From: Microbacteriaceae bacterium 3FA27C10
GTDB taxonomy: Bacteria; Actinomycetota; Actinomycetes; Actinomycetales; Microbacteriaceae
Direction of reading: 5' to 3'
Length of the DNA stretch: 64,000 nucleotides
Assembly (NCBI GenBank): GCA_005502775.1
Contig: SCNI01000016.1
Coordinates: forward strand, 1-64,000
Shown here: in pieces, positions 1 through 64,000 of the stretch
Layout: every line of letters starts with the position of its first letter
Position numbering within the stretch: the stretch's first letter is position 1
The notes under the pieces: generated by a model
Databases searched by the model: none
The model's input: the letters and a program-made list of their open reading frames with translations, nothing else
Told to the model about the DNA's origin: nothing
Made by a program: the position numbers and the translations under genes

Positions 1-204
1 GTACCGCGGGCCCAGCGGCCGGTACCGCCGACCCAGCCCCAGCAGCCCGCGAAACCTGCCGACAAGGACTGTAAGGATTTCCCGAACTATGCGGCCGCCA
101 AGGCCTGGTTCGACACCTACTTCCCGTACTACGGCGATTTCTCGGGGCTCGACCGCGACCGCGACGGCATCCCCTGCGAGTCGCTCCCGGGTGCACCGAA
201 GTAG
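1..204 (+). CDS. Excalibur calcium-binding domain protein, C-terminal part
   Basis: The reading frame is open from the first base, so the start lies outside the window. The visible 67 residues begin with a Pro/Gln-rich linker. They end in a typical Excalibur module: a Cys in KDCKDFPNY, then the Asp-rich loop LDRDRDGIPCE with the second Cys, and a short tail. Excalibur domains bind calcium through the DxDxDG loop, held by a disulfide between the two Cys. They usually sit at the C-terminus of secreted or membrane-bound Gram-positive proteins, often nucleases. What the N-terminal part carries cannot be seen. Confidence 0.85.
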   Translation, partial: VPRAQRPVPPTQPQQPAKPADKDCKDFPNYAAAKAWFDTYFPYYGDFSGLDRDRDGIPCESLPGAPK

Positions 205-229
205 GCGCGCGGGCCGCGGGCCCACCTCC

Positions 230-1561
230 TCAGTCGAAGACCTCGAACTCGAGACCGTGGGTGAGGCGGCGGATCGCGCTCTCGGCGTCGTAGTCGGGGT
301 CTTCTTCGATCAGGCCCTCCAGCAGCATGGTGACGAGCAACGAGGCCAGGGATTGCTCGGAGTCGGCCTTTTCGCCGAAGCTCGCCGCGACGAGGCCGGG
401 CACGCTCCTCCGCACGATTCCGAGGCCCTCGACGACGGCGGCGAGGGAGAGGGCGAACGCCTGGTGGTTCTGGCGGAGGCGAGGACCGAGCCGGAAGCCG
501 ATCAGGCCCAGCAGGTTCTCGTAGAAGGGAGCCATGTGAGCCAGGAAGTCCTCTTCGGATCGCCGGAGCTCGGCGGTCAGGGTCGAGCTCAGCTCGTCGG
601 TCTCGGCGACCGAGACCGAGCAGGCGACGTAGTTGCGCCAGGCCATCGAGGTCGTGACGTTCTCGAAGTTGTGCTGCGCGACGAGGTCGACCAGCCGCCG
701 CAGCACCTCGCGGCGGCCCTCACCCGTGGCGAGCGCAGCCGCCTGCGACGACAGGTAGTGCCAGGTCGAGACGAGGGTCTCGTCATCGGCCCGCCCGGTG
801 AGCCCTTCGCGCGCGAGCGACAGGAGGATCTCGCCGCGCATCGCGTCGGAGCTCGGCCAGAGCGAGCGGAGCCCGTGGACGGGGAGTTGCGGGTTCGCGG
901 CGACCTTCGACAGCAGGTCGGGGCGGATGCTCACGGTCACCCCGGTGCTGTTGAGTACGGTCACCGCCTCGCTGAGCACCGACTCCCGGCACACGATGGC
1001 GAGCGCGTCGCCCTCGATGTCGGCGCCGTCGCCGCCGGCGGTGTCGAAGGCGCGCGGGAGGGAGAGGTCGTCGGCGAAGGCCTCGAGCTCGTCGCGCAGG
1101 CGCCGGTCGAGGTGCACCTTGGCGGTGAGGAACATCCGGGCCCGGTCGAACGCCCGCTCGATCGCGCCGGCGTCGCCTCCCCGCTCGAGCTGTGCGAGCT
1201 CGGCGCAGGCGAGCTCGGCTCGCCGGGTGGCGTCGCGGTGGTCCTCGATGAGGATCTGGCGTTCCGGATCGAGGTCGGCCTCCCAGGCCGCGACCGCAGC
1301 GCAGGTGGCCTCCAGGTCGGCCGACCGCAGAACGGCGGGGAAGGCCGTGTCCGAGCGCGACCAGGCGACCTCGTACCACTGCCATCTGCTCGTGGGGTTC
1401 TGCCCCGGGTCATCCGGGTCGGCGTCGAAGTCGCCGGAGAATTCGGTGGTGGTGGCGATCAGGGCCAGCAGTCCCGATTCGTCGGAGATCACCCGCATCG
1501 GCTCGCCGTACCCGTTCGACGGGTAGAAGCCCACGATGTCGGGCGTCGGCAGCTGGGACAC
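230..1561 (-). CDS. Hypothetical protein with TetR-like C-terminal half
   Basis: This 443-residue soluble protein is not one I recognise. The start is a GTG preceded by GGAGAGG at good spacing. Residues 1-190 match nothing I know and are acidic and Ala-rich. Residues about 197-247 resemble a degenerate TetR-type helix-turn-helix, with LWPSSDAMRGEI recalling the family's YWxSKxxL block. Residues 255-443 are all helical in character, like a TetR ligand domain. It converges on the Excalibur gene. It could be a large transcription factor with an N-terminal extension, but that is only inference from weak pattern similarity. Confidence 0.7.
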   Translation of the reverse strand: MSQLPTPDIVGFYPSNGYGEPMRVISDESGLLALIATTTEFSGDFDADPDDPGQNPTSRWQWYEVAWSRSDTAFPAVLRSADLEATCAAVAAWEADLDPERQILIEDHRDATRRAELACAELAQLERGGDAGAIERAFDRARMFLTAKVHLDRRLRDELEAFADDLSLPRAFDTAGGDGADIEGDALAIVCRESVLSEAVTVLNSTGVTVSIRPDLLSKVAANPQLPVHGLRSLWPSSDAMRGEILLSLAREGLTGRADDETLVSTWHYLSSQAAALATGEGRREVLRRLVDLVAQHNFENVTTSMAWRNYVACSVSVAETDELSSTLTAELRRSEEDFLAHMAPFYENLLGLIGFRLGPRLRQNHQAFALSLAAVVEGLGIVRRSVPGLVAASFGEKADSEQSLASLLVTMLLEGLIEEDPDYDAESAIRRLTHGLEFEVFD

Positions 1562-1648
1562 CGATGATCCTCTCCGAGCAGGAGCCGGGGGCCCTGGTCG
1601 GATCGATCGTTTCAGCTGCTGATGCGCGGCGGTATGAGCAATCGCTGC

Positions 1649-1882
1649 TCAGCCGGCGGGGGAGTCGGCCCAGGCGATGAAGGCGTCGAAGGCGGCCTGC
1701 GCGGACTTCTGCTCGTCGAAGTCGGGCACCGCCGGCGCCGTGGTCGCGGCATCCGGTGCCGGATGCGTCGACCAGGCGCCGTCCGGCGTGCGCTCGATGG
1801 TGGCGCGGAACGCTCCGCCCGGCTTGTCGTGGATCGCGAAGGCGTGCATGTCGGTCTGGGACATCTTGTAGTTGCCGTCCAT
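1649..1882 (-). CDS. Small hypothetical protein (77 aa)
   Basis: A 77-residue protein begins MDGNYKMSQTD. I chose the ATG at 1882 because GGAGA lies 8 bases upstream of it. An ATG 15 bases further up (1897) is in frame but lacks a ribosome site. The sequence has a compact first half (HAFAIHDKPGGAFRATIE) and an acidic second half ending FDAFIAWADSPAG. There are no membrane segments and no recognised domain. It lies alone between two genes on the same strand, with about 180 bases upstream for its own promoter. Function unknown. Confidence 0.6.
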   Translation of the reverse strand: MDGNYKMSQTDMHAFAIHDKPGGAFRATIERTPDGAWSTHPAPDAATTAPAVPDFDEQKSAQAAFDAFIAWADSPAG

Positions 1883-2059
1883 CGCTGGTCTCCGCATCGT
1901 CGTGACACTGCGGAGGCTACCGCCGCGAGATGCGGTACGGCTGTGCGTCCCGGTTGCCGCCCCGAGGGCGAGCGTTTCGCGGTGGTGGACCTGCTCGGGT
2001 GCCCGTTCGGGTTCTGACCGCCGGCGTTCCCGCGCAGCCGGGCCGCAAGCGTCCCCCGG

Positions 2060-2875
2060 TCAGCGTCGCGGGGCCGGTGACGCCGGGCTCGAGGTGGACG
2101 GCTCCGCGGCGGCGGCCTCGGCCGCACGACGCGCCGCACGGGCGGCGTCGGCGGCGGCGGCCTCGTCGGGGGTCGGAGCGGTGCCGCCGAGGTGGCGGGG
2201 CTGCCACCACTGGCCGGTGCCGTCGACCGGGTACTCGCGCTGCAGGGCGTCGGCGAGCTGCTGCAGCTCGGTGCGCAGGGCCGAGGTGGCGTCGGCGGGG
2301 GAGTCGCCCGGCAGCACCGCGAGGGGGCGGCCGAACGCGAAGTCGACCTCGACGCCGACGCGGTCGCGCATCCGGATCGTGCGGTTCTTCGTGAGCAGGC
2401 GCTGCCCGCCCCACACGGCGACCGGGATGACGGGCACACCGGCCTCCGCGGCCAGCCGCACGGCGCCCGACTTGAGTTCGCGCACGGTGAAGCTCGAGCT
2501 CACCCCGGCTTCGGGGAACACGCCGATGAGTTCGCCTCTGCGCAGCGCCTCGACGGCCTGGGCGTAGGCGGCGCCGCCGGCCGCCATGTCGACCTCGATG
2601 TGCTTCATGCCGCGCAGCAGTGCGCCCACGACGGGCTTGTCGAAGGCGCGCTTCGTGGCCAGGAAGCGCACGCGACGACGGTTGTGCAACCAGACCTGCC
2701 ACTCGACCAGGGCGAACTCCAGGTAGCCGAAGTGCGTCATGGCGAGAACGGCTCCGCCGGTGGCCGGGAGGTTCTCGAGCCCGCTCGCGCGCCGCTTGAG
2801 CCGCCAGGCGGCGAACAGGGCTCGGCCGAGGCCGATCGCGGTGGTGTACACGGGTTCGGGGCTGCGGCGCGGCAT
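2060..2875 (-). CDS. 1-acyl-sn-glycerol-3-phosphate acyltransferase family protein
   Basis: A 271-residue PlsC-type acyltransferase. Such enzymes move acyl chains onto lysophosphatidate or related lipids at the inner membrane face. The fold is recognisable from motif I around residues 47-53 (THFGYLE), GVFPEAG at 118-124 (motif III, normally FPEG) and VPVIPVAVWG at 147-156. Motif I normally reads HxxxxD, but here the acidic residue is Glu (H48, E53). The last 60 residues are an Ala/Pro-rich charged tail that may be disordered. The start at MPRRSPEP has GGTGGA just upstream. The acyl acceptor cannot be told from sequence. Confidence 0.85.
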   Translation of the reverse strand: MPRRSPEPVYTTAIGLGRALFAAWRLKRRASGLENLPATGGAVLAMTHFGYLEFALVEWQVWLHNRRRVRFLATKRAFDKPVVGALLRGMKHIEVDMAAGGAAYAQAVEALRRGELIGVFPEAGVSSSFTVRELKSGAVRLAAEAGVPVIPVAVWGGQRLLTKNRTIRMRDRVGVEVDFAFGRPLAVLPGDSPADATSALRTELQQLADALQREYPVDGTGQWWQPRHLGGTAPTPDEAAAADAARAARRAAEAAAAEPSTSSPASPAPRR

Positions 2876-2934
2876 GGTTCCACCGTAGGGGGGAAGCTTG
2901 CGAAAGCGGTGAGTCCGCCGACCCCCGCACACAT

Positions 2935-2954
2935 TTTCTGACAGGTGTCAGAAA
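2935..2954. promoter_or_regulatory. 20-bp perfect palindrome, probable TetR operator
   Basis: Two 9-base arms, TTTCTGACA and TGTCAGAAA, are separated by GG. The TGACA/TGTCA core is of the kind bound by TetR-family repressors. The site lies between the divergent acyltransferase and alcohol dehydrogenase genes, about 110 bases before the dehydrogenase start. A TetR-family gene follows that dehydrogenase and is the natural candidate binder. Confidence 0.6.
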
Positions 2955-3063
2955 CGGGGGTAGAGTCGGAGGCGTCCCACCGCCGCGACGCCGCGGCCTC
3001 GAGCGAGGACGGTATCGACGTCTCCACTCCGGTGCGACACCGACACCGAGAAAGGCCTCACCC

Positions 3064-4170
3064 ATGTCCCGTTCCGCCCGCGCCGCCGTCCTCCGCGGCC
3101 AAGACTCCGCGTTCTCCTTCGAAGACGTCGTGCTCGACGACATCCAGCCCACCGAGATCCTGGTGAAGATCGTCGCCACCGGCCTCTGCCACACCGACCT
3201 GGCGGTCGTGCACGGCCACATCCCCGCCGCGTTCCCGATCGTGCTCGGCCACGAGGGCGCCGGCGTCGTCGAGCAGGTGGGCGCCAACGTCATCGGTTTC
3301 GAGGTGGGCGACCACGTGGCCGCCTCCTTCGCCAGCTGCGGGCACTGCGCCAACTGCCTCGCCGGACGCGAGGCCTACTGCCTCAACTTCCTGCTGCTCA
3401 ACATCGCCGGCGTGCGCGAAGACGGCAGCACCACGCTCGCCAGCCCGGAGGGCGAGACCATCCACGGCTCCTTCTTTGGGCAGTCCTCGTTCGCCACCCA
3501 TGCCGTCGTGAGCGCCCGCAACGCCGTGAAGATCCCGGATGCGGTGCCCCTCGAGCTCGTCGGACCGCTCGGTTGCGGCATCCAGACCGGCGCAGGCACC
3601 GTGCTCAACTCGCTGAACGTCCCCGCGGGAGCCAGCGTCATCGTCTCGGGCACCGGAGCGGTCGGGCTCTCCGCCATCATGGCCGCCAAGGTCGCCGGCG
3701 CGACCACGATCATCGCCATCGACGTGCTCGACGAGCGTCTCGCGTTCGCGAAGAAGCTCGGCGCCACGCACGCCGTGAACGGCAGGACCGACGACGTCGT
3801 CGCCACGATCATGGCGATCACCGGCGGCCTCGGCGCCGGCTACGCGGTCGACACCACCGCGGTCCCGGCCGTGATCGAGAACGTGATCACCGCCACCCGC
3901 TTCGGCGCCACCATCGCCCTGGTCGGCGTCGGCAAGCCGGATGCGGTGCTCCCGCTGGGCCTCGTCTCCGGCGCGGGCAAGACCCTCGTCGGCGCCATCG
4001 AAGGCGACTCGGTGCCGCAGATCTTCATCCCCGAGCTGCTCGCCCTGTTCCAGGCCGGGCTGTTCCCGTTCGACGAGCTCATCACCACCTATCCCTTCGA
4101 CGAGATCGAGAAGGCCATCGCCGACACGCAGTCGGGTGCCGCCGTGAAGGCCGTTCTCACGATGCCGTGA
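3064..4170 (+). CDS. Zinc-dependent alcohol dehydrogenase (class III / aryl-alcohol type)
   Basis: A 368-residue medium-chain dehydrogenase that should interconvert a primary or aryl alcohol and its aldehyde using NAD(H). The catalytic zinc ligands are visible as Cys42 in GLCHTD and His63-Glu64 in GHEGAG, with a third Cys in GPLGCGIQTG near 170. The structural zinc site is the Cys quartet 92, 95, 98 and 106 in SCGHCANCLAGREAYC. A Rossmann glycine motif, GTGAVGL, follows, and Asp ending a beta strand (IIAIDV) favours NAD over NADP. Its length fits the aryl-alcohol/benzyl-alcohol dehydrogenase branch. A TetR gene follows, and a palindrome lies upstream. Substrate unknown. Confidence 0.9.
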   Translation: MSRSARAAVLRGQDSAFSFEDVVLDDIQPTEILVKIVATGLCHTDLAVVHGHIPAAFPIVLGHEGAGVVEQVGANVIGFEVGDHVAASFASCGHCANCLAGREAYCLNFLLLNIAGVREDGSTTLASPEGETIHGSFFGQSSFATHAVVSARNAVKIPDAVPLELVGPLGCGIQTGAGTVLNSLNVPAGASVIVSGTGAVGLSAIMAAKVAGATTIIAIDVLDERLAFAKKLGATHAVNGRTDDVVATIMAITGGLGAGYAVDTTAVPAVIENVITATRFGATIALVGVGKPDAVLPLGLVSGAGKTLVGAIEGDSVPQIFIPELLALFQAGLFPFDELITTYPFDEIEKAIADTQSGAAVKAVLTMP

Positions 4171-4188
4171 CCGGAGTCGTCACGGCGG

Positions 4189-4218
4189 TCATCGCATCCG
4201 GTCGCCAGGATGCGATGA
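4189..4218. repeat. 11-bp inverted repeat between dehydrogenase and tetR
   Basis: Perfect 11-base arms (TCATCGCATCC and its complement) flank an 8-base spacer, directly between the dehydrogenase stop and the TetR start. No T-run follows, so a simple intrinsic terminator is unlikely. It could be an operator, or a stem that separates expression of the two genes. The arms contain the GCATCC hexamer that is frequent in this genome. Confidence 0.5.
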
Positions 4219-4225
4219 TGCTGTG

Positions 4226-4804
4226 ATGGCCGCTGCCGGAGACCCCCGCACGCTCCGCACCGTGGGCCTGCTCCGGGCGGCGCTGCGGGACTCGCTGGCG
4301 CAGCATCCGCTCGACGACGTCTCGGTGAGCGAGCTCTGCCGCGTGGCCGGGGTGCAGCGCACGAGCTTCTACACCCACTTCACGAGCGTCAGCGAGCTGC
4401 TCACCGAGATGCTCACCGACGAGGTGGATGCGCCGCTCGGGCTGCCGGACACCGGCGGCCTCTCCATCGCCGAGGTCGCCGCCGAGTTCCAGGACACCCT
4501 GGTCGCCGCCTTCGAGGTCGTGGCCCGTGACCGCGTGCTCTTCCGGTCGGCGTTCGAGTCGGGCGCGGACTCGCTGCGGCGCTCGCTCACGGCGCTGGTG
4601 GAGCGGCGGCTGCATCTCGCCCTCGGCATCTGGGCGGCCCACGGAGCCGCCCTCGACGTGGACGCCGCCGTCGCCGTGCCGTTCGCGGCGGGCGGCCTGA
4701 CGGCCTCGATCGAGGCCTGGGCGCTGTCGGACGACACGGATGCCGTCGCGCGTGCCGACTCGGTGCGCGACCAGATGGCGCCGTGGTGGCCGCGCGGGGC
4801 GTGA
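4226..4804 (+). CDS. TetR/AcrR family transcriptional regulator
   Basis: A 192-residue one-domain regulator. The N-terminal helix-turn-helix covers about residues 10-58, with the recognition part VSELCRVAGVQRTSFYTHFTS. The rest is helical and Ala-rich, as in ligand-binding TetR C-terminal domains. The start could be the ATG at 4226 or the GTG directly before it. It lies 55 bases after the alcohol dehydrogenase on the same strand, so it probably controls that gene through the palindrome at 2935-2954. The effector is unknown. Confidence 0.9.
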   Translation: MAAAGDPRTLRTVGLLRAALRDSLAQHPLDDVSVSELCRVAGVQRTSFYTHFTSVSELLTEMLTDEVDAPLGLPDTGGLSIAEVAAEFQDTLVAAFEVVARDRVLFRSAFESGADSLRRSLTALVERRLHLALGIWAAHGAALDVDAAVAVPFAAGGLTASIEAWALSDDTDAVARADSVRDQMAPWWPRGA

Positions 4805-4826
4805 CGCGATCCGGCGGCCGTGGCGC

Positions 4827-4855
4827 TTGCGCGCTAATTAGCTATGGTGCTAAAT
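4827..4855 (+). promoter_or_regulatory. Promoter and operator of the ArsR-type gene, leaderless
   Basis: TTGCGC (4827-4832) and CTAAAT (4850-4855) are spaced by 17 bases, like -35 and -10 boxes. Transcription would then begin at or next to the ATG at 4863, and no ribosome site precedes that ATG. An inverted repeat, TTAGC-N6-GCTAA (4838-4853), overlaps the -10 box. This is what an autorepressing ArsR-family protein would need. Confidence 0.5.
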
Positions 4856-4862
4856 TGCAATC

Positions 4863-5219
4863 ATGCAGGACGCCACCTCCGATGTCTTCTCGGCCCTCGC
4901 CCATCCGACCCGCCGCCAGATCCTCCAGGATCTGAAGGCGGGGGAGCTGGCCGCCGGGGAGATCGCCGAGCGCTTCGACGCCTCGGGGCCGACGATCTCC
5001 CGTCACCTCGGGGTTCTTCGTCAGGCCGGGCTGGTGACCGAGCGGCGCGAGGCGAACCGCATCCTGTATTCGCTCGTCGGCGACCGCTTGGCGCTCTCGG
5101 TGGGCGACTTCCTGTCGAGCGTCTGCCCCGAGCAGATCGTTCTCCGCGAGGTGCGGAAGGTCAAGAAGCGCAGGCCGGAGGAGCCGGCCGCGATCAGCAC
5201 GTCCGCCCTCGCCGACTGA
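4863..5219 (+). CDS. ArsR/SmtB-type winged-helix regulator
   Basis: A 118-residue regulator with a single winged helix-turn-helix over residues 5-85. The family hallmarks are ALAHPTRRQILQDL near the N-terminus and the recognition helix in SGPTISRHLGVLRQAGLV. No Cys metal site like the CxC of metal-sensing ArsR is visible; one lone Cys lies at PEQIV. It is therefore more like the non-metal SdpR-type autorepressors. A 35-base gap leads to the DUF2071 gene downstream, so it may control that gene as well as itself. Confidence 0.88.
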   Translation: MQDATSDVFSALAHPTRRQILQDLKAGELAAGEIAERFDASGPTISRHLGVLRQAGLVTERREANRILYSLVGDRLALSVGDFLSSVCPEQIVLREVRKVKKRRPEEPAAISTSALAD

Positions 5220-5253
5220 GCGACGGCGGACGACGAGTCAGGGGGGCCTGGAG

Positions 5254-6066
5254 ATGACGAGAACAGACATGTCGCACGCGGTTCGAGCACGCATCGAGGA
5301 GGGTGACGCGAACCGCGAACCGGTGGATGTGGGTGAGGCTCCGGTCGCGCGGAGGTACGCGCTGCCGCGCATTGCGGCGACCATCGACCGGCGGGTGCTC
5401 GTGAGCTACCGGCTCGATCCCGAGGTCGCCCAGAGCCTTCTGCCGGGGCCGCTCCGGCCGCATCTGGTCGACGGCAGCGCTGTCGCCGGCTTCTGTGTGA
5501 TGCGCCTCGCCTCGGTGCGGCCCGCCTTCTTCGGCGGCGTCCGCCTGGGGTGGCGCGGCGAGAGCGCGGCGCACCGCATCGCCGTGCAGTGGAACGAGCG
5601 CGACGACGCCGGGCGTGCGGTCGTGCGCTCCGGCGTGTACGTGCCGGTGCGGCACAGCGCTGCGCGCTTTCCGACGCTGATCGGCGGCCGGGTCTTCCCC
5701 GGCGTGCAGCACCGCGCCTCCTTCACGCTGAACGAGACGGCGGAGCGGGTGCAGGTGGGCTTCACCGCTCCCGACGTGCGCGGGCGCATCGACGTCGAGG
5801 CCGCCACGGGCTGGAGCAGTTCGCTGTTCGGCACGCTCGAGGAGGCCTCGGAGTTCAACCGGCTGGGCAACGTGGCCTGGTCGCCGGGCCGGCGGGCCGG
5901 CTCGCTCGACTGCCTGTCGCTGCACACCACGGCCTGGGAGGTGTCGCCCGCGCGGCTGCTCGACGCGGAGTCGTCGTTCTTCTCGGCTCTGCCCGAAGGG
6001 AGCACCGAGTACGACAGCTCGCTGATCATGCGCGGGGTGCCGATGACCTGGGGCACCTCGGCGTGA
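5254..6066 (+). CDS. DUF2071 (YqjF-like) family protein
   Basis: A 270-residue soluble protein of the DUF2071 family, which has an acetoacetate-decarboxylase-like fold. The family is visible in LVSYRLDPEVAQSLLP near residue 50, the AGFCVMRLASVRP strand pair and WNERDDAGR. No catalytic Lys of true acetoacetate decarboxylase is apparent at the expected place, so an enzymatic role cannot be assigned. The ATG is preceded by a G-rich ribosome site. It follows the ArsR gene and probably shares its transcript. It converges on the amidohydrolase gene. Confidence 0.8.
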   Translation: MTRTDMSHAVRARIEEGDANREPVDVGEAPVARRYALPRIAATIDRRVLVSYRLDPEVAQSLLPGPLRPHLVDGSAVAGFCVMRLASVRPAFFGGVRLGWRGESAAHRIAVQWNERDDAGRAVVRSGVYVPVRHSAARFPTLIGGRVFPGVQHRASFTLNETAERVQVGFTAPDVRGRIDVEAATGWSSSLFGTLEEASEFNRLGNVAWSPGRRAGSLDCLSLHTTAWEVSPARLLDAESSFFSALPEGSTEYDSSLIMRGVPMTWGTSA

Positions 6067-6119
6067 GCCGTCCCTTTTTCGGGGTGCTCGACGAGATCCG
6101 TGCGCAGCTCCTCGGGGCG

Positions 6120-7766
6120 TCAGTGCACCCGGCGCCCCGCAAACCAGGTCTCGGACACGACGATCCGGTGGAGGTTCCGGGGCTCGCAGGCGAAGGGATC
6201 CTGGTCGAGCACCACGAAGTCGGCCGACTTTCCGGCGGCCAGTGACCCCGTCTCGGCGCCGAGCCCCATCGAGGTGGCGGCCGAGAGCGTGAAGACGCCG
6301 ATCGCCTCCTCGAGCGTGATCGCCTGCTCCTTCCAGAGGGTTCCGGATGCGCGCCCCAGCGGGTCGGCGCGCGTCACCAGCCCCTCGATCCCCTTCCACG
6401 GGTTCGGCGACTCGCTCACCGGCCAGTCGGAGCCCCCGGCCAGCACCGCCCCGGAGTCGAGCAGCGCCCGGTTGGGCTGCATCCTCGATGCGCGCTCGGC
6501 CGGGAGCACCGCGGCGATGGCGTCGGGGATCACGCCAGGGAACCAGAGGAAGGGCGAGATGTCGGCATCCACGCGCAGCCGGGCGAATCGCGGGATGTCG
6601 GCGTCGGCCACGAACTGGCCGTGGGCGATCTGGTACCGGGCGGTGACTCCTTCGGCGCGGAGCCGCTCCACCACGTCGAGCACCTCCCGGGCCGAGGCGT
6701 CCCCCGTGCAGTGGATCTTCGCCGACAGCCCGCGCCGGGCGGTGCGGTGCAGCCAGTCGTAGAGCTCGTCGGGGGTCATGGTGCTGTGGCCCCGGAAGTG
6801 GTCGCCGTGGGCATCGTCGGCGAGATAGGGCTCAAGGAAGGCGCCCGTGCGCGCCGGCGGCACGCCGTCGAGGAAGATCTTCACGAAGTCGGGCCGGTGG
6901 TGCGTGCTGCGGAACTGCTCGGCGTGCGCGATCAGCTCGTCGCCGACGGGGGAGAAGCCGAAGATCTCGTCGTTGACGAGCACCGAGCTCACGACCCAGG
7001 CGTCGAGTTCGTCGTCGTCGTCGAGCGCCTTCAGGGCCCGGAGGATGTCGAGCGAGGCCGCGGCATCCTGGAACGCCGTCACGCCGAAACCCGACAGCAG
7101 CTCGACGCCCTTCTTCGAGGCGGCGCGGTGCTGGGCGGCGTCCAGACCGCCCGCCCGGGCCTGCACCTCGGCCACCGGGATGCCGGCGGCTTCGAGCAAC
7201 ACCCCGGTCAGCGTCCCCGTGCCCGGATCGCGGAGAGCCACGCCGCCGCCCTCCGGCACGAAGCCGTCGCCGATGCCGGCCAGCGCGAGTGCGCGCGAGC
7301 TCACCCACCGGTTGTGCCGGCTGTCGTCGGCGAGCATCACCGGACGGCCACCGGCGGCGGTGTCGAGCCGGTGCAGGGCATCGGCGGTGGAGATCTCGTC
7401 GAGCAGCGTGCTGCCCCACGCGCCGCCGACCAGCCACTCCTCGGAGCCGAGGGCCGTCGCCCGTTCGCGCACGGCGGCCAGCAGCTCGTCGAGGGAGGCG
7501 GTGGGCGACACCTCCAGCTCGAACAGGGCGCTGCGGCCGGCCAGGGCGTGGTGGTTGTGCACGTCGGCGAACCCCGGCATGGCGAAGGCGCCACCCAGGT
7601 CGACGGCGGCGGCGGTGGGGCCGGCCGCGCGCCGCACCTCGTCGTCGTGCCCGAGCGCGACGATCCGGCCCCCGGACACCGCGAGGGCCTCGACGAACCG
7701 CGGTCCTCCGGGATGGCCGGTGAAGATGCGGCCGCCGGTGAAGACGGTCGTCGTGCCGGCGTTCAC
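6120..7766 (-). CDS. YtcJ-like metal-dependent amidohydrolase
   Basis: A 548-residue amidohydrolase-superfamily enzyme of the YtcJ/exoenzyme-regulatory type. These hydrolyse amide or similar bonds in a TIM barrel with one or two metals. The first metal motif is HNHHAL (family HxH, normally HxHxH/HxHL) within MPGFADVHNHHAL. KIHCTGDAS and YQIAHGQF carry further His ligands, and GGSDWPVS holds the catalytic Asp. The start is a GTG whose last bases overlap the stop of the MoaF-like gene (GTGA), which implies translational coupling. It may cleave an N-acyl or formyl group from an aromatic amine in the neighbouring pathway; that is inference. Confidence 0.88.
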   Translation of the reverse strand: MNAGTTTVFTGGRIFTGHPGGPRFVEALAVSGGRIVALGHDDEVRRAAGPTAAAVDLGGAFAMPGFADVHNHHALAGRSALFELEVSPTASLDELLAAVRERATALGSEEWLVGGAWGSTLLDEISTADALHRLDTAAGGRPVMLADDSRHNRWVSSRALALAGIGDGFVPEGGGVALRDPGTGTLTGVLLEAAGIPVAEVQARAGGLDAAQHRAASKKGVELLSGFGVTAFQDAAASLDILRALKALDDDDELDAWVVSSVLVNDEIFGFSPVGDELIAHAEQFRSTHHRPDFVKIFLDGVPPARTGAFLEPYLADDAHGDHFRGHSTMTPDELYDWLHRTARRGLSAKIHCTGDASAREVLDVVERLRAEGVTARYQIAHGQFVADADIPRFARLRVDADISPFLWFPGVIPDAIAAVLPAERASRMQPNRALLDSGAVLAGGSDWPVSESPNPWKGIEGLVTRADPLGRASGTLWKEQAITLEEAIGVFTLSAATSMGLGAETGSLAAGKSADFVVLDQDPFACEPRNLHRIVVSETWFAGRRVH

Positions 7767-8626
7767 TCCGCGGTCCCGAATCCCTCGGGATACGCCGTGG
7801 TGGAGAGCAGACGGCCGTGGGCTCCGAAGGTGAAGTGCACGTACTCCTCGCCCGAGCTGTCGAGACCGAAGAGCATCCCGTGCGAGCGCAGGCTGTGTGC
7901 GCTGCGGTGGTCGGCCACGGTGACGGAGGCGCAGGGGATGACCTTCTCGCGCCAGGCGAAGAGGTGGATGCCGGGGCGGAGCTGCCACATGGTGCAGGCA
8001 TCCGTGTCGGCGAGCCCGCGCTCGGGGCCGGCCAGGCACTGCCAGGTGTACCACTCGGGGGAGAGGTAGACGTGCTCGTAGGCGTGCTCGGGGCTGTACT
8101 GCCAGAACACACGCCGGCCGAGCAGCTCCGTGGTGGGGTGGGGGCGGGACGACGGATGCGGGCCCACCACGGCCGCGGCGGCATCCGGTCTCCGGCCGGG
8201 CAGCTCCTCGAGCCGCGCGGGCACGACGATCTGCTCGACCCGGGGCACCTGGCCTTCGGGGCCCACGATGCTGATGACGGTGAGCACCTCGCCGGAGCGC
8301 AGGTCGAGCACCAGCGAGACCGCCTCCTCGGGCAGGTGGGCGTGGTGGAACTGCACGTAGTACAGCTCGTCGTCGATCTCGAAGGCCTCGTAGTCGTCGC
8401 TCTTCGACGCGGCCGCGATGGGGTCGCCGGCACCGGGGTGGTAGTCCCAGTCGACGCGGTGCGCGCCGAAGCGGTGCACGATCCGCGTTCCGCGCTCGTC
8501 GGAGACGGTGAGCGTGCGCCCGTCGAGGGCCGTGGTGCGCGGCCCGCGATTGGCGTCGAAGCCGGGGGCGAGGCCGTCGAGCGGCAGCCAGGTGGAGGTG
8601 TCGGAGGGGGTGAGGAGGGCGGTCAT
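7763..8626 (-). CDS. MoaF-like protein, copy 1
   Basis: A 287-residue protein with the two MoaF-type beta-rich (calycin-like) halves. The C-terminal half (about 168-285) has the conserved core YSPEHAYEHVY, WQCLAG and LFAWREKVIPCASV. The name comes from a gene near molybdopterin genes on an Arthrobacter plasmid, but there are no molybdenum-cofactor genes here, so the name gives no function. It is cotranscribed with the amidohydrolase (4-base overlap) and lies beside an aldehyde dehydrogenase. A second member lies at 32158-33000. A role in binding or converting an aromatic intermediate is my inference. Confidence 0.8.
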   Translation of the reverse strand: MTALLTPSDTSTWLPLDGLAPGFDANRGPRTTALDGRTLTVSDERGTRIVHRFGAHRVDWDYHPGAGDPIAAASKSDDYEAFEIDDELYYVQFHHAHLPEEAVSLVLDLRSGEVLTVISIVGPEGQVPRVEQIVVPARLEELPGRRPDAAAAVVGPHPSSRPHPTTELLGRRVFWQYSPEHAYEHVYLSPEWYTWQCLAGPERGLADTDACTMWQLRPGIHLFAWREKVIPCASVTVADHRSAHSLRSHGMLFGLDSSGEEYVHFTFGAHGRLLSTTAYPEGFGTAE

Positions 8627-8657
8627 GGGATTCTCTCTGCTCAGCGGTCGAGCCGGC

Positions 8658-10097
8658 CTAGTAGTGCAGCCAGACCGACTTGACCTCGGTGTAGGCGTCG
8701 ATCGCCCACGGGCCCATCTCGCGGCCCCAGCCCGAGGCCTTGTAGCCGCCCCAGGGCGCGGCCATGTCGGGGATGGGCGGCATGTTCACGAACACGGCCC
8801 CCGCCTTGATGCCGTTGGCCAGGCGCTGGGAGGTGGCGATGTCCTGCGTCCAGATGGTCGCGGCGAGGCCGTACTGCGAGTCGTTGGCCCGCGCGATCAG
8901 GGCGTCGAGCTCGTCGGCGTCGTCGTAGGTGGTGACCGCGAGCACCGGGCCGAAGATCTCCTCGCGGATGATCGTCATGTCGTCGGTGACGCCGGTGAAG
9001 AGCGTCGGCTCGAAGAAGTAGCCCTCGCGATCGGTGCGGTTGCCGCCGGTGACGAGCGCGGCGCCCTCGTCGAGGCCCGAGCGCACCAGGCGCTCGACGT
9101 GCCCGATGTGCTTCTCCGAGACCAGCGGACCGAGGTGCGTCGACTCGTCGAGCCCCGAGCCGAGCACGAGCCCGGAGAGACCGCCCGCGAGCTTGTCCAC
9201 GAACTCCTGCTCGCGCTTCTTGTCGACGTAGAACCGAGTGTAGGCGGCGCAGACCTGGCCGCTGTTGAGGGTCGAGCCCATCAGGTTGCCGCCGACGGCC
9301 GCGTCGATGTCGGCGTCGGCCGCGATGATGCTCGGCGCCTTGCCGCCGAGCTCGAGGGTGAGCCGCTTGAGGTTGGAGTCGGCGCTCGCTTTCGTGATGA
9401 TGCGGCCGACGTTGGTGGAGCCCGTGTACGAGAGGTGGTCGACGTCCATGTGGCTGGAGAGCAGGGCACCGACGTCGCCGCCGCCGGTGACGAGGTTGAT
9501 GACCCCCTGCGGGAAGCCCACCTCGGCAGCCAGCTGCACGAGACGGATGCTCGTGAGCGGCGTGACCTCGCTCGGCTTGATCACGACGGTGTTTCCGGTG
9601 GCGAGCGCCGGAGCGAGCTTCCAGGCGAGGATCATCAGCGGGAAGTTCCAGGGTGTCACGAGCGCGTTCACCCCCACGGGCTCACGGCGCGTGTAGTGCA
9701 GCGTGTCGGGGAACGACACCGGATTGGTGGTGCCCTGGATCTTCGTGACCCAGCCGGCGTAGTAGCGGAAGTGCTCGGCGGCGCCGCTCACGCTCACGGC
9801 CCGCGAGATGCCGAGCGGCTGGCCCTGGTCGAGGGTCTCCAGCCGGGCGAGCTCGTCGGCGTGCGCCTCGATGGCGTCGGCGAGCTTGAAGAGCAGGTGG
9901 GCGCGCTCCACCGGGAGCAGCCCGGCCCACGCGGGGTTGGTCAGGGCGGCACGGGCGGCGCCCACGGCGGCGTCGACGTCGGCCGCCGAGGCGTTGCCGA
10001 CCTCCTCGATGGCGGTGGCGGTGGCGGGGTCGAGGGTCTCGAAGCTTCCGCCGGTGGCTTCCTGCCAGACTCCGTCGATGTACAGGCTCTTGGCCAT
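8658..10097 (-). CDS. Aldehyde dehydrogenase
   Basis: A 479-residue NAD(P)-dependent aldehyde dehydrogenase of the class that oxidises aryl or alkyl aldehydes to acids. Family motifs are VTPWNFPLMI (cofactor loop), FTGSTNVG in the Rossmann region, LELGGKAPS with the catalytic Glu, and NSGQVCAAY with the catalytic Cys. EEIFGPVLAV follows near the end. I placed the start at MAKSLYIDG because AAGGGAG lies 7 bases upstream. It is divergent from the amine permease, and its promoter shares a palindrome with the amine oxidase promoter. It is the likely next step after amine oxidation. Confidence 0.93.
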   Translation of the reverse strand: MAKSLYIDGVWQEATGGSFETLDPATATAIEEVGNASAADVDAAVGAARAALTNPAWAGLLPVERAHLLFKLADAIEAHADELARLETLDQGQPLGISRAVSVSGAAEHFRYYAGWVTKIQGTTNPVSFPDTLHYTRREPVGVNALVTPWNFPLMILAWKLAPALATGNTVVIKPSEVTPLTSIRLVQLAAEVGFPQGVINLVTGGGDVGALLSSHMDVDHLSYTGSTNVGRIITKASADSNLKRLTLELGGKAPSIIAADADIDAAVGGNLMGSTLNSGQVCAAYTRFYVDKKREQEFVDKLAGGLSGLVLGSGLDESTHLGPLVSEKHIGHVERLVRSGLDEGAALVTGGNRTDREGYFFEPTLFTGVTDDMTIIREEIFGPVLAVTTYDDADELDALIARANDSQYGLAATIWTQDIATSQRLANGIKAGAVFVNMPPIPDMAAPWGGYKASGWGREMGPWAIDAYTEVKSVWLHY

Positions 10098-10228
10098 GGT
10101 GTGCTCCCTTGCGCGTGACGAGTGGCGCATCCGGTGCGCCGTCGTTCCAGTGTCTGCATGGCCGCACGGCCCGTGGTTGTCTCAGCGAGCACAGCGGTTG
10201 TGCGAGAGCGCCCGGATGGCCGAGCTGT

Positions 10229-10248
10229 TTGAGCAAGCGCTCGATAAT
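10229..10248 (-). promoter_or_regulatory. Operator-like palindrome, aldehyde dehydrogenase/permease intergenic
   Basis: The top strand reads TTGAGC-N4-GCTCGATAAT. The GAGC-N4-GCTC core is a perfect inverted repeat. Read on the bottom strand, a CATTAT -10-like box is followed directly by the palindrome. The copper amine oxidase promoter at 15127-15146 has the same arrangement. On the top strand GATAAT could serve the permease. The TetR gene at 11869 is the likeliest binder. Confidence 0.6.
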
Positions 10249-10301
10249 GGTGGAGGGCGCGGCAACGAGGCGGCGCCGGAGTCTTTTGGAGGTGCGTCGC
10301 C

Positions 10302-11828
10302 ATGACGAGCACGCAAGCAGCATCCGCCCCGGCGGCATCCGCGACCGGGGTTCCGGCCGAGAGCCGGCGCCGGCTCGGCGTGCCGGCCGTGACGGTGATG
10401 ATCATCGCCGCATCCGCACCGCTCACCGTGCTCGCGGGCGGCGTCACCACGGCGTTCGCCGTCACCGGCGTGATCGGGGTGCCCCTGTCGTACCTGCTGC
10501 TGGGCGTCGTGCTGGCCGTGTTCGCCGTGGGATACGCGGCGATGAGCCGTTACGTCGTGAACGCGGGTGCGTTCTACGCCTACGTGGCGCAGGGGCTCGG
10601 CCGCCCGCTCGGCGTCGGAGCCTCGCTCGTGGCGCTCGTCTCCTACAACGCGATGCAGATCGGCATCTACGGCCTGTTCGGTTTCACCGTGTCGTCGCAG
10701 CTGTCCACCTGGTTCGGCATCACCGTTCCGTGGTGGGTGGCCGTGCTGGTGGGCATCGTCGTGGTGGGCGTGCTCGGCGTGAACCGGGTCGACCTCTCGG
10801 CGAAGGTGCTCGGCGTGCTGGTGGCCCTCGAGTTCGTGGTGGTGATCGTGTTCGACGTGGCCTCGTTCGTGGTGGCGCCCGAGGGGCAGAGCGTGGCCGC
10901 GCTCGACCCGGCGAACCTGTTCGTGCCCGGCATCGGCGCGGTGCTCGCCTTCGGCATCGCCGCGTTCATGGGCTTCGAGTCGGCCGCCATCTACGGCGAG
11001 GAGTCGAAGGACCCGAAGCGCACCGTGGCGCGGGCCACCTACCTGGCCGTCGGCGTCATCGCGATCTTCTACATGATCTCGTCGTGGGCGCTCACCGTGG
11101 GCATCGGCCCGAGTGCCGTGATCGGGGAGTCCGCCACGCAGGGCCCCGACCTGGTCTTCGGCTTCCTCAGCGCACACCTGGGCCAGATCGTGGCCGACCT
11201 CGGGCACGTGCTGTTCATCACGAGCCTCTTCGCGGCCCTGGTGAGCTTTCACAACGCGGTCGCCCGCTACTTCTACTCGCTCGGGCGCGAGGGCGTGCTG
11301 CCCGCTGCGCTCGGCCGGGTGCGGGCACGCAGCGGGGCGCCGATGGTGGGCTCGCTCACGCAGTCGGTGCTCGCCGTGATCGTGATCGCGGCGTTCGCGG
11401 TGGCCGGGGCATCGTGGGTGCCGCCGGAGGGGCTGCCGGTGGAGCTCTTCCCGGTGCTCACCCTGTTCTCCTGGCTCACCAACGCCGGGGCGCTCGGTCT
11501 CGTGCTCCTGATGGCCGTGGTGTCGGTGGCCGTGATCGGCTTCTTCCGGCGCCGGGCCGCGGATGCGGGGATCTGGGCGCGCGTGGTCGCACCGGCTCTC
11601 GCGGCGCTCGCCCTCACCACGGTGCTCGTGCTCATCATCGTGAACTTCAACGTGCTGCTCACGAGCGACCCGACCGCGCCGCCCACCGCGACCACGTTCA
11701 TCCTGCCGGCGATCGTCATCCTGCCCGGTTTCGTGGGCGTCGTCTGGGGCCTCGTGCTGCGCCGCCGTCGCCCGCGGCTGTACGCCCAGATCGGCCACGG
11801 CGCGGAGAAGGCCCCGCTCGAGCCCTGA
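10302..11828 (+). CDS. APC-family amine/amino acid permease
   Basis: A 508-residue membrane protein with about 12 to 14 transmembrane helices. The first begins near residue 29 with the APC-typical VMIIAASAPLTVLAGG. The segment GFESAAIYGEESKDPKRTV (about 222-240) is the conserved loop of amino acid/polyamine/organocation permeases. GGAGGT lies 8 bases before the ATG. It is divergent from an aldehyde dehydrogenase and followed by a TetR gene, and a copper amine oxidase lies 2 kb away. Uptake of a primary amine for that oxidase is the most economical role; the substrate itself cannot be read from the sequence. Confidence 0.9.
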   Translation: MTSTQAASAPAASATGVPAESRRRLGVPAVTVMIIAASAPLTVLAGGVTTAFAVTGVIGVPLSYLLLGVVLAVFAVGYAAMSRYVVNAGAFYAYVAQGLGRPLGVGASLVALVSYNAMQIGIYGLFGFTVSSQLSTWFGITVPWWVAVLVGIVVVGVLGVNRVDLSAKVLGVLVALEFVVVIVFDVASFVVAPEGQSVAALDPANLFVPGIGAVLAFGIAAFMGFESAAIYGEESKDPKRTVARATYLAVGVIAIFYMISSWALTVGIGPSAVIGESATQGPDLVFGFLSAHLGQIVADLGHVLFITSLFAALVSFHNAVARYFYSLGREGVLPAALGRVRARSGAPMVGSLTQSVLAVIVIAAFAVAGASWVPPEGLPVELFPVLTLFSWLTNAGALGLVLLMAVVSVAVIGFFRRRAADAGIWARVVAPALAALALTTVLVLIIVNFNVLLTSDPTAPPTATTFILPAIVILPGFVGVVWGLVLRRRRPRLYAQIGHGAEKAPLEP

Positions 11829-11868
11829 TCGGGCCGTGATCGGCCCCCGGAACCGGGAGAATGGTGCC

Positions 11869-12495
11869 GTGCCCAAGATCGTCGACCGTGAGAAGCGCCG
11901 CACCGAGATCGTCGACGCCTACCTGCGGGTGCTCGCGCGCGACGGCGGCAGGGCCGGCACCAGCCGGGCCGTCGCAGCCGAGCTCGGCGTGGCCACCGGG
12001 TCGCTCTGGCACTACTTCGACGACTTCGACGGCATGCTGGCGGCGGCGTTCCGGAGGGTGTACGAGAACACCACGGCGCGCATCGAGGAGCGCACGGCCG
12101 GGATGCGCGGCCTCCCCGCCCTCGAGGCCGCCGTGCGCGAGATGCTCCCGCTCGAGCGGGTGACGGAGGAGGAGGCCGCCGTCGTGGTGACCTTCTGGGG
12201 CCGCGTCGCGACCGAGCCGCAGATGGGGGAGACCCAGGCCGAGGTGGAGCGCCGCTGGGGCGCGTTGCTCACCGGGCACGCCCGCGAGGCGATCGACGAC
12301 GGCGAGCTGCGGGGCGACACCCCGGTGGCCGACCTCGTCGACACCCTGCTGGTGCTCACGGCGGGGCAGCAGGTGGAATACGTCGTGCGCACCTCCATCG
12401 GGGCTGCGGCCCGGCAGTGGTCGCTCGTGGAGCACGCCCTGCGCCCCTGGCGCACCGCGCCGGCCTCGCGCCGACCCGCCGGCAGTGCCCGGTGA
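11869..12495 (+). CDS. TetR family regulator, probable amine-catabolism repressor
   Basis: A 208-residue TetR regulator. The helix-turn-helix lies at about 10-55 (SRAVAAELGVATGSLWHYF), followed by a helical ligand domain. I chose the GTG at 11869, which has GGGAG 9 bases upstream; an in-frame start further up would overlap the permease terminus more closely. The C-terminus is Arg/Pro-rich. Its place just after the permease suggests it senses the amine or its aldehyde. It would then act at the shared GAGC-N4-GCTC sites before the aldehyde dehydrogenase/permease and amine oxidase genes; this link is inference. Confidence 0.85.
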   Translation: MPKIVDREKRRTEIVDAYLRVLARDGGRAGTSRAVAAELGVATGSLWHYFDDFDGMLAAAFRRVYENTTARIEERTAGMRGLPALEAAVREMLPLERVTEEEAAVVVTFWGRVATEPQMGETQAEVERRWGALLTGHAREAIDDGELRGDTPVADLVDTLLVLTAGQQVEYVVRTSIGAAARQWSLVEHALRPWRTAPASRRPAGSAR

Positions 12496-12504
12496 TCGGG
12501 CGCG

Positions 12505-13059
12505 TCAGGCGAAGACCATCGCGCCCATGGTGCCGAGGCAGAGGCCCATGCTGAGGCATTCGATGCCCGGTCCCAGGCGGCGGGAGCGCAGCAGCCGCAC
12601 GCCGAGCAGCACCGCGATCGTGAGGGCGAGCGCCCCGAGGGTGAACGCGGCGCCGGCTGCGGGCACGGCGAGCGCATGGTGGCCTCCCGGCACCGCCGGG
12701 ACCGTCGCAGTGGCAGCGGCCGCCGAAGCTGTCGACGTGACCGCCGGTGCGGCGGCGGCGGAGGTCATCAGCAGCAGGAAGGCCATCGCGATGCCCAGGA
12801 CGGCCCGGGGGACGGCGGCCCCGCGCCCGGTCGCCGCACCCGCGACCGACGCGACGACGAGCGCCACCACCAGCATCAGGAGTCCCGTCGCCCCCAACGG
12901 CGCACCGGCCCCGATCGCGCCGAGCGCGTGAGCGAGCATCGCCCCGGCCATCACCGCGGCCTGCACGACGGCCATCCGGCCCGCCCGCGGCGTCAGCCCC
13001 GTGGCGACGAGGCCGACCACCGCGGCCGCGGCCATCGACACGGCGAGGAGGGCGTGCAT
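12505..13059 (-). CDS. Membrane protein next to copper amine oxidase (DUF5134-like)
   Basis: A 184-residue protein with five or so hydrophobic segments and almost no soluble part, beginning MHALLAVSMAAAAVVGL. It has scattered Met and His (AVMAGAMLAHALGA, GGHHALAVP), which could bind copper. It may belong to the actinobacterial DUF5134 group, but I am not certain. The start lies only 9 bases after the amine oxidase stop on the same strand, so the two are cotranscribed. A role in copper supply to the oxidase is possible but unproven. Confidence 0.72.
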   Translation of the reverse strand: MHALLAVSMAAAAVVGLVATGLTPRAGRMAVVQAAVMAGAMLAHALGAIGAGAPLGATGLLMLVVALVVASVAGAATGRGAAVPRAVLGIAMAFLLLMTSAAAAPAVTSTASAAAATATVPAVPGGHHALAVPAAGAAFTLGALALTIAVLLGVRLLRSRRLGPGIECLSMGLCLGTMGAMVFA

Positions 13060-13068
13060 CCGCCCGGC

Positions 13069-15108
13069 TCAGTGCTCGTGCGGGGCGTGTCCGCCTGGAG
13101 CAGGATCGTGGCCGACCTCGCCGGCCGCAGCGATGACGGGCTCGACGCCGTGACTGCCGTGGTCGTGACCGGCGTGGTCGTGACCGCCGTGGTCGTGGCC
13201 GGGGGCGCAGTGACCGGCCGGCGTGGCGGGAACGTCGAGCGTGGGGTTGCGGTCGAAGAAGCCGTGCGGTTTGAGCGTGAAGCCGGCGTAGTCGACGGGC
13301 ATGATCGGCCAGTCCTCCAGGCGCGGGAAATGCGTGAGGCCGAAGGTGTGCCACACCACGAGGTCCTGCCCGTCGATGTCGCGGTCGGCCTCCACGTACG
13401 ACGGCAGCCCGGCGCCGCCCGGATGTTGGTTCACAGTGCGTCCCGCCGCCCAGAGCTGCTCGCGGTCGTAGCGGCTCACCCAGAGGTGGTGGGTGGCGAA
13501 TCCCGCCCGGGACCGGGCCGAGGAGTCGTCGCTCGAGACCAGCGTCGGCGTGCCCTGGGGAAACAGCACATACGAGGTCGGCTCGCCCATGCGGTTGCGC
13601 TCGGTGGCCGAACTGATGCGCCAGACGCGCCCGGCGAGCGGGTCGGCGTCGCGCACCGCGGCCTTCTCGGTGCCCAGACGCGTGATCGTGCGGGTGAAGG
13701 CGTTGCCCCAGGGGTTGCCCGGGCCCGAGGCCACCCGCGCCACGTCGATCTCGTCGACCGCGTTGAGGTCGCCGTCGACCGCCATGTCGAGCCGGGCGCT
13801 GAACAGGTGCTGGTGCACCGGCGCGCCGAGGCCCGGGGCGAGCAGGGTGGCGTAGGGGTAGTCGCCGCCCGGGTGCCCCGAGGTGAACACGATTCCGGTG
13901 GCCTTGGCCTCGAGCGAGATCGTGCCGTCGAGGGACAGGTACCAGTAGAACCCGTAGTCGTAGTTGCCCACCGTCACGAAGAACGAGATGACCAGCCGTC
14001 GCTGCCGGCGGGTCTCGGAGGTTCCGGCGAATTCGTCGTTGTGCTTCCAGAGGATGCCGTAGTCCTCCTCGTGGATGCAGATCGCGTTGCGGATGGTCTT
14101 CGGAGCGCCGAGGTCGTCGGCCACCACGGCGTCGAGGTAGGTGATGTCGCCGAGGCAGTCGCAGCCGAGCTCCAGGGAGTTCGCGAGCCGCCCGAACTGG
14201 TACTCGCCCACGTCGAAGTAGTTCTGCCAGGCGTGCGTCGGGGTGGGGTCGCCGTAGTTCACGACCATCTCGGAGACGGAGGCCCGGGTGATGATCGGCC
14301 GGAGGCGGCCACGGTCGACGAAGCCGAGATCGTGCAGCGTCAGCCCCTCGCGCCCGTTGAAGCCGAGCCGCACCTGCCAGCCCTCCCAGGAGAGCACGTC
14401 GTCGTCGAGCGAGAACGACACCCCCTCGGGCTGCGTGATGCTGATGGGCTTGAGGCTGGTGCGCTCGGGCCCGCGCACGGCGGGGTCGAGGTAGTCGCCC
14501 GACTCCTGCGGCACGTGCACCACCTCGGTCTCCACCAGACGCAGGACCGTGCCGTTCGTCACGTCGACGTGGGCGACGACGCCGTCGATCGGATGCGCCC
14601 AGGCCAGATCGCGCGGATGCTCCTGCCAGAAGGCGAGCGCCCGGAACACCCGGTGCCCGACCTCGTCGTCGTAGCCGAAGACGCCCGCCGAGAGGGCGAC
14701 GACGCGCACCCGGTCGAGGTCGGTGACCCCGCGGCGGGCGAGCGCCTCGATCCAGGGGGAGTGCGCCTTGAGGAGCCCCTCCGCGGTGGCGAAGTCCTCG
14801 TCGAAGGTGGGCCCCCAGCCGTCGCGCGCCGGATCGAGCTCGCGCACCGCGGTGACCACGCCCTCGTCCAGCGACACCACGACATCCCGGAGCCTGGGCC
14901 CGCCTTCGGCGGCGAGGTCGGTGAGCAGCACGCCCGCCTCCCGGGGGACGGATGCTCCCGAACGCACGAGTGCCTTGTCGGGCTCGCGCACCGCGAGGTA
15001 GGAGTAGCGCACGCCGCTGCCGCCGAGACCGGCCTCCTCGACGGCGCCGCGCACGGCGTCGATCTCGGCGGCGGAGAGCGAGGAGCGGAGTCGGGACGAG
15101 TCGGCCAT
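13069..15108 (-). CDS. Copper-containing primary-amine oxidase (TPQ enzyme)
   Basis: A 679-residue copper amine oxidase: R-CH2-NH2 + O2 + H2O gives aldehyde, NH3 and H2O2. The topaquinone precursor is Tyr383 in TVGNYDYG. The copper ligands are His432 and His434 (VHQHLF) and His593 (GLTHFP), and the catalytic base is Asp299 (NYFDVGEYQFG). All five sit one residue after their counterparts in Arthrobacter globiformis phenylethylamine oxidase, so a close relative acting on arylalkylamines is likely. Unlike that enzyme it has a C-terminal extension (about 633-679) with 12 His, including HDHGGHDHAGHDH. AAGGA precedes the ATG. It is cotranscribed with a small membrane protein. Confidence 0.95.
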   Translation of the reverse strand: MADSSRLRSSLSAAEIDAVRGAVEEAGLGGSGVRYSYLAVREPDKALVRSGASVPREAGVLLTDLAAEGGPRLRDVVVSLDEGVVTAVRELDPARDGWGPTFDEDFATAEGLLKAHSPWIEALARRGVTDLDRVRVVALSAGVFGYDDEVGHRVFRALAFWQEHPRDLAWAHPIDGVVAHVDVTNGTVLRLVETEVVHVPQESGDYLDPAVRGPERTSLKPISITQPEGVSFSLDDDVLSWEGWQVRLGFNGREGLTLHDLGFVDRGRLRPIITRASVSEMVVNYGDPTPTHAWQNYFDVGEYQFGRLANSLELGCDCLGDITYLDAVVADDLGAPKTIRNAICIHEEDYGILWKHNDEFAGTSETRRQRRLVISFFVTVGNYDYGFYWYLSLDGTISLEAKATGIVFTSGHPGGDYPYATLLAPGLGAPVHQHLFSARLDMAVDGDLNAVDEIDVARVASGPGNPWGNAFTRTITRLGTEKAAVRDADPLAGRVWRISSATERNRMGEPTSYVLFPQGTPTLVSSDDSSARSRAGFATHHLWVSRYDREQLWAAGRTVNQHPGGAGLPSYVEADRDIDGQDLVVWHTFGLTHFPRLEDWPIMPVDYAGFTLKPHGFFDRNPTLDVPATPAGHCAPGHDHGGHDHAGHDHGSHGVEPVIAAAGEVGHDPAPGGHAPHEH

Positions 15109-15126
15109 GGCGGCATCCTTCTTTTG

Positions 15127-15146
15127 TTGAGCGGTTGCTCGATAAT
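15127..15146 (-). promoter_or_regulatory. Operator-like palindrome in copper amine oxidase promoter
   Basis: The top strand reads TTGAGC-N4-GCTCGATAAT, matching the site at 10229-10248 at every position outside the 4-base spacer. On the bottom strand, TATTAT (15147-15142) makes a -10 box, and the palindrome covers the expected start point about 20 bases before the amine oxidase ATG. This is the position of a repressor site. Confidence 0.6.
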
Positions 15147-15188
15147 AAACGTCCAGGAGCGTTCGCGCCAGAGTCGATCAACGCTGAT

Positions 15189-15216
15189 TTGTTTCGTACT
15201 CTAAATCGTATATTAT
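15189..15216 (+). promoter_or_regulatory. Probable promoter of the MHS transporter
   Basis: TTGTTT (15189-15194) and TATTAT (15211-15216), spaced by 16 bases, lie in an unusually AT-rich stretch about 80 bases before the transporter ATG. The boxes match housekeeping -35/-10 elements well for this GC-rich genome. Confidence 0.45.
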
Positions 15217-15296
15217 CTATCGGACAGCGCACCGTCCTTCCTCGTGGAGGGAGCACGGGGCGGACGACGAGGTCGCAGTACGAAGGAGTACGACGC

Positions 15297-16670
15297 ATGA
15301 GCGCAACCGGGTTCACTCCCACGGGATCATTGGCCGCGGTCGCAGACCGCCGCCGGGTGGTCTTCGCCACGATCATCGGCACGACCGTGGAGTGGTACGA
15401 CTTCTTCATCTACGCCTCGGCGGCCGCCCTGGTGTTCGGTCAGCTGTTCTTCAAGCCCGCGGGGGAGCAGGCCGCCATCCTGCTCTCGTTCGCCACCGTC
15501 GGCGTGAGCTTCTTGTTCCGCCCGCTCGGCGCCTTCCTCGCCGGGCACTTCGGCGACAAGTACGGGCGCCGCGTGGTGCTCGTGCTCACCCTCGTGCTGA
15601 TGGGCACGGCGACCGCCTTGATCGGCCTCCTGCCGACCTTCGCGCAGATCGGCGTCGCGGCGCCGCTCCTGCTGATCTTCCTGCGCATCGTGCAGGGCAT
15701 CTCGGCCGGCGGCGAGTGGGGCGGCGCGGTGCTGATGGCGGTCGAGCACGCCCCCACCAAGAAGCGCGGCCTCTTCGGCGCCGCCCCCCAGCTCGGTGTG
15801 CCGCTCGGTCTGCTGCTCGCCTCGGGCGTGATGGCGCTGATGGCCGTGATCGCGCCGGGAGACGCCTTCCTCGAGTGGGGCTGGCGCGTGCCGTTCCTGC
15901 TCAGCGTCGTGCTCATCCTCATCGGCTACTGGGTGCGCCGCCGGGTGGAGGAGAGCCCGGTGTTCGCCGAGCTCGCCGCGCGCAAGGAGAAGGCGCGCAT
16001 GCCGATCGTGCAGCTGTTCAAGAAGCACCTGCTGCTCGTGATCGTCGCCGCGCTCGTCTTCGCCGGCAACAACGCCGTGGGCTACATGACCACCGGCGGC
16101 TACATCCAGAACTACGCCACCAACCCCGACGGGCCGATCGGCCTCGAGCGCGGACCAGTGCTCTGGGCCGTGGCCGGCAGCGCGGTCACCTGGCTGCTGT
16201 CGACCTTCTTCGCGGGCTGGATCTCCGACCGAATCGGCCGCCGCACCACCTACATCGTGGGCTGGGTGCTGCAGCTCGTGGGGGTGTTCGCGTTGTTCCC
16301 GCTGGTGAACACCGGCACGGTCGGCGGCCTGTTCGCCGGCGTCGCCGTGCTCACCATCGGGCTCGGCTTCACCTACGGGCCCCAGGCGGCGCTGTACTCC
16401 GAGCTCTTCCCGGCCTCGATCCGCTTCTCCGGCGTCTCGATCTCCTACGCGATCGGCGCCATCCTCGGTGGCGCCTTCGCCCCCACGATCGCCACGGCGC
16501 TCGTTCAGGCGACCGGCACCACGCTGTCGGTGACCTGGTACCTGGTGGGCATGACGCTCGTGGGCCTCGTGGCGACGCTGCTCCTGCGCGACCGCAGCGG
16601 CATCCCGCTCGGCCCCGACCACGAGGCCGAGCAGGCGGCGAGCCCGCTCCGCGGAACCCGGCGCGCCTGA
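15297..16670 (+). CDS. MFS transporter, metabolite:H+ symporter (MHS) family
   Basis: A 457-residue transporter with 12 predicted membrane helices. The MHS family is recognisable from TTVEWYDFFIYASAAAL at the start of helix 1, GHFGDKYGRR between helices 2 and 3, and RIVQGISAGGEWGGAVL. GWRVPFL follows helix 6. Members carry organic acids such as shikimate, benzoate-type acids, proline or alpha-ketoglutarate with protons. GAAGGAG lies 8 bases before the ATG. It lies between the amine oxidase and the aromatic-degradation regulator, so an aromatic acid or amine breakdown product is a reasonable substrate guess. Confidence 0.9.
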   Translation: MSATGFTPTGSLAAVADRRRVVFATIIGTTVEWYDFFIYASAAALVFGQLFFKPAGEQAAILLSFATVGVSFLFRPLGAFLAGHFGDKYGRRVVLVLTLVLMGTATALIGLLPTFAQIGVAAPLLLIFLRIVQGISAGGEWGGAVLMAVEHAPTKKRGLFGAAPQLGVPLGLLLASGVMALMAVIAPGDAFLEWGWRVPFLLSVVLILIGYWVRRRVEESPVFAELAARKEKARMPIVQLFKKHLLLVIVAALVFAGNNAVGYMTTGGYIQNYATNPDGPIGLERGPVLWAVAGSAVTWLLSTFFAGWISDRIGRRTTYIVGWVLQLVGVFALFPLVNTGTVGGLFAGVAVLTIGLGFTYGPQAALYSELFPASIRFSGVSISYAIGAILGGAFAPTIATALVQATGTTLSVTWYLVGMTLVGLVATLLLRDRSGIPLGPDHEAEQAASPLRGTRRA

Positions 16671-16681
16671 TCGCCCGCTGT

Positions 16682-17419
16682 TCAGCCGCCGAGGGCGGCG
16701 CGGATGACGGCTGCGGAGTCGAGGAGCCGGGCGGCGACGGAGGCGGCGTCGCGGTCGGTGGGGAGATACACGGCCGCGAGCGCCGCCGGCGCCCGCCCGC
16801 GCAGCACGAGCGGCACCGCCACCGCGTGCAGGCTCGGGATGACCTCGTTCTGGCTCTCGGCCCAGCCGCGCACCACCGCCTCGTGCACCTCTCCGGCGAG
16901 GGCGGCGGTGACATCGGAGGGCCAGTCGCTGGCGGGCAGTTGCGTGAGGATCGCCTTGCCGGGAGCGCCGACCGACACCGGATGCCGCGTGCCCGGCCGC
17001 TGGGCCACCGTCGCCACGGCGTGCCTCGGCTCCACGCTGGCCAGGGTGACGCACTCCTCGTGGTCGAGCACGACGAGGAAGCAGGTCATGCCGAGCTCGT
17101 TGGCGGCGGCCGTGAGCTCGGGCAGCGCCTCGGCCTGCAGGTCGTGCGCCACACCGGCGGCGAGCGCGGCCAGGCGGGCGCCCAGCCGGATGGCGCCGGT
17201 GGGTTCGCGCTCGACGAGACCGTGGGCCTCGAGCGTGCGGATCAGCCGGTAGGCCACCGAGCGGTGCACGCCGAGCGCGCCGGCGGTCTCGTCGATGGTG
17301 AGGGGGCGGCGCGCGTCGGCGAGCACCTCCAGGATGCGGATGCCGCGGCTGAGGGTCTGCGACGCGGGCCCGGTCGCGGGTGCCTCCGCGGCATCCGGCG
17401 TGCTCTGATTCGTGGTCAT
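16682..17419 (-). CDS. IclR family transcriptional regulator
   Basis: A 245-residue IclR regulator. The N-terminal winged helix-turn-helix spans about 22-80 (TIDETAGALGVHRSVAYRLIRTL), followed by an effector domain with the usual GxPGKAILTQLP stretch (SVGAPGKAIL). IclR proteins commonly sense aromatic acids and control their catabolism. The start at MTTNQ has GGAG upstream. It is divergent from the MobA-like monooxygenase, with a clear palindrome in between at 17482-17502, so control of that gene is likely. Confidence 0.92.
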   Translation of the reverse strand: MTTNQSTPDAAEAPATGPASQTLSRGIRILEVLADARRPLTIDETAGALGVHRSVAYRLIRTLEAHGLVEREPTGAIRLGARLAALAAGVAHDLQAEALPELTAAANELGMTCFLVVLDHEECVTLASVEPRHAVATVAQRPGTRHPVSVGAPGKAILTQLPASDWPSDVTAALAGEVHEAVVRGWAESQNEVIPSLHAVAVPLVLRGRAPAALAAVYLPTDRDAASVAARLLDSAAVIRAALGG

Positions 17420-17481
17420 GACAGCGCTCCGTTGCATTCGGAATCGGGTTCGGGTTACTCTCGAATCCAATAGTAGAACGT

Positions 17482-17502
17482 TGTGTTCACTATTAGAACA
17501 CA
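17482..17502. promoter_or_regulatory. Inverted repeat in IclR/monooxygenase divergent region
   Basis: Perfect 7-base arms, TGTGTTC and GAACACA, are separated by ACTATTA. A further partial copy, AGTAGAAC, lies directly upstream (17472-17479). The size and AT-rich centre fit an IclR-family binding site, about 50 bases before the monooxygenase start and 60 before the IclR start. Confidence 0.5.
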
Positions 17503-17554
17503 CCTTCCGACGCGGATGTCGGGGGCGAGTCGATGAAGACACGTGAGGAATCCC

Positions 17555-19447
17555 ATGCAGTTCCACCACCACGGCTATGTGTCCGGCGATCCGCGGGTGA
17601 GCCCCGCCGCCGGAACCGGTCTCGACCGGCCGGCCGAGCTCCCCGACGAGGTCGACGTGCTGATCGTGGGCGCCGGACCGGCCGGAATGATCCTGGCCGC
17701 CCAGCTCTCCCAGTTCCCCGAGATCACCACTCGGCTCGTCGAGCGCCGCCCCGGGCGTCTCGCCATCGGCCAGGCCGACGGCATCCAGGCCCGCAGCGTC
17801 GAGACCTTCCAGGCCTTCGGCTTCGCCGGGCGCATCACCGACGAGGCGTACCGCATCACCGAGATGGCCTTCTGGGGCCCGGATGCGGCTGACCCGACGA
17901 GGATCGTGCGCACCGACCGCGCGGTCGACGACGCCACCGGTGTGAGCGAGTTCCCGCACCTCATCGTGAACCAGGCCCGTGTGCTCGACTACTTCGCCGA
18001 GGTGATGGCCGACTCCCCGTCGCGCATGACACCCGACTTCGGACTCGAGTTCGTTGGCCTCGAGGTGGCCGAGGAGGGGGAGTTCCCCGTCTCGGTGACG
18101 CTCCGCGAGACGGCCGGGCCGCGCGAGGGACAGGAGCGCCGGGTGCGCGCCAAGTACGTGGTGGGCTGCGACGGAGCCCGCAGCGGTGTGCGCGAGGCGA
18201 TCGGCCGCAGCCTCGTCGGAGCCTCGGCGGCGCACGCCTGGGCGGTGATGGACACGCTCGCCGTCACCGACTTCCCCGACATCCGCACCAAGTGCGCCAT
18301 CCAGTCGCAGGCCGGGAGCATCCTGCACATCCCGCGCGAGGGTGGCCACCTGTTCCGCATGTACGTCGACCTCGGCGAGGTCGCGCCCGGAGACAACGGC
18401 GCGGTGCGGCAGACGAGCGTCGAGACGGCGATCGCCAAGGCGAACGAGATCCTGCACCCGTACACGCTCGACGTGAAGAACGTGGCCTGGTACAGCGTCT
18501 ACGAGGTGGGCCACCGGCTCACCGACAAGTTCGACGAGGTGCCGGAGGGCGACGACCGCTGCCCGCGCGTGTTCATCACGGGCGACGCCTGCCACACCCA
18601 CAGCGCCAAGGCCGGGCAGGGCATGAACGTGTCGATGCAGGACGGCTTCAACCTCGGCTGGAAGCTCGCGCACGTGCTCACCGGTCGCAGCTCGGCGGAA
18701 TTGCTGAAGACCTATTCGGCCGAACGCCAGGTGATCGCCAAGAACCTCATCGACTTCGACCGCGAGTGGTCGACCCTCATGGCCAAGAAGCCCGAGGAGT
18801 TCCAGAGCCCGCACGAGCTGGGTGAGTTCTACGTGCGCACCGCCGAGTTCCCGGCCGGGTTCATGACCGAGTACGCGCCATCGATGCTCGTGGGCGAGGC
18901 GACCCACCAGGGGCTCGCCACGGGGTTCCCGATCGGCAAGCGCTTCAAGTCGGCTCCCGTCGTGCGGGTGGCCGACGGCAACCCCGTGCACCTCGGGCAC
19001 CACCACCGCGCCGACGGCCGGTGGCGGCTCTACGCCTTCCCTGGTGCCGCCGCGGCCGCGAGCGGCGATCGCGACTTCGAGGAATGGGCTGCCTGGCTCG
19101 AGAGCTCGCCGGAGTCACCGGTGCGCGCCTACACGCCCGAGGGCGCCGACCTCGACAGCCTGTTCGACGTGAAGGTGGTGTACCCGCAGGCGCACACCGA
19201 GGTCGGGATCGGAGCGGTGCCGCCCGTGTTCCTGCCGCGCACGGGGCCGTTCGGCCTGATCGACTACGAGAAGGTGTACGCGGCCGCCCCGGATGACGAC
19301 ATCTTCGCCCTGCGCGGCATCGACCGCGGCTCCGGATGCGTCGTCGTCGTTCGCCCCGACCAGTACGTCGCGCACGTGCTGCCCCTCACCGCCACGAGCG
19401 AACTCGCCGCCTTCTTCGCCGCCAACCACCTCAGGCACCGCGGATGA
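17555..19447 (+). CDS. 3-hydroxybenzoate 4-monooxygenase-like flavoprotein (MobA type)
   Basis: A 630-residue FAD-dependent aromatic hydroxylase of the phenol 2-monooxygenase group. It has the FAD motif VGAGPAG (38-44), the DG motif GCDGARSGVREAIG (204-217), the GD motif FITGDACHTH and a C-terminal thioredoxin-like domain from about 460. It aligns from the first residues (MQFHHHGYVSGDPRV) with Comamonas MobA, which makes protocatechuate from 3-hydroxybenzoate. Asp75, His135, Lys246 and Tyr270 match the residues I recall lining the MobA substrate pocket. GAGGAA precedes the ATG. In this hpa context the real substrate might be 3-hydroxyphenylacetate instead. Its 3' end overlaps the convergent ThDP gene by 17 bases. 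Confidence 0.88.
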   Translation: MQFHHHGYVSGDPRVSPAAGTGLDRPAELPDEVDVLIVGAGPAGMILAAQLSQFPEITTRLVERRPGRLAIGQADGIQARSVETFQAFGFAGRITDEAYRITEMAFWGPDAADPTRIVRTDRAVDDATGVSEFPHLIVNQARVLDYFAEVMADSPSRMTPDFGLEFVGLEVAEEGEFPVSVTLRETAGPREGQERRVRAKYVVGCDGARSGVREAIGRSLVGASAAHAWAVMDTLAVTDFPDIRTKCAIQSQAGSILHIPREGGHLFRMYVDLGEVAPGDNGAVRQTSVETAIAKANEILHPYTLDVKNVAWYSVYEVGHRLTDKFDEVPEGDDRCPRVFITGDACHTHSAKAGQGMNVSMQDGFNLGWKLAHVLTGRSSAELLKTYSAERQVIAKNLIDFDREWSTLMAKKPEEFQSPHELGEFYVRTAEFPAGFMTEYAPSMLVGEATHQGLATGFPIGKRFKSAPVVRVADGNPVHLGHHHRADGRWRLYAFPGAAAAASGDRDFEEWAAWLESSPESPVRAYTPEGADLDSLFDVKVVYPQAHTEVGIGAVPPVFLPRTGPFGLIDYEKVYAAAPDDDIFALRGIDRGSGCVVVVRPDQYVAHVLPLTATSELAAFFAANHLRHRG

Positions 19448-21086
19448 TCTCCTCCTGGTGCGGCGACAGCACGTCGGGGGAGATGCGGAGGTCGAGCAGG
19501 AGGAACGGTCGTGATCCGGTGGGGCGCGCGGTCCAGGCCGCGAGCGCGTCGAGGTCGTCGAGGGTGCGCACGACCACTCCTTGGGCGCCCACGGCGGCGC
19601 CCAAGGCGGCGAAGTCGACCTCGGGGATACGCATGGGGGCGTCGGCGAGGCCCTTGAGGCCGTAGAGATTCACCTCGGCGCCGTAGGCCGCGTCGTTCCA
19701 CACCACCGCGAGTCCTCGGCCGCCCGCCACCCGCACCGCGGTCTCGAGGTCGGCGAGGGCCATCAGTCCGCCGCCGTCGCCCGTGGTGAGCACCACTGTC
19801 GAGCCGGGCTTCGCCAGCGCGGCGCCCGGCACGCTCGCGAAGCCGAGTCCGATCGACTGGTAGGCGGTGCCGACCATGAGCATCCGGTCGGGGGCGGCCA
19901 CCGGCCAGTACATGTTCGCCCAGCCGATGAAGTGGCCGCCGTCGGAGACGACGACGCGGTCGTCGGGCAGCAGCTCGCCGATGCGCCGTGCGGCTGAGCG
20001 CGGGTCGAGCCGGCCGTCGGGCGCGACGGCCTCGCCGGGGTGCCGGGCCTGGATTCCCTCGAGCTCGGCCGAGCTGCGCCATCCGTGGGCCGGGTCCGCC
20101 ACTCGTGGAGCGTCGAGCTCCCCGAGCAGGGCTTCCGCCACGAGCCGCGCGTCGCCGCGCACGTAGCCGCCGACGTGGGCGTGCGTGGCGGTGGGGGCGA
20201 CGTCGACCTGGAAGACGCGCGTGCCGGGCGCGAAGAGGTTGCCGAAGCGCATCGTGAACGCATTGAGCGAGGCGCCGAACACCACGGCCACGTCGGCTGA
20301 GCGGATGAGCTCCATCGCGGCTTCGGCCCCGAAGCCGCCGACCACCCCGAGATCGTATTCGGTGCGCGGGAAGAGGCCCCGGCCGAGCGCGGTGCTCGCG
20401 GTGAGCGCCCCGGTGGCGTCGGCCAGGGCGCCGAGCGCGGGCCCGGCGCCCGCCACCCAGGCTCCGCGCCCGCCGACGAGGAGCGGTCGCTCGGCGCGGG
20501 CCAGCACGTGCGCGAGCTCGCGCACCGTGCCCTCGGCGAAGGCGCCGGCGGCCGCGAGCGGCGCCGGGAGGTGGGGCGACGGCGCCTTTGTGACCGGGCC
20601 GGCCTCGAGAACGGCCACGTCGTAGGGGAGGGCGAGCACGGTCGGCACGCGGTAGGCGAGCGCGTGCTCCACCGCGATCGCCGTGGTGGCGGCGGCATCG
20701 GCGCGGCCGACCGTGTAGGTGCGGGCCCCCACCGCGGCGGCGAGGGCGATCTGGTCGACGTCCCACGAGCGCGGCCCGGAGGTGGGCTCGTCGCCCACCA
20801 CGAGCACGAGCGGAACCTGTGCCTGCACGGCCTCGGCCAGCGCGGTGAGGGTGTTCGTGAAACCGGCGCCGTAGGTGGCGGTCGCCGCGGCGAGCCCGCC
20901 GCCGGCCCGGTGGTAGGCGTCGGCGGCCACGACCGCTCCGGCCTCGTGCCGCACAGCGGTGTAGCGCACGGGCGTCTCGCGCTCGAGGGCGTCGAGGAAG
21001 TAGGCGTTGCCGTTGCCCATCACGCCGAAGACGTGGTCGACGAAGTGGGCGAGGGTGTGCGCGACGTGCGCCGAGACGGTCGACAT
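19431..21086 (-). CDS. Thiamine-diphosphate-dependent decarboxylase-like enzyme
   Basis: A 551-residue enzyme with the three-domain layout of acetolactate synthase and benzoylformate/phenylpyruvate decarboxylases. The ThDP-activating Glu is E48 in RHEAG. The cofactor-binding motif begins GDGGGLMALADLETAV and ends WNDAAYG near residue 450-480. A central domain with FQVDVAPTATHAH follows the nucleotide-domain pattern. A decarboxylase acting on an arylpyruvate or arylglyoxylate would yield an aldehyde for the dehydrogenases nearby; that is inference. It lies after the hpaI/hpaH genes on the same strand but has 150 bases of its own upstream. Confidence 0.83.
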   Translation of the reverse strand: MSTVSAHVAHTLAHFVDHVFGVMGNGNAYFLDALERETPVRYTAVRHEAGAVVAADAYHRAGGGLAAATATYGAGFTNTLTALAEAVQAQVPLVLVVGDEPTSGPRSWDVDQIALAAAVGARTYTVGRADAAATTAIAVEHALAYRVPTVLALPYDVAVLEAGPVTKAPSPHLPAPLAAAGAFAEGTVRELAHVLARAERPLLVGGRGAWVAGAGPALGALADATGALTASTALGRGLFPRTEYDLGVVGGFGAEAAMELIRSADVAVVFGASLNAFTMRFGNLFAPGTRVFQVDVAPTATHAHVGGYVRGDARLVAEALLGELDAPRVADPAHGWRSSAELEGIQARHPGEAVAPDGRLDPRSAARRIGELLPDDRVVVSDGGHFIGWANMYWPVAAPDRMLMVGTAYQSIGLGFASVPGAALAKPGSTVVLTTGDGGGLMALADLETAVRVAGGRGLAVVWNDAAYGAEVNLYGLKGLADAPMRIPEVDFAALGAAVGAQGVVVRTLDDLDALAAWTARPTGSRPFLLLDLRISPDVLSPHQEEIIRGA

Positions 21087-21159
21087 GGAGGAGCCTTTCG
21101 AGATGTCAGACGGTGGGATTCCGTATGTGTCTCGCGCGGCGACGGTGCGGCTCGGCTTC

Positions 21160-21178
21160 GTGCCCATTTTTCGAGCAC
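21160..21178. repeat. Short imperfect inverted repeat before the ThDP gene
   Basis: GTGC and GCAC, extended by one more base pair after a mismatch, flank an AT-rich centre (CATTTTTCG). This lies about 75 bases upstream of the ThDP-enzyme start. It is a weak operator candidate only, the sole structured element in the 150-base gap before that gene. Confidence 0.25.
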
Positions 21179-21237
21179 AGGGCGGGCGCAAGCCCGACCG
21201 GACGCCGCGAGTCTAGCCTCCGCACCGAGAAGGCGGG

Positions 21238-22056
21238 TCAGTAGCTGGGGCGTCCCGACGATCCGGCGGAGCCGATGTAGGTCTGCGCCAGCGCCTCCGA
21301 GGAGCGTGCCAGGAGCGCCACGTCGGCCCCGACGAGGATGAACGAGGCGCCCGCCGCCAGGTAGCGTCGCGCGAGCGGCTCGGCGAAGGCGTTGACCCCG
21401 GCCGGCACGCCGTGGGCGCGGGCGACGCCGAGGCAGTGCTCGACGGCCGCCACGACGTCGGGATGGTCCTGCTGACCGAGCACCCCCATCGAGGCCGCCA
21501 GGTCGGAGGGGCCGATGAACACGCCCGCGAGACCCTCCACCGCGACGATCTCGTCGATGTTCGCCACCGCTTCGGCCGACTCGATCTGCACGATCACCGA
21601 GATGCGCTCCGCGGCGCTGGTGAGGTAGCCCTCCACCCGGTTCCAGCGCGAGGCGCGCGCGAGCGCCGAGCCGACACCGCGGATGCCCCGGGGCGGGTAG
21701 TCCACGCTCCGCACCGCCAGCTCGGCCTGCTCGGCGGTGTCGACCATCGGGACGAGCAGGGTCTGGGCGCCGAGATCGAGGTACTGCTTGATCAGAACGG
21801 GGTCGAGCACCGGCGGCCGCACCACGGGCAGCACCGGGTAGCCGTGCACCGCCTGCAGCTGCGCCAGCAGCGACTCGAGCGAGTTGGGGCTGTGCTCGGC
21901 GTCGATCAGCAGCCAGTCCAGTCCCGACCCGGCGCAGAGCTCGGCGATCAGTGGGCTGCCGCTGCACACCCACATCCCGGCCAGCGGGCGCTCGTGCGCG
22001 GAGAGGGCGGCCGAGAAGCCGCCCGCCGGGTCGATGGGCGCCGGGGAGCCGTTCAC
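21238..22056 (-). CDS. hpaI: HpcH/HpaI aldolase (4-hydroxy-2-oxoheptanedioate aldolase type)
   Basis: A 272-residue class II aldolase. It should split 4-hydroxy-2-oxoheptane-1,7-dioate into pyruvate and succinate semialdehyde, the last carbon-carbon cleavage of the homoprotocatechuate route. Visible hallmarks are LLIDAEHSPN (catalytic His), VVRPPVLDP (Arg), VQIESAEAV with the metal Glu, and GVFIGPSDLAASMG with the metal Asp. The GTG start overlaps the hpaH stop by 4 bases, so the two are translationally coupled. Size and motifs fit HpaI from Escherichia coli closely. Confidence 0.92.
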   Translation of the reverse strand: MNGSPAPIDPAGGFSAALSAHERPLAGMWVCSGSPLIAELCAGSGLDWLLIDAEHSPNSLESLLAQLQAVHGYPVLPVVRPPVLDPVLIKQYLDLGAQTLLVPMVDTAEQAELAVRSVDYPPRGIRGVGSALARASRWNRVEGYLTSAAERISVIVQIESAEAVANIDEIVAVEGLAGVFIGPSDLAASMGVLGQQDHPDVVAAVEHCLGVARAHGVPAGVNAFAEPLARRYLAAGASFILVGADVALLARSSEALAQTYIGSAGSSGRPSY

Positions 22057-22838
22057 TGGAACCGGCACGTCACCACCCCCAGCGGTCCGTAGTCGGCGAA
22101 CACCGAGTCGCCGGCGTACACCCACATCGGCCGGGTGAACGAGCCCGCGAGGATGAGCTCGCCCGCCTTCAGCCCGTCGCCGTGGGCGGAGATCTTGTTC
22201 GCCAGCCACGCGACTCCCGAAGCCGGGTTGTTGAGCACGCCGCCCGCCAGCCCCGTCTCCTCGATGCCCTCGTTGCGGTAGAGCATCGCCCCCACCCAGC
22301 GTAGGTCGATCTCATCGGGCCGCACCGGGCGCCCGCCCACCACCATCACGCCCATCGCGGCGTTGTCACTGATGGTGTCGACGATCGTGCGCCCCTCCAT
22401 CTCGATGCGGGAGTCGAGGATCTCGAGGGCCGGCACCACGTACTCGGTGGCCGCCAGCACGTCGAACAGGGTGCATCCGGGCCCCGCGAGATCGCCCTTC
22501 AGCCGGAAGGCGAGCTCCACCTCCACCCGCGGGTGCGTGTAGACGTCCCACGGCAGCACGCTGCCGGTCTCGAGGATCATGTCGTCGAAGATGATGCCGT
22601 AGTCGGGCTCGGTGATTCCCGTCGCGGCCTGCATCGCCTTGGAGGTCAGGCCGATCTTGCGCCCGGCGAGCCGGCGGCCCGACTCCTCGTTGCGGCGGCG
22701 CCAGAGCGACTGCACCGCGTAGGAGTCCTCCACGGTCATGCCGGGATGCCGTGCGGTGAGGAGGGGTATCGGAACCTTGTTCCTGGCCGCTTCCACCAGT
22801 TCGTCGGCGATCGCCTCGATGGTCTCCGTGTCGAGCAT
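22053..22838 (-). CDS. hpaH: 2-oxo-hept-3-ene-1,7-dioate hydratase
   Basis: A 261-residue member of the fumarylacetoacetase-fold hydratases (HpaH/MhpD). It should add water to 2-oxo-hept-3-enedioate, giving the substrate of the HpaI aldolase. The metal site is in [16 protein letters not shown] (two Glu), with a third Glu in [22 protein letters not shown] is the family's substrate lysine region. GAGGA lies 6 bases before MLDTETIE. It is the first gene of a leftward pair with hpaI, divergent from the FAH-RraA fusion gene. The divergent region contains a GTATAC palindrome. Confidence 0.93.
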
Positions 22839-22906
22839 GACGTCCTCGTCTCTCTGTGTACCGCGGGCTCCCATGGTGCCATGATCGGACGGGGCGCCGC
22901 GTTCGC

Positions 22907-22938
22907 TTGTTCCCATCGTCGATCTTATCGTATACGAT
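22907..22938 (+). promoter_or_regulatory. Divergent hpa promoter with 12-bp palindrome
   Basis: ATCGTATACGAT (22927-22938) is a perfect 12-base palindrome of the type bound by GntR/FCD regulators. TTGTTC (22907-22912) and TATACG (22931-22936), spaced by 18, make a promoter whose start point would fall at or beside the ATG at 22945. The fusion gene is thus probably read from a leaderless transcript. The GntR gene of this operon is the obvious binder. Confidence 0.6.
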
Positions 22939-22944
22939 GTGCTC

Positions 22945-24456
22945 ATGACGTACGAAGATGTCTCGTCCGGGCCCCAGGCGGCGCCCTACGACCCCACCGG
23001 AGCCGACCGGCCCGGCAAGGTCATCGCGCTGCACCTGAACTACCCGAGCCGCATCGCCCAGCGCGGGCGCACCCCCGAGCAGCCCTCCTACTTTCTGAAG
23101 CCCACGACCTCGGTCGCCGGCAGCGGCGAGATCGAGCGCCCCCTCGGCACCGAACTGCTCGCCTTCGAGGGCGAGATCGCGCTCGTCATCGGCCGCGCGG
23201 CCCGCGACGTGAGCCGCGACGAGGCCTGGTCGTACGTCGGCGCCGTGACCGCCGCCGACGACTTCGGCGTCTACGACCTGCGCTACGCCGACAAGGGCTC
23301 GAATCTCCGCTCGAAGGGTGGCGACGGGTTCACCCCGCTCGGCCCGGCCCTGCTCGATGCCCGCGCGCTCGACCCGACGGCCCTGCGCATCCGCACCTGG
23401 GTCGACGGCGTGCTCGCGCAGAACGACACGACCGCCGATCTCGTCTTCCCCTTCGCGCAGCTCGTCGCCGACCTCTCGCAGCTCATCACCCTCGAGCCCG
23501 GCGACGTCATCCTCACCGGAACGCCGGCGGGGTCGAGCGTCGTCGTGCCCGGGCAGACCGTCGAGGTCGAGGTCGACGCTCCGGATGCCGCGGGCTCGCC
23601 GAGCACCGGCCGGCTCGTGACCCGCGTCACCGAGGGCCGGGTCGCCGTCGGCGCGAACGGAGCGGGCCCCCGAATCGACGAGCTGCAGCGCGCCGAGGCC
23701 TGGGGGAGTGCGGAGGCCGCGGGCCTCGCCCCCACGCCGGGCGAGCCGGAATGGCAGCTCACCGACGACCGCCGGGCGAGGCTCGCCTCCGTCGCCACGG
23801 CAACCCTCAGTTCGCAGCTGCGCAAGCTCGGCTTCGACGACACGAGCATCGACGGGGTGCGACCGACCCGCGCGGGCCAGAGGATGATCGGCCGCGCCCG
23901 CACGCTGCGCTTCATCCCCGCCCGGCCTGACCTCTTCGCGTCCCACGGGGGCGGTTACAACGCGCAGAAGCGCGCCTTCGACGGCCTGAATCCGGGCGAC
24001 GTGCTCGTGATCGAGGCCCGTGGAGAGGCCGCAACCGGAACGGTGGGCGACATCCTCGCGCTCCGCGCCCAGGTGCGAGGGGCGGCCGGCATCGTGACCG
24101 ACGGCGGCATCCGCGACATCGCCGCGGTCGCCGACCTCGGCATCCCCTCGTATTCCCAGGGCGGCCACCCCGCCGTGCTCGGCCGCCGGCACGTGCCGTG
24201 GGACGTCGACGTGACCATCGCCTGCGGCGGCGCCGCGGTGCAGCCGGGCGACGTGATCGTGGGTGACGACGACGGCGTGCTCGTCATCCCGCCGCACCTG
24301 GTCGACGAGGTCGTGGAGGCGGCCATCGCGCAGGAGCGCGAGGAGGAGTTCATCGCCGCCCGGGTCGCCGAGGGCGAGTCGGTCGACGGTCTGTACCCGA
24401 TGAATGCGGCCTGGAAGGCCCGATACCAGCAGGAGGTCACCCCCGATGGCGAATGA
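22945..24456 (+). CDS. Fumarylacetoacetate hydrolase-family / RraA-like fusion protein
   Basis: A 503-residue two-domain enzyme. Residues about 25-240 are an FAH-type domain with the metal site FEGEIALVIG (Glu75, Glu77) and VTAADDFGVYDLR (Asp105/106). Its classic partners in this pathway are the isomerase/decarboxylase HpaG domains. Residues about 265-500 are RraA-like (HMG aldolase/oxaloacetate decarboxylase fold), with GDILALRAQVRGAAGIV followed by DGGIRD (386-391). In E. coli HpaG both halves are FAH domains; here the second is replaced. It should isomerise and decarboxylate the ring-cleavage acid. ATG 22945 is preferred over GTG 22939, since no ribosome site is seen. Confidence 0.88.
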   Translation: MTYEDVSSGPQAAPYDPTGADRPGKVIALHLNYPSRIAQRGRTPEQPSYFLKPTTSVAGSGEIERPLGTELLAFEGEIALVIGRAARDVSRDEAWSYVGAVTAADDFGVYDLRYADKGSNLRSKGGDGFTPLGPALLDARALDPTALRIRTWVDGVLAQNDTTADLVFPFAQLVADLSQLITLEPGDVILTGTPAGSSVVVPGQTVEVEVDAPDAAGSPSTGRLVTRVTEGRVAVGANGAGPRIDELQRAEAWGSAEAAGLAPTPGEPEWQLTDDRRARLASVATATLSSQLRKLGFDDTSIDGVRPTRAGQRMIGRARTLRFIPARPDLFASHGGGYNAQKRAFDGLNPGDVLVIEARGEAATGTVGDILALRAQVRGAAGIVTDGGIRDIAAVADLGIPSYSQGGHPAVLGRRHVPWDVDVTIACGGAAVQPGDVIVGDDDGVLVIPPHLVDEVVEAAIAQEREEEFIAARVAEGESVDGLYPMNAAWKARYQQEVTPDGE

Positions 24457-25135
24457 GAACGAGCAGCGGCAGGTCGAGACCACGACCCTCAGCAAGTCGG
24501 AACGCGCCTACGCCTTCATCAAGGAGCGCATCGAGAACGGCAGCTACTCGCCGGGCTTCCGGCTGGTGCTCGGTCAGATCGCCAAGCAGCTCGACGTGAG
24601 CGTGGTGCCCGTGCGCGAGGCCGTGCGCCGGCTCGAGGCCGAGGGTGCCGTGACCTTCGAGCGCAACGTCGGAGCGCAGGTGGCCATGGTCGACGAGCGC
24701 GAGTACTTCTACACGATGGAGACCCTGAGCCTGGTCGAGGGCAAGGCGACGGCGCTCTCCGCTCCGTTCGTCTCACCGCTCGACCTGGTCGAGGCGCGGG
24801 ACATCAACGCCGAGATGACCGCGTGCCTCGAGCACTTCGACCCGCACCGTTTCACCGAGCTGAACCTCGAGTTCCACGCCGTGATCTTCGAGCACTGCCC
24901 GAACCCGCACATCCTCGACCTGGTGCACCGCGGCTGGAACCGGCTCGCCCTCCTGCGCGACTCCACCTTCAGCTTCGTGCCGGGCCGCGCCCGCGAGTCG
25001 GTCGAGGAGCACGAGCGGCTGCTGCAGCTGATCGAGTCGGGCGCCGCCCCGCTCGAGATCGAGCTCGCGGCCCGCGCCCACCGCACCGGAACCCTCGACG
25101 CACTCCTGAACCACCAAGCGAACCAAGGACGATGA
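24446..25135 (+). CDS. GntR family regulator (FCD type)
   Basis: A 229-residue regulator. The winged helix-turn-helix covers about residues 18-80 (LGQIAKQLDVSVVPVREAVRRLEAEG), followed by an all-helical FCD-like effector domain with metal-type His/Asp residues in ELNLEFHAVIFEHC. AGGAGG lies upstream of the ATG, which overlaps the end of the fusion gene by 11 bases. Its stop overlaps the hpaE start by 4 bases. Lying inside the hpa operon, it probably binds the GTATAC palindrome at 22927-22938 and responds to an aromatic acid or ring-cleavage product. Confidence 0.92.
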   Translation: MANENEQRQVETTTLSKSERAYAFIKERIENGSYSPGFRLVLGQIAKQLDVSVVPVREAVRRLEAEGAVTFERNVGAQVAMVDEREYFYTMETLSLVEGKATALSAPFVSPLDLVEARDINAEMTACLEHFDPHRFTELNLEFHAVIFEHCPNPHILDLVHRGWNRLALLRDSTFSFVPGRARESVEEHERLLQLIESGAAPLEIELAARAHRTGTLDALLNHQANQGR

Positions 25136-26697
25136 GCATGACCATCCAGGATCCCCAGACCCAGACCCAGACCCAGACCCAGACCCAGACCCAGACCCAG
25201 ACCCCGATCCGGCACGTGCCCGAGGGCCTGCCGCAGAAGATCCAGCACTACATCGACGGCAGCTTCGTCGACAGCGTCGGCGGCGAGACCTTCGACGTGC
25301 TCGACCCGGTGTCGAACCAGAACTACGTGACGGCCGCTGCCGGCCAGAAGGCCGACATCGACCTCGCCGTCGCCGCCGCCCGCAAGGCCTTCGACGAGGG
25401 CCCCTGGCCCCGGATGCTGCCGCGGGCCCGCTCGCGCATCCTGAACCGCATCGCCGACATCGTGGAGTCGCGGGACGCCCGCCTCGCCGAGCTGGAGTCG
25501 TTCGACTCGGGCCTGCCGATCACGCAGGCGCTCGGCCAGGCGCAGCGCGCGGCCGAGAACTTCCGCTTCTTCGCCGACCTGATCGTGGCGCAGGCCGACG
25601 ACACCTACAAGGTGCCCGGCCGCCAGCTCAACTACGTCAACCGCAAGCCCAAGGGCGTCGCGGGCCTGATCACGCCGTGGAACACCCCGTTCATGCTCGA
25701 GAGCTGGAAGCTCGCCCCGGCCCTGGCCTCCGGATGCACCGTGGTGCTGAAGCCGGCCGAGTTCACGCCGCTCTCGGCGAGCCTGTGGGCCGACATCTTC
25801 CGCGAGGCGGGCGTGCCCGACGGCGTGTTCAACCTCGTGAACGGTCTCGGCGAGGAGGCCGGCGATGCCCTCGTGAAGCACACCGACGTGCAGCTCATCT
25901 CGTTCACCGGCGAGAGCTCGACCGGGCAGCTGATCTTCGCGAACTGCGCGCCCACCCTCAAGGGCATGTCGATGGAGCTCGGCGGCAAGTCGCCGGCCGT
26001 GATCTTCGCCGACGCCGACCTCGACGCCGCCCTCGACTCCACCTTGTTCGGTGTGTTCTCGCTGAACGGCGAGCGCTGCACGGCCGGCTCGCGCATCCTC
26101 GTCGAGCGTGCCGTCTACGACGAGTTCGTCGAGCGCTACGCGGCCCGCGCCCGGAACATCGTGGTGGGCGACCCGCACGACCCCAAGACCGAGGTCGGCG
26201 CGCTCGTGCACCCCGAGCATTTCGCGAAGGTCATGAGCTACGTCGAGATCGGCAAGGGCGAGGGCCGTCTCGTGGCCGGCGGAGGCCGGCCGGAGCACCT
26301 GCCCACCGGCAACTACGTGGCCCCGACGGTGTTCGTCGACGTGAAGCCGGATGCCCGCATCTTCCAGGAGGAGATCTTCGGCCCGGTCGTGGCGATCACG
26401 CCCTTCGACACCGAGGAGGAGGCCCTGGAGCTCGCCAACGGCGTGAAGTACGGCCTCGCCGCCTACATCTGGACCTCGAACCTCGAGCGCGCCCATCTCT
26501 TCGCGCAGGCCGTGGACTCGGGCATGGTGTGGCTGAACTCGCACAACGTGCGCGACCTCCGCACCCCGTTCGGCGGCGTCAAGGCCTCCGGACTCGGCCA
26601 CGAGGGCGGCTACCGCTCGCTCGACTTCTACTCCGACCAGCAGGCCGTGCACATCACCCTCGGCGAGGTGCACACCGCCCGCTTCGGCGCCCACTGA
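25132..26697 (+). CDS. hpaE: 5-carboxymethyl-2-hydroxymuconate-semialdehyde dehydrogenase
   Basis: A 521-residue NAD-dependent aldehyde dehydrogenase. It should oxidise the semialdehyde made by HpaD to 5-carboxymethyl-2-hydroxymuconate. Catalytic Cys316 lies in NGERCTAGS, and the Glu in MELGGKSPA. TPWNTPFMLESWKLAPAL is typical of HpaE rather than generic members. The N-terminus is unusual: residues 9-24 are eight Gln-Thr pairs encoded by a perfect CAGACC tandem repeat, ahead of the catalytic domain that begins near IQHYIDG. The ATG overlaps the GntR stop (ATGA) and has AAGGA upstream. It is followed by hpaD. Confidence 0.93.
   Translation: MSMTIQDPQTQTQTQTQTQTQTQTPIRHVPEGLPQKIQHYIDGSFVDSVGGETFDVLDPVSNQNYVTAAAGQKADIDLAVAAARKAFDEGPWPRMLPRARSRILNRIADIVESRDARLAELESFDSGLPITQALGQAQRAAENFRFFADLIVAQADDTYKVPGRQLNYVNRKPKGVAGLITPWNTPFMLESWKLAPALASGCTVVLKPAEFTPLSASLWADIFREAGVPDGVFNLVNGLGEEAGDALVKHTDVQLISFTGESSTGQLIFANCAPTLKGMSMELGGKSPAVIFADADLDAALDSTLFGVFSLNGERCTAGSRILVERAVYDEFVERYAARARNIVVGDPHDPKTEVGALVHPEHFAKVMSYVEIGKGEGRLVAGGGRPEHLPTGNYVAPTVFVDVKPDARIFQEEIFGPVVAITPFDTEEEALELANGVKYGLAAYIWTSNLERAHLFAQAVDSGMVWLNSHNVRDLRTPFGGVKASGLGHEGGYRSLDFYSDQQAVHITLGEVHTARFGAH
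25156..25203 (+). repeat. (CAGACC)8 hexanucleotide tandem repeat in hpaE
   Basis: Eight perfect copies of CAGACC lie just after the hpaE start and encode Gln-Thr pairs. Copy-number change by slippage would lengthen or shorten the tail by two residues per unit without breaking the frame. Confidence 0.9.
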
Positions 26698-26729
26698 CCC
26701 CGCATCCCCCAGCAAGAAAGCCCAGTTCA

Positions 26730-27821
26730 ATGACGAATGCCACCATCCTGACCGCACCGATCCCCACCCCCTCGGTGACGCCGCCAGACATCCTGCGCTG
26801 CGCCTACATGGAGATCGTGGTGACCGACCTCGCCCGCTCGCGCGAGTTCTACGTCGACATCCTCGGCCTCGTGGTGACCGAGGAGGACGAGAACGCGATC
26901 TACCTGCGCACCTTCGAGGAGTTCATCCACCACAACCTCGTGCTCCGCAAAGGCCCGGTCGCGGCCGTCGCCGCGTTCGCCTTCCGCGTGCGCACCCCCG
27001 AAGACGTCGACCTAGCCGAGGCCTATTACCAGCAACTCGGATGCCGCACCGAGCGCCGCCGCGACGGCTTCGTGAACGGCATCGGCGACTCGGTGCGGGT
27101 CACCGATCCTCTGGGCTTCCCCTACGAGTTCTTCTACTCCGTCGAGCACGTCGAGCGCCTCGCCTGGCGCTACGAGCTCTACGGACCGGGCGCCCTGGTG
27201 CGCCTCGACCACTTCAACCAGGTGACGCCGGACGTGCCACGGGGTCGCAAGTACCTCGAAGACCTCGGCTTCCGGGTCACCGAGGACATCCAGGACGAGG
27301 ACGGCGTCACCTACGCCGCCTGGCTGCGCCGCAAGGACACCGTGCACGACACCGCCCTCACCGGCGGCGACGGACCGCGGATGCACCACATCGCGTTCGC
27401 GACGCACGAGAAGCACAACATCCTCTACATCTGCGACAAGCTCGGCGCCCTGCGCAAGAGCGACCTGATCGAGCGCGGCCCCGGCCGCCACGGCGTCTCG
27501 AACGCCTTCTACCTCTACATCACCGACCCCGACGGCCACCGCGTGGAGATCTACACGCAGGACTACTACACCGGCGATCCCGACAACCCGGTGGTCACCT
27601 GGGACGTGCACGACAACCAGCGCCGCGACTGGTGGGGCAACCCGGTGGTGCCCAGCTGGTACACCGAGGCCTCGCTCGTGCTCGACCTCGACGGCAACCC
27701 GCAGCCCGTGATCAAGCGCACCGATGCCAGCGAGATGGCGGTCACCGTCGGCGCCGACGGCTTCTCCTACACCCGTAAGGACGACGTCGAGCACGGCTTC
27801 AAGCTCGGGGCGTCGCTGTGA
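26730..27821 (+). CDS. hpaD: Homoprotocatechuate 2,3-dioxygenase (extradiol, VOC fold)
   Basis: A 363-residue ring-cleavage enzyme: 3,4-dihydroxyphenylacetate + O2 gives 5-carboxymethyl-2-hydroxymuconate semialdehyde. With a constant shift of 6 residues it carries every active-site residue I recall from Brevibacterium fuscum HPCD. The metal ligands are His161, His220 and Glu273. The acid-base and oxygen-binding residues are Asn163, His206 and Tyr263. The carboxymethyl-binding set is Trp198, Arg249, His254, Arg298 and Arg299. This makes the substrate call strong. The metal (iron or manganese) cannot be told. Only a weak ribosome site, AAGAAAG, precedes the ATG. The stop overlaps the next dehydrogenase by 4 bases. 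Confidence 0.96.
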   Translation: MTNATILTAPIPTPSVTPPDILRCAYMEIVVTDLARSREFYVDILGLVVTEEDENAIYLRTFEEFIHHNLVLRKGPVAAVAAFAFRVRTPEDVDLAEAYYQQLGCRTERRRDGFVNGIGDSVRVTDPLGFPYEFFYSVEHVERLAWRYELYGPGALVRLDHFNQVTPDVPRGRKYLEDLGFRVTEDIQDEDGVTYAAWLRRKDTVHDTALTGGDGPRMHHIAFATHEKHNILYICDKLGALRKSDLIERGPGRHGVSNAFYLYITDPDGHRVEIYTQDYYTGDPDNPVVTWDVHDNQRRDWWGNPVVPSWYTEASLVLDLDGNPQPVIKRTDASEMAVTVGADGFSYTRKDDVEHGFKLGASL

Positions 27822-29290
27822 CGGCCGAGCGCGAGGCCGCGCTGCTCGCGGAGGTGCCCAAGCAGCTCTTCATCGGCGGCCACTGGGTCGACGCGGCGAG
27901 CGGTGCGACCCTCGACGTCGACGACCCCGCGACCGGGCGCGTGATCGCCACGATCGCCGACGCGGGTGTCGACGACGGCGCCCGCGCTCTCGACGCGGCC
28001 GTGGCCGCCCAGGAGTCGTGGGCGGCGACTCCGCCGCGGGTGCGCGGCGAGATCCTCCGCGGCGCCTTCGACCTGCTGCAGGAGCGAAAGGAGGACGCCG
28101 CGCTGCTGATGACCGTCGAGATGGGCAAGCCCCTGGCCGAGGCGCGCGGCGAGGTGGCCTACGGTGGTGAGTTCCTCCGCTGGTTCTCGGAGGAAGCCGT
28201 GCGCATCACGGGCCGCTACGGCTCGAACCCCGAAGGCTCCGGGCGCATGATCGTCACCCAGCGCCCGGTCGGACCCGCCTTCCTCATCACGCCGTGGAAC
28301 TTCCCTCTCGCGATGGCCACCCGCAAGCTCGCCCCGGCGATCGCCGCGGGGTGCACCTCGGTGATCAAGCCCGCCGCGCTCACGCCCCTCACCACGCTCT
28401 TCCTGGTGCGGCTGCTCGAGGAGGCGGGACTGCCCGCCGGCGTGGTGAACGTCATCACCACCACGGCGAGCGGCCCCGTGTCGGGCGCGATCATCGCCGA
28501 CCCCCGGCTGCGCAAGCTGAGCTTCACCGGCTCCACGCCGGTGGGTGTGCAGCTGCTCAAGCAGGCCGCCGACAACGTGCTCAAGACCTCGATGGAACTC
28601 GGCGGCAACGCCCCCTTCGTGGTGTTCGACGACGCCGACCTCGACAAGGCCGTGGAGGGCGCGCTGCAGGCCAAGTTCCGCAACATCGGCCAGGCGTGCA
28701 CGGCGGCCAACCGCTTCATCGTGCACGAGGCGGTGGCCGAGGAGTTCGGGCGCCGGCTCGCCGAGCGCGTGAAGGCCTTCCGCATCGGGCGCGGCACCGA
28801 GGAGGGGGTGACGATCGGCCCCCTGATCGACGACAAGGCGGTGAAGAAGGTCGGCTCGCTAGTCTCCGACGCCGTCGATCGCGGCGCGACCGTGCTGGCC
28901 GGCGGGTCGGCGGTGCAGGGGGAGGGCTCGTTCTTCGAGCCGACGGTGCTCGACGGGGTGCGTGCCGGAAGCGACATCCTGCGCGAGGAGATCTTCGGGC
29001 CGGTCGTGTCGATCATCCGCTTCACCGACGAGGCCGACGCGATCGCCCAGGCGAACGCCACCGAGTACGGCCTGGTGGGCTACGTGTACACGCAGGACCT
29101 CGCCCGCGGCCAGCGCCTCATCGACGCGCTCGACACCGGCATGATGGGGCTCAACACCGGCGTGGTCTCGAACGCGGCGGCGCCCTTCGGCGGGGTCAAG
29201 CAGTCCGGGCTCGGCCGGGAGGGCGGTGCCGAGGGAATCCACGAGTACCTCGAGACGAAGTACGTGCTGACCCCCGATCCCTTCGTGTGA
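27818..29290 (+). CDS. gabD: Succinate-semialdehyde dehydrogenase-like aldehyde dehydrogenase
   Basis: A 490-residue aldehyde dehydrogenase resembling GabD/Sad. Catalytic Cys294 is in GQACTAANRF and the Glu in MELGGNAPF. VEMGKPLAEARGEV and ITPWNFPLAM are typical of the succinate-semialdehyde group. The GTG start overlaps the hpaD stop (GTGA). The HpaI aldolase releases succinate semialdehyde, so this gene would complete the route by making succinate. Substrate preference is inferred from family and context. A short inverted repeat follows the stop. Confidence 0.88.
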   Translation: MTAEREAALLAEVPKQLFIGGHWVDAASGATLDVDDPATGRVIATIADAGVDDGARALDAAVAAQESWAATPPRVRGEILRGAFDLLQERKEDAALLMTVEMGKPLAEARGEVAYGGEFLRWFSEEAVRITGRYGSNPEGSGRMIVTQRPVGPAFLITPWNFPLAMATRKLAPAIAAGCTSVIKPAALTPLTTLFLVRLLEEAGLPAGVVNVITTTASGPVSGAIIADPRLRKLSFTGSTPVGVQLLKQAADNVLKTSMELGGNAPFVVFDDADLDKAVEGALQAKFRNIGQACTAANRFIVHEAVAEEFGRRLAERVKAFRIGRGTEEGVTIGPLIDDKAVKKVGSLVSDAVDRGATVLAGGSAVQGEGSFFEPTVLDGVRAGSDILREEIFGPVVSIIRFTDEADAIAQANATEYGLVGYVYTQDLARGQRLIDALDTGMMGLNTGVVSNAAAPFGGVKQSGLGREGGAEGIHEYLETKYVLTPDPFV

Positions 29291-29293
29291 TCA

Positions 29294-29327
29294 CGATCGG
29301 GTGGAGCCTCGCGGTTCCCCCCGATCG
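29294..29327 (+). terminator. Possible terminator after the hpa operon
   Basis: Eight-base arms, CGATCGGG and CCCGATCG, enclose an 18-base loop directly after the gabD-like stop. No T-run follows. It may weaken read-through into the AraC gene. Confidence 0.35.
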
Positions 29328-29388
29328 CCTGATCGCCCTGCGGTAAAATCTCACCAGCCCGGCCGTCACCCGCCGGCGGGCCACTCGC

Positions 29389-29406
29389 TATTACAAGGTG
29401 GTAATA
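29389..29406 (+). promoter_or_regulatory. Inverted repeat over the AraC ribosome site
   Basis: TATTAC and GTAATA are separated by AAGGTG, and the repeat ends one base before the GTG start. AAGGTGG within it is the ribosome site. Either a protein binding here or the stem itself would hide the ribosome site, so it is a candidate autoregulatory element. A -10-like TAAAAT lies at 29344-29349. Confidence 0.4.
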
Positions 29407-29407
29407 C

Positions 29408-30385
29408 GTGACTGACATGATCTCCCGCCCGAACCCCGCTGCTGTGCGGTCGACGGTGTCCAACGGCTTCCGCGAGTTCCGCGACGCGGTGGCCGGTTCC
29501 TTCGTTCCGCTCGACGTGACGAGCGTGGGCTCCGGACCCTTCTGGGGGCGCCTGCGCACCGTCGACGTCGACGCCGTGCACGTCACCGAGGTCACCGCGA
29601 CCCGGCACGTCGTGGAGCGCACGCCGCTCCTGATCGAGGCCGCGGATCCGCGCTTCTACAAGGCGAGCCTGCAGGTCGCGGGCACCGGCCTGCTCATCCA
29701 GGACGGCCGCGAGGCCCTGCTGCAGCCCGGCGACCTGGCCATCTACGACACCGACCGGCCGTATTCGCTCGTGTTCGAAGAGGACATCCGGATGCTCGTG
29801 CTGATGTTCCCGCGCGAGAGCATCGGTCTGCCGCCCGAGATGGTGGGGCAGCTCACGGCGCACCGCTTCTCGAGCGACGACGGGCTCGGCGGAATGATCA
29901 TCCCGTTCCTGCACACCGTCTCGCAGAACATCGACCGTGTCGGGGGCCTCACGGGCCCGCGGCTCGTGCAGACCGCGCTCGACCTCATCACCACCATGTT
30001 CGCGAGCGAGCTCGACCTCGACGCGGCCACGGGAGACTCGCACCAGGTGCTGATGCAGCAGATCCGCGGCTACATCGACGGGCATCTCGGCTCGCCCGAG
30101 CTCGGGCCCACGCAGATCGCGGCCGCGCACTACATCTCGACCCGGCACCTGCACGGGCTGTTCCGCGAGAAGGGCACGACGGTGTCGACCTGGATCCGCG
30201 AGCGCCGGCTCGACAAGTGCCGTCGCGACCTCATCGACCCGCTGAACGCCCATCTCTCGGTGGGTGCGATCGCGGCGCGCTGGGGCTTCCTCGACGCGGC
30301 GCACTTCTCCCGCGTCTTCAAAGCGGCCTACGGGAGCTCGCCGAGCGAACTGCGGCTGAGCTCCTTGCGGGTGGGCGCGAGCTGA
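29408..30385 (+). CDS. AraC family transcriptional regulator
   Basis: A 325-residue regulator with an N-terminal cupin-like effector domain (LLIQDGREALLQPGDLAIYDTDRPY, about 96-120) and two C-terminal helix-turn-helix motifs from about 215. The second contains the family signature AARWGFLDAAHFSRVFKAAYGSSPSE. This layout is that of AraC_binding_2 regulators that activate aromatic acid catabolism, such as those beside feaB or hpa genes. GTG 29408 has AAGGTGG as ribosome site. It is the last gene of the rightward hpa block and ends in a strong hairpin. Its targets may include the hpa, MoaF-like or importer genes. Confidence 0.92.
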   Translation: MTDMISRPNPAAVRSTVSNGFREFRDAVAGSFVPLDVTSVGSGPFWGRLRTVDVDAVHVTEVTATRHVVERTPLLIEAADPRFYKASLQVAGTGLLIQDGREALLQPGDLAIYDTDRPYSLVFEEDIRMLVLMFPRESIGLPPEMVGQLTAHRFSSDDGLGGMIIPFLHTVSQNIDRVGGLTGPRLVQTALDLITTMFASELDLDAATGDSHQVLMQQIRGYIDGHLGSPELGPTQIAAAHYISTRHLHGLFREKGTTVSTWIRERRLDKCRRDLIDPLNAHLSVGAIAARWGFLDAAHFSRVFKAAYGSSPSELRLSSLRVGAS

Positions 30386-30388
30386 GGT

Positions 30389-30437
30389 GAACGCAGAAGG
30401 GGCCGGCGCGATCTGCGCGCCGGCCCCTTCTGCGTTC
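30389..30437. terminator. Strong bidirectional hairpin terminator
   Basis: Perfect 22-base arms enclose the 5-base loop ATCTG, between the convergent AraC and GMC genes. The stem is very GC-rich, with AGAAGGGG/CCCCTTCT in its lower half. No long T-run follows on either side. Confidence 0.75.
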
Positions 30438-30485
30438 CCGGTCGCAGCCGGTCTGCGGATGCCTCGACGGGCATCCGCGCACCGG

Positions 30486-31994
30486 TCAGCCGAGCAGGAA
30501 GCGTGCCGCCATCTCGCCGATCAGCACGGCCGGGGCGTTCGTGTTGCCCGTGGTGATGCGCGGCATGATCGAGGCGTCGGCGACGGTGAGCCCGGTCACG
30601 CCGTGCACCCGCAGCCGCGGGTCCACCACGGCGAGCTCGTCGACGCCCATCTTGCAGGTGCCGACCTGGTGGTGGTAAGTGATCGCCGTGCGCCGAACGT
30701 AGTCGCGCAGCGCGTCGTCGTCGACTTCGGGCCCCGGGTAGATCTCGGTGGCGCCCCAGCCCTCGGCGAGGGCCGCGGCCCGGCCGATCTCGCGCACCTG
30801 GCGCACGCTCGCCTCGAGGGAGGCGAGGTCGTCGTCGTGCCCGAGCGCGTTGATGTCGATGAGCACCTCGGCGTGCGGGTCGGAGCCGGCGAGGGTCAGC
30901 CGGCCGCGCGCCTTCGGCGCCACGATGCCGCCCATGAGGGTGAACCCCGACGCGGGCCCGGTCATCCACGGCTCGTACATCGGCACGCTGAAGTGGATGG
31001 GCTGGGTGTCGGGCAGCTCGAGCTCGGGCCGGCTGCGCCAGAACAGGTGGGTCTGGGTGATGCCGTTGCCGGGCGCGGGCGGATCGATCGGCCGCTCGGT
31101 CGAGAAGATCACGGGGCTCAGCAGGTGGTCGTGCAGGTTCTGGCCGACGCCCGGCAGATCGACCACCACGTCGAAGCCGAGCTCGCGCAGCTCCTCGGCC
31201 GGACCGATGCCGCTGCGCAGCAGCACGCGCGGCGAGTCGATCGCGCCGGCCGCCAGCACGACCTCGTCGGCGAAGAGCTGCTGCACCCATCCCTCCTGCT
31301 CGTACTCGACCCCGACCACGCGGGTGCCCTCGAGCAGCAGCCGATGCACCCAGGCGCCCGTGCGCACCTCGAGCAGCGGGCTTTCGAGCACCGGCTGCGC
31401 GTAGGCCAGCCAGGTGTTGAGACGCTTGCCGTCGCGCACGGTCACCTGCTCCTTCGAGACCCCGTCGAGGCTCTCGCCGTTGTAGTCGGGATTCTCGGGC
31501 ACGCCGCTCTGCACCGCCGCCTCGAGGATGGATTGCTGGATGGGGTCGAGCTCATAGGTGGTGACGTCGAGCAGACCCTCGGTGCCCCGGAGCTCCGAGG
31601 GGACGCCGTGCCAGTTTTCGATCTGCTTGTAGACCGGCAGCACGTCGGCCCAGGCCCAGCCCTCGTTGCCGAGCGAGGCCCAGTGGTCGAAGTCCTGCGG
31701 GGCGCAGCGCACCCAGATCATGGCGTTGAGCGCGTGCGAGCCGCCGAGCACCTTGCCGCGGGGGAGGTGCAGCCGGCGGCCGGCCGCGTGCTCCTGCGGC
31801 ACCGTGAAGTAGTCCCAGTCGTCGGCGCTGTGCCAGATCTCGCCGAGCCTCGCCGGGTCGTGGATGGCAGCATTCGTGTCGCGGCCGCCGGCCTCCAGCA
31901 GCACGACGCTGCGGCCGGCGTCGACCAGCCGGCGCACCAGAACCGATCCTGCCGAGCCCGCCCCCACCACGATCACATCCGGACGTTCGATCAT
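30486..31994 (-). CDS. GMC family FAD-dependent oxidoreductase
   Basis: A 502-residue flavoenzyme of the choline dehydrogenase/aryl-alcohol oxidase group. It has the FAD motif VVGAGSAGS (9-17), the GMC signature LPRGKVLGGSHALNAMIWVR (79-98) and a C-terminal active site with HHQVGTCKMG and TGNTNAP, giving the His-Asn pair. It oxidises an alcohol (possibly aryl or sugar-like) to an aldehyde or ketone. GAGGAG precedes the ATG. It is divergent from the second MoaF-like gene, and a motif shared with the importer promoter lies between them. The alcohol is unknown. Confidence 0.92.
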   Translation of the reverse strand: MIERPDVIVVGAGSAGSVLVRRLVDAGRSVVLLEAGGRDTNAAIHDPARLGEIWHSADDWDYFTVPQEHAAGRRLHLPRGKVLGGSHALNAMIWVRCAPQDFDHWASLGNEGWAWADVLPVYKQIENWHGVPSELRGTEGLLDVTTYELDPIQQSILEAAVQSGVPENPDYNGESLDGVSKEQVTVRDGKRLNTWLAYAQPVLESPLLEVRTGAWVHRLLLEGTRVVGVEYEQEGWVQQLFADEVVLAAGAIDSPRVLLRSGIGPAEELRELGFDVVVDLPGVGQNLHDHLLSPVIFSTERPIDPPAPGNGITQTHLFWRSRPELELPDTQPIHFSVPMYEPWMTGPASGFTLMGGIVAPKARGRLTLAGSDPHAEVLIDINALGHDDDLASLEASVRQVREIGRAAALAEGWGATEIYPGPEVDDDALRDYVRRTAITYHHQVGTCKMGVDELAVVDPRLRVHGVTGLTVADASIMPRITTGNTNAPAVLIGEMAARFLLG

Positions 31995-32070
31995 CCTGCG
32001 TCTCCTCTCTGAGATCCTCCGTTCACCGTGTCAGAGCCCGAGCGTGCATGGGGGCATCTGTTCGCTCTCA

Positions 32071-32096
32071 GTCAATCGACGTTCCCCGCCTGACAA
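32071..32096. promoter_or_regulatory. GTCAA-N15-TGACAA motif, copy A
   Basis: GTCAA and TGACAA are spaced by 15 bases with GACGT inside, in the GMC/MoaF-like divergent region. The same three blocks with the same outer spacing occur at 33455-33480 before the importer gene. GTCA-N16-TGAC is an inverted repeat, so a dimeric regulator is likely. Confidence 0.5.
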
Positions 32097-32157
32097 CCGC
32101 GCCGCACGGTGCTCCGGGAGGCTGGGCGAATCGACCGATCGCGACGAAGGGATCCTC

Positions 32158-33000
32158 ATGGCCGACATCTCCGAACGCCTCGACGCGGCAGGCGACGAGT
32201 GGCGCAGTTACGACGAGTTCGCCGCCGGCATCGATGCCTATCGGCTGCCGCCGCTCGACCTGGCCGGCCGGCGCCTCGAGCTCGCGCTCGACGACGGCGG
32301 ATCGCTCACCGTCGATTTCGGCGACGGCGGATCGGCGCACTGGTCGTGGTCGCAGCCCGGCGTCACCGGGGCGTCGCCGGGCACCGACCCCTACGACGCC
32401 GTGCAGGTGCGCCCCGGCGTCGTGTTCGTGAACCTCGAGCTCACGAGCCGCGAGAGCGAGGCCGTGACCCTCGTCTGGTCGACGGCGACGAACCGCGCGC
32501 TCGTGGCGCATTCGCGCATCCGGAGCGTCAAGGAGTCGGCCGCCGACGGCGAACCGCGGGTGACGCAGTCCTTCCGGGCCGCCGTACTGACCGCCACCGA
32601 GTCGGGGCCTGCCTCCGCGCCGCGGGGCGACGCGCCCGCGCCGTCGCGCGACCTCATCGGCAGGCGCAACGTCTACCGCTACAGCCCCGACCACCTCTAC
32701 GAGCACACGTACATGTCGTCGGAGCGCTACATGTGGCAGTGCCTGCAAGGCGTGCAGCGAGGGCACGGCGACGTCGACCGATCCACCGTGTGGCGGTTCG
32801 ACCAGGGCCTCTACCTGTTCTGCTTCCGCGAGTTCAAGATCGCCGTGGCGAGCGTGTGGCTGCACGATCTCGGCTACGAGCTGCGCACCACGGGCGTCTT
32901 CCTCGGCCTCACCGCCGAGGGGCGCGCCGAGCACTCGCGCGCCGGCGGCCACATCTACCCGCTCGGTGCCGTCGTGTACCCCGACGTGCAGCCGGTCTGA
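32158..33000 (+). CDS. MoaF-like protein, copy 2
   Basis: A 280-residue homologue of the protein at 7763-8626. The N-terminal halves have diverged. The C-terminal halves (from about residue 166) share YSPDHLYEHTY, WQCLQGVQRG, a Trp/Gly-rich stretch ending LFCFREFKIAVASV, and LRTTGVFLGL. GAAGGGA lies 8 bases before the ATG. It is followed after 9 bases by a SnoaL-like gene, probably on one transcript, and it is divergent from a GMC oxidoreductase. The molybdenum-based name is not supported by anything here. Binding or rearrangement of an aromatic intermediate is inference. Confidence 0.8.
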   Translation: MADISERLDAAGDEWRSYDEFAAGIDAYRLPPLDLAGRRLELALDDGGSLTVDFGDGGSAHWSWSQPGVTGASPGTDPYDAVQVRPGVVFVNLELTSRESEAVTLVWSTATNRALVAHSRIRSVKESAADGEPRVTQSFRAAVLTATESGPASAPRGDAPAPSRDLIGRRNVYRYSPDHLYEHTYMSSERYMWQCLQGVQRGHGDVDRSTVWRFDQGLYLFCFREFKIAVASVWLHDLGYELRTTGVFLGLTAEGRAEHSRAGGHIYPLGAVVYPDVQPV

Positions 33001-33009
33001 GGCCCGGGG

Positions 33010-33477
33010 ATGCCGAGCGAGCAGGAGGCCGTCGAAGCCCACTACGCCGGCTTCGAGACGGGAGACTGGGATGCCGTACTCGCCCTGCTCGACCCGGCCA
33101 TCGTGTGGGTGGAGGCGGCGGGATCGCCGATCGCGGGCACCTACGTGGGGCCGCAGGCCGTGGTCGATCACGTGTTCACCGCGCTCCGGGAGGAGTGGGA
33201 CGGCTTCGCCCTCGCCGTCGACGAGATCGTGGCGGCCGCCGGCACGGTCGTGGCGCTCGGCACCTACTCGGGCACCGACCACCGCACCGGGAGGGCCTTC
33301 GAGGCCCGGGTGGCGCACGTGTGGCACTTCGAGAACGGGCGGGCGGTGCGATTCGAGCAGATCGCCGACACGGCCGTGCTCGACGCGGCGGCGCGCGAGC
33401 CCGCCGCCGGAGGCGTCGACTCCGCCGGGTGTGCCCCCGGAGCCTTCGCGGAGAGTCAAGACGTGTGCCCTCGCTGA
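33010..33477 (+). CDS. SnoaL-like / NTF2-fold protein
   Basis: A 155-residue protein of the nuclear-transport-factor-2 fold. It starts EAVEAHYAGFETGDWDAVLALLDPAIVWVE and contains GTYVGPQAVVDHVF and HVWHFENGRAVRFEQ, as in SnoaL-like polyketide cyclases and ketosteroid-isomerase relatives. Such proteins are small alpha+beta cones with a ligand cavity, used as isomerases, hydratases or binding proteins. The last 30 residues are a low-complexity tail. It lies 9 bases after the second MoaF-like gene. Its 3' end overlaps motif copy B. Confidence 0.82.
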   Translation: MPSEQEAVEAHYAGFETGDWDAVLALLDPAIVWVEAAGSPIAGTYVGPQAVVDHVFTALREEWDGFALAVDEIVAAAGTVVALGTYSGTDHRTGRAFEARVAHVWHFENGRAVRFEQIADTAVLDAAAREPAAGGVDSAGCAPGAFAESQDVCPR

Positions 33478-33480
33478 CAA
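33455..33480 (+). promoter_or_regulatory. GTCAA-N15-TGACAA motif, copy B
   Basis: The same blocks as at 32071-32096 (GTCAA, GACGT, TGACAA) with identical outer spacing, about 105 bases before the substrate-binding-protein start. Both copies are followed by an ACCGC/CCGC-type stretch. Confidence 0.5.
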
Positions 33481-33539
33481 ACCGCCCCGCGACCGCCGTC
33501 CTTACTGTGAACCAGGCTCTTGCAGCCGAGCAGTGCCGA

Positions 33540-33561
33540 TGCGGGACATCGAGGTCCCGCA
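33540..33561 (+). repeat. 8-bp inverted repeat in the importer leader
   Basis: TGCGGGAC and GTCCCGCA enclose ATCGAG, ending 23 bases before the substrate-binding-protein ATG. It could be an operator or an mRNA stem that protects the 5' end. Confidence 0.4.
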
Positions 33562-33584
33562 CGGAAGTCCGAGAGGTAACGCAG

Positions 33585-34793
33585 ATGCGAATCACTAAGC
33601 GCACCATCGCCATCGCGGCGATCACGGCGAGCAGCGCCCTGGTGCTGGCCGGATGCTCCGGCAGCACCGGGAGCGGATCCACAGCCACCGGCGACCCCAT
33701 CGTGGTCGCCTCGGTCAACGCGCTGAGCGGCGCCGCGACGTTCCCCGAGGCCTCGGCCGCGGCCCAGGCGGTCTTCGACGAGTTCAACGCCGCGGGCGGG
33801 CTGAACGGCCGTCCCATCCAGTACACCGCCCTCGACGACAAGGGCGACCCCTCCGCCGCCTCCTCGGCGGCTCGCGACGCCGTGGAGAGCACCAACGCGG
33901 TGGCCCTCGTGGGCTCCGCGAGCCTGCTCGACTGCGAGGTGAACTCCGGCTACTACGAGAAGAACGGCATCGTCTCGGTGCAGGGCACCGGCGTCGACCC
34001 GTTCTGCTTCAGCACGCCGAACATCTCGCCGACGAACGCGGGCCCCTACCTCGACACGCAGCTCACACTGAGCTACGGATCGCAGACCCTGGGCCTGAAG
34101 AAGATCTGCGGGCTCCTCGAGATCGCGGGCTCCACCCGGGCCGCCTACCAGGCCGCGTTCGACGCCTGGACCAAGGCGACCGGCCAGGACTTCGCGATGC
34201 TCGACGACACCGTGCCCTACGGCGGCTCGGACTACACGCCCTACGTCATCAAGGCGAAGGAGGCCGGCTGCGACGCCATCTACTCCAACGGTGTCGAACC
34301 CGACGCCGCCGGCGTGCTCAAGGCGGCCGAGGCGCAGGGCATGAACGACATGACCTTCCTCTTCCTCACCTCCGCCTACTCCGCGCAGTTCGCCGACGCG
34401 GCGACCTTCGTGGGCAAGGGCGTCTACGTGCCGGCCGAGTTCGCGCCGTACACCGACAGCTCGAACGCCGCGAACAGCGACTGGAGCGCCCTGATGCAGA
34501 AGCACGACGTGCCGCTGACCTCCTTCGCGCAGGGCGGCTACCTGGCCGCCACGCACTTCATCGAGATGCTCAAGTCGATGACCGGCGACATCACCCGCGA
34601 GACCGTGACGGCGGCCTTCAAGGCCCAGAGCACCGGCTACGAGAACGCGATGGCGGGCACGCCGTGGCTGTTCGGCCCCGGCAGCTCGCACTCGTCGAAC
34701 ACGGCCGGCTGGCCGATCGTCATCAAGCCGGGCGAGACCACCTGGAGCAATGCGGCCTCCACCTGGGTCACCGCCGCGTCGTTCGGCAAGTAG
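33585..34793 (+). CDS. ABC transporter substrate-binding lipoprotein (branched-chain amino acid type)
   Basis: A 402-residue receptor. A lipoprotein signal (MRITKRTIAIAAITASSA, then LVLAGC with Cys as lipid anchor) is followed by a Ser/Gly linker and a Leu/Ile/Val-binding-protein fold (Peripla_BP_6) beginning IVVASVNALSG. It would capture the solute outside the membrane for the permeases downstream. Proteins of this type often bind aromatic acids rather than amino acids, and the catabolic neighbours favour that. GAGAGG precedes the ATG. A hairpin separates it from the permease gene. Confidence 0.93.
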   Translation: MRITKRTIAIAAITASSALVLAGCSGSTGSGSTATGDPIVVASVNALSGAATFPEASAAAQAVFDEFNAAGGLNGRPIQYTALDDKGDPSAASSAARDAVESTNAVALVGSASLLDCEVNSGYYEKNGIVSVQGTGVDPFCFSTPNISPTNAGPYLDTQLTLSYGSQTLGLKKICGLLEIAGSTRAAYQAAFDAWTKATGQDFAMLDDTVPYGGSDYTPYVIKAKEAGCDAIYSNGVEPDAAGVLKAAEAQGMNDMTFLFLTSAYSAQFADAATFVGKGVYVPAEFAPYTDSSNAANSDWSALMQKHDVPLTSFAQGGYLAATHFIEMLKSMTGDITRETVTAAFKAQSTGYENAMAGTPWLFGPGSSHSSNTAGWPIVIKPGETTWSNAASTWVTAASFGK

Positions 34794-34800
34794 CGACCAC

Positions 34801-34839
34801 CGGATGCGAGGGGCCGGCAGACCCGGCCCCTCGCATCCG
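34801..34839 (+). terminator. Hairpin between receptor and permease genes
   Basis: Perfect 17-base arms with loop CAGAC lie 8 bases after the receptor stop, followed by a run of C rather than T. Such a stem commonly lowers read-through or protects the upstream mRNA, so that receptor is made in excess over membrane parts. Confidence 0.65.
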
Positions 34840-34871
34840 CTCACCCCCCCCCACCGACGGAAGGCAGGAAC

Positions 34872-35729
34872 ATGCTGCAGGGCGCACTCGCCGGGCTGGC
34901 GGCAGGCGGCGTCTACGCCGTCGTCGCCGTGTGCCTCACCCTCATGGCGCAACTCGTCAAGGTCATCAACTTCTCCCAGGCGGCCATCGGCATGTTCGGA
35001 GCGTTCATCGCGGTGACCTTCGCCGACGCCCATGTGCCGCAGTGGCTGGCCGTGATGCTCGGCATCCTCTGCGGCGTGGTGCTGTCGGGGGTGATCGGCT
35101 GGATCATCGCCACCTGGCTCCCCGAAGCCTCCATCAGCGCGCGCTCGGCGGTGACCGTGGCGTCGCTGCTGTTGCTCATCTCGATGTCGTACATCCTGTT
35201 CGGCACGAAACCCAAGACGTTCCGGGCGGTCTTCCCCGGCCCGGCCTTCGAGGTCGGCGGCGTGGTGGTGAGCCAGGTCACCGTGGTGATGGTCGTGCTC
35301 GCCGTGGCCGTGGCGATCGCCGCGAAGATCGTGCTCTCGAAGACCGGCGTCGGCACGAGCCTGCGGGCGATCGCCGACCGCCCCGTCGCGGCCGAACTGA
35401 TGGGTGTGCCGGTGAAGCCCTTCGCCATCGGGGTGTGGCTGGTCACCGGGCTGATCGTGGCCGTGGCGATCGCCATCGTGGCGCCCACGCAGACCAGCGA
35501 CGCCGCCTCGCTCTCCCTGCTCGTCATCCCCGCCTCAGCGGCGGCGCTGCTCGGCGGCTTCCGCCGCCTCGACCTCGCCGTCATCGGCGGCCTCGCGCTC
35601 GGAATGATCCAGGGCGCCACCGCGCAGTTCCCCGAGCTGTCGCTCGTGCGCGACTGGATCCCGCTCGTGCTCATCGTCGTCTTCCTGCTCTGGAACCAGC
35701 GAAAGGAGGTGTGGGATGCCGCTCGTTGA
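34872..35729 (+). CDS. ABC transporter permease, LivH type
   Basis: A 285-residue inner-membrane permease with about eight helices. It begins LQGALAGLAAGGVYAVVAVCLTLM, the typical LivH start, and contains the cytoplasmic coupling segment GVGTSLRAIADRPVAAELMGV. It pairs with the LivM half of the next protein to form the channel. GGCAGG lies upstream of the ATG. The gene overlaps the next one by 14 bases. Confidence 0.93.
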   Translation: MLQGALAGLAAGGVYAVVAVCLTLMAQLVKVINFSQAAIGMFGAFIAVTFADAHVPQWLAVMLGILCGVVLSGVIGWIIATWLPEASISARSAVTVASLLLLISMSYILFGTKPKTFRAVFPGPAFEVGGVVVSQVTVVMVVLAVAVAIAAKIVLSKTGVGTSLRAIADRPVAAELMGVPVKPFAIGVWLVTGLIVAVAIAIVAPTQTSDAASLSLLVIPASAAALLGGFRRLDLAVIGGLALGMIQGATAQFPELSLVRDWIPLVLIVVFLLWNQRKEVWDAAR

Positions 35730-37485
35730 CCGCGTCTTCCGCTCCCGGCGGCTGTCGCCGTTCGTCTACGGGGCGCTCGCCCTGCTCGTCTTCCTCGCCC
35801 TCGGCGCCCTCCTGCCGAACTACCTCGTCTATCTCGCCATCACGGCGATCGTGGCGACGATCGCGCTGATCGGCCTCGGCATCGTCACCGGCACCGCCGG
35901 CATGATCGCGCTGTGCCAGCTCACCTTCGCCGCCGTGGGTGCATGGATCGTGTCGCTGTTCACGGTGCTCCAGGTGCCGGGCGGCTATCTCCTCTGGCTG
36001 GTCGCGGGAGGGGTGGTGGCGGGGCTCGCCGGCGTCGTCATCGGGCTGCCGGCGCTCCGTCTCCGTGGCGTGAACCTCGCCGTCGTCACCCTCGGTTTCG
36101 CCGCCGCAGCGGATGCGACGCTGCTCAAGACGCAGTTCCCCGGGGCACCTCAGGGCACGAAGGTGCCGCGCCCCGAGGGCTTCACCGACGACCGCGGCTT
36201 CTTCGTGTTCTGCGCCATCGTTCTCGTGGTGATCGCGGTGGCCGTGCACTTCCTGCAGAAGAGCCGGTTCGGCAGCGGATGGCGCTCGGTCGCGTTCTCG
36301 GAGCGCGGCACGGCCTCGGCCGGCACGAGCGTTCGGCTCTCGAAACTCTCGGCCTTCGCCGTGAGCGCGGCGATCGCCGGCATCGCGGGTGGGCTCATCG
36401 CCGGACAGGTCGGAACGGCCTACCCTGCCGGATTCAACACGATCCAGTCGCTGGCGCTCTACGTGCTCGCGATCGTGTCGGGGTCGTATCTGCTCGAGAT
36501 GGCGCTGTTCGGCGGCATCCTGTGGGTGCTCATCCCCGAGCTGCTGAAGCGGTTGGGGATTCCGCAGGACTGGGGCTTCGTCGTGTTCGGCGCCCTCGGC
36601 ATCCAGGCCCTCACCACCAACTCGAACCTCGGGCAGGACCTGCGGAACGCCGTGACCCGCCGGCGGCGACGCCGCCTGCAGGCCGCAGGAGCCGCCGCCG
36701 AGTCGGGGCTCGTTCCGCTCGGTGAGGAGGATTTCGCCACGGCGCTCACCACCGCGCCCGCGCACGGCCGCGCGCCGCGCGCCTTGCTCACCGTGAGCGG
36801 TCTCTCGGTGACGTTCGGCCAGGTGCAGGCCCTGCAGAACGTCGACCTCACCGTGGAGGAGGGAACGATCGTCGGGCTGATCGGCCCGAACGGCGCCGGC
36901 AAGTCGACCTTCGTCGACGCGATCGCCGGGTTCCTGCCGCAGCACGAGGGCACGGTGCGTCTGGGCGACGACGCGCTGGACGGGCTGCCGCCGCACCGCC
37001 GTGCACGGCTCGGGCTGCGCCGCACCTTCCAGCAGGACCGTGTGCCGCCGAGCCTCACCGTGGGCGACTTCGTCACCTTCATCTCCCGGGGCCGGGCCAC
37101 GGTCGCCGAGACCGCCGAGGTGCTCGAGTTCTTAGGATGCCCGCCGGCGGCCACCCGCATCTCCAACGTCGACGTCGGCACCCGCCGCCTCGTGGAGGTG
37201 GCCGCGAACCTGGCCGCGAAGCCCCGGTTGCTCGTGCTCGACGAACCCGCTGCCGGCCTCTCGCACGAGGAGCACGTGGCGTTCGGGCAGCGGCTGCGGC
37301 TCATCCCCGCGCGCTACGGCACGAGCATCCTCATCATCGAGCACGACCTCGACCTGGTGCGGAGCGTCTGCGGCAGCATCACCGTGCTCAACTTCGGCGA
37401 GGTGCTCGCGAGCGGCGATCAGGAGACCGTGATGAACGACCCCGAAGTGCTCAAGGCCTACATGGGAGAGACGGAGATGCTGTGA
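35716..37485 (+). CDS. LivM permease - LivG ATPase fusion protein
   Basis: A 589-residue fusion. Residues 1-300 are a LivM-type permease with about nine helices, including IALIGLGIVTGTAGMIALCQ and the coupling loop GSGWRSVAFSERGTASAGTS. A charged linker with a run of Arg and Ala follows (about 310-350). Residues 355-589 are a LivG-type ATPase with Walker A GPNGAGKS (390-397) and Walker B LLVLDEPAAGLS. The ABC signature, normally LSxGQ, is degenerate here (VDVGTRRLVEVA). LivM and LivG are usually separate. The start overlaps the LivH gene; the end overlaps the LivF gene by 4 bases. Confidence 0.92.
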   Translation: MPLVDRVFRSRRLSPFVYGALALLVFLALGALLPNYLVYLAITAIVATIALIGLGIVTGTAGMIALCQLTFAAVGAWIVSLFTVLQVPGGYLLWLVAGGVVAGLAGVVIGLPALRLRGVNLAVVTLGFAAAADATLLKTQFPGAPQGTKVPRPEGFTDDRGFFVFCAIVLVVIAVAVHFLQKSRFGSGWRSVAFSERGTASAGTSVRLSKLSAFAVSAAIAGIAGGLIAGQVGTAYPAGFNTIQSLALYVLAIVSGSYLLEMALFGGILWVLIPELLKRLGIPQDWGFVVFGALGIQALTTNSNLGQDLRNAVTRRRRRRLQAAGAAAESGLVPLGEEDFATALTTAPAHGRAPRALLTVSGLSVTFGQVQALQNVDLTVEEGTIVGLIGPNGAGKSTFVDAIAGFLPQHEGTVRLGDDALDGLPPHRRARLGLRRTFQQDRVPPSLTVGDFVTFISRGRATVAETAEVLEFLGCPPAATRISNVDVGTRRLVEVAANLAAKPRLLVLDEPAAGLSHEEHVAFGQRLRLIPARYGTSILIIEHDLDLVRSVCGSITVLNFGEVLASGDQETVMNDPEVLKAYMGETEML

Positions 37486-38186
37486 ACAGCGGAGCCCCTG
37501 ACACGCTCGTGCTCGATGACCTCACGGTGAGTCGCGGTATCGGACCGGTGATCTCACACGTGTCGCTCGCGGTGGCACCCGGCTCCATCACTGCGGTGGT
37601 CGGGCCGAACGGCGCGGGCAAGACGAGCCTTCTCGAGTCGATCTCGGGCGTCATCCAGGCCCGCTCGGGCACGGCCACCTTCGGCGGAGCGGACATCACC
37701 AGACTCTCCCGGCGCAAGCGGGCGAAGCTCGGCATCGTGCACGTGGAGCAGGGCCGGGCGATCTTCCCGTCGCTCACCGTGCGCGAGAACCTCCAGGTCG
37801 CGTCGCGCGATCGCGCGACGATCGACCGCACGCTCGAGTACTTCCCCGAGCTGGAGAAGCGGCTCGATGCGCCCACCGCGCTGCTCTCCGGCGGCGAGCA
37901 GCAGATGGTGGTGCTCGCCCGCGCCTTCGCCGCCCGGCCGAAGGTGCTGCTGATCGACGAGATGTCGCTCGGGCTCGCGCCCGTGGTCTTCCTGCGGCTG
38001 CTGCCCGTGGTGCAGGAGTTCGCGGCCACCGGGGTGGGGGTGCTGCTGGTCGAGCAGTTCGCGCAGCTCGCCCTCGGGATCTCCTCGGATGCGCTGGTCA
38101 TCACGAGCGGCCACGTCACGTACAGCGGCGCCGCCGCGCGCCTCCTCGACGAACCGGAGACGTTGCGCAAGGCCTACCTCGGCTGA
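37482..38186 (+). CDS. ABC transporter ATPase, LivF type
   Basis: A 234-residue ATPase: Walker A GPNGAGKT, signature LSGGEQQMVVLARAF, Walker B VLLIDEMSLGLAP and switch His replaced by Gln in LLVEQFAQLAL, as usual for LivF. It pairs with the LivG half of the fusion to power uptake. The intact signature here contrasts with the degenerate one in the fusion, so at least one of the two nucleotide sites looks normal. The GTG start overlaps the fusion stop (GTGA). It is the last gene of the importer operon. Confidence 0.94.
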   Translation: MNSGAPDTLVLDDLTVSRGIGPVISHVSLAVAPGSITAVVGPNGAGKTSLLESISGVIQARSGTATFGGADITRLSRRKRAKLGIVHVEQGRAIFPSLTVRENLQVASRDRATIDRTLEYFPELEKRLDAPTALLSGGEQQMVVLARAFAARPKVLLIDEMSLGLAPVVFLRLLPVVQEFAATGVGVLLVEQFAQLALGISSDALVITSGHVTYSGAAARLLDEPETLRKAYLG

Positions 38187-38187
38187 G

Positions 38188-38215
38188 GCGGCCGTCGCCG
38201 GGCCCGCTCGGCCGC
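38188..38215. terminator. Weak terminator after importer operon
   Basis: GCGGCCG and CGGCCGC enclose a 14-base GC-rich loop between the convergent LivF and metalloprotein genes, which are only 33 bases apart. No T-run. Confidence 0.35.
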
Positions 38216-38219
38216 AGCA

Positions 38220-39089
38220 TCAGAGACCGAGGGTGCCGCGGATGCGCTCGCGTTCGGACACCAGTGCCGGGATCCCCTCGAAGAAGCGGACCTTCTGCGA
38301 CCACACCGCCGATCCTGAGGCGTCGCGGTAGCTGAGGCCCGGTGTCGCCGACAACACGTATTTCGCCCAGCTCTCGGCGACGTCCTCGGTGACGTTGGTG
38401 GCCGCGTACTCGCTCACGAACGACTCGGAACCGCCGTTGGCGTCGTAGAACGCGGTGGCCTCCGAGTCGGAGGGCGTGCTGCCGGGGGCGCCGGTGTCCA
38501 GTTGCGACCAGAACCGCTCCTGGAACGCGGCGATCGCCGAGCCGGGCCGCGCGCATCCCTCGCTCAGCTCCAGGGTCGGGCAGGCGCCCGTCACGGCAGG
38601 CACCTCGGCGGACGAGAGGGAGAGCAGGTGGCCGAACTCGTGCACGAGGGTGTGATCGAGCTCGGACGGGTCGGCCGCCCAGGCGGCGTTGACCTGGAGG
38701 TCCCAGCCGGATTCCGTGCCGTCGTCGCGGGCGACCGACGCCTCGGAGGTGTCGTCGGGGTCGTTGTAGAGCGAGAACGCGGTGACGTTCTGTGCCGCGT
38801 CCCCGGCGATCAGGGAGAACCGGGCCCAGGCGGCGTCGGCCGCGGCCCGTGTGGCCGCGTCCGGCACGGGCGCCGAAGGGGCGGGCACCAAGGCCCCGTC
38901 GGAGACCGCGAACGACACGGCCTCGTCGACGGTGCGCACCGGGCCCGACGGCGCCGGCCCCTGGGCCGCCGCGGACCCGTCCCCGGGTGACGGCGTCGAG
39001 TCCTGACCGACCAGGAGGAAGATGCCGCCGGCCAGCACGAGCACACCGAGGAGCACCGCACCGAGCACGACGAAGGGGTTCCGCGACAT
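38220..39089 (-). CDS. Membrane-anchored HEFGH-motif putative zinc metalloprotease
   Basis: A 289-residue protein with one N-terminal membrane helix (about 6-28) and an extracellular Pro/Ser-rich stalk (31-50). Its soluble domain contains the zinc motif TLVHEFGHLLSL (His150, Glu151, His154). A likely third ligand is a Glu in NVTEDVAESW (235 or 239), as in gluzincins. Cys170 and Cys179 may form a disulfide. It is not one of the named peptidase families I recognise. It could be a cell-surface peptidase; activity is inferred from the motif only. It is divergent from the glucose-6-phosphate dehydrogenase gene. Confidence 0.78.
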   Translation of the reverse strand: MSRNPFVVLGAVLLGVLVLAGGIFLLVGQDSTPSPGDGSAAAQGPAPSGPVRTVDEAVSFAVSDGALVPAPSAPVPDAATRAAADAAWARFSLIAGDAAQNVTAFSLYNDPDDTSEASVARDDGTESGWDLQVNAAWAADPSELDHTLVHEFGHLLSLSSAEVPAVTGACPTLELSEGCARPGSAIAAFQERFWSQLDTGAPGSTPSDSEATAFYDANGGSESFVSEYAATNVTEDVAESWAKYVLSATPGLSYRDASGSAVWSQKVRFFEGIPALVSERERIRGTLGL

Positions 39090-39205
39090 GGGGGAACACT
39101 AGCGGAGCCGGGCGGTGCCGCGGGGCGCTTTTCGGGGGTGTTACGGGCTCGTGAAGAGTGGCCGCCGATGCCCACGGCGCTCGCCGCCGCTGCCAGGATC
39201 GGCAC

Positions 39206-40678
39206 GTGAGCCCCGCCATCGACGACGTCGACGAGTTCGACCTCAGCGCCACCATCGCCCCGCACGTGATCGTGCTGTTCGGGGCCGCCGGCGACCTGGC
39301 CAAGCGCAAGCTGCTGCCCGGTCTCGCCCACCTCATCCTCTCCTCGCTGGCCCCGAGCATCCGGGTCGTCGGCACGAGTCTCGAGGACTACACCGTGGAG
39401 TCGTTCCGCAATCACGCCGTCGCCGCCTGTGCGGAGTTCAGCAGCCGGCCGCTGACACCGGAGCAGCTCGCCGAGTTCGCCTCGTGCATCACCTATGTGA
39501 AGTCCGAGGACGGGCCCGCGGCGCTCGCGAAGGCGGTGCGGGCCGCGCAGAAGGAGCTGGGCGAGGAGGCGCGGCTGCTGCACTACCTGAGCGTGCCGCC
39601 CCGGGCGGCGCTCGCCGCGGTGAAGACGCTCGGCGACGCGAAGCTCGTGGAGCGCAGCCGCATCATCATGGAGAAGCCGTTCGGCACCGACCTGACGAGC
39701 GCCATCGAGGTGAACGCGAAGCTGCACGAGACCTTCAGCGAGCGCCAGATCTTCCGCATCGACCACTTCCTCGGCAAGGAGCCGGCGCAGAACATCCTCG
39801 CGTTCCGCTTCGCGAACGGCCTGTTCGAGCCGATCTGGAACCGCAACTTCATCGACCACGTGCAGATCGACGTGCCCGAGACGCTCGGCCTCGACCGCCG
39901 GGCCGGCTTCTACGAGTCGACCGGGGCGTTCAAGGACATGGTGGTGACGCACCTGTTCCAGATCCTCGCCTTCATGGCCATGGAGCCGCCGACGGCGCTC
40001 GAGCCGCGGGCCATCTCGGAGGAGAAGAACAAGGTGTTCCGCTCGATGCGGATGCTCGACCCGGCCAACGTCATCCGGGGCCAGTACGGCGGCTACCGCG
40101 ACGAGCCCGGCGTCTCGCCCGAGTCGGACACCGAGACGTTCGTGGCGCTGAAGGCCGAGATCGACAACTGGCGCTGGGCGGGGGTGCCGTTCTACCTGCG
40201 TACCGGCAAGAAGCTCGCGGAAGGGCAGCGCATCATCTCGATCGCCTTCAACGAGCCGCCGAAGTCGATGTTCCCGGCGGGTTCGGGCGTGGGGCGCTCC
40301 GGCCCCGACCACCTGACCTTCGATCTCGCCGACCGCTCGAAGGTGTCGTTGTCGTTCTACGGCAAGCGCCCCGGCCCCGGCATGAAGCTCGACAAGCTCT
40401 CGATGCAGTTCGCCCTGCACGACCACGAGCGGGCCGGCGACGTGCTCGAGGCCTACGAGCGCCTCATCCTGGATGCCATGCGCGGCGACCACACGCTGTT
40501 CACCACCGCGGAGGGCATCGAGCGTCTCTGGGAGATCTCGCAGCCGCTGCTCGACGACCCGCCGCCCGTGAAGATCTACGCACCGGGAACCTGGGGCCCG
40601 AACGCCATCCACCAGATGATCGCCCCGCACGCCTGGCGCCTCCCCTTCGAACGCGCCTGGCGCGAGCAGAAACAGTAG
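39206..40678 (+). CDS. zwf: Glucose-6-phosphate 1-dehydrogenase
   Basis: A 490-residue enzyme that oxidises glucose-6-phosphate to 6-phosphogluconolactone with NADP, the entry to the pentose phosphate pathway. The cofactor motif is FGAAGDLAKRKLLPGL (25-40). The substrate motif RIDHFLGKE carries the catalytic His. EKPFGTDL is also conserved. The GTG at 39206, with AGGA upstream, gives a normal length. The gene stands alone, not in the tal-pgi-zwf-opcA cluster usual for actinobacteria, so it may be a second copy in this genome. It ends at a long inverted repeat. Confidence 0.95.
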   Translation: MSPAIDDVDEFDLSATIAPHVIVLFGAAGDLAKRKLLPGLAHLILSSLAPSIRVVGTSLEDYTVESFRNHAVAACAEFSSRPLTPEQLAEFASCITYVKSEDGPAALAKAVRAAQKELGEEARLLHYLSVPPRAALAAVKTLGDAKLVERSRIIMEKPFGTDLTSAIEVNAKLHETFSERQIFRIDHFLGKEPAQNILAFRFANGLFEPIWNRNFIDHVQIDVPETLGLDRRAGFYESTGAFKDMVVTHLFQILAFMAMEPPTALEPRAISEEKNKVFRSMRMLDPANVIRGQYGGYRDEPGVSPESDTETFVALKAEIDNWRWAGVPFYLRTGKKLAEGQRIISIAFNEPPKSMFPAGSGVGRSGPDHLTFDLADRSKVSLSFYGKRPGPGMKLDKLSMQFALHDHERAGDVLEAYERLILDAMRGDHTLFTTAEGIERLWEISQPLLDDPPPVKIYAPGTWGPNAIHQMIAPHAWRLPFERAWREQKQ

Positions 40679-40702
40679 TGCGCGCACGCCCGCCTTCCCC
40701 CG

Positions 40703-40757
40703 GCCTCGTCACTTAAGGCGCGACAGCCACGACTTTTCGCGCCTTAAGTGACGAGGC
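40703..40757. terminator. 21-bp perfect inverted repeat, bidirectional terminator
   Basis: Perfect 21-base arms, containing CACTTAAGGCGCG, enclose a 13-base loop ending in CTTT. It fills the space between the convergent zwf and GH16-like genes. Confidence 0.75.
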
Positions 40758-40763
40758 TGGGGG

Positions 40764-41579
40764 TCAGAGGGGTGGGGCAGAGGGGCGGTAGGCGCGCACG
40801 CTCTCGACGAGCGCGGTCTTGGGGTAGGCGGCGGGTGGGCGCTCCTCGGTCGCGGGGAACTCGAAGAGGTCGATCATGAGCTGCAGGGGGTAGCTGATGC
40901 CCTGCTCCAGAGTGCGCACCACCTCGCCGTCGACGAGCACGTGGATGCGCTCGGCGTTCCAGGCGGCGCCGTAGCGGTGAGCGGCGGCGGCGGCGTCGAT
41001 CGGCAGCTCGATGTCGGCCACGTCGGTGACCAGTCGCGGGTCGTTGACCGCCTTCACCCCGCAGCGCACCGTCGAGCGCTCCGGGGCGATGCGCTCGCCG
41101 AAGAGCTCGGCGATGGTGATCTCGCCCGAATCGGCCGGGCTCGACTCCTCGAAGCCCACGAGCCAGATCGCGAGCATGCAGCCCGGGTCGGCCGGCGCGC
41201 GGAGGGTGGCCTCCACGTACCCGGCGAGCGGTGTCCACGGCGGCCGAGTGGGCACAGGGCTGCGCACGAGCAGGCCGGGGGTGTGCCGATGCGTTCCGCG
41301 CTCCGAGCCGGCCCGACCCGAGAAGGCGCCGTTCTGGATGTTCGACACGCGCATCCGGCCGTCCTCGGCCCGCCAGGCGGGCTGGTCGGCGTCGATGCGT
41401 AACTGCAGACCCTCGCTGCCGAGGTCGTAGCGGGCCGCGGAGCGTTCGGCCGTCGTCCAGTGCGGCAGGTAGTGGTCGAGCCAGAGCCCTTCGTCGAGCC
41501 GCGGGCCCGCGAAGTGATCGGCGACGGCGAGCTCGTAGCGCTCGCCGTCGATGGTGAGCGAGGCTTCGTCGCCGGCCAC
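40764..41579 (-). CDS. GH16-like (concanavalin-like fold) protein with altered active site
   Basis: A 271-residue protein with the jelly-roll layout of glycoside hydrolase family 16. VEATLRAPADPGCMLAIWLVGFEE and the later GISYPLQLMIDLFEF strands support this. The catalytic motif ExDxxE appears as EITIAE (153-158): both Glu remain but the central Asp is Thr155, so hydrolytic activity may be lost or changed. There is no signal peptide, so it acts inside the cell. It follows a small hypothetical gene after 12 bases and is probably cotranscribed with it. Confidence 0.78.
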   Translation of the reverse strand: MAGDEASLTIDGERYELAVADHFAGPRLDEGLWLDHYLPHWTTAERSAARYDLGSEGLQLRIDADQPAWRAEDGRMRVSNIQNGAFSGRAGSERGTHRHTPGLLVRSPVPTRPPWTPLAGYVEATLRAPADPGCMLAIWLVGFEESSPADSGEITIAELFGERIAPERSTVRCGVKAVNDPRLVTDVADIELPIDAAAAAHRYGAAWNAERIHVLVDGEVVRTLEQGISYPLQLMIDLFEFPATEERPPAAYPKTALVESVRAYRPSAPPL

Positions 41580-41591
41580 GGGATGCGCCGC

Positions 41592-41903
41592 CTACTCGCC
41601 CGCGCCGGCCGTCGGCGAGGCCTCGCCCGGGCCGGTGGGCTCGGCGGGGAGCACGTGCTCGAGATAGCGGCCGTCGGCGCCGCGCACCCGCCAGCCGCTC
41701 GAGGCGAGCGTGGGGTTCATGCCGCGCCGGCGCCAGTGCACGTCGAAGAGCACGGCCGCCGTCACCATCCGGGTGACCGACGCGTCGTCGGCGTCGGAGA
41801 GGGACATCGAGCGCGGATCCATGTCCACGATCTGCGCGTCCTTGAACGCGTCCTCGTCCTCGACGTCGATCTCGAGCTCGATCACGATCCGGTGCACCGC
41901 CAT
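41592..41903 (-). CDS. Small conserved hypothetical protein (103 aa)
   Basis: A 103-residue acidic protein beginning MAVHRIVIELEIDVEDEDAF. I set the start at this Met because the extension upstream is Arg/Ala-rich shadow sequence. It contains VTRMVTAAVLFDVHWRRRGMNP, which looks like one amphipathic helix, and GWRVRGADGRYLEHVLPAE. There is no signal or membrane segment. It lies 12 bases upstream of the GH16-like gene on the same strand. Function unknown. Confidence 0.7.
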   Translation of the reverse strand: MAVHRIVIELEIDVEDEDAFKDAQIVDMDPRSMSLSDADDASVTRMVTAAVLFDVHWRRRGMNPTLASSGWRVRGADGRYLEHVLPAEPTGPGEASPTAGAGE

Positions 41904-42025
41904 GATCCCGAGGCTACTCCGTGCCCGTGCTGCTCCCGTGCCGGCTCTGGCCGAGGGGCCCCGGCGGGCGTAAGGTCGGCGTGAAGCCGATGCGGGCATC
42001 CGGATGCCTGCGAGGAGGTGGCCGG

Positions 42026-42865
42026 ATGTGCCGATGGCTGGCTTACGCGGGAGAACCCCTGACCCCCGGAACCCTGATCCTCGAGACGCAGCACTCGCTC
42101 GTGGCCCAGTCGCTCCACTCGCCGATGGGCAAGGAGACGGTGAACGGCGACGGCTTCGGGATCGGCTGGTACCCGGCCGGGGGAGTGCCGGGTACGGCGC
42201 CGGCGTTCTTCCGCAGCGTCGAGCCCGCGTGGCACGACGAGAACCTGCGCGAGCTGGCCCACGCCATCCACAGCCCGCTCTTCTTCGCCCACGTGCGCGC
42301 GGCCGCCGGGCCGCCCATCCAGCAGACCAACTGCCACCCGTTCCGGCACGAGAACTGGTTGTTCATGCACAACGGCGCGCTGCGGCAGTTCGGGCTGATG
42401 AAACGCGACATCATGCTCGGCATCGACCCGGCGTTGTTCCCTGCCGTGCACGGCACCACCGATTCCGAGGCGATGTTCTCCCTCGCGCTGACCCTCGGGC
42501 TCCGCACCGACCCCGTGGGGGCGATGGCGGAGGCGATCCGCGAGGTCGAGCGCATCGGCCGGGCGCTCAGCATCCCCAACCCCGTGCAGGGGACCTTCGC
42601 GGTGACCGACGGCTCGAGGATCTGGGCGTTCCGCTACTCGACCGAGCACCGCTCGCGCACGCTGTTCTACTCGGAGGAGATGGACACGCTGCGGGCCACC
42701 TATCCCGACCTCGATCGGCTGAGGGTGTTCGGGGCGAATGCCCGGGTCATCGTCTCGGAGCCGCTCACCGACCTGCCGGGCGCCTTCATCGAGGTGCCGG
42801 AGTCCACCGTCGCGGTGCTCGACGCCTCCGGCTACCACCAGGAGCCGTTCCTGCGTGCGGCCTGA
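42026..42865 (+). CDS. Class II glutamine amidotransferase (EgtC/YafJ-like)
   Basis: A 279-residue N-terminal-nucleophile hydrolase. The catalytic Cys is residue 2 (MCRWLAYAG), exposed after Met removal. GKETVNGDGFGIGWY, FFAHVRAA and THCHPF-like TNCHPFRHENWLFMHNGAL give the glutamine pocket and oxyanion hole. HGTTDSEAMF completes the family pattern. Members cleave gamma-glutamyl bonds; the EgtC branch acts in ergothioneine synthesis. No egtB or egtD genes are in the window, so that role is not supported here. GAGGAGG lies upstream of the ATG. Confidence 0.92.
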   Translation: MCRWLAYAGEPLTPGTLILETQHSLVAQSLHSPMGKETVNGDGFGIGWYPAGGVPGTAPAFFRSVEPAWHDENLRELAHAIHSPLFFAHVRAAAGPPIQQTNCHPFRHENWLFMHNGALRQFGLMKRDIMLGIDPALFPAVHGTTDSEAMFSLALTLGLRTDPVGAMAEAIREVERIGRALSIPNPVQGTFAVTDGSRIWAFRYSTEHRSRTLFYSEEMDTLRATYPDLDRLRVFGANARVIVSEPLTDLPGAFIEVPESTVAVLDASGYHQEPFLRAA

Positions 42866-42891
42866 CCCGCGAGGGTAGGGAGCGCGGGCGC

Positions 42892-43047
42892 TCAGGCGCC
42901 GGGCGCGGGCCCGTCGGTGGGCGTGGCGGCGGCGATGTAGGTGTGGATCTTCGCCTCGAGATCGCGGTCGAAGGAGTCGACCTCCTCACCCGCGCCGGAA
43001 TCGGCCCGGTCGTCGGGGTCGTCCACCGTGCGCTTCGCGTCGTCCAT
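42892..43047 (-). CDS. Small acidic protein (51 aa)
   Basis: A 51-residue open frame with a good ribosome site (GGAG, 5 bases before the ATG). It reads MDDAKRTVDDPDDRADSG, then EEVDSFDRDLEAKIHTYIAAATP. The first half is Asp-rich and probably disordered. The second could form one helix. Codon use matches the neighbours (third-position G/C). There is no known domain. It converges on the amidotransferase gene with 27 bases between. Confidence 0.65.
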   Translation of the reverse strand: MDDAKRTVDDPDDRADSGAGEEVDSFDRDLEAKIHTYIAAATPTDGPAPGA

Positions 43048-43167
43048 GTCTCCACAATAGCCACGCGGGGCATCCCGTCACAGGGCCCACGCGGTGAGCG
43101 CCGGAGCCCGGGTGCCCCAGGGCGAACCGCCGTCGGCGGCGGGGTGGGCGGGCTGGTGGCCCGGAAC

Positions 43168-43599
43168 TCAGAGGTGCAGCACGCCCAGGGCGAGGAGGGC
43201 GCCGCTCAGCGCGGCGATGCCGAAGCCGGTGGCGACAGCGGCGAGCAGGGCCTCGCGCCGCGGGGGGCGCATCGACTCCATGCCGGTCGGGCGGCCGGTG
43301 GGGGAGTCGTCCCTGTGCGACTGTGCCGGATGCGCCACGACCGCCGTCGCCGCCGCCGGGTGCGGCTCGCTGCCGGGCGCGAGCACGCGCTTGGCGTCGA
43401 GGAGGGTCGCGGCGGTGCCGATCGCGGCGCCGAGACCGTCGGTGACGCGGTAGTGCCCCTCGCCGAACTCCACGAAGCCCGCGAACTCGCCGGCCCGCGT
43501 CGCCACCCAGAGCTTCGCCTCGGGCGAAGTCCACTGCAGCGGCGCGGCACCCGCGCTCTCGCCAGGGGTGGAGCTGGTCGTGGTGGCCGTGGCCGTCAT
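43168..43599 (-). CDS. Hypothetical protein with C-terminal membrane helix
   Basis: A 143-residue protein. AAGGAA lies 5 bases before the ATG. A Thr/Ser-rich start leads into a small folded part (WTSPEAKLWVATRAGEFAGFVEFGEGHYRV, about 23-52) that may bind or cap something. A linker and one C-terminal membrane helix (about 118-143, ALLAAVATGFGIAALSGALLALG) follow, so it is tail-anchored with its body inside the cell. The family is unknown. It lies 88 bases downstream of the TetR gene on the same strand and may share its transcript. Confidence 0.65.
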   Translation of the reverse strand: MTATATTTSSTPGESAGAAPLQWTSPEAKLWVATRAGEFAGFVEFGEGHYRVTDGLGAAIGTAATLLDAKRVLAPGSEPHPAAATAVVAHPAQSHRDDSPTGRPTGMESMRPPRREALLAAVATGFGIAALSGALLALGVLHL

Positions 43600-43687
43600 C
43601 GTCGTTCCTTCTGCTCGGATGCCGTCGTGTTCCTCCAGCCTCGTCGCATCGGATGCCGCGCGAATCCCTCCGCGGGATGATCCCGTC

Positions 43688-44287
43688 CTACTGCGAACGC
43701 GGTAGGGCACCCGGTCCGGCCGGCCCCAGCACGGCGCTGACGAGGCGCCCCGTCACCCCGGGGGTGGAGGGCACGCGCGTGAGCGCCCGCACCACGAAGG
43801 CGCCGATCAGCGCCACGCTGATCTCCTCGAACGGGGCGTCGGCCGCGAGTTCGCCCGTGCCGACCGCCCGGCGCAGGCGGTCCACGAGCACGGTGGTGAC
43901 GCCCATCGCCTCGTTGAGGCGCCGGCCGACCTCGGCGTTCTCTGCTCCGGCGGCGATGAGCGAGCGCATGATCGACTCGCCGCCGGGCTGCGCCGTGAAG
44001 TCGAAGAGGCCGTCGAGCCAGCTGGTCAGGTCGGCCCGGAGATCGCCGGTGTCGGGTGGCACGAAGTCCCCCGGCAGCAGCATGTTCTCGATCAGGCAGT
44101 CGGCCACGAGCGCGCCGCGGTCGGGCCACCAGCGGTAGATGGTCTGCTTGCCTACCTTGGCCTCGGCGGCGATGCCCTCCATCGTGAGGTGGTCGTAGCC
44201 GCGGGCTGCGAAGATGCGGGCCGTGGCCTCGAGGATGGCGACGCGGGCGCGCTCGCTGCGCGCGGGGCCCCGCCGGTTCTCGGTCAT
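43688..44287 (-). CDS. TetR family regulator of the MMPL transporter
   Basis: A 199-residue TetR regulator. The helix-turn-helix lies at about 15-62, with TMEGIAAEAKVGKQTIYRWWPDRGAL closely matching the AcrR-type consensus. The C-terminal domain resembles the TetR_C type with LRADLTSWLDGLF. It is divergent from an MMPL transporter. A quasi-palindrome of the form ACGnnACG-GTG-CGTnnCGT sits between them (44320-44338), so repression of the transporter is the likely job. Confidence 0.92.
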   Translation of the reverse strand: MTENRRGPARSERARVAILEATARIFAARGYDHLTMEGIAAEAKVGKQTIYRWWPDRGALVADCLIENMLLPGDFVPPDTGDLRADLTSWLDGLFDFTAQPGGESIMRSLIAAGAENAEVGRRLNEAMGVTTVLVDRLRRAVGTGELAADAPFEEISVALIGAFVVRALTRVPSTPGVTGRLVSAVLGPAGPGALPRSQ

Positions 44288-44319
44288 CCGTTCATGCTAG
44301 AGCCCGGCCCTCGCAAAAC

Positions 44320-44343
44320 ACGAGACGGTGCGTTGCGTATTAT
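44320..44343 (+). promoter_or_regulatory. Operator-like quasi-palindrome and -10 box before MMPL gene
   Basis: ACGAGACG-GTG-CGTTGCGT: six of eight positions in the arms pair. TATTAT (44338-44343) follows directly as a -10 box. A repressor bound here would block the promoter. Confidence 0.45.
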
Positions 44344-44407
44344 GGACGCGCGGCCAACGGTGCTCCGCGACGACCCCCACTCCCGTTCTCCTTCGAGAGG
44401 CCATGTC

Positions 44408-46855
44408 ATGGCAGAGCTCCTCTACCGCCTCGGGCACTTCGCCGCCCGCCGCGCCGTTCCCGTGATCGTCACCTGGGTGGTGCTGCTGGTGCTCGCCGTG
44501 GGCGCGTTCCTGCTCGGCGGCAAGGCCCTCACCTCGAGCTTCGACATTCCGGGTACCGCCTCGGGCGCCGTGCTCGACGAGCTCGCCCAGAAGCTGCCCG
44601 ACTTCAGCGGCGCCTCGGGAACCGTGGTGTTCTCGACGAGCGACGGCTCGGCGCTGAGCGACGCGCAGAAGGCCCAGATCAGTGCGGAGGTGGCGGGCGC
44701 CACCGGCCTGCCCGATGTTTCGGCCGTGAACGACCCCTTCACCACCGAGCAGAAGCGCGCGGACCAGGCCGCGCAGATCGCCGACGGCCGCACGAAGATC
44801 GCCGACGGCCAGGCGCAGCTCGATGCCGGCTCCGCCCAGTTGACCGCCGGGCAGAGCCAGCTCGACGCGGCCCGGGCGCAGGCCGTCGCGGCCGGCGCCC
44901 CTGCCGAGGCGATCGCCGCCCTCGACGCGCAGCAGGCGCAGCTCGACGCGCAGAAGCAGACGCTGGCCGACCAGCAGACGAAGCTGGATGCGCAGAAGAC
45001 GCAGCTCGACCAGGGCGCCGAGCTCATGGAGCTGGCCCAGGGCATCCGCCTGGTCGCCGAAGACGGCTCGGCGGCGCTCGTGAACGTGGCCTTCACCGTG
45101 CCGCGCCTGGAGCTGCCCGAGGAGTCGAAGCAGGCCGTGGTCGACCACTTCGAGGCCACCCCGATCGCCGGCGTCGACGTGGCGTTCTCCACCGACATCG
45201 CCCAGGGCGTGCCCGAGATCCTGGGCGTCGGCGAGGTGGTGGGGGTGGTGATCGCCGCCGTCGTGCTGCTCGTGGTGCTCGGCTCGATCCTCGCCGCCGC
45301 GCTGCCGCTCCTGACCGCGATCGTGGGCGTGGGGATCGGGGTCACCGCCTCGCTCGCCTTCTCGGGCATCGTGCAGATGTCGTCGGTCACCCCCGTGCTC
45401 GGCGTGATGCTGGGGCTCGCGGTCGGCATCGACTACTCGCTCTTCATCGTGAACCGGCACCGCAAGCAACTGCTGCAGGGCGCAGAGGTGCGCGAGTCGA
45501 TCGGGCTCGCCAACGGCACCTCGGGCAACGCGGTGGTGTTCGCCGGGTCGACCGTCATCGTCGCCCTGCTCGCGCTCAACGTCACCGGCGTGCCGTTCCT
45601 CGGCCTGATGGGAACCGTCGGCGCGGTGTGCGTGGCCGTGGCCGTGCTGATCGCCATCAGCCTCACCCCGGCCCTGCTCGGACTGCTCGGGATGCGCGTG
45701 CTCACCAAGCGCGGTCGCGCGAACGTGGGCCATGAGCAGCACCGCGCCGCCCCGGCCAAGCCGATGTCGATGGTGCGGGCCGTGGTGACGGTGCTGGTGA
45801 GCGTGGCCGCCCTGCTCGTGGTGGCCATCCCCTCGCTCTCGATGCGGGTCGGCCTGCCCGACGGCTCGTCGGAACCCGTGGGCTCGGTCTCGTACAACGC
45901 CTTCGAGATCACGCAGAACCAGTTCGGTGCGGGCGCCAACAGCACGCTCCTCGTCACGGCGCGCCTGCCCGCCGGCCTCACGGCCGAGGAGGTGACCGCG
46001 AAGCAGCTCGACGTGGCGCGCATCGTCGCCGCGCAGCACAACGTGACGGCGGTGGCGCCGATCGCCGTCTCCGACGACAAGCAGCTCACGGCATTCCAGG
46101 TGGTGCCGGCCGAGGGCCCGAACAGCGTCACGACCGAGCAACTCGTGCGCGACCTGCGCGGGCTGCCCGCGATCGACGGGGACATCACGCTCGGCGTCGC
46201 CGGGCAGGCCGCCATCAACATCGACATCTCCGAGAGCCTCGCGGCCGTGCTGCCGGTCTACCTCGTGGTGGTGGTCGGGCTCTCGCTGCTGATCATGATC
46301 CTGGTGTTCCGCTCGCTGCTCGTGCCCGTGATCGCCACGGGAGGGTTCATCCTGTCGCTCTTCGCCACCTACGGCGCCATCGTCGCGGTGTTCCAGTGGG
46401 GATGGTTCGGCAGCGTCATCGGCATCTCGAACCCGGGCCCCATCCTGAGCTTCCTGCCGGTGATCCTCGTGGGCATCCTGTTCGGTCTCGCGATGGACTA
46501 CCAGCTGTTCCTGGCCTCCGGCATGCGGGAGGCCTACGCCCACGGGGCGAGCGCGCGGGCGGCGGTGATGGAGGGCCTGAAGGCGGGGCGCACGGTCGTC
46601 ATCGCGGCCGGGCTCATCATGGTGTCGGTGTTCGGCGGGTTCATCTTCTCGCAGGCCACCATCATCCGCTCGATCGGCTTCGGGCTCGCGTTCGGCGTGC
46701 TCCTCGACGCCTTCGTCGTGCGCATGCTGCTGATGCCGGCGCTCATGCACCTCGTCGGCCGGGGCGCGTGGTGGCTGCCGAAGTGGCTCGACCGCATCCT
46801 CCCGAACGTCGACGTGGAGGGCGCCGCCCTCGAGCGCAAGCACCACGTGGTCTGA
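44408..46855 (+). CDS. MMPL/RND family transporter
   Basis: An 815-residue membrane protein with two repeats, each a large extracellular loop plus a bundle of membrane helices (about 12 in all). Helix 1 lies at 16-36. The first loop (about 110-215) contains long Ala/Gln-rich heptads, such as QLDAGSAQLTAGQSQLDAA, which predict a coiled coil. VGIDYSLFIVNRHRKQL and GLAMDYQLFLASGMREAY are the proton-relay Asp motifs of MMPL proteins. It probably exports lipids or drugs. GAGAGG precedes ATG 44408; an in-frame ATG at 44342 is less likely. Confidence 0.93.
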   Translation: MAELLYRLGHFAARRAVPVIVTWVVLLVLAVGAFLLGGKALTSSFDIPGTASGAVLDELAQKLPDFSGASGTVVFSTSDGSALSDAQKAQISAEVAGATGLPDVSAVNDPFTTEQKRADQAAQIADGRTKIADGQAQLDAGSAQLTAGQSQLDAARAQAVAAGAPAEAIAALDAQQAQLDAQKQTLADQQTKLDAQKTQLDQGAELMELAQGIRLVAEDGSAALVNVAFTVPRLELPEESKQAVVDHFEATPIAGVDVAFSTDIAQGVPEILGVGEVVGVVIAAVVLLVVLGSILAAALPLLTAIVGVGIGVTASLAFSGIVQMSSVTPVLGVMLGLAVGIDYSLFIVNRHRKQLLQGAEVRESIGLANGTSGNAVVFAGSTVIVALLALNVTGVPFLGLMGTVGAVCVAVAVLIAISLTPALLGLLGMRVLTKRGRANVGHEQHRAAPAKPMSMVRAVVTVLVSVAALLVVAIPSLSMRVGLPDGSSEPVGSVSYNAFEITQNQFGAGANSTLLVTARLPAGLTAEEVTAKQLDVARIVAAQHNVTAVAPIAVSDDKQLTAFQVVPAEGPNSVTTEQLVRDLRGLPAIDGDITLGVAGQAAINIDISESLAAVLPVYLVVVVGLSLLIMILVFRSLLVPVIATGGFILSLFATYGAIVAVFQWGWFGSVIGISNPGPILSFLPVILVGILFGLAMDYQLFLASGMREAYAHGASARAAVMEGLKAGRTVVIAAGLIMVSVFGGFIFSQATIIRSIGFGLAFGVLLDAFVVRMLLMPALMHLVGRGAWWLPKWLDRILPNVDVEGAALERKHHVV

Positions 46856-46866
46856 GAAGCGAGCGC

Positions 46867-46905
46867 GTGAAGAGCCCCGGGATCGGTGATCCCGGGGCCC
46901 TTCAC
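46867..46905. terminator. Hairpin between convergent MMPL and SDR genes
   Basis: 18-base arms with one mismatch (core CCCCGGGATC) and loop GGT, 11 bases after the MMPL stop. A likely bidirectional terminator. Confidence 0.65.
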
Positions 46906-46930
46906 GGCGTCCTGAGCGGCGCGGGAGAGG

Positions 46931-48001
46931 CTACGCCACCGACCAGCCGCCGTCGGAGGGCAGGATGACGCCGTTCACGTTCACGCCGTCGTCGCTCAGC
47001 AGGAAGGTGATCGACGCGGCCAGCGCATCCGCCTCGGCGGCGGCCGGGATGATCGACAGCGCCATCTGCACGCGCTCGGCGCCCAGCGGCGAGGCGAACG
47101 AGGCCTCGATGTTCGTGATGGTGGGGCCGGGCGCCACCGCGTTCACCCGGATGCCCGAGTTGCCGTACATGAACGCGCTCGACTTGGTCAGGCCCGCGAC
47201 CGCGTGCTTGGAGGCGGTGTAGGCCGCTCCGGCGGCGGAGCCGCGGAGGGCGGCCTCCGAGGCCGTGTTCACGATCGACCCGGCGCCCTGCGCGAGCATC
47301 GTCGGGATGACGGCGCGCATGAGCTTCATCGTGCCGTCGACGTTCACGGCGAAGACCCGCTTCCACACGGCGTCGCTCATCTCGCCGACCGGCGTCATGT
47401 CGTCCATGATGCCGGCCACGTTCGCGAGGGCGTCGATGCGCTCGCCCGCGGCGGCCACGATCGAGGCGATGGCCTCGTCGTCGGTGATGTTCGCGACGAC
47501 CGGCACGATGTCGGCGCCCGGGTGCTCCGACACGAACTCGTCGAGCCCGGCCTGCGACATGTCGACGGCGATCACGCGACCGCCCTCGCGGGCCACGCGT
47601 GAGGCGGTGGCGCGGCCGATGCCCGAGCCGGCGCCGGTGACGATCACGGTCTTGCCGGCGAAGCGGCCCTGATCGATACGCTCGACCCACTCGGCGATCT
47701 CCACGGGAGCCGGGCCCTGCTCGGCGGCCTCGGCCGGAGCATCCGTCGCCCCGTCGCTCGTGACGACGCCGGCCGGCACCTCGCCGGCGGCGGCGCGGGC
47801 CACGAGGCCGTCGATCATCTCCTGGGTGAACTGGCCCTTGCTCAGCTTCACCAGGCGCTTGAGGGCGAGGCGGTGCACGGGCTTCAGCTGATCTGCGGAG
47901 CCGCCGCCCGCTGCGAGGAAGTCGCGCATGATGGGGCCGCCGATCGGGTCGTCGAGCCAGGTCTTGATGGAGGAGTCACCGCTGAGCGGGGTGGATGCCA
48001 T
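46931..48001 (-). CDS. SDR family oxidoreductase with N-terminal extension
   Basis: A 356-residue protein. Residues about 110-356 are a classical short-chain dehydrogenase: cofactor motif VTGAGSGIG, NVAG, catalytic Ser and YTASK (Ser 13 residues before Tyr) and NAVAPGPTITN. An Asp ending the second strand (IAVDMS) favours NAD. Residues 1-100 form an unusual extension, with SIKTWLDDPIGGPIMRDFL and LALKRLVKLSKGQFTQEMID. It looks like a small helical module rather than disorder. Substrate unknown. It is divergent from a TetR gene, with an operator-like palindrome between. Confidence 0.9.
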   Translation of the reverse strand: MASTPLSGDSSIKTWLDDPIGGPIMRDFLAAGGGSADQLKPVHRLALKRLVKLSKGQFTQEMIDGLVARAAAGEVPAGVVTSDGATDAPAEAAEQGPAPVEIAEWVERIDQGRFAGKTVIVTGAGSGIGRATASRVAREGGRVIAVDMSQAGLDEFVSEHPGADIVPVVANITDDEAIASIVAAAGERIDALANVAGIMDDMTPVGEMSDAVWKRVFAVNVDGTMKLMRAVIPTMLAQGAGSIVNTASEAALRGSAAGAAYTASKHAVAGLTKSSAFMYGNSGIRVNAVAPGPTITNIEASFASPLGAERVQMALSIIPAAAEADALAASITFLLSDDGVNVNGVILPSDGGWSVA

Positions 48002-48052
48002 GGGTTGGGTTTCGCTTTCTTCTTCGGGTGGTCGGGCGGGGTGACGCACAAC

Positions 48053-48068
48053 CGGACAACACTGTCCG
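48053..48068. promoter_or_regulatory. TetR-type palindrome between SDR and tetR
   Basis: CGGACA-ACAC-TGTCCG, perfect 6-base arms. It lies just upstream of TAGGCT (48073-48078), which would start transcription at or near the TetR ATG (48085). No ribosome site precedes that ATG, so a leaderless, autoregulated gene is likely. Confidence 0.6.
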
Positions 48069-48084
48069 CTAGTAGGCTACACGG

Positions 48085-48657
48085 ATGCCTGCGACACCGA
48101 AAGCGAATCGCGGTCCGAGCGCGGGGCCGGCGAATCGCGCCGCACTCGTCGCGGCCGCGCGCGCGGTGTTCGCCGACGCCGGTTACTCTGCTCCGCTGAG
48201 CGCGGTGGCGCGCCGAGCGGGAGTGGGGCAGGGGAGTCTGTACCGGCACTTCCCCGATCGGGTGTCACTCGCGGTGGCCGTCTTCGACGAGAACATCACC
48301 GAGCTCGAGCAGGTGGCCGATTCGCCCGAGGGCACCCTTGACGACCTGCTCGATCTCGTGATCGAACAGGCCCTCGTGTCGAAGGCGCTGATCGACCTGA
48401 TCACGGCCGACATCGGCGACGCCCGTGTGGAGCACCTCGGCACCCGCGTGCAGACGGTCGTCGCGACGATTCTCGCCCGGGAGCAGGCTGCCGATCGCAT
48501 CCGGGCCGAGATCGACACGGCCGACGTGATGCTGGCCGTGGCCATGCTCGCCGGAGTGCTGGGCTGGAACCCGCTCGAGGCCCGTCGTGAGGTCGCCCAG
48601 CGGGCCTGGGCCCTGTTTCGCGCGGCGTTCCGCCCGCGCGACGACGCTCGCGACTGA
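48085..48657 (+). CDS. TetR family transcriptional regulator
   Basis: A 190-residue TetR regulator. The helix-turn-helix is at about 18-65 (LSAVARRAGVGQGSLYRHFPDRVSL), followed by a helical sensor domain. The basic N-terminus precedes the DNA-binding domain. It is divergent from the SDR gene, and the palindrome between them is the likely target for both genes. Effector unknown. Confidence 0.92.
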   Translation: MPATPKANRGPSAGPANRAALVAAARAVFADAGYSAPLSAVARRAGVGQGSLYRHFPDRVSLAVAVFDENITELEQVADSPEGTLDDLLDLVIEQALVSKALIDLITADIGDARVEHLGTRVQTVVATILAREQAADRIRAEIDTADVMLAVAMLAGVLGWNPLEARREVAQRAWALFRAAFRPRDDARD

Positions 48658-48787
48658 GCCGTTCGCTCCGCACGCGGCGCTCGGGTCTCCGGTCCGCCTG
48701 CCGGCCGCGTTCCGGCGCCGGCTCCACGCCGACGCTCGTGATGCCTTCGCCGATCACCGGCCCGACGTCGGCGACTCGCGATGAGAA

Positions 48788-48829
48788 ATGCTCGGAAAGC
48801 ATGAGCATCGAACGCCATATGTGTATAGG
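48788..48829 (+). promoter_or_regulatory. Possible promoter with inverted repeat before the secreted protein
   Basis: ATGCTC and GAGCAT (48788-48808) flank a 9-base centre. TATAGG (48824-48829) follows as a -10-like box, about 55 bases before the GTG start. The remainder of the 226-base gap (48658-48883) holds no other recognisable feature. Confidence 0.35.
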
Positions 48830-48883
48830 CTGTGTGCGCTGGTAGGACCGGGGAACGGTTGTACTCGACGGAAGGCCCATTCG

Positions 48884-50086
48884 GTGACTCACTCCCATCG
48901 ACCACAGCTGCGGCTTCTCACTCTCACTCTCGCGACGGCCGTGGCCGCCGCGATCGGCTCGGCCGGCCTGCCCGCGTCGGCGAGCACGCTCGACGGCCCA
49001 GGCTCGGGCTCCGGCGTGCTTGGCTCCTCGATCGACCTCGGTGACGCGGCGGCGGTGATCGCCCGCGTCGCCCCGGGCCTGCTCGCCGAGACCCGCGCGC
49101 CGGCCACCCCGGCCGAGGAGCAGGCCGCCGGCTCGACCGGCTTCCACCTGGCCGTGCCCGCGAACCCGGCTGAGGCCATCCGGATGTCCCCGGCCGATGC
49201 CGAAGGGGCCGGTCGGCCCGTGGGCATCATCATCGGCGGAGCCGCGGGCCAGCCCCGGCAGACGCAGGGCGTCACCGCCTTCGCGAGTGGCGCATCCGGG
49301 GCCTCGGCCTCCTATGTGCAGCCGATCGCGAACGGGGCGCGCTTCATGACGGCGCTCTCCGGGCCCGAGGCCGGGAGCGACTTCTCCTACGCCTTCGACC
49401 TGCCGGCGGGCAGCTACACGACCGAGCTGCCGGGTGGCGACACGATCGTCTCCGACGCCGCCCATCACTACGTGGGCAGCCTCGAGCAGGCCTGGGCCAC
49501 GGATGCCGACGGCCGCGCCCTCGAGACCTCCTACCGCTGGAGCGGCTCGACCCTCACCCAGCACGTGGAGCTGCCGGCCGGCACCGCCTACCCGGTGCTG
49601 ATGGACCCGACGTGGTTCTACAGCTACGACTTCGACGTCACGATTCCCGGCTATCACGCCGCCTACCCGACGACGTCTGCCGGCGCGGTGGACCACATGC
49701 TCCACGCCTGCTTCAACTGCTACTTCCCGATCACGGGTGCGCCGAAGGACTATCCGATCGACGGGCAGATCCTCTCGCTCAACGCGAGCCCGTTCACGCT
49801 CCTCACCCTGACGGCCGCCCCGGTCCGCGTGCAGACGGCGAACGGCGGGGCGATGCAGTTCGTCGCGCAGCCGGGGCACTTCGACGGCGAGGGATCGATG
49901 ATCACCTTCTCCTGGTACAACGATCCGAGCGGCTACCTCCATCTCTACGTGCACGCGAAAGTGCTGCACGACTACGGCTCGGCGCTCAACATCCTGAACT
50001 TCCGCGTCGCCGGCATCAGCTGGCTGCGTTACTGGCAGACTGTCGCCGACACGCGACCGACGGGCAGCGGTGGCGGAGGAGTGTGA
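48884..50086 (+). CDS. Secreted hypothetical protein
   Basis: A 400-residue exported protein. The GTG start has GGAAGG 9 bases upstream. A signal peptide follows (basic HRPQLRLL, hydrophobic LTLATAVAAAIGSAGL, cleavage after PASA). The mature part has a variable N-terminal region and then a domain with many aromatic residues (WFYSYDFDVTIPGYHAAYP, FNCYFPITGAPKDYPIDG). It has two Cys near HACFNC. The last residues are Gly-rich. I do not recognise the family. A membrane protein gene follows in the same operon. Confidence 0.75.
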   Translation: MTHSHRPQLRLLTLTLATAVAAAIGSAGLPASASTLDGPGSGSGVLGSSIDLGDAAAVIARVAPGLLAETRAPATPAEEQAAGSTGFHLAVPANPAEAIRMSPADAEGAGRPVGIIIGGAAGQPRQTQGVTAFASGASGASASYVQPIANGARFMTALSGPEAGSDFSYAFDLPAGSYTTELPGGDTIVSDAAHHYVGSLEQAWATDADGRALETSYRWSGSTLTQHVELPAGTAYPVLMDPTWFYSYDFDVTIPGYHAAYPTTSAGAVDHMLHACFNCYFPITGAPKDYPIDGQILSLNASPFTLLTLTAAPVRVQTANGGAMQFVAQPGHFDGEGSMITFSWYNDPSGYLHLYVHAKVLHDYGSALNILNFRVAGISWLRYWQTVADTRPTGSGGGGV

Positions 50087-50088
50087 CA

Positions 50089-50577
50089 GTGGAATCGCGG
50101 CGGCCCTCGATCGGAGTCCTCGCTTCGTTCGCAGGCCCCGCGGGCGTCGTCACCGGGGCCTGGGGCGGCGCGGTGTACGCCGCGTTCGCCACAGGCCCGT
50201 TGTCCAGCGACGGCGTGGCCTCGCTCGGCTCGATGCAGATCGGGGCCGTCTTCGGCCTCGCCATCGGCGGAGGCGCCGGGGCAGTGGTCGGAGGAGTCGC
50301 CTCGGCCGTGCTCGCGCTCACCTGGTGGGCGCGCTGGCCCAGGGCGCTGATCGCGGTCGCCGGGGTGATCGCCTCCACCGTGGCCATGATCGGCCTGACC
50401 GTGGGCTCCGCGGCTCTGCTCGCGATCGGGATCGAGCCGCGACCGCCCGTCTTCGACGCCCAGACGATCGCCGGTGTCGTGCTCGGGTCGGTGCTCGCCG
50501 CCGCCGGGGTCGTGACGGTTGTCGCACTGGGCGAGGTGCGGCCGGCTCCGCCCGGGTGGGCAGTCCGCCTCGGGTAG
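50089..50577 (+). CDS. Small membrane protein
   Basis: A 162-residue protein with four predicted membrane helices separated by short loops, rich in Gly and Ala (GLAIGGGAGAVVGGVASAVLAL). Two GTG starts are possible: 50083 overlaps the preceding stop, while 50089 lies 8 bases after GGAGGA and is preferred. It is coupled to the secreted-protein gene before it. No family recognised; a role in handling or anchoring that protein is possible. Confidence 0.7.
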   Translation: MESRRPSIGVLASFAGPAGVVTGAWGGAVYAAFATGPLSSDGVASLGSMQIGAVFGLAIGGGAGAVVGGVASAVLALTWWARWPRALIAVAGVIASTVAMIGLTVGSAALLAIGIEPRPPVFDAQTIAGVVLGSVLAAAGVVTVVALGEVRPAPPGWAVRLG

Positions 50578-50634
50578 ACCTCGTCGGCCGGATTCGCGTC
50601 GTCGTGGCGGGGCGGAGCGGGTAGCGTCTGAGGG

Positions 50635-51237
50635 GTGGAGGAGCAACACGGGTCAGGGCGCGAATCCGGCGCCGCGGGCGGACGCCCGGACGGAGGGCCG
50701 GATGGCGCCGAGGCCGCCGAGGCCGGCGACGCGCGCATCGCGGGGGAGCTCAAGGCGCTCCTGCAGCGCACGGTGCAGACCCTGCAGGAGACGGGCGCCC
50801 GCACCGAGGCGCTGGGGGCCTTCGAGGCCCGGCGGCGCATCCTGGGGCTTCGGCGCGACCCGGTGCTCGCCGATCGCGGACGCGTCTGGCGGCTCGGCGT
50901 GCTGCTGCTGGATGCGCAGGGCCGGCTGCACACTACCGGCTCCGTCACCCGCGCGGTCGACCCGGGTCGCGTCACCAACCAGTCCGAGCGAGCCGAACTG
51001 CGGCGCGACGACCGGCGCGCTGCGTTCCAGGGAACGTTCGAGCGCGGCGACACGGTGAACTTCGACACGAGCGAGATCGCTCTCGACATCCCCGCGCTCC
51101 GCGCCGGCGAGGGGATGCTCGCCCTCCGCGGCGACACCGTGCTGGTGCGGTGGAGCACCCTTCCCGGAGCCGGGCTCACACCGCTCGAGCCCTACCTCGC
51201 CGACCGTGCCGCCCTGCTCGTCGCGCCTCCTCCCTGA
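50635..51237 (+). CDS. Hypothetical soluble protein
   Basis: A 200-residue protein with a GTG start. The first 30 residues are Gly/Glu-rich and probably disordered. A helix (GELKALLQRTVQTLQETGARTEAL) and a compact basic domain follow, with RRRILGLRRDPVLADRGRVWRLGVLLLDAQGRL and FDTSEIALDIPALRAGEG. There is no signal, membrane segment or known motif. It stands alone between the membrane protein and the GH92 gene. Function unknown. Confidence 0.65.
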   Translation: MEEQHGSGRESGAAGGRPDGGPDGAEAAEAGDARIAGELKALLQRTVQTLQETGARTEALGAFEARRRILGLRRDPVLADRGRVWRLGVLLLDAQGRLHTTGSVTRAVDPGRVTNQSERAELRRDDRRAAFQGTFERGDTVNFDTSEIALDIPALRAGEGMLALRGDTVLVRWSTLPGAGLTPLEPYLADRAALLVAPPP

Positions 51238-51380
51238 CGACCGGCCGCGGCATCCGGAGCCCCGCCGGGCCGTTCGCCCACCGGACACCCGCGGTTCACC
51301 TTCCGTCCGCATCCGGAACCTACGGTTCGACGATGCAAACGTCATCTGCCGGAAACGTGACGCATGATTGACTGTCTCGC

Positions 51381-53783
51381 ATGATCGATCGCGTGGATCC
51401 CTTCATCGGCACCGATGTGACCCGACTGCCGGAGCCCACAGGCCTCGCAGCGACCTGGTGGTGGCCCAAGCCCCAGATCGGCAACACCCACCCGGGAGCG
51501 ACGTACCCGCTCGGGATGGTGTCGGCGTGCGCCTACTCGGGTGCCTACCCGACCGGCTACGGGCGCTACGACCTCAGCCTCGAGGGCGTGCCCTCCACCA
51601 TCCACGACACCAACCTCGCCTCGGGCTTCACGCACTTCCAGCAGTCGGGCACGGGCGCCATCCGCAAGTACTACAACTACTTCCGGGTCACGCCGATGGT
51701 GGAGCCGCTCGACGTGCTCGGGCGCAGCTGGGACATCACCGAAGAAGAGGCGACGCCCGGGTACTACTCGGCCACCCTCGACTCCGGCGTCACCGCGGAG
51801 ATCACGGTGGGGCCGAAGAGCGCCGTGCACCGCTACACCTTCCCGCGGCACTCCAACGCGCGCATCGTGATCGACTTCTCGCTCGGCGGCCTCGCCATCC
51901 CCTACGGCCGCACCATTCCCCTCCGTGCCCACCTCGAGACCATCGAACCGGGCGTCGCGAGCGGCGTGGTGGTGGCGGAGGGCGCCCCGATCGCGGTGCA
52001 CATCGAGTGCGACACCCCGCAGTGGCGGCAGATGCTCTGGTACGACCGCCGGCTGATGCCGGGCGGCACGCGGCTCGATTTCGACCACATCCGGCCCACC
52101 ACCCTCCGGCCCTTCGGTCTGATGTGGGCGGGCCCGAGCGAGCCCGGTCAGACCATCGAACTGCGCATCGGCTTCTCGTTCCGCGGCGTCGAGCAGGCCG
52201 AGCGCAATCTGCGCCACGACTGCGGCCCCGGCCCCGCGCGGTTCGAGGCCCGCCGCGACCGCACCCAGAAGACCTGGCGCAAACAGCTCAAGACCATCGT
52301 CGTCGACACCCCGAGCCACGACCGCAAGACGGTGTTCTCGACCGCGCTTTACCACTCGCTGATCAAGCCGAACTTCGCGGCCGACGAGAGCCCGTTCTGG
52401 CCGGCCGACGGGCCCTTCGCCTACGACATCTCCACGATGTGGGACATCTACCGCACCCAGCTCCCCCTGCTCACCGCCCTGCACCCAGAGAAGGCCGTCG
52501 AGCTCGCCAACGCCCTGCTCACGATCTGCGAGGAGGAGGGCAACTTCCCGATCGGCTACCGCCTCGCCCGCGGCGGCGACCGCTTCTCGCGGCAGGGCAG
52601 CGCCCTCGCCCACACCTTCCTCGCCGACCTCTGCGAACTCGGACTGCCCGGCATCGACTGGGACTGGGCGCTCGTGCACATGTCCGACGACCTGCGCCGC
52701 ACCTACGGCGAGGAGTTCCTGCTGCGCGGCGAGGCGCATCCGATCAGTCACACCCTCGACATCGCCTTCGGCTACTGGTGCACGGCGAAAGTCGCGCGGC
52801 ACGTGGGGGACAAGGCGCTCGCCCAGCAGTTCGAGGCACTCGCCGAGCGCTGGATCAACGCCTACGACCCGGCCTCCGGCCTGCTCAAGGACTCCACCTA
52901 CTACGAGGGCAGCCGGTACAACTACTCCTTCCGCCTGCAGCACGACATGGCGGGGCGCATCGCCGTGTCGGGCGGTGCGGAGCGATTCCTCGCCCAGCTC
53001 GACGAGTTCTTCGGCTACGGCGCAGAGCCCGTCACCCAGCCCGGCAACAAGCCGGGCCCCGAAGAGCTGCTCGCGGGCTACACGCTCGGCCGCTTCGAGG
53101 GCCTCAACAACGAGCCCGACATGGATGCGCCCTGGGCCTACCACTACGCCGGCCGGCCCGACCGCACGGCCGAGATCGTGCACAACGTGGTGCACCAGCA
53201 GTTCGGCACCGGCCGCGGGGGACTCCCCGGCAACGACGACTCGGGCGGACTCAGCTCGTGGTTCGTCTGGGCCTCGCTCGGGCTGTTCCCGGTGGCCGGC
53301 CAGAACATCCTGCTGGTCAACGCGCCCTCGTTCCGCGAGTCGACGATGGCGCTGGAGGCGGGCGACTTCACCGTGCGCACCCGCGGCTTCGTCGAGCCCG
53401 TGCCCGGTGGACCCGTGCAGTACGTGCAGTCCGTCACCCTCAACGGCGAACCGCTCGAGCGCACCTGGCTGCACGGCCACGAGTTCCACGGCGGGGGAGA
53501 GCTCGTCGTCACCCTCGGCGCCGAACCGAGCCGCTGGGGAACGGAGGCGTCCGCCCTGCCGCCCTCGAGCCGCCCGGCCGCGCACGCCTCCACCACCGTG
53601 CCCGCGCTCGCCGAGCCCGCGGCGGTGACCCAGAGCATCCCGCTCGTCGAGCTCGACTCCGAGCCCGACGACGACGAGGTGCCGCACGCGGCGAACCCCA
53701 CCATCATCACGGACAGCGGAAGCCCCACGAGGACTCTGCCCACGACGGGCGACGAGCCCAGCACGACAGGAGACACCCCATGA
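51381..53783 (+). CDS. GH92 family glycosidase (alpha-mannosidase-like)
   Basis: An 800-residue enzyme of glycoside hydrolase family 92, calcium-dependent exo-alpha-mannosidases. It has the N-terminal VDPFIGTD, GNTHPGATYPLGMVS, the middle DISTMWDIYRTQLPLL and the catalytic segment GLPGNDDSGGLSSWFVWASLG (from about 613), which holds the acidic residues. No signal peptide is visible, unlike many GH92 enzymes, so it may work inside the cell. The last 90 residues are a Pro/Thr-rich linker-like tail. No clear ribosome site. Its stop overlaps the glycosyltransferase start, a notable pairing of a glycan-degrading and a glycan-making gene. Confidence 0.92.
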   Translation: MIDRVDPFIGTDVTRLPEPTGLAATWWWPKPQIGNTHPGATYPLGMVSACAYSGAYPTGYGRYDLSLEGVPSTIHDTNLASGFTHFQQSGTGAIRKYYNYFRVTPMVEPLDVLGRSWDITEEEATPGYYSATLDSGVTAEITVGPKSAVHRYTFPRHSNARIVIDFSLGGLAIPYGRTIPLRAHLETIEPGVASGVVVAEGAPIAVHIECDTPQWRQMLWYDRRLMPGGTRLDFDHIRPTTLRPFGLMWAGPSEPGQTIELRIGFSFRGVEQAERNLRHDCGPGPARFEARRDRTQKTWRKQLKTIVVDTPSHDRKTVFSTALYHSLIKPNFAADESPFWPADGPFAYDISTMWDIYRTQLPLLTALHPEKAVELANALLTICEEEGNFPIGYRLARGGDRFSRQGSALAHTFLADLCELGLPGIDWDWALVHMSDDLRRTYGEEFLLRGEAHPISHTLDIAFGYWCTAKVARHVGDKALAQQFEALAERWINAYDPASGLLKDSTYYEGSRYNYSFRLQHDMAGRIAVSGGAERFLAQLDEFFGYGAEPVTQPGNKPGPEELLAGYTLGRFEGLNNEPDMDAPWAYHYAGRPDRTAEIVHNVVHQQFGTGRGGLPGNDDSGGLSSWFVWASLGLFPVAGQNILLVNAPSFRESTMALEAGDFTVRTRGFVEPVPGGPVQYVQSVTLNGEPLERTWLHGHEFHGGGELVVTLGAEPSRWGTEASALPPSSRPAAHASTTVPALAEPAAVTQSIPLVELDSEPDDDEVPHAANPTIITDSGSPTRTLPTTGDEPSTTGDTP

Positions 53784-55069
53784 ACGAGATCCGCAACCGC
53801 CTGGTGATCGTGGTGCGCGCCGATCCGGTGATCTGCGGCCACTCGGTCGAGGGGCGCAACCTCGCGGAGACGGCTCTGACCCGCGGCTTCGACGAGGTGC
53901 GCATCGTGACCTGGCCGATCGAGCGCCTCCAGGCCGCCGGCCTCCCGCTCAAGCCCCTCGAGTCGGTGCTGCCCTACAGCCCCGGCATCATCGTCGAGCG
54001 CCCGGAACCCGTGGGCGACTACAAGGTGCCCGACGGCCGCTACCTCGCCGGCATCACCGGCCGCCTGGTGGAGCTCTTCACCGACGGCGTGCCCACGGTG
54101 GCGCTCTCGCTCTACCTCAGCCCGCACACCATCGCGGTGGCGGATGCGGTGCGCGCGGCCTGGGGCACCGGCCTGCCCGTCAACGTCACCACCATCGCCG
54201 AGGCCGTGGGCTCCGACGTCACCAACGTGGTGCGCAAGGCCGTGGAGGAGGGGCGCCTGGGCGCCGCCGCGCACATCCTCTCCTCGTACCTGTCGCAGGA
54301 CCACTGCGTGGCCGTGTCGGAGTACACCCGCGACCTCATCATCTCCGAGGCCGAGCGGGTCGACCAGCAGCACGGCACCCGCTTCGCGGAGCAGTGCCGG
54401 GAGCGCATCGTGGTGTCGTACCCGGCCATCGACGCGGCGCAGTACCTCGACCTCGACCCGGCGGCGAAGGCCGCCGAGCTCTCCTCGCGGGGGCTCGTCG
54501 ACGACGGCTACCTGTTCTTCCTCTCGCGGCTGACGGATGCGAAGGGCGTCGACGACCTGATCGCCGGCTTCGAGCGCAGCGAGATCGGGCGCACCACCGA
54601 CATCCCGCTCGTGATCGCGGGGCGGGGGCCGCAGGCCGAGGCGCTCAAGGAGCTGGGGGCGGCCTCGCCGCTGGCCCACCGCATCCGGTTCCTGGAAGAC
54701 GTGGGGGATGCCGAGAAGCCGTATCTGATGGCCGGATGCGCCGCCTTCGTGCTGCCCTCGAAGCCGCGGCCGGAGTTCGTGGAGACCTTCGGCATCGCCC
54801 TCGCCGAGAAGATGCTCGCGGGCGGCGGACCGGTGATCACCACCCTCACGGGCGGCATCGGCGAGGCGATCGGCGATCACGCGCTCGTGGTGCCGGTGAA
54901 CGACCCGGATGCGATCGCCGCCGCGATCGACCGCGCCGTGCTGCACACCACGCCCGCCGACCGTCGCGAAGCCGCGGAGGCGGCCCGGGCCTACGCCCTG
55001 CAGTTCGACCGGCACGCCGTGTTCGACAAGCTCTTCGAGCGCTTCCCGCGCCCCCTCCCCGCCGTCTGA
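53780..55069 (+). CDS. Glycosyltransferase family 4 protein
   Basis: A 429-residue GT-B-fold transferase. The C-terminal nucleotide-sugar domain shows YLFFLSRLTDAKGVDDLIAGF, PLVIAGRGPQAEAL and the E-x7-E-type segment PEFVETFGIALAEKMLAGGGPVITT. The N-terminal half is the acceptor domain, with VEGRNLAETALTRGFDEV. It would transfer a sugar from a nucleotide donor; donor and acceptor are unknown. AGGAGA precedes the ATG, which overlaps the GH92 stop (ATGA). An inverted repeat follows. Confidence 0.92.
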   Translation: MNEIRNRLVIVVRADPVICGHSVEGRNLAETALTRGFDEVRIVTWPIERLQAAGLPLKPLESVLPYSPGIIVERPEPVGDYKVPDGRYLAGITGRLVELFTDGVPTVALSLYLSPHTIAVADAVRAAWGTGLPVNVTTIAEAVGSDVTNVVRKAVEEGRLGAAAHILSSYLSQDHCVAVSEYTRDLIISEAERVDQQHGTRFAEQCRERIVVSYPAIDAAQYLDLDPAAKAAELSSRGLVDDGYLFFLSRLTDAKGVDDLIAGFERSEIGRTTDIPLVIAGRGPQAEALKELGAASPLAHRIRFLEDVGDAEKPYLMAGCAAFVLPSKPRPEFVETFGIALAEKMLAGGGPVITTLTGGIGEAIGDHALVVPVNDPDAIAAAIDRAVLHTTPADRREAAEAARAYALQFDRHAVFDKLFERFPRPLPAV

Positions 55070-55074
55070 GCGGT

Positions 55075-55133
55075 TCGACCGGTCGCGAACGGCCCCTTCC
55101 GAGCGGGAATGGGGGCCGTTCGCGACCGGTCGA
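55075..55133 (+). terminator. 22-bp perfect inverted repeat after glycosyltransferase
   Basis: Perfect 22-base arms (with ACCGGTCGCG and ACGGCCCC) enclose a 15-base loop, 5 bases after the stop and 24 before the next start. Both genes run rightward, so it probably ends the GH92-GT4 transcript. Confidence 0.65.
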
Positions 55134-55157
55134 TGAGCCACGGGATAGGGTGGCGGC

Positions 55158-55739
55158 ATGTGGAGCGACGACGCAGCCGAACGGCATCGGGAGGTGGCGG
55201 GGCACTTCGCGGCCCTCACCACGCGGGTGAGCGACGAGGGTGCGCTGGGGTGGGATGCGCCGGCTCCGGTCGAGGGCTGGGCGGCGCGCGACGTCGTGCG
55301 GCATCTCGTGGGCTGGTTCCCGGGCTTCCTGGCCGGCGGCAGCGGCATCGTGCTGGAGGAGGGCCCGAGCGTCGACGACGACCCCGTCGAGGCCTGGCGG
55401 GTGCACGCGCAGAGCGTGCAGGACGTGCTCGACGACCCGGCGACCGCCGGCCGCACCTTCAGCAACCCGTACACGGGCGATCATCCGCTCGCCGACGCGA
55501 TCTCGCAGTTCTACACGACCGACGTCTTCCTGCACAGCTGGGATCTCGCGACCGCGACCGGGCAGGAGGCCGCTCTCGACCCGGAGGTCTGCGCGATGCT
55601 CCTCGAGGGCATGGAGCCGATCGAGGAGATGCTGCGCGCCTCCGGCCAGTACGGCCCGCGCGTCGACGTCCCGCCGACCGCCGACCCGCAGTCCCGCCTC
55701 ATCGCCTTCATCGGCCGCGACCCGTCCTGGCGGCCGTAA
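55158..55739 (+). CDS. TIGR03086-like DinB/MDMPI-fold metal-binding protein
   Basis: A 193-residue four-helix-bundle protein of the DinB/mycothiol-dependent maleylpyruvate isomerase superfamily. Candidate metal-binding His lie in ARDVVRHLVGWFPGF (His50) and VFLHSWDLATATG (His127), with an N-terminal His in AERHREVAGHFAAL. W-A-R-D-V-V-R-H-L is typical of TIGR03086 members. Relatives are thiol-S-transferases or isomerases that use mycothiol; the reaction here is unknown. It converges on a drug-type MFS transporter, with a 29-base inverted repeat between. Confidence 0.85.
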   Translation: MWSDDAAERHREVAGHFAALTTRVSDEGALGWDAPAPVEGWAARDVVRHLVGWFPGFLAGGSGIVLEEGPSVDDDPVEAWRVHAQSVQDVLDDPATAGRTFSNPYTGDHPLADAISQFYTTDVFLHSWDLATATGQEAALDPEVCAMLLEGMEPIEEMLRASGQYGPRVDVPPTADPQSRLIAFIGRDPSWRP

Positions 55740-55809
55740 CTCCTCGCGAGTCGCCAAAAAACGCCCCAAATCTGCGATTGTGGGGCGTTTTTTGGCGACT
55801 CGCGAGGAG
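55740..55809. terminator. 29-bp perfect inverted repeat between convergent stops
   Basis: Perfect 29-base arms start 1 base after one stop codon and end 2 bases before the other. Each arm holds CGCCAAAAAACGCCCC or its complement, so an A-run/T-run lies within the stem for both directions. Four more pairs (AATC/GATT) can form inside. A probable bidirectional terminator. Confidence 0.75.
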
Positions 55810-55811
55810 GA

Positions 55812-57452
<1,641 letters not shown>

Positions 57453-58124
57453 CTAGGAGTGGCGGGCGGGGAGTGACGGGATGCGCGGCTCGGCCGAGCG
57501 GCCGAGGGCGAGGAAGGTGTCGTAGGCGGTGGAGAGGTGCTCGGTCAGCGGCCGGCGCGCGCCGGTCTCATGGCTCCAGGTGTGCAGGGCGAGCCTCGCC
57601 ACGCTGCCCACCAGGAAGACGGCGCCCCAGGCGCGGGCGCTGCGCTCGGCGGCGGGCACCTCGCCCTGGGCGGCGAGGAGCCGCTCGACCTGCTCGGCGA
57701 GATCGGTCTCGATCGTGCCGTGGGTGTGGAAGTCGGCCACCAGCAGTGAGGGGTTCTGGAACACCACCGCGCGGCGCTTGGCCTGGAACTCCGGGGTGCC
57801 GATGTCGAAGGAGCCGACCAGCTCGAGCAGAGCATTGAGCAGAGTCTCGATCACCGACACACCGGCCACGGATTCGAGCTCGGGCAGCTGGGGTCGGGGG
57901 AGCTTCGAGAGGCCGAGCACGGCATCCTCCTTGCTCGCGTAGTAGTTGAAGAAGGTGCGGCTCGTGACGTCGGCCCGGGCGCTGATGGCCTCGATGGTGA
58001 CGGTCGAGAGCGAGTGCTCGGCGGCGAGTTCGACCGCGGCCACCTCGATGGCCCGCGCGGTCTCGCGCTTCTTGCGCTCCCGGAGGCCGGTGTCGTCATT
58101 CACGGCACAATTCTTGCACGTCAT
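57453..58124 (-). CDS. TetR family regulator of the DHA2 transporter
   Basis: A 223-residue TetR regulator. The helix-turn-helix lies at about 25-70, with VTIEAISARADVTSRTFFNYYASKEDAV. Two starts are possible: ATG 58124 (MTCKNCAVNDD) or GTG 58103 (VNDDTGLRERKK). Neither has a strong ribosome site, and the shorter form begins where homology to TetR proteins usually starts. It is directly upstream of the transporter gene. A repeated GAAAGTT lies just upstream (58125 and 58142) as a possible binding site. Confidence 0.9.
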   Translation of the reverse strand: MTCKNCAVNDDTGLRERKKRETARAIEVAAVELAAEHSLSTVTIEAISARADVTSRTFFNYYASKEDAVLGLSKLPRPQLPELESVAGVSVIETLLNALLELVGSFDIGTPEFQAKRRAVVFQNPSLLVADFHTHGTIETDLAEQVERLLAAQGEVPAAERSARAWGAVFLVGSVARLALHTWSHETGARRPLTEHLSTAYDTFLALGRSAEPRIPSLPARHS

Positions 58125-58148
58125 GAAAGTTTTCTCAAAGCGAAAGTT
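58125..58148. promoter_or_regulatory. Direct repeat GAAAGTT before the TetR gene
   Basis: GAAAGTT occurs at 58125-58131 and again at 58142-58148, 17 bases apart, in an AT-rich patch between the divergent TetR and hypothetical genes. A weak operator candidate. Confidence 0.3.
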
Positions 58149-58211
58149 CTGGATGAGCCGGTCGCAGCGGCTGCGGCGATTATCCTGGAGGAGCAGCACG
58201 AGAGGGGCACC

Positions 58212-58874
58212 ATGGGCAAGCGGCGAGAGCGCGGCAAGGCCAAGGGCTCCGGACCGCGCTGGCTGGCCACCGGCGAACCCGTCGAGGCCCCCGAGCCCCC
58301 GCAGCCCCAGGACATGGATGCGGCCGTCACCGACGGCCTCGTGATCGCCCGGTTCTCGGTCGTGATGGCGCTGAAGAACCGGCTCATCGTGTCGGCCTTG
58401 CGCGACGGGCGGCCGTTCGACCGCGAGAACGCGATGAGCGAGGCGCGCGACGCTCTCGAGACGATCGCCCGCGAGCAGGACCAGAACGCCGTGCACGCCG
58501 AGGAGTCCATCGCCGAAGCCCAGCGCGCTTCGGGCGCGGCCCGGCACGAGCACGACTACAAGCGCCGCGACCTGGGACTGCTGAGCGCCCGCCGCGCCGT
58601 GTACACCGAGGTGGCGCAGGGCATCCGGGGCGACGCCCGCGACGAGGCGAAGCTGGCCGAGCTGGTGGAGGATGCCCGCGCCCGCGCGTGGGACGAGATC
58701 AGCCGCGAGGTGGCGAACCGCCTCGACGACGTGCGCGGCTCGGCCGAGATCGTGGTCGACGACGACTACCGGCGGCACCGCGACGAGCGGATGCGGCGCC
58801 TGCGAGAGTTCGACCTGTGGGAGCTCGCCGATCGCAGCTACGCGCGGACCGCGAAGCGCAAACGCTCCCGCTGA
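58212..58874 (+). CDS. Hypothetical charged, helix-rich protein
   Basis: A 220-residue cytoplasmic protein. It has a Lys/Arg-rich start (MGKRRERGKAKGSGPRW) and a Pro-rich linker. Long charged helices follow: RDALETIAREQDQNAVHAEESIAEAQRASGAARHEHD, then DEAKLAELVEDARARAWDEISREVANRLDD. Both are likely to form coiled coils. A basic tail, ARTAKRKRSR, closes it. GAGAGGGG lies upstream of the ATG. Basic ends with a helical middle suggest nucleic-acid or ribosome binding, but there is no known domain. Confidence 0.7.
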   Translation: MGKRRERGKAKGSGPRWLATGEPVEAPEPPQPQDMDAAVTDGLVIARFSVVMALKNRLIVSALRDGRPFDRENAMSEARDALETIAREQDQNAVHAEESIAEAQRASGAARHEHDYKRRDLGLLSARRAVYTEVAQGIRGDARDEAKLAELVEDARARAWDEISREVANRLDDVRGSAEIVVDDDYRRHRDERMRRLREFDLWELADRSYARTAKRKRSR

Positions 58875-58925
58875 GCCGAGCCGCGCCGAGCCGCGCCGCG
58901 CCGCTCCGCTCCGCGCTGCGCCGCG
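58875..58925. repeat. GC-only low-complexity stretch
   Basis: Imperfect repeats of GAGCCGCGCC pass into CCGCTCCG units between two convergent genes. CGCGCTG and CAGCGCG near the end could form a stem that reaches into the next gene's terminus. Probably terminator-like or slippage-derived. Confidence 0.5.
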
Positions 58926-59513
58926 CTAGCCCAGCGCGCCCAGGATCTCCGCGGTCGATGCCGTCTCGCCGAGCCGCGGGAAGATGCGCGTCACGCTGTT
59001 CTCGTGGGCCTCCGCCACCCGGTCGGTCATCGCGTCCACGGCGAGGGAGACGTGGTAGCCGAGTTCGTGGGCGTGGCGGGCGGTCGACTCCACGCCGATG
59101 CTCGTCGCGACGCCCGTGAGCACGAGCTGGGTGACGCCGAGCCCCGCCAGTACGGCGTCGAGACCAGTGCCGGTGAAGGCGCCCCAGGTGCGCTTGACGA
59201 TGCGCACGTCCTCCGGCTGCGCGCCGAGCTCCGGCACCAGCTCGTCCCAGCCCTCCGGAAATGCCGCGGGCGCGGCTCCGGATGCCCCCTCCGCGGCCCG
59301 CGCGGCCGTCGCCTTCTCGTCGGTGCGGCCGGAAGACCCGCCGGCCACGGTCACGAGCACGACGGGCAGCCCGTGCCGCCGGAACGCGGCCGCGAGCGCG
59401 GCGGAGCGCGCGACGACGTCAGTGATCGGATGCGCGGTGGGGCGTGCGATCACGCCCTTCTGCAGGTCGATCACGATCAGAGCGGTCCTCGGGTCGAGGG
59501 TCGTGAGGGTCAT
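58926..59513 (-). CDS. Isochorismatase-fold hydrolase lacking the catalytic Cys
   Basis: A 195-residue protein of the isochorismatase/cysteine hydrolase superfamily. The triad Asp16 (VIDLQKG) and Lys107 (VKRTWGAF) are present. The nucleophile position, usually Cys in GVATNxCVExTAR, is Gly140 (GVATSIGVESTAR). True isochorismatases such as EntB and PhzD also lack that Cys, so vinyl-ether or other water-based chemistry is possible, whereas amidase activity is not expected. GGAGAG precedes the ATG. The gene start lies inside the end of the MFS gene (95-base overlap). Confidence 0.87.
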   Translation of the reverse strand: MTLTTLDPRTALIVIDLQKGVIARPTAHPITDVVARSAALAAAFRRHGLPVVLVTVAGGSSGRTDEKATAARAAEGASGAAPAAFPEGWDELVPELGAQPEDVRIVKRTWGAFTGTGLDAVLAGLGVTQLVLTGVATSIGVESTARHAHELGYHVSLAVDAMTDRVAEAHENSVTRIFPRLGETASTAEILGALG

Positions 59514-60789
59514 GGGGTTCTCTCCGGTCGTCGGGGATGGGATGGGGGTCTTCGGGGAGGGTCTCGGACTCGGCGGCCGGCGCGGGCATCCGGCGCCCCC
59601 GCAGCAGGTGTACGAGACCGATCGCCGCGGCGAGGATGCCGGAGGCCGCCCCGACGGCGAGCGACCAGCGCGGCCCGGCGGTGTCGGCCACCCAGCCGAC
59701 CAGCGGGGCGCCGATGGGGGTGGCGCCGAGCCCGACGGCGATCATGATGGCCATCACGCGTCCGCGCATGGCCGCGTCGGTGCCGAGCTGGGCGATGCTC
59801 GTCGCCGAGGTGGTGAAGGTCTGCGCGGCGATCCCCACCACCACGAGCACGACGGCGAAGAGCAGGAACGCCGGCATCAGCGCCGCCACGCCGAGCGCGA
59901 CCCCGAAGAGGCCGGCCCCGCCGACGAGGAAGGCGAGCCGCGGGCGCTCGCGCCGGGCGGCGAGCAGCGCGCCGATCACCGAGCCCACCGCCATCACCGA
60001 GCTCAGCACGCCGAAGGCGCTCGCGTCGGCGTGGAAGACCGACACCGCCATTGTCGAGAGGAAGATCGGGAAGTTCGCTCCGAAGGTGCCGATGAGGAAG
60101 AACATCACCACCACCACGAGCAGATCGCGGTGCCGCCGCACGTAGCGGAACCCCTCCACGAAGTCGCCCGGCCGCCGGGGCGCGCGCGGCGAGGAGCGCA
60201 GGCGGTGGCGGCCGAGCCGCACGAGCGAGATCAGCACCGCGGCGAAGCTCGCGGCGTTGATGAGGAACACCCAGCCCGTGCCGACCGCCGCGATGAGCAG
60301 GCCGGCCACGGCGGGGCCGATGAGCCGCGCGATGTTGAAGGAGGTGGAGTTGAGGCCCACCGCGTTCGACAAAAGCGGCGGCTCCACGAGCTCGGCGACG
60401 AAGGTCTGCCGGGCCGGTGCGTCGAAGGCGGCGGCGCAGCCGAGCAGGAACGCGAAGAGGTAGACCTGCCAGAGCTGCACCGCCCCGGTGACGGTGAGCA
60501 GGCCCAGCCCGAGCGCGAGTGCTCCCATCACGCCCTGCGTGAGCATCAGCAGCGTCCGCCGGTCGAAGCGGTCGGCGGCGAGGCCGGTCACTGGCAGGAG
60601 GAGCAGCTGCGGGCCGAACTGCAGCGCGAGCACGGCGCCCACCGCCGTGGCGTCCTGGTGGGTGAGCTGGGTCAGCACGAGCCAGTCCTGGGCCGTGCGC
60701 TGCATCCAGGTGCCCACGTTCGACACGATGGCTCCGGATGCCCACAGCCGGTAGGCGGGAACGGCGAGCGAGCGGAACGCGCTGCTCAC
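59419..60789 (-). CDS. MFS transporter (enterobactin-exporter/MdtG-like, DHA3 type)
   Basis: A 456-residue transporter with 12 helices. WASGAIVSNVGTWMQRTAQDWLV at the start is typical of DHA3 (EntS-like) exporters, as are VTGLAADRFDRRTLLMLT and the LPVTGLAA turn. After the last helix near 410 comes a polar tail rich in Asp, Arg, His and Pro, which overlaps the next gene by 95 bases. The GTG start lies 7 bases after the MarR stop, so the two are cotranscribed. Substrate unknown; no siderophore genes are in the window. Confidence 0.88.
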   Translation of the reverse strand: MSSAFRSLAVPAYRLWASGAIVSNVGTWMQRTAQDWLVLTQLTHQDATAVGAVLALQFGPQLLLLPVTGLAADRFDRRTLLMLTQGVMGALALGLGLLTVTGAVQLWQVYLFAFLLGCAAAFDAPARQTFVAELVEPPLLSNAVGLNSTSFNIARLIGPAVAGLLIAAVGTGWVFLINAASFAAVLISLVRLGRHRLRSSPRAPRRPGDFVEGFRYVRRHRDLLVVVVMFFLIGTFGANFPIFLSTMAVSVFHADASAFGVLSSVMAVGSVIGALLAARRERPRLAFLVGGAGLFGVALGVAALMPAFLLFAVVLVVVGIAAQTFTTSATSIAQLGTDAAMRGRVMAIMIAVGLGATPIGAPLVGWVADTAGPRWSLAVGAASGILAAAIGLVHLLRGRRMPAPAAESETLPEDPHPIPDDRREPHDPHDPRPEDRSDRDRPAEGRDRTPHRASDH

Positions 60790-60796
60790 GGCCGCG

Positions 60797-61243
60797 TCAC
60801 GAGTCGGCCAGTTCGCGCAGGATGCGGGCGGCGTCGAGCAGTGTGCCCAGCTGCTCGGGGCCGAGTTCCTCGAGCCGGCCGTCGAGCCAGCCGTGCCAGC
60901 GCTCGCGGGCGGCGGTGGCGAGCTCGCCACCCGCGGGAGTCGCGCGGATGACGACCTTGCGCCCGTCGTCGGGGTCGCTCGTGCGGACCACGAGGCCCGC
61001 GGCCGCGAGGATGTTCACAGTCTGGTTCATCGACGGGGGAGTCACCCGTTCATGCTCGCTGAGCTCGCGCAGCGTGTGCGGACCGTGCTTCGCGAGGAAC
61101 GCCAGCACCGAAAGGGCCGTGTCGCCGAGCTGCCCGTCGGCCCGCTCGGCCCGGATGCGCCGGTAGAGCCGGGCGACCGCGCCGGGCAGTTCGGCGCCCA
61201 CCTGCGACGCGGTGGCGCTGCTCGTCTGTGCTGTCATGGTCAT
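60797..61243 (-). CDS. MarR family transcriptional regulator
   Basis: A 148-residue MarR regulator. The winged helix-turn-helix is at about 40-110 (LRELSEHERVTPPSMNQTVNILAAAGLVVRTSDPDDGRKVVIRAT), with the wing Asp-Asp-Gly-Arg intact. Helices at both ends form the dimer. It heads the MFS/isochorismatase transcript and probably represses it. The ATG has no ribosome site, and TTAGG/CCTAA half-sites touch it, so the transcript may be leaderless and autoregulated. It is divergent from the CD-NTase-like gene. Confidence 0.93.
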   Translation of the reverse strand: MTMTAQTSSATASQVGAELPGAVARLYRRIRAERADGQLGDTALSVLAFLAKHGPHTLRELSEHERVTPPSMNQTVNILAAAGLVVRTSDPDDGRKVVIRATPAGGELATAARERWHGWLDGRLEELGPEQLGTLLDAARILRELADS

Positions 61244-61268
61244 TAGGTTACAAAATTAGTTTGCCTAA
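61243..61268. promoter_or_regulatory. MarR-type operator region
   Basis: TTAGG (61243-61247) and CCTAA (61264-61268) flank an AT-rich centre, which contains TTAGTTTGCCTAA with TTAG/CTAA arms. The region abuts the MarR start and lies 41 bases before the divergent CD-NTase-like gene, so both may be controlled. Confidence 0.5.
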
Positions 61269-61308
61269 GTAAAACTCGGGAGTAGATTCGAGCCAGGAGG
61301 GAGGCGCC

Positions 61309-62196
61309 GTGGCCGACGGGATCGACGAGGCCTTCGGAGCGTTCGAGCAGTCGTTGCGCCCGACGGCCGGAGAGCGGGATGCCCTGCTCGCCCTCCGCGA
61401 GCGCGCCGCGACGGCACTCGCGACCGAGTCGAAGGTGTTGCGCCTGGTCGACACCGGTGCTCACGCGCACGGCACCGCGGTGCGCTCGGTCAGTCGCTTC
61501 GACGTGTTCGTGGTGCTCCGCGGCAAGCCCAAGTCGTTCGCCCGCGCGGTCGAGACCGTGCGGGGCGCCGTGCCGTCCTCCGTGATGGGGGAGACCATCG
61601 GGCAGCTCGGCACCTCGCCCGACGCCGACGTGCTGGTCGAGCAGCACGGCAGTCCGGGCCTGCGGCTCATCCCGGCGTTCGAGGCGCCGGAGGAGGCCGG
61701 CGACGTGCTCTGGGTTCCGGATGCCGCCCACCGCTGGGTGCGCCACCGTCCGGCCGCGCGTCCTGTACTGCTCTCCCGGATCGACGACGACGGGATGCTG
61801 CGCCGGCTGATCCGGCTGCTGATCGCCTGGAAGCACGGGCAGGGCATCGCGGCCTCGTCGTACTACCTCGAGACCGCGGCCATCCTGCAGGCCCTCCAGC
61901 AGCGCTCGTTCAGCACGCTCTGGGACCTGTGCTGGCTGTGGGAGCGCTTCGCCGTCGACTCGCTCGTGAACCTGCCCGACATCACGAGCCCGAGTCAGAC
62001 GCAGATGGTGCGCGCCTGCGGCTCGCTCGCGCGGGTGATCGAGGCGCAGTTCCCGATCGACCGGGCCGCGTCGAGCGCCCGTCGCGCCGTGAACGCCTCC
62101 ATGGACGGCGATCTCGAGACCTGCGCCGCCGCGCTGCGCGCGCTGTTCGGCGACGCCTTCCCCGAACTCACGGCGCCGCCGGCATCCGCCCTCTGA
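61309..62196 (+). CDS. CD-NTase-like nucleotidyltransferase-fold protein, degenerate active site
   Basis: A 295-residue protein with the Pol-beta/OAS-type nucleotidyltransferase layout. GAHAHGTAVRSVSRFDVFVVL (50-70) corresponds to the GSxxxGTxxxxxSDxD motif. GLRLIPAFEAPEEAGDVLWVP (117-137) corresponds to the third-acid strand and cap, and a helical C-terminal domain follows. Of the three metal-binding acids only Asp65 remains: the first position is Arg63 and the third is Arg119. Nucleotide transfer is therefore unlikely. GTG start with AGGAGGGAGG upstream. No CBASS effector gene is adjacent. It may be a nucleotide sensor or scaffold; inference only. Confidence 0.78.
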   Translation: MADGIDEAFGAFEQSLRPTAGERDALLALRERAATALATESKVLRLVDTGAHAHGTAVRSVSRFDVFVVLRGKPKSFARAVETVRGAVPSSVMGETIGQLGTSPDADVLVEQHGSPGLRLIPAFEAPEEAGDVLWVPDAAHRWVRHRPAARPVLLSRIDDDGMLRRLIRLLIAWKHGQGIAASSYYLETAAILQALQQRSFSTLWDLCWLWERFAVDSLVNLPDITSPSQTQMVRACGSLARVIEAQFPIDRAASSARRAVNASMDGDLETCAAALRALFGDAFPELTAPPASAL

Positions 62197-62233
62197 CGGG
62201 CGGAGGCACAGGCATCCTGGTACGGTCGCGAGG

Positions 62234-63211
62234 GTGACCACGCCCCGCGCCGCCCTCGTCTACAACCCGATCAAGGTCGACCTGGAGGCCCTCGAGGCCG
62301 CCGTCGCCGCCGAGGAGAAGGCGGCCGGCTGGGCCGAGACCCTCTGGCTCGAGACCGCGGAGGACGATCCGGGGCAGGGCCCGGCGAAGAAGGCCGTCGA
62401 GGCCGGGGTCGATCTCGTGATCGCCGCCGGCGGTGACGGCACCGTGCGCGCGGTCGCCGAGGCGCTCGAGGGCACCGGGGTGCCGCTCGCGCTGCTGCCC
62501 TCCGGCACCGGCAATCTTCTCGCGCGCAACCTCGACCTGACGCTCGACGACGTGCCGAACTCGCTCGAGACCGCGTTCCGCGGCGAGAACCGGGCGATCG
62601 ACCTCGGCATCATCCGCATCCGGCACGACGACGACTCCGTCACCCGGCACGCCTACCTCGTGATGGCCGGCCTCGGCCTCGACGCGAAGATGCTCGCTGC
62701 GACCGACGACGAGCTCAAGGCCAAGGTGGGCTGGCTCGCCTACGTCAAGGCCATCGCGACGGTGCTGCGCGACAAGAACCAGCTCCGCATCCGCTACGAC
62801 CTCGACGGCACCGGCACCCGCTCCGTGCGGGCGCACACCATCATGATCGGCAACTGCGGCTCGCTGCCGGCGAACATCCTGCTGCTGCCGGACGCCGCCG
62901 TCGACGACGGCCGCTTCGACATCGTGCTGCTGCGGCCGGAGGGTTTCATCGGCTGGGTGCAGATCATGACCAAGATCTTCTGGGAGAACGGGGTGCTTCG
63001 GCGCTCGACCGTGGGGCGCCGCCTGATGGGGCTCACCAAGGAGGTGCGGGCGCTCAACTACCTGACGGGCAGCGAGCTCGTGCTGCGTCTCTCGCGGCCC
63101 GAGGAGATCGAGCTCGACGGCGACCCCTTCGGCCGCGCCAAGGCGCTCAAGACCTGGATCGCGCCCGGCGCCCTCCAGGTGCGCGTGCCGGCCTCCGCGA
63201 CCACCGACTGA
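62234..63211 (+). CDS. Diacylglycerol kinase-like lipid kinase (YegS/LCB5 family)
   Basis: A 325-residue lipid kinase. The ATP-binding motif GGDGT is at 66-70, followed by LLPSGTGNLLARNLDL, typical of YegS/DgkB proteins. The C-terminal beta-sandwich contains the metal/lipid region ILLLPDAAVDDGRFDIVLLRP. It would phosphorylate diacylglycerol or a related lipid at the membrane. The GTG start lies 37 bases after the CD-NTase-like gene, so the two may be cotranscribed. Confidence 0.92.
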   Translation: MTTPRAALVYNPIKVDLEALEAAVAAEEKAAGWAETLWLETAEDDPGQGPAKKAVEAGVDLVIAAGGDGTVRAVAEALEGTGVPLALLPSGTGNLLARNLDLTLDDVPNSLETAFRGENRAIDLGIIRIRHDDDSVTRHAYLVMAGLGLDAKMLAATDDELKAKVGWLAYVKAIATVLRDKNQLRIRYDLDGTGTRSVRAHTIMIGNCGSLPANILLLPDAAVDDGRFDIVLLRPEGFIGWVQIMTKIFWENGVLRRSTVGRRLMGLTKEVRALNYLTGSELVLRLSRPEEIELDGDPFGRAKALKTWIAPGALQVRVPASATTD

Positions 63212-63224
63212 CCCGCCCCGGCGG

Positions 63225-64000
63225 CTAGACCGCCGCGCGGGCCGCCTTCTTGTCGCGCGGGCGGCGGGCGTAGTCGCGCGCCCGGCTGCTCGAGAGCGCG
63301 GTGAGGATGAGGATGTCCAGCGACACCCCGATCAGGTTCGTGCCGAGGGTGATCGGCGCGCCGCCGTGGAAGTGCTCGACGGCGGCGATGGCGATGTTGA
63401 TGACGCTGAAGGACATCACCGCGATGCGCGCGACGTTGCTGCCGAAGAACACGAACAGGCCGAACAGCGTCTCGGCCAGGCCGAACAGGGCGGCGCCGAT
63501 GATCAGCACCCAGAGCGCGACGTCCTGCGCGTCCACGGAGCTGGGCGTGTTGTCTCCCAGGTCGACGATGAGGGTGCTGCGTACGGTCTGCCAGTCGAGC
63601 AGGATGGCGGCGATGAGCAGCAGCGGCACCGTGGCCCGCAGCAGCACGACGACCGCGCCGAACGTGATCTGCGCGGGTCGCGTCACGCGCTTCTGCAGCC
63701 GAGGGATGCTGCCGGGCGCCTCGTGGGGTGTCGGTACCGCGGCCTGCGCCTCGGCGGCGGCCCGGGGGCTCGGAGTCACCGCCGAGAGGTCGACGATCGG
63801 CAGGTCGCCGTCGGTCACGATCGTGTCTCCGCCGCCGTTGCGGGAGTGATAACCCGTGGCGAAGTCCTTCAGCACGGTCACGGCGACCGCGGGGTCGGCA
63901 TCCTGAACCGTGGCCACGATGTGGTCGCGCTCGATGTCGGTGTTCTCGTCGATCTTGTGCGTGATCTGCAGGGTGAAGAGCGAGAAGCCCACGGCCCGGT
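63225..64000 (-). CDS. Membrane protein, start not certain (possibly partial)
   Basis: At least 255 residues. A cytoplasmic N-terminal part of about 110 residues (RDHIVATVQDADPAVAVTVLKDFATGYHSRNGGGDTIV) leads into four hydrophobic segments (ITFGAVVVLLRATVPLLLIAAILL and later ones) and a basic end. A GTG lies at 63992, but the frame stays open to the window edge, so the true start may be outside. I do not recognise the family. It converges on the lipid kinase gene. Confidence 0.7.
   Translation of the reverse strand, partial: RAVGFSLFTLQITHKIDENTDIERDHIVATVQDADPAVAVTVLKDFATGYHSRNGGGDTIVTDGDLPIVDLSAVTPSPRAAAEAQAAVPTPHEAPGSIPRLQKRVTRPAQITFGAVVVLLRATVPLLLIAAILLDWQTVRSTLIVDLGDNTPSSVDAQDVALWVLIIGAALFGLAETLFGLFVFFGSNVARIAVMSFSVINIAIAAVEHFHGGAPITLGTNLIGVSLDILILTALSSSRARDYARRPRDKKAARAAV

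Follow-up and report, generated by a model that had tools for sequence, protein, structure and literature searches.

Does a palindrome that occurs twice among amine genes mark the operators of the TetR-type regulator encoded between its copies, and which genes would it then control? The question arose from a sequence-only reading of a 64,000-nucleotide stretch of DNA from Microbacteriaceae bacterium 3FA27C10 (the window), which described one operator-promoter module in front of both an aldehyde dehydrogenase (ALDH) and a copper amine oxidase (CuAO) and named the TetR gene at 11869 as the obvious regulator. The two 20-mers lie where they had been placed, share the shape TTGAGC-N4-GCTCGATAAT and differ solely in the 4-base spacer. 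They are set among the following features:

8658..10097, minus strand: aldehyde dehydrogenase (ALDH), phenylacetaldehyde dehydrogenase-like but below equivalog cutoffs (Pfam and NCBIfam)
10229..10248: candidate operator 1, TTGAGC-AAGC-GCTCGATAAT, lying between ALDH and APC, with the APC-TetR operon as its best assignment
10243..10248, plus strand: probable −10 GATAAT of the APC-TetR promoter, inside the outer arm of operator 1
10302..11828, plus strand: APC-family amine or amino-acid permease (Pfam AA_permease)
11869..12495, plus strand: TetR regulator with a BetI-type C-terminal domain (Pfam TetR_N and TetR_C_6)
13069..15108, minus strand: copper amine oxidase (CuAO; primary-amine oxidase, AGAO-like), PF01179 and NF008559 above cutoff
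15127..15146: candidate operator 2, TTGAGC-GGTT-GCTCGATAAT, 18 nt 5′ of the CuAO start
15142..15147, minus strand: probable −10 TATTAT of the CuAO promoter, read from the sequence, overlapping the outer arm of operator 2
15297..16670, plus strand: MFS transporter, divergent from CuAO, 154 nt from operator 2
16682-17419: IclR protein, encoded 1.5 kb from site 2

Ten proteins encoded between 6120 and 19447 were scanned (an amidohydrolase, MoaF, ALDH, APC, TetR, one without a match, CuAO, MFS, IclR and a phenol hydroxylase). The APC permease gene lies 40 bp upstream of the TetR gene on the shared strand, and the two are probably one operon. The C terminus of the CuAO is rich in histidine, as seen in its translation. 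A −35-like TGGCGC at 15165-15170 stands 17 nt upstream of the CuAO −10 candidate, and both TATTATCGAGCAA at the CuAO promoter and CGCTCGATAATGG upstream of APC are conserved in Herbiconiux sp. nzgw89, of the same genus. Each of these −10 candidates is a putative promoter element.

The element is rare. In the 4.0-Mb genome (4,006,742 bases) GAGC-N4-GCTCGATAAT occurs at these two places only, and the 18-base pattern GAGCNNNNGCTCGATAAT, searched with 0 mismatches, has two matches in the window (starts 10231 and 15129), which are also its two matches in the genome. A looser symmetric pattern of 22 bases, allowed up to 3 mismatches, adds a single place, C38:160858 (3 mismatches). Elsewhere the exact 18-mer was found in one of 15 other genus members and in five of the 292 genomes of the family that lie outside the genus, with one copy each. 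It is too strict for relatives, because their sites mostly lack the CGATAAT end, and was replaced by the symmetric core in the search for relatives.

The regulator belongs to the TetR family by its TetR_N helix-turn-helix (PF00440, 28.5 bits against a cutoff of 24). In an AlphaFold2 model (mean pLDDT 90), used for helix positions only, helices are found at residues 32-39 and 43-46, and from general knowledge of the family we take VATGSLWHYF at residues 41-50 to hold the recognition helix (model helix 43-46). The protein is BetI-like but falls well below the BetI equivalog cutoff in its best NCBIfam match, TIGR03384 (50.9 against 201.3 bits), and likewise in NF001978 (BetI; 45.4 against 118 bits); identity to BetI of E. 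coli K-12 is 27% over 135 aligned positions.

TetRs carrying G(S/A/G)LWH(Y/S)F were treated as having the same helix type. Upstream of TetR, CuAO or APC, the palindrome TTGAGC-N4-GCTCAA is present with at most 2 mismatches at 46 of 60 such loci, and with at most 1 mismatch at 43 of 60, the loci not being independent and many being Microbacterium. Shuffled target regions yielded 0/1200 (at most 1 mismatch) and 5/1200 (at most 2). No site with at most 2 mismatches was found at TetR, CuAO or APC in the 64 loci with other helices, comprising 21 and a further 43 held-out loci. For the held-out set 51 loci were taken, of which 8 were removed because they were nearly identical to loci in use or duplicated them; because no TetR of class I, the first of the helix types set out below, remained in it, this set serves only as a negative control for class I and as a check of class III. 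Over 81 loci (the window and 80 others) the core had 73 matches in the 47,377 bp that precede TetR, CuAO or APC against 5 in 933,150 bp elsewhere, the core having been widened on these same loci. The consensus was in general refined on the very loci that were later counted, the exceptions being the hexamer count, the held-out test and four genomes of the family scan. In the hexamer count, which covered 23 loci with the window, L054 and L060 left out, all 4096 hexamers were compared as half-sites around N4: TTGAGC gave 28 target and 2 other matches, and any other hexamer at most 2 in targets.

The element lies 12 to 250 nt from the starts of TetR, CuAO and APC, sometimes between divergent genes. 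Seven of the 14 same-helix loci without an operator (2 mismatches allowed; searched within 300 bp of TetR, CuAO or APC) are Actinoplanes, and two of the 14, L062 and L069, have a perfect operator elsewhere with no CuAO, APC or TetR start nearby. With these 14 exceptions among 60, the palindrome stands near promoters and tracks its regulator in evolution, as expected for the TetR family. Over 77 sites the operator has an A/T-rich outer arm; these sites were picked by at most 1 core mismatch, with two degenerate Herbiconiux sp. nzgw89 sites added by hand, so that the core letter frequencies are high by construction and the outer arm and the RNNY spacer alone are free of this choice. The sequence-only reading had taken ATAAT at each copy for a bottom-strand −10 box. 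As a −10 box only this does not stand, ATAAT corresponding to the outer arm of the operator, while an overlap of operator and −10 may exist.

Within the genus 2 of 16 genomes have the TetR orthologue and these same 2 the exact motif, and CuAO homologues (E up to 1e-100) occur in 10 of 16; the motif therefore follows the TetR and not the enzyme. Among 299 family genomes a match is present in 6 of the 7 with such a TetR versus 26 of the 292 others (Fisher p 6e-6), and when three genomes with a previously seen matching site are left out, 3 of 4 match (p 0.003). Remote matches stand directly before APC, 16 kb from such a TetR (G185), and directly before CuAO, 42 kb away (G176). Putative far targets are present in two of the four blind genomes, in which the site had not been seen beforehand, and a plausible transporter in a third; G131 has no scan-pattern match in its whole genome. 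Family genomes without a known same-type TetR hold 29 matching places, including perfect palindromes in G208 and G075, and a CuAO or APC homologue was found within 1.5 kb at 0 of 25 examined matches in such genomes. The G075 palindrome adjoins a TetR with a different helix, GVASGLITHY (locus L193), and the palindrome is thus not exclusive to this clade.

The operator changes with the recognition helix. The helix xxGxLWHYF goes with TTGAGC-N4-GCTCAA, xPGTLWHYF with ATTGAC-N6-GTCAAT and xANGxLK-YF with TTCTCTAC-N4-GTAGAGAA. The operators of classes II and III come from the same loci that were used for the series and were read by a de novo best-palindrome listing that served no other purpose and was noisy because GC-rich palindromes outscored operators; on held-out loci class III was found at 7 of 29 with at most 2 mismatches. 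The odds appear even that, throughout this BetI-like TetR clade for CuAOs across Actinomycetota, the N-terminal residues of the recognition helix go with different operators, making the operator predictable from a few residues. The three operator types offer a natural series for the study of how the TetR recognition helix relates to DNA specificity.

The assignment of the copy at 15127 to the amine oxidase was upheld when orthologous promoters were compared, operator 2 being kept in Herbiconiux sp. nzgw89 as TTTAGCGATTGCTCGATAAT. We consider it unlikely, in contrast, that both copies are bottom-strand promoter-operator modules for ALDH and CuAO, two consecutive enzymes. It is true that the ALDH start is 131 nt downstream of the site at 10229, that the region is divergent and that CATTAT precedes the site on the bottom strand; a repressor there could act on both divergent genes. 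In Herbiconiux sp. nzgw89, however, the operator core (L053, 9151-9166) ends 55 nt before the APC ATG (9222), whereas the ALDH, 92% identical over 237 residues in L054, starts at 5581, about 3.6 kb away, and has no operator within 400 bp. The DNA upstream of ALDH is conserved with that genome for about 110 nt, and the homology stops before the operator. Of the 24 loci among 81 that have an ALDH homologue, one alone, the window itself, has a site in the 400 bp upstream of ALDH. On these grounds ALDH was rejected as the target of operator 1, and since the Herbiconiux operator is with APC, site 1 would best fit the divergent APC-TetR operon. The MFS gene at 15297 is a possible second target of operator 2, though an unsupported one; among the sites listed, a site near an MFS gene of this type occurs only in the two Herbiconiux loci.

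It is improbable that the palindrome is the operator of some other regulator, such as the nearby IclR protein or a distant TetR. The short distance of the IclR gene from site 2 and the same palindrome beside the L193 TetR would speak for this, but among the 45 loci whose site has no more than 1 mismatch an IclR homologue accompanies only one, again the window (DNA up to about 12.6 kb per locus), and the operator varies in step with the TetR helix. Action in RNA, as an attenuator or the site of an RNA-binding protein, is more improbable still: a hairpin with a 6-bp stem and a 4-base loop could form, yet its stem letters should vary in pairs, while TTGAGC is the only hexamer frequent in targets, and the position of the element relative to gene starts, at times between divergent genes, also argues against it. 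Chance, or recent duplication of one promoter, is hardly credible. Repetition by itself is unremarkable, because 43 words of the same 6-N4-10 shape repeat on one strand of the window; two of these are near-palindromic, namely the TTGAGC/GCTCGATAAT word and a GC-rich word (47222, 59388), whose copy at 47222 falls inside long open frames. There is no sign of recent duplication, since the 40-base flanks of the two sites are identical in just 12 and 13 of 40 columns, and the element accompanies the same genes in many genera.

The most plausible reading, to which we assign a probability of about 0.86, is that the two copies are TetR operators which control the CuAO and APC-TetR promoters by repression that an amine or aldehyde releases. 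The BetI-like TetR at 11869-12495 very probably has the palindrome as its operator; the rarity of the palindrome in the genome and its recurrence at TetR, CuAO and APC of same-helix loci agree with the operator character first proposed for both sites, and comparative evidence makes this TetR the likely regulator, as had been suggested. A TetR dimer would bind about 20-22 bp of the form wTTGAGC-RNNY-GCTCAAw, in which the outer arms are A/T-rich. At site 2 the bound protein would overlap the probable CuAO −10 and transcription start, and at site 1 the probable promoter of the APC permease and TetR, which would result in autoregulation. When amine is absent the protein, presumably a repressor rather than an activator, would keep both promoters off, and a substrate amine or its aldehyde product may free the repressor and turn on uptake and oxidation together.

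For amine degradation in Actinomycetota, this analysis puts forward a regulator together with an operator and a small regulon; a description of this amine regulator and operator was not found in the open-access literature searched. Its strictness lets the operator point to far targets, so that it can help to annotate amine genes, and the TetR-operator pair could become an amine biosensor. Many related soil bacteria carry the putative switch next to the same genes.

The BetI system resembles the present one in several respects. Pfam names the C-terminal domain of the window TetR BetI-type, and the intergenic ATTGA-N8-TCAAT of E. coli betI-betT, which we take to be the place where BetI binds, equals the outer frame of the family operator ATTGAGC-N4-GCTCAAT. 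The family consensus has this frame, and the window sites (TTTGA...TCGAT and GTTGA...TCGAT) are two letters off. The published BetI1 site ATTGACG*CGTCAAT (PMC12442346) is close to the class II operators of the present loci. The logic is also alike, with a transporter and an oxidising enzyme under one local repressor. The systems differ in that the inner letters of the present operator are GC..GC and its targets are CuAO and an APC permease, not choline genes. No choline dehydrogenase is among the ten proteins scanned (6120-19447), and the score of the ALDH does not reach the BADH cutoff (484.6 against 668.6), so that the genomic association of BetI is not seen here.

A TetR repressor beside its divergent target, as in the '200 bp' rule (PMC3511530), is the arrangement of the TetR-tetA type. 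Rathayibacter (L065) and Glaciihabitans (L060) conform to it, with an operator between divergent TetR and APC genes. In the window, by contrast, TetR is downstream of APC on the shared strand, and from the end of the TetR gene it is another 2.6 kb to the second site. In enteric bacteria, amine oxidase genes are controlled by FeaR (tynA-feaB) and, in Klebsiella, by MoaR, which are AraC- and LuxR-type activators. These systems comprise the same kinds of enzyme, CuAO and a phenylacetaldehyde dehydrogenase-like ALDH, and the window cluster includes a MoaF homologue, but the regulator here is a TetR-type protein and presumably a repressor.

The sequence TTGAGC-N4-GCTCGATAAT was read at 10229-10248 (site 1) and at 15127-15146 (site 2), and the identical module that the sequence-only reading had placed at these two positions is thereby confirmed. 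The derived motif GAGCN4GCTCGATAAT is matched exactly twice in the window, and a search of the whole genome of 4,006,742 bases likewise gave exactly two matches, so that the motif is not frequent, and a 22-base symmetric pattern with up to three mismatches adds a single place (C38:160858). The two sites do not resemble copies of one promoter, since their 40-base flanks are identical in just 12 and 13 of 40 columns. Repetition of gapped words is nothing unusual in this GC-rich window, where 43 of the same shape were counted, and weight was therefore placed on the palindrome, its genome-wide rarity and its conservation. At 25154-25190 the hexamer CCCAGA is repeated in a short run.

Genes around the two sites, annotated by Pfam and NCBIfam
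6120-, minus strand, amidohydrolase
7763-8626, minus strand, MoaF
8658-10097, minus strand, aldehyde dehydrogenase (ALDH), phenylacetaldehyde-dehydrogenase-like
10302-11828, plus strand, APC-family permease (APC)
11869-12495, plus strand, TetR regulator
12505-13059, minus strand, protein without Pfam or NCBIfam match
13069-15108, minus strand, copper amine oxidase (CuAO)
15297-16670, plus strand, MFS symporter
16682-17419, minus strand, IclR regulator
17543-19447, plus strand, phenol 2-monooxygenase

Site 1 is flanked by ALDH and APC, and site 2 by CuAO and the MFS gene. The window encodes another MoaF homologue at 32197-32985, which shares 33% identity with the first, and two are likewise found in G013, the genome of a relative in the same genus, probably Herbiconiux. 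The C-terminal end of CuAO carries a His-rich tail (HDHGGHDHAGHDHGSHG, within 13069-13190), to our knowledge an unusual feature for a copper amine oxidase and possibly involved in copper binding. Upstream of the MFS gene there is an A/T-rich block in the window (15185-15230), and there are TTCGATAATCGAA-like repeats in G013 (locus L053, 16180-16225); these may possibly be sites for an IclR-type regulator.

Comparison with G013 bears on which gene is served by site 1. The proteins are closely related (TetR 86%, APC 89% and CuAO 84% identical; ALDH 92% over the 237 residues present in locus L054), and the ALDH and APC starts (L053 5581 and 9222) are about 3.6 kb apart, with an IclR homologue within the separating DNA. 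The G013 operator core (9151-9166, inside GTTTCTGAGCATCCGCTCGATAAT) ends 55 nt ahead of the APC start, and no site was found in the 400 bp upstream of ALDH. When the upstream regions of window and G013 are aligned, the ALDH match extends for about 110 nt and ends short of the operator, and the APC match is best at the operator and continues to the ribosome-binding site; upstream of CuAO, TATTATCGAGCAA is kept amid diverged surroundings. From the G013 layout and these alignments, site 1 is assigned as a putative operator of APC-TetR and site 2 as that of CuAO. The earlier proposal that the modules face ALDH and CuAO is thus supported for CuAO but not for ALDH, and among the orthologous promoters of G013 the site is preserved at APC and CuAO and absent from the 400 bp upstream of ALDH. 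An ALDH homologue is present in 24 of 81 loci (the window and the best 80 loci), and the window alone has a site in the 400 bp upstream of that gene. The ALDH upstream DNA that is kept in G013 (10098-10215), including TTGTCTC and TTGTGC blocks, probably represents a promoter of its own under different control.

That the TetR encoded at 11869 is the regulator, as the sequence-only reading had it, is supported by four comparative tests: genus co-occurrence, locus counts, sorting by recognition helix and a family scan. Among 16 genus genomes, two have a TetR orthologue (E up to 1e-30), the same two have the exact motif, and ten have CuAO homologues (E up to 1e-100); the second CuAO of the window genome (C56) has no site by the exact motif or the 22-base symmetric pattern. 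For the locus counts, the best 80 loci with TetR homologues from named genomes were combined with the window. A core widened after inspection of these same loci, T[TC]GA[GT]C-N4-G[AC]TC[AG]A, gave 73 matches in target DNA, defined as the 300 bp ahead of TetR, CuAO or APC and amounting to 47,377 bp, versus 5 in the 933,150 bp outside it, with a target match in 44 of the 81 loci. Because the core had been widened in this way, each of the 4096 hexamer half-sites was tested at N4 spacing with no prior choice, omitting the window, L054 and L060; TTGAGC gave 28 target and 2 other matches in 23 loci of the best-80 set, and every other half-site at most 2 target matches.

The TetRs sort by recognition helix. 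Among the 60 loci with the class I helix G[SAG]LWH[YS]F, many of which are Microbacterium and hence not independent, the operator TTGAGC-N4-GCTCAA was found with up to one mismatch in 43 and up to two in 46 (shuffled regions: 0/1200 and 5/1200). It is also present in Nesterenkonia, Rathayibacter, Actinoplanes or Paractinoplanes, Actinotalea, Blastococcus, Kineococcus and Glaciihabitans among the loci listed. With up to two mismatches it was found in none of the 21 loci with other helices and in none of 43 held-out loci, none of which bears a class I helix. The class II helix PGTLWHYF goes with ATTGAC-N6-GTCAAT (up to one mismatch in 3/3 loci versus 0/60 of class I, 10 of which have it with two mismatches). 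Class III ([FY]A[NH]G) goes with TTCTCTAC-N4-GTAGAGAA, found with up to two mismatches in 9/17 loci and, in held-out class III loci, in 7/29 (9/29 with up to three); with up to four it is absent from all 60 class I loci. This last operator precedes amine oxidase genes in some Arthrobacter, Streptomyces and related loci beside FANG-type TetRs (L116-L132; held-out L138-L162, upstream of CuAO and TetR).

The class I link is imperfect, and the palindrome is also found with another type of TetR: in at least one case, locus L193 of another family member (~1500), a perfect ATTGAGCACTCGCTCAAT palindrome stands beside a TetR with the helix GVASGLITHY. Moreover, 14 of the 60 class I loci, 7 of them Actinoplanes, lack an operator with up to two mismatches in the target regions. 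Two of these (L062, L069) have a perfect operator elsewhere, distant from the TetR, CuAO and APC starts, two (L082, L095) have one off-target widened-core match each, and ten have no widened-core match. L071 and L095 belong to genomes (G176 and G185, respectively) with remote sites, as recovered by scanning 299 family genomes with WTTGAGCRNNYGCTCRAW. Matches occurred in 32 genomes: 6 of 7 with a class I TetR, typing being limited to the 30 loci returned by the family search, and 26 of the remaining 292 (Fisher p 6e-6). A matching site had previously been seen in three of the six (G000, G188, G268), and of the other four class I genomes three have a match (p 0.003). The match lies 42 kb from the TetR gene directly upstream of CuAO in G176, and 16 kb from it directly upstream of an APC permease (59% identical to that of the window) in G185. 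In G245 it falls between an amidohydrolase (44% identical to the window's) and, by eye, an ABC-type substrate-binding gene, which it precedes (L210 4172-4274); perhaps the transporter type has been exchanged. G131, also with a class I TetR, has no scan-pattern match genome-wide. In the other 26 genomes there are 29 distinct matches, of which 25 were examined; the 1.5 kb around each of these contains no CuAO or APC homologue, and one of them is the L193 palindrome.

Operator anatomy was derived from 77 sites in 46 loci, picked for up to one core mismatch and supplemented manually by two degenerate G013 sites. The half-site letters (T 99%, T 86%, G 99%, A 100%, G 85%, C 100%) are high through this selection. 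After the half-site comes a purine (A in 38%, G in 62%), and the outer arm, outside the selection, has T in 86% at −2 and A or T in 98% at −3; from these frequencies the spacer reads RNNY, and the ATAAT common to the two sites corresponds to the outer arm. The −10 box that had been proposed as common to both promoters is accordingly part of the putative operator, but at CuAO the arm does overlap a good −10, TATTAT, and 18 nt separate the end of the core from the start codon. A TetR dimer bound there would cover the transcription start and would thus be expected to repress. Within 400 bp upstream, sites were tallied for TetR (35), CuAO (33), APC (12) and ALDH (1, the window), with 2 near MFS genes, both in Herbiconiux, a single site between divergent genes being able to enter the tally for both; a further three sites are not close to any of these genes. 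An nAnnnT element (GAGAAT, CAGGAT and similar) stands 5-7 nt ahead of the TetR start in 47 of 60 class I homologues by raw count (window 11857-11869; L054-L133), a position that would fit a leaderless promoter.

Local TetR repressors that regulate themselves are very common. Among the open-access papers listed, to which the search was confined, none was found to describe this regulator or operator, and the novelty lies in the proposed assignment of regulator, operator and regulon and in the three-way correspondence of helix and operator. By sequence, the solved structure nearest to the window TetR is 2nx4, whose title says no more than TetR-family regulator. Among characterised proteins its nearest relative is BetI, which is the best NCBIfam match (50.9 bits against a cutoff of 201.3), and the window TetR is 27% identical to E. 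coli BetI. The E. coli betI-betT region contains ATTGA-TTGGACGT-TCAAT, which we take to be the BetI binding site. The window TetR appears to be BetI-like in its working, with a perhaps related operator frame, and yet not a BetI, because neither its equivalog score nor its gene neighbourhood is that called for in one. By analogy with BetI, which responds to choline (PMC8249747, PMC12442346), the effector would most likely be the amine imported and oxidised by the cluster, or its aldehyde. The box given for BetI1 in PMC12442346 is ATTGACG*CGTCAAT, and near to it are the ATTGAC-N6-GTCAA-like operators that accompany the PGTLWHYF helix in Pseudolysinimonas and Leifsonia loci and in L046 (L103, L104, L110, L044, L046).
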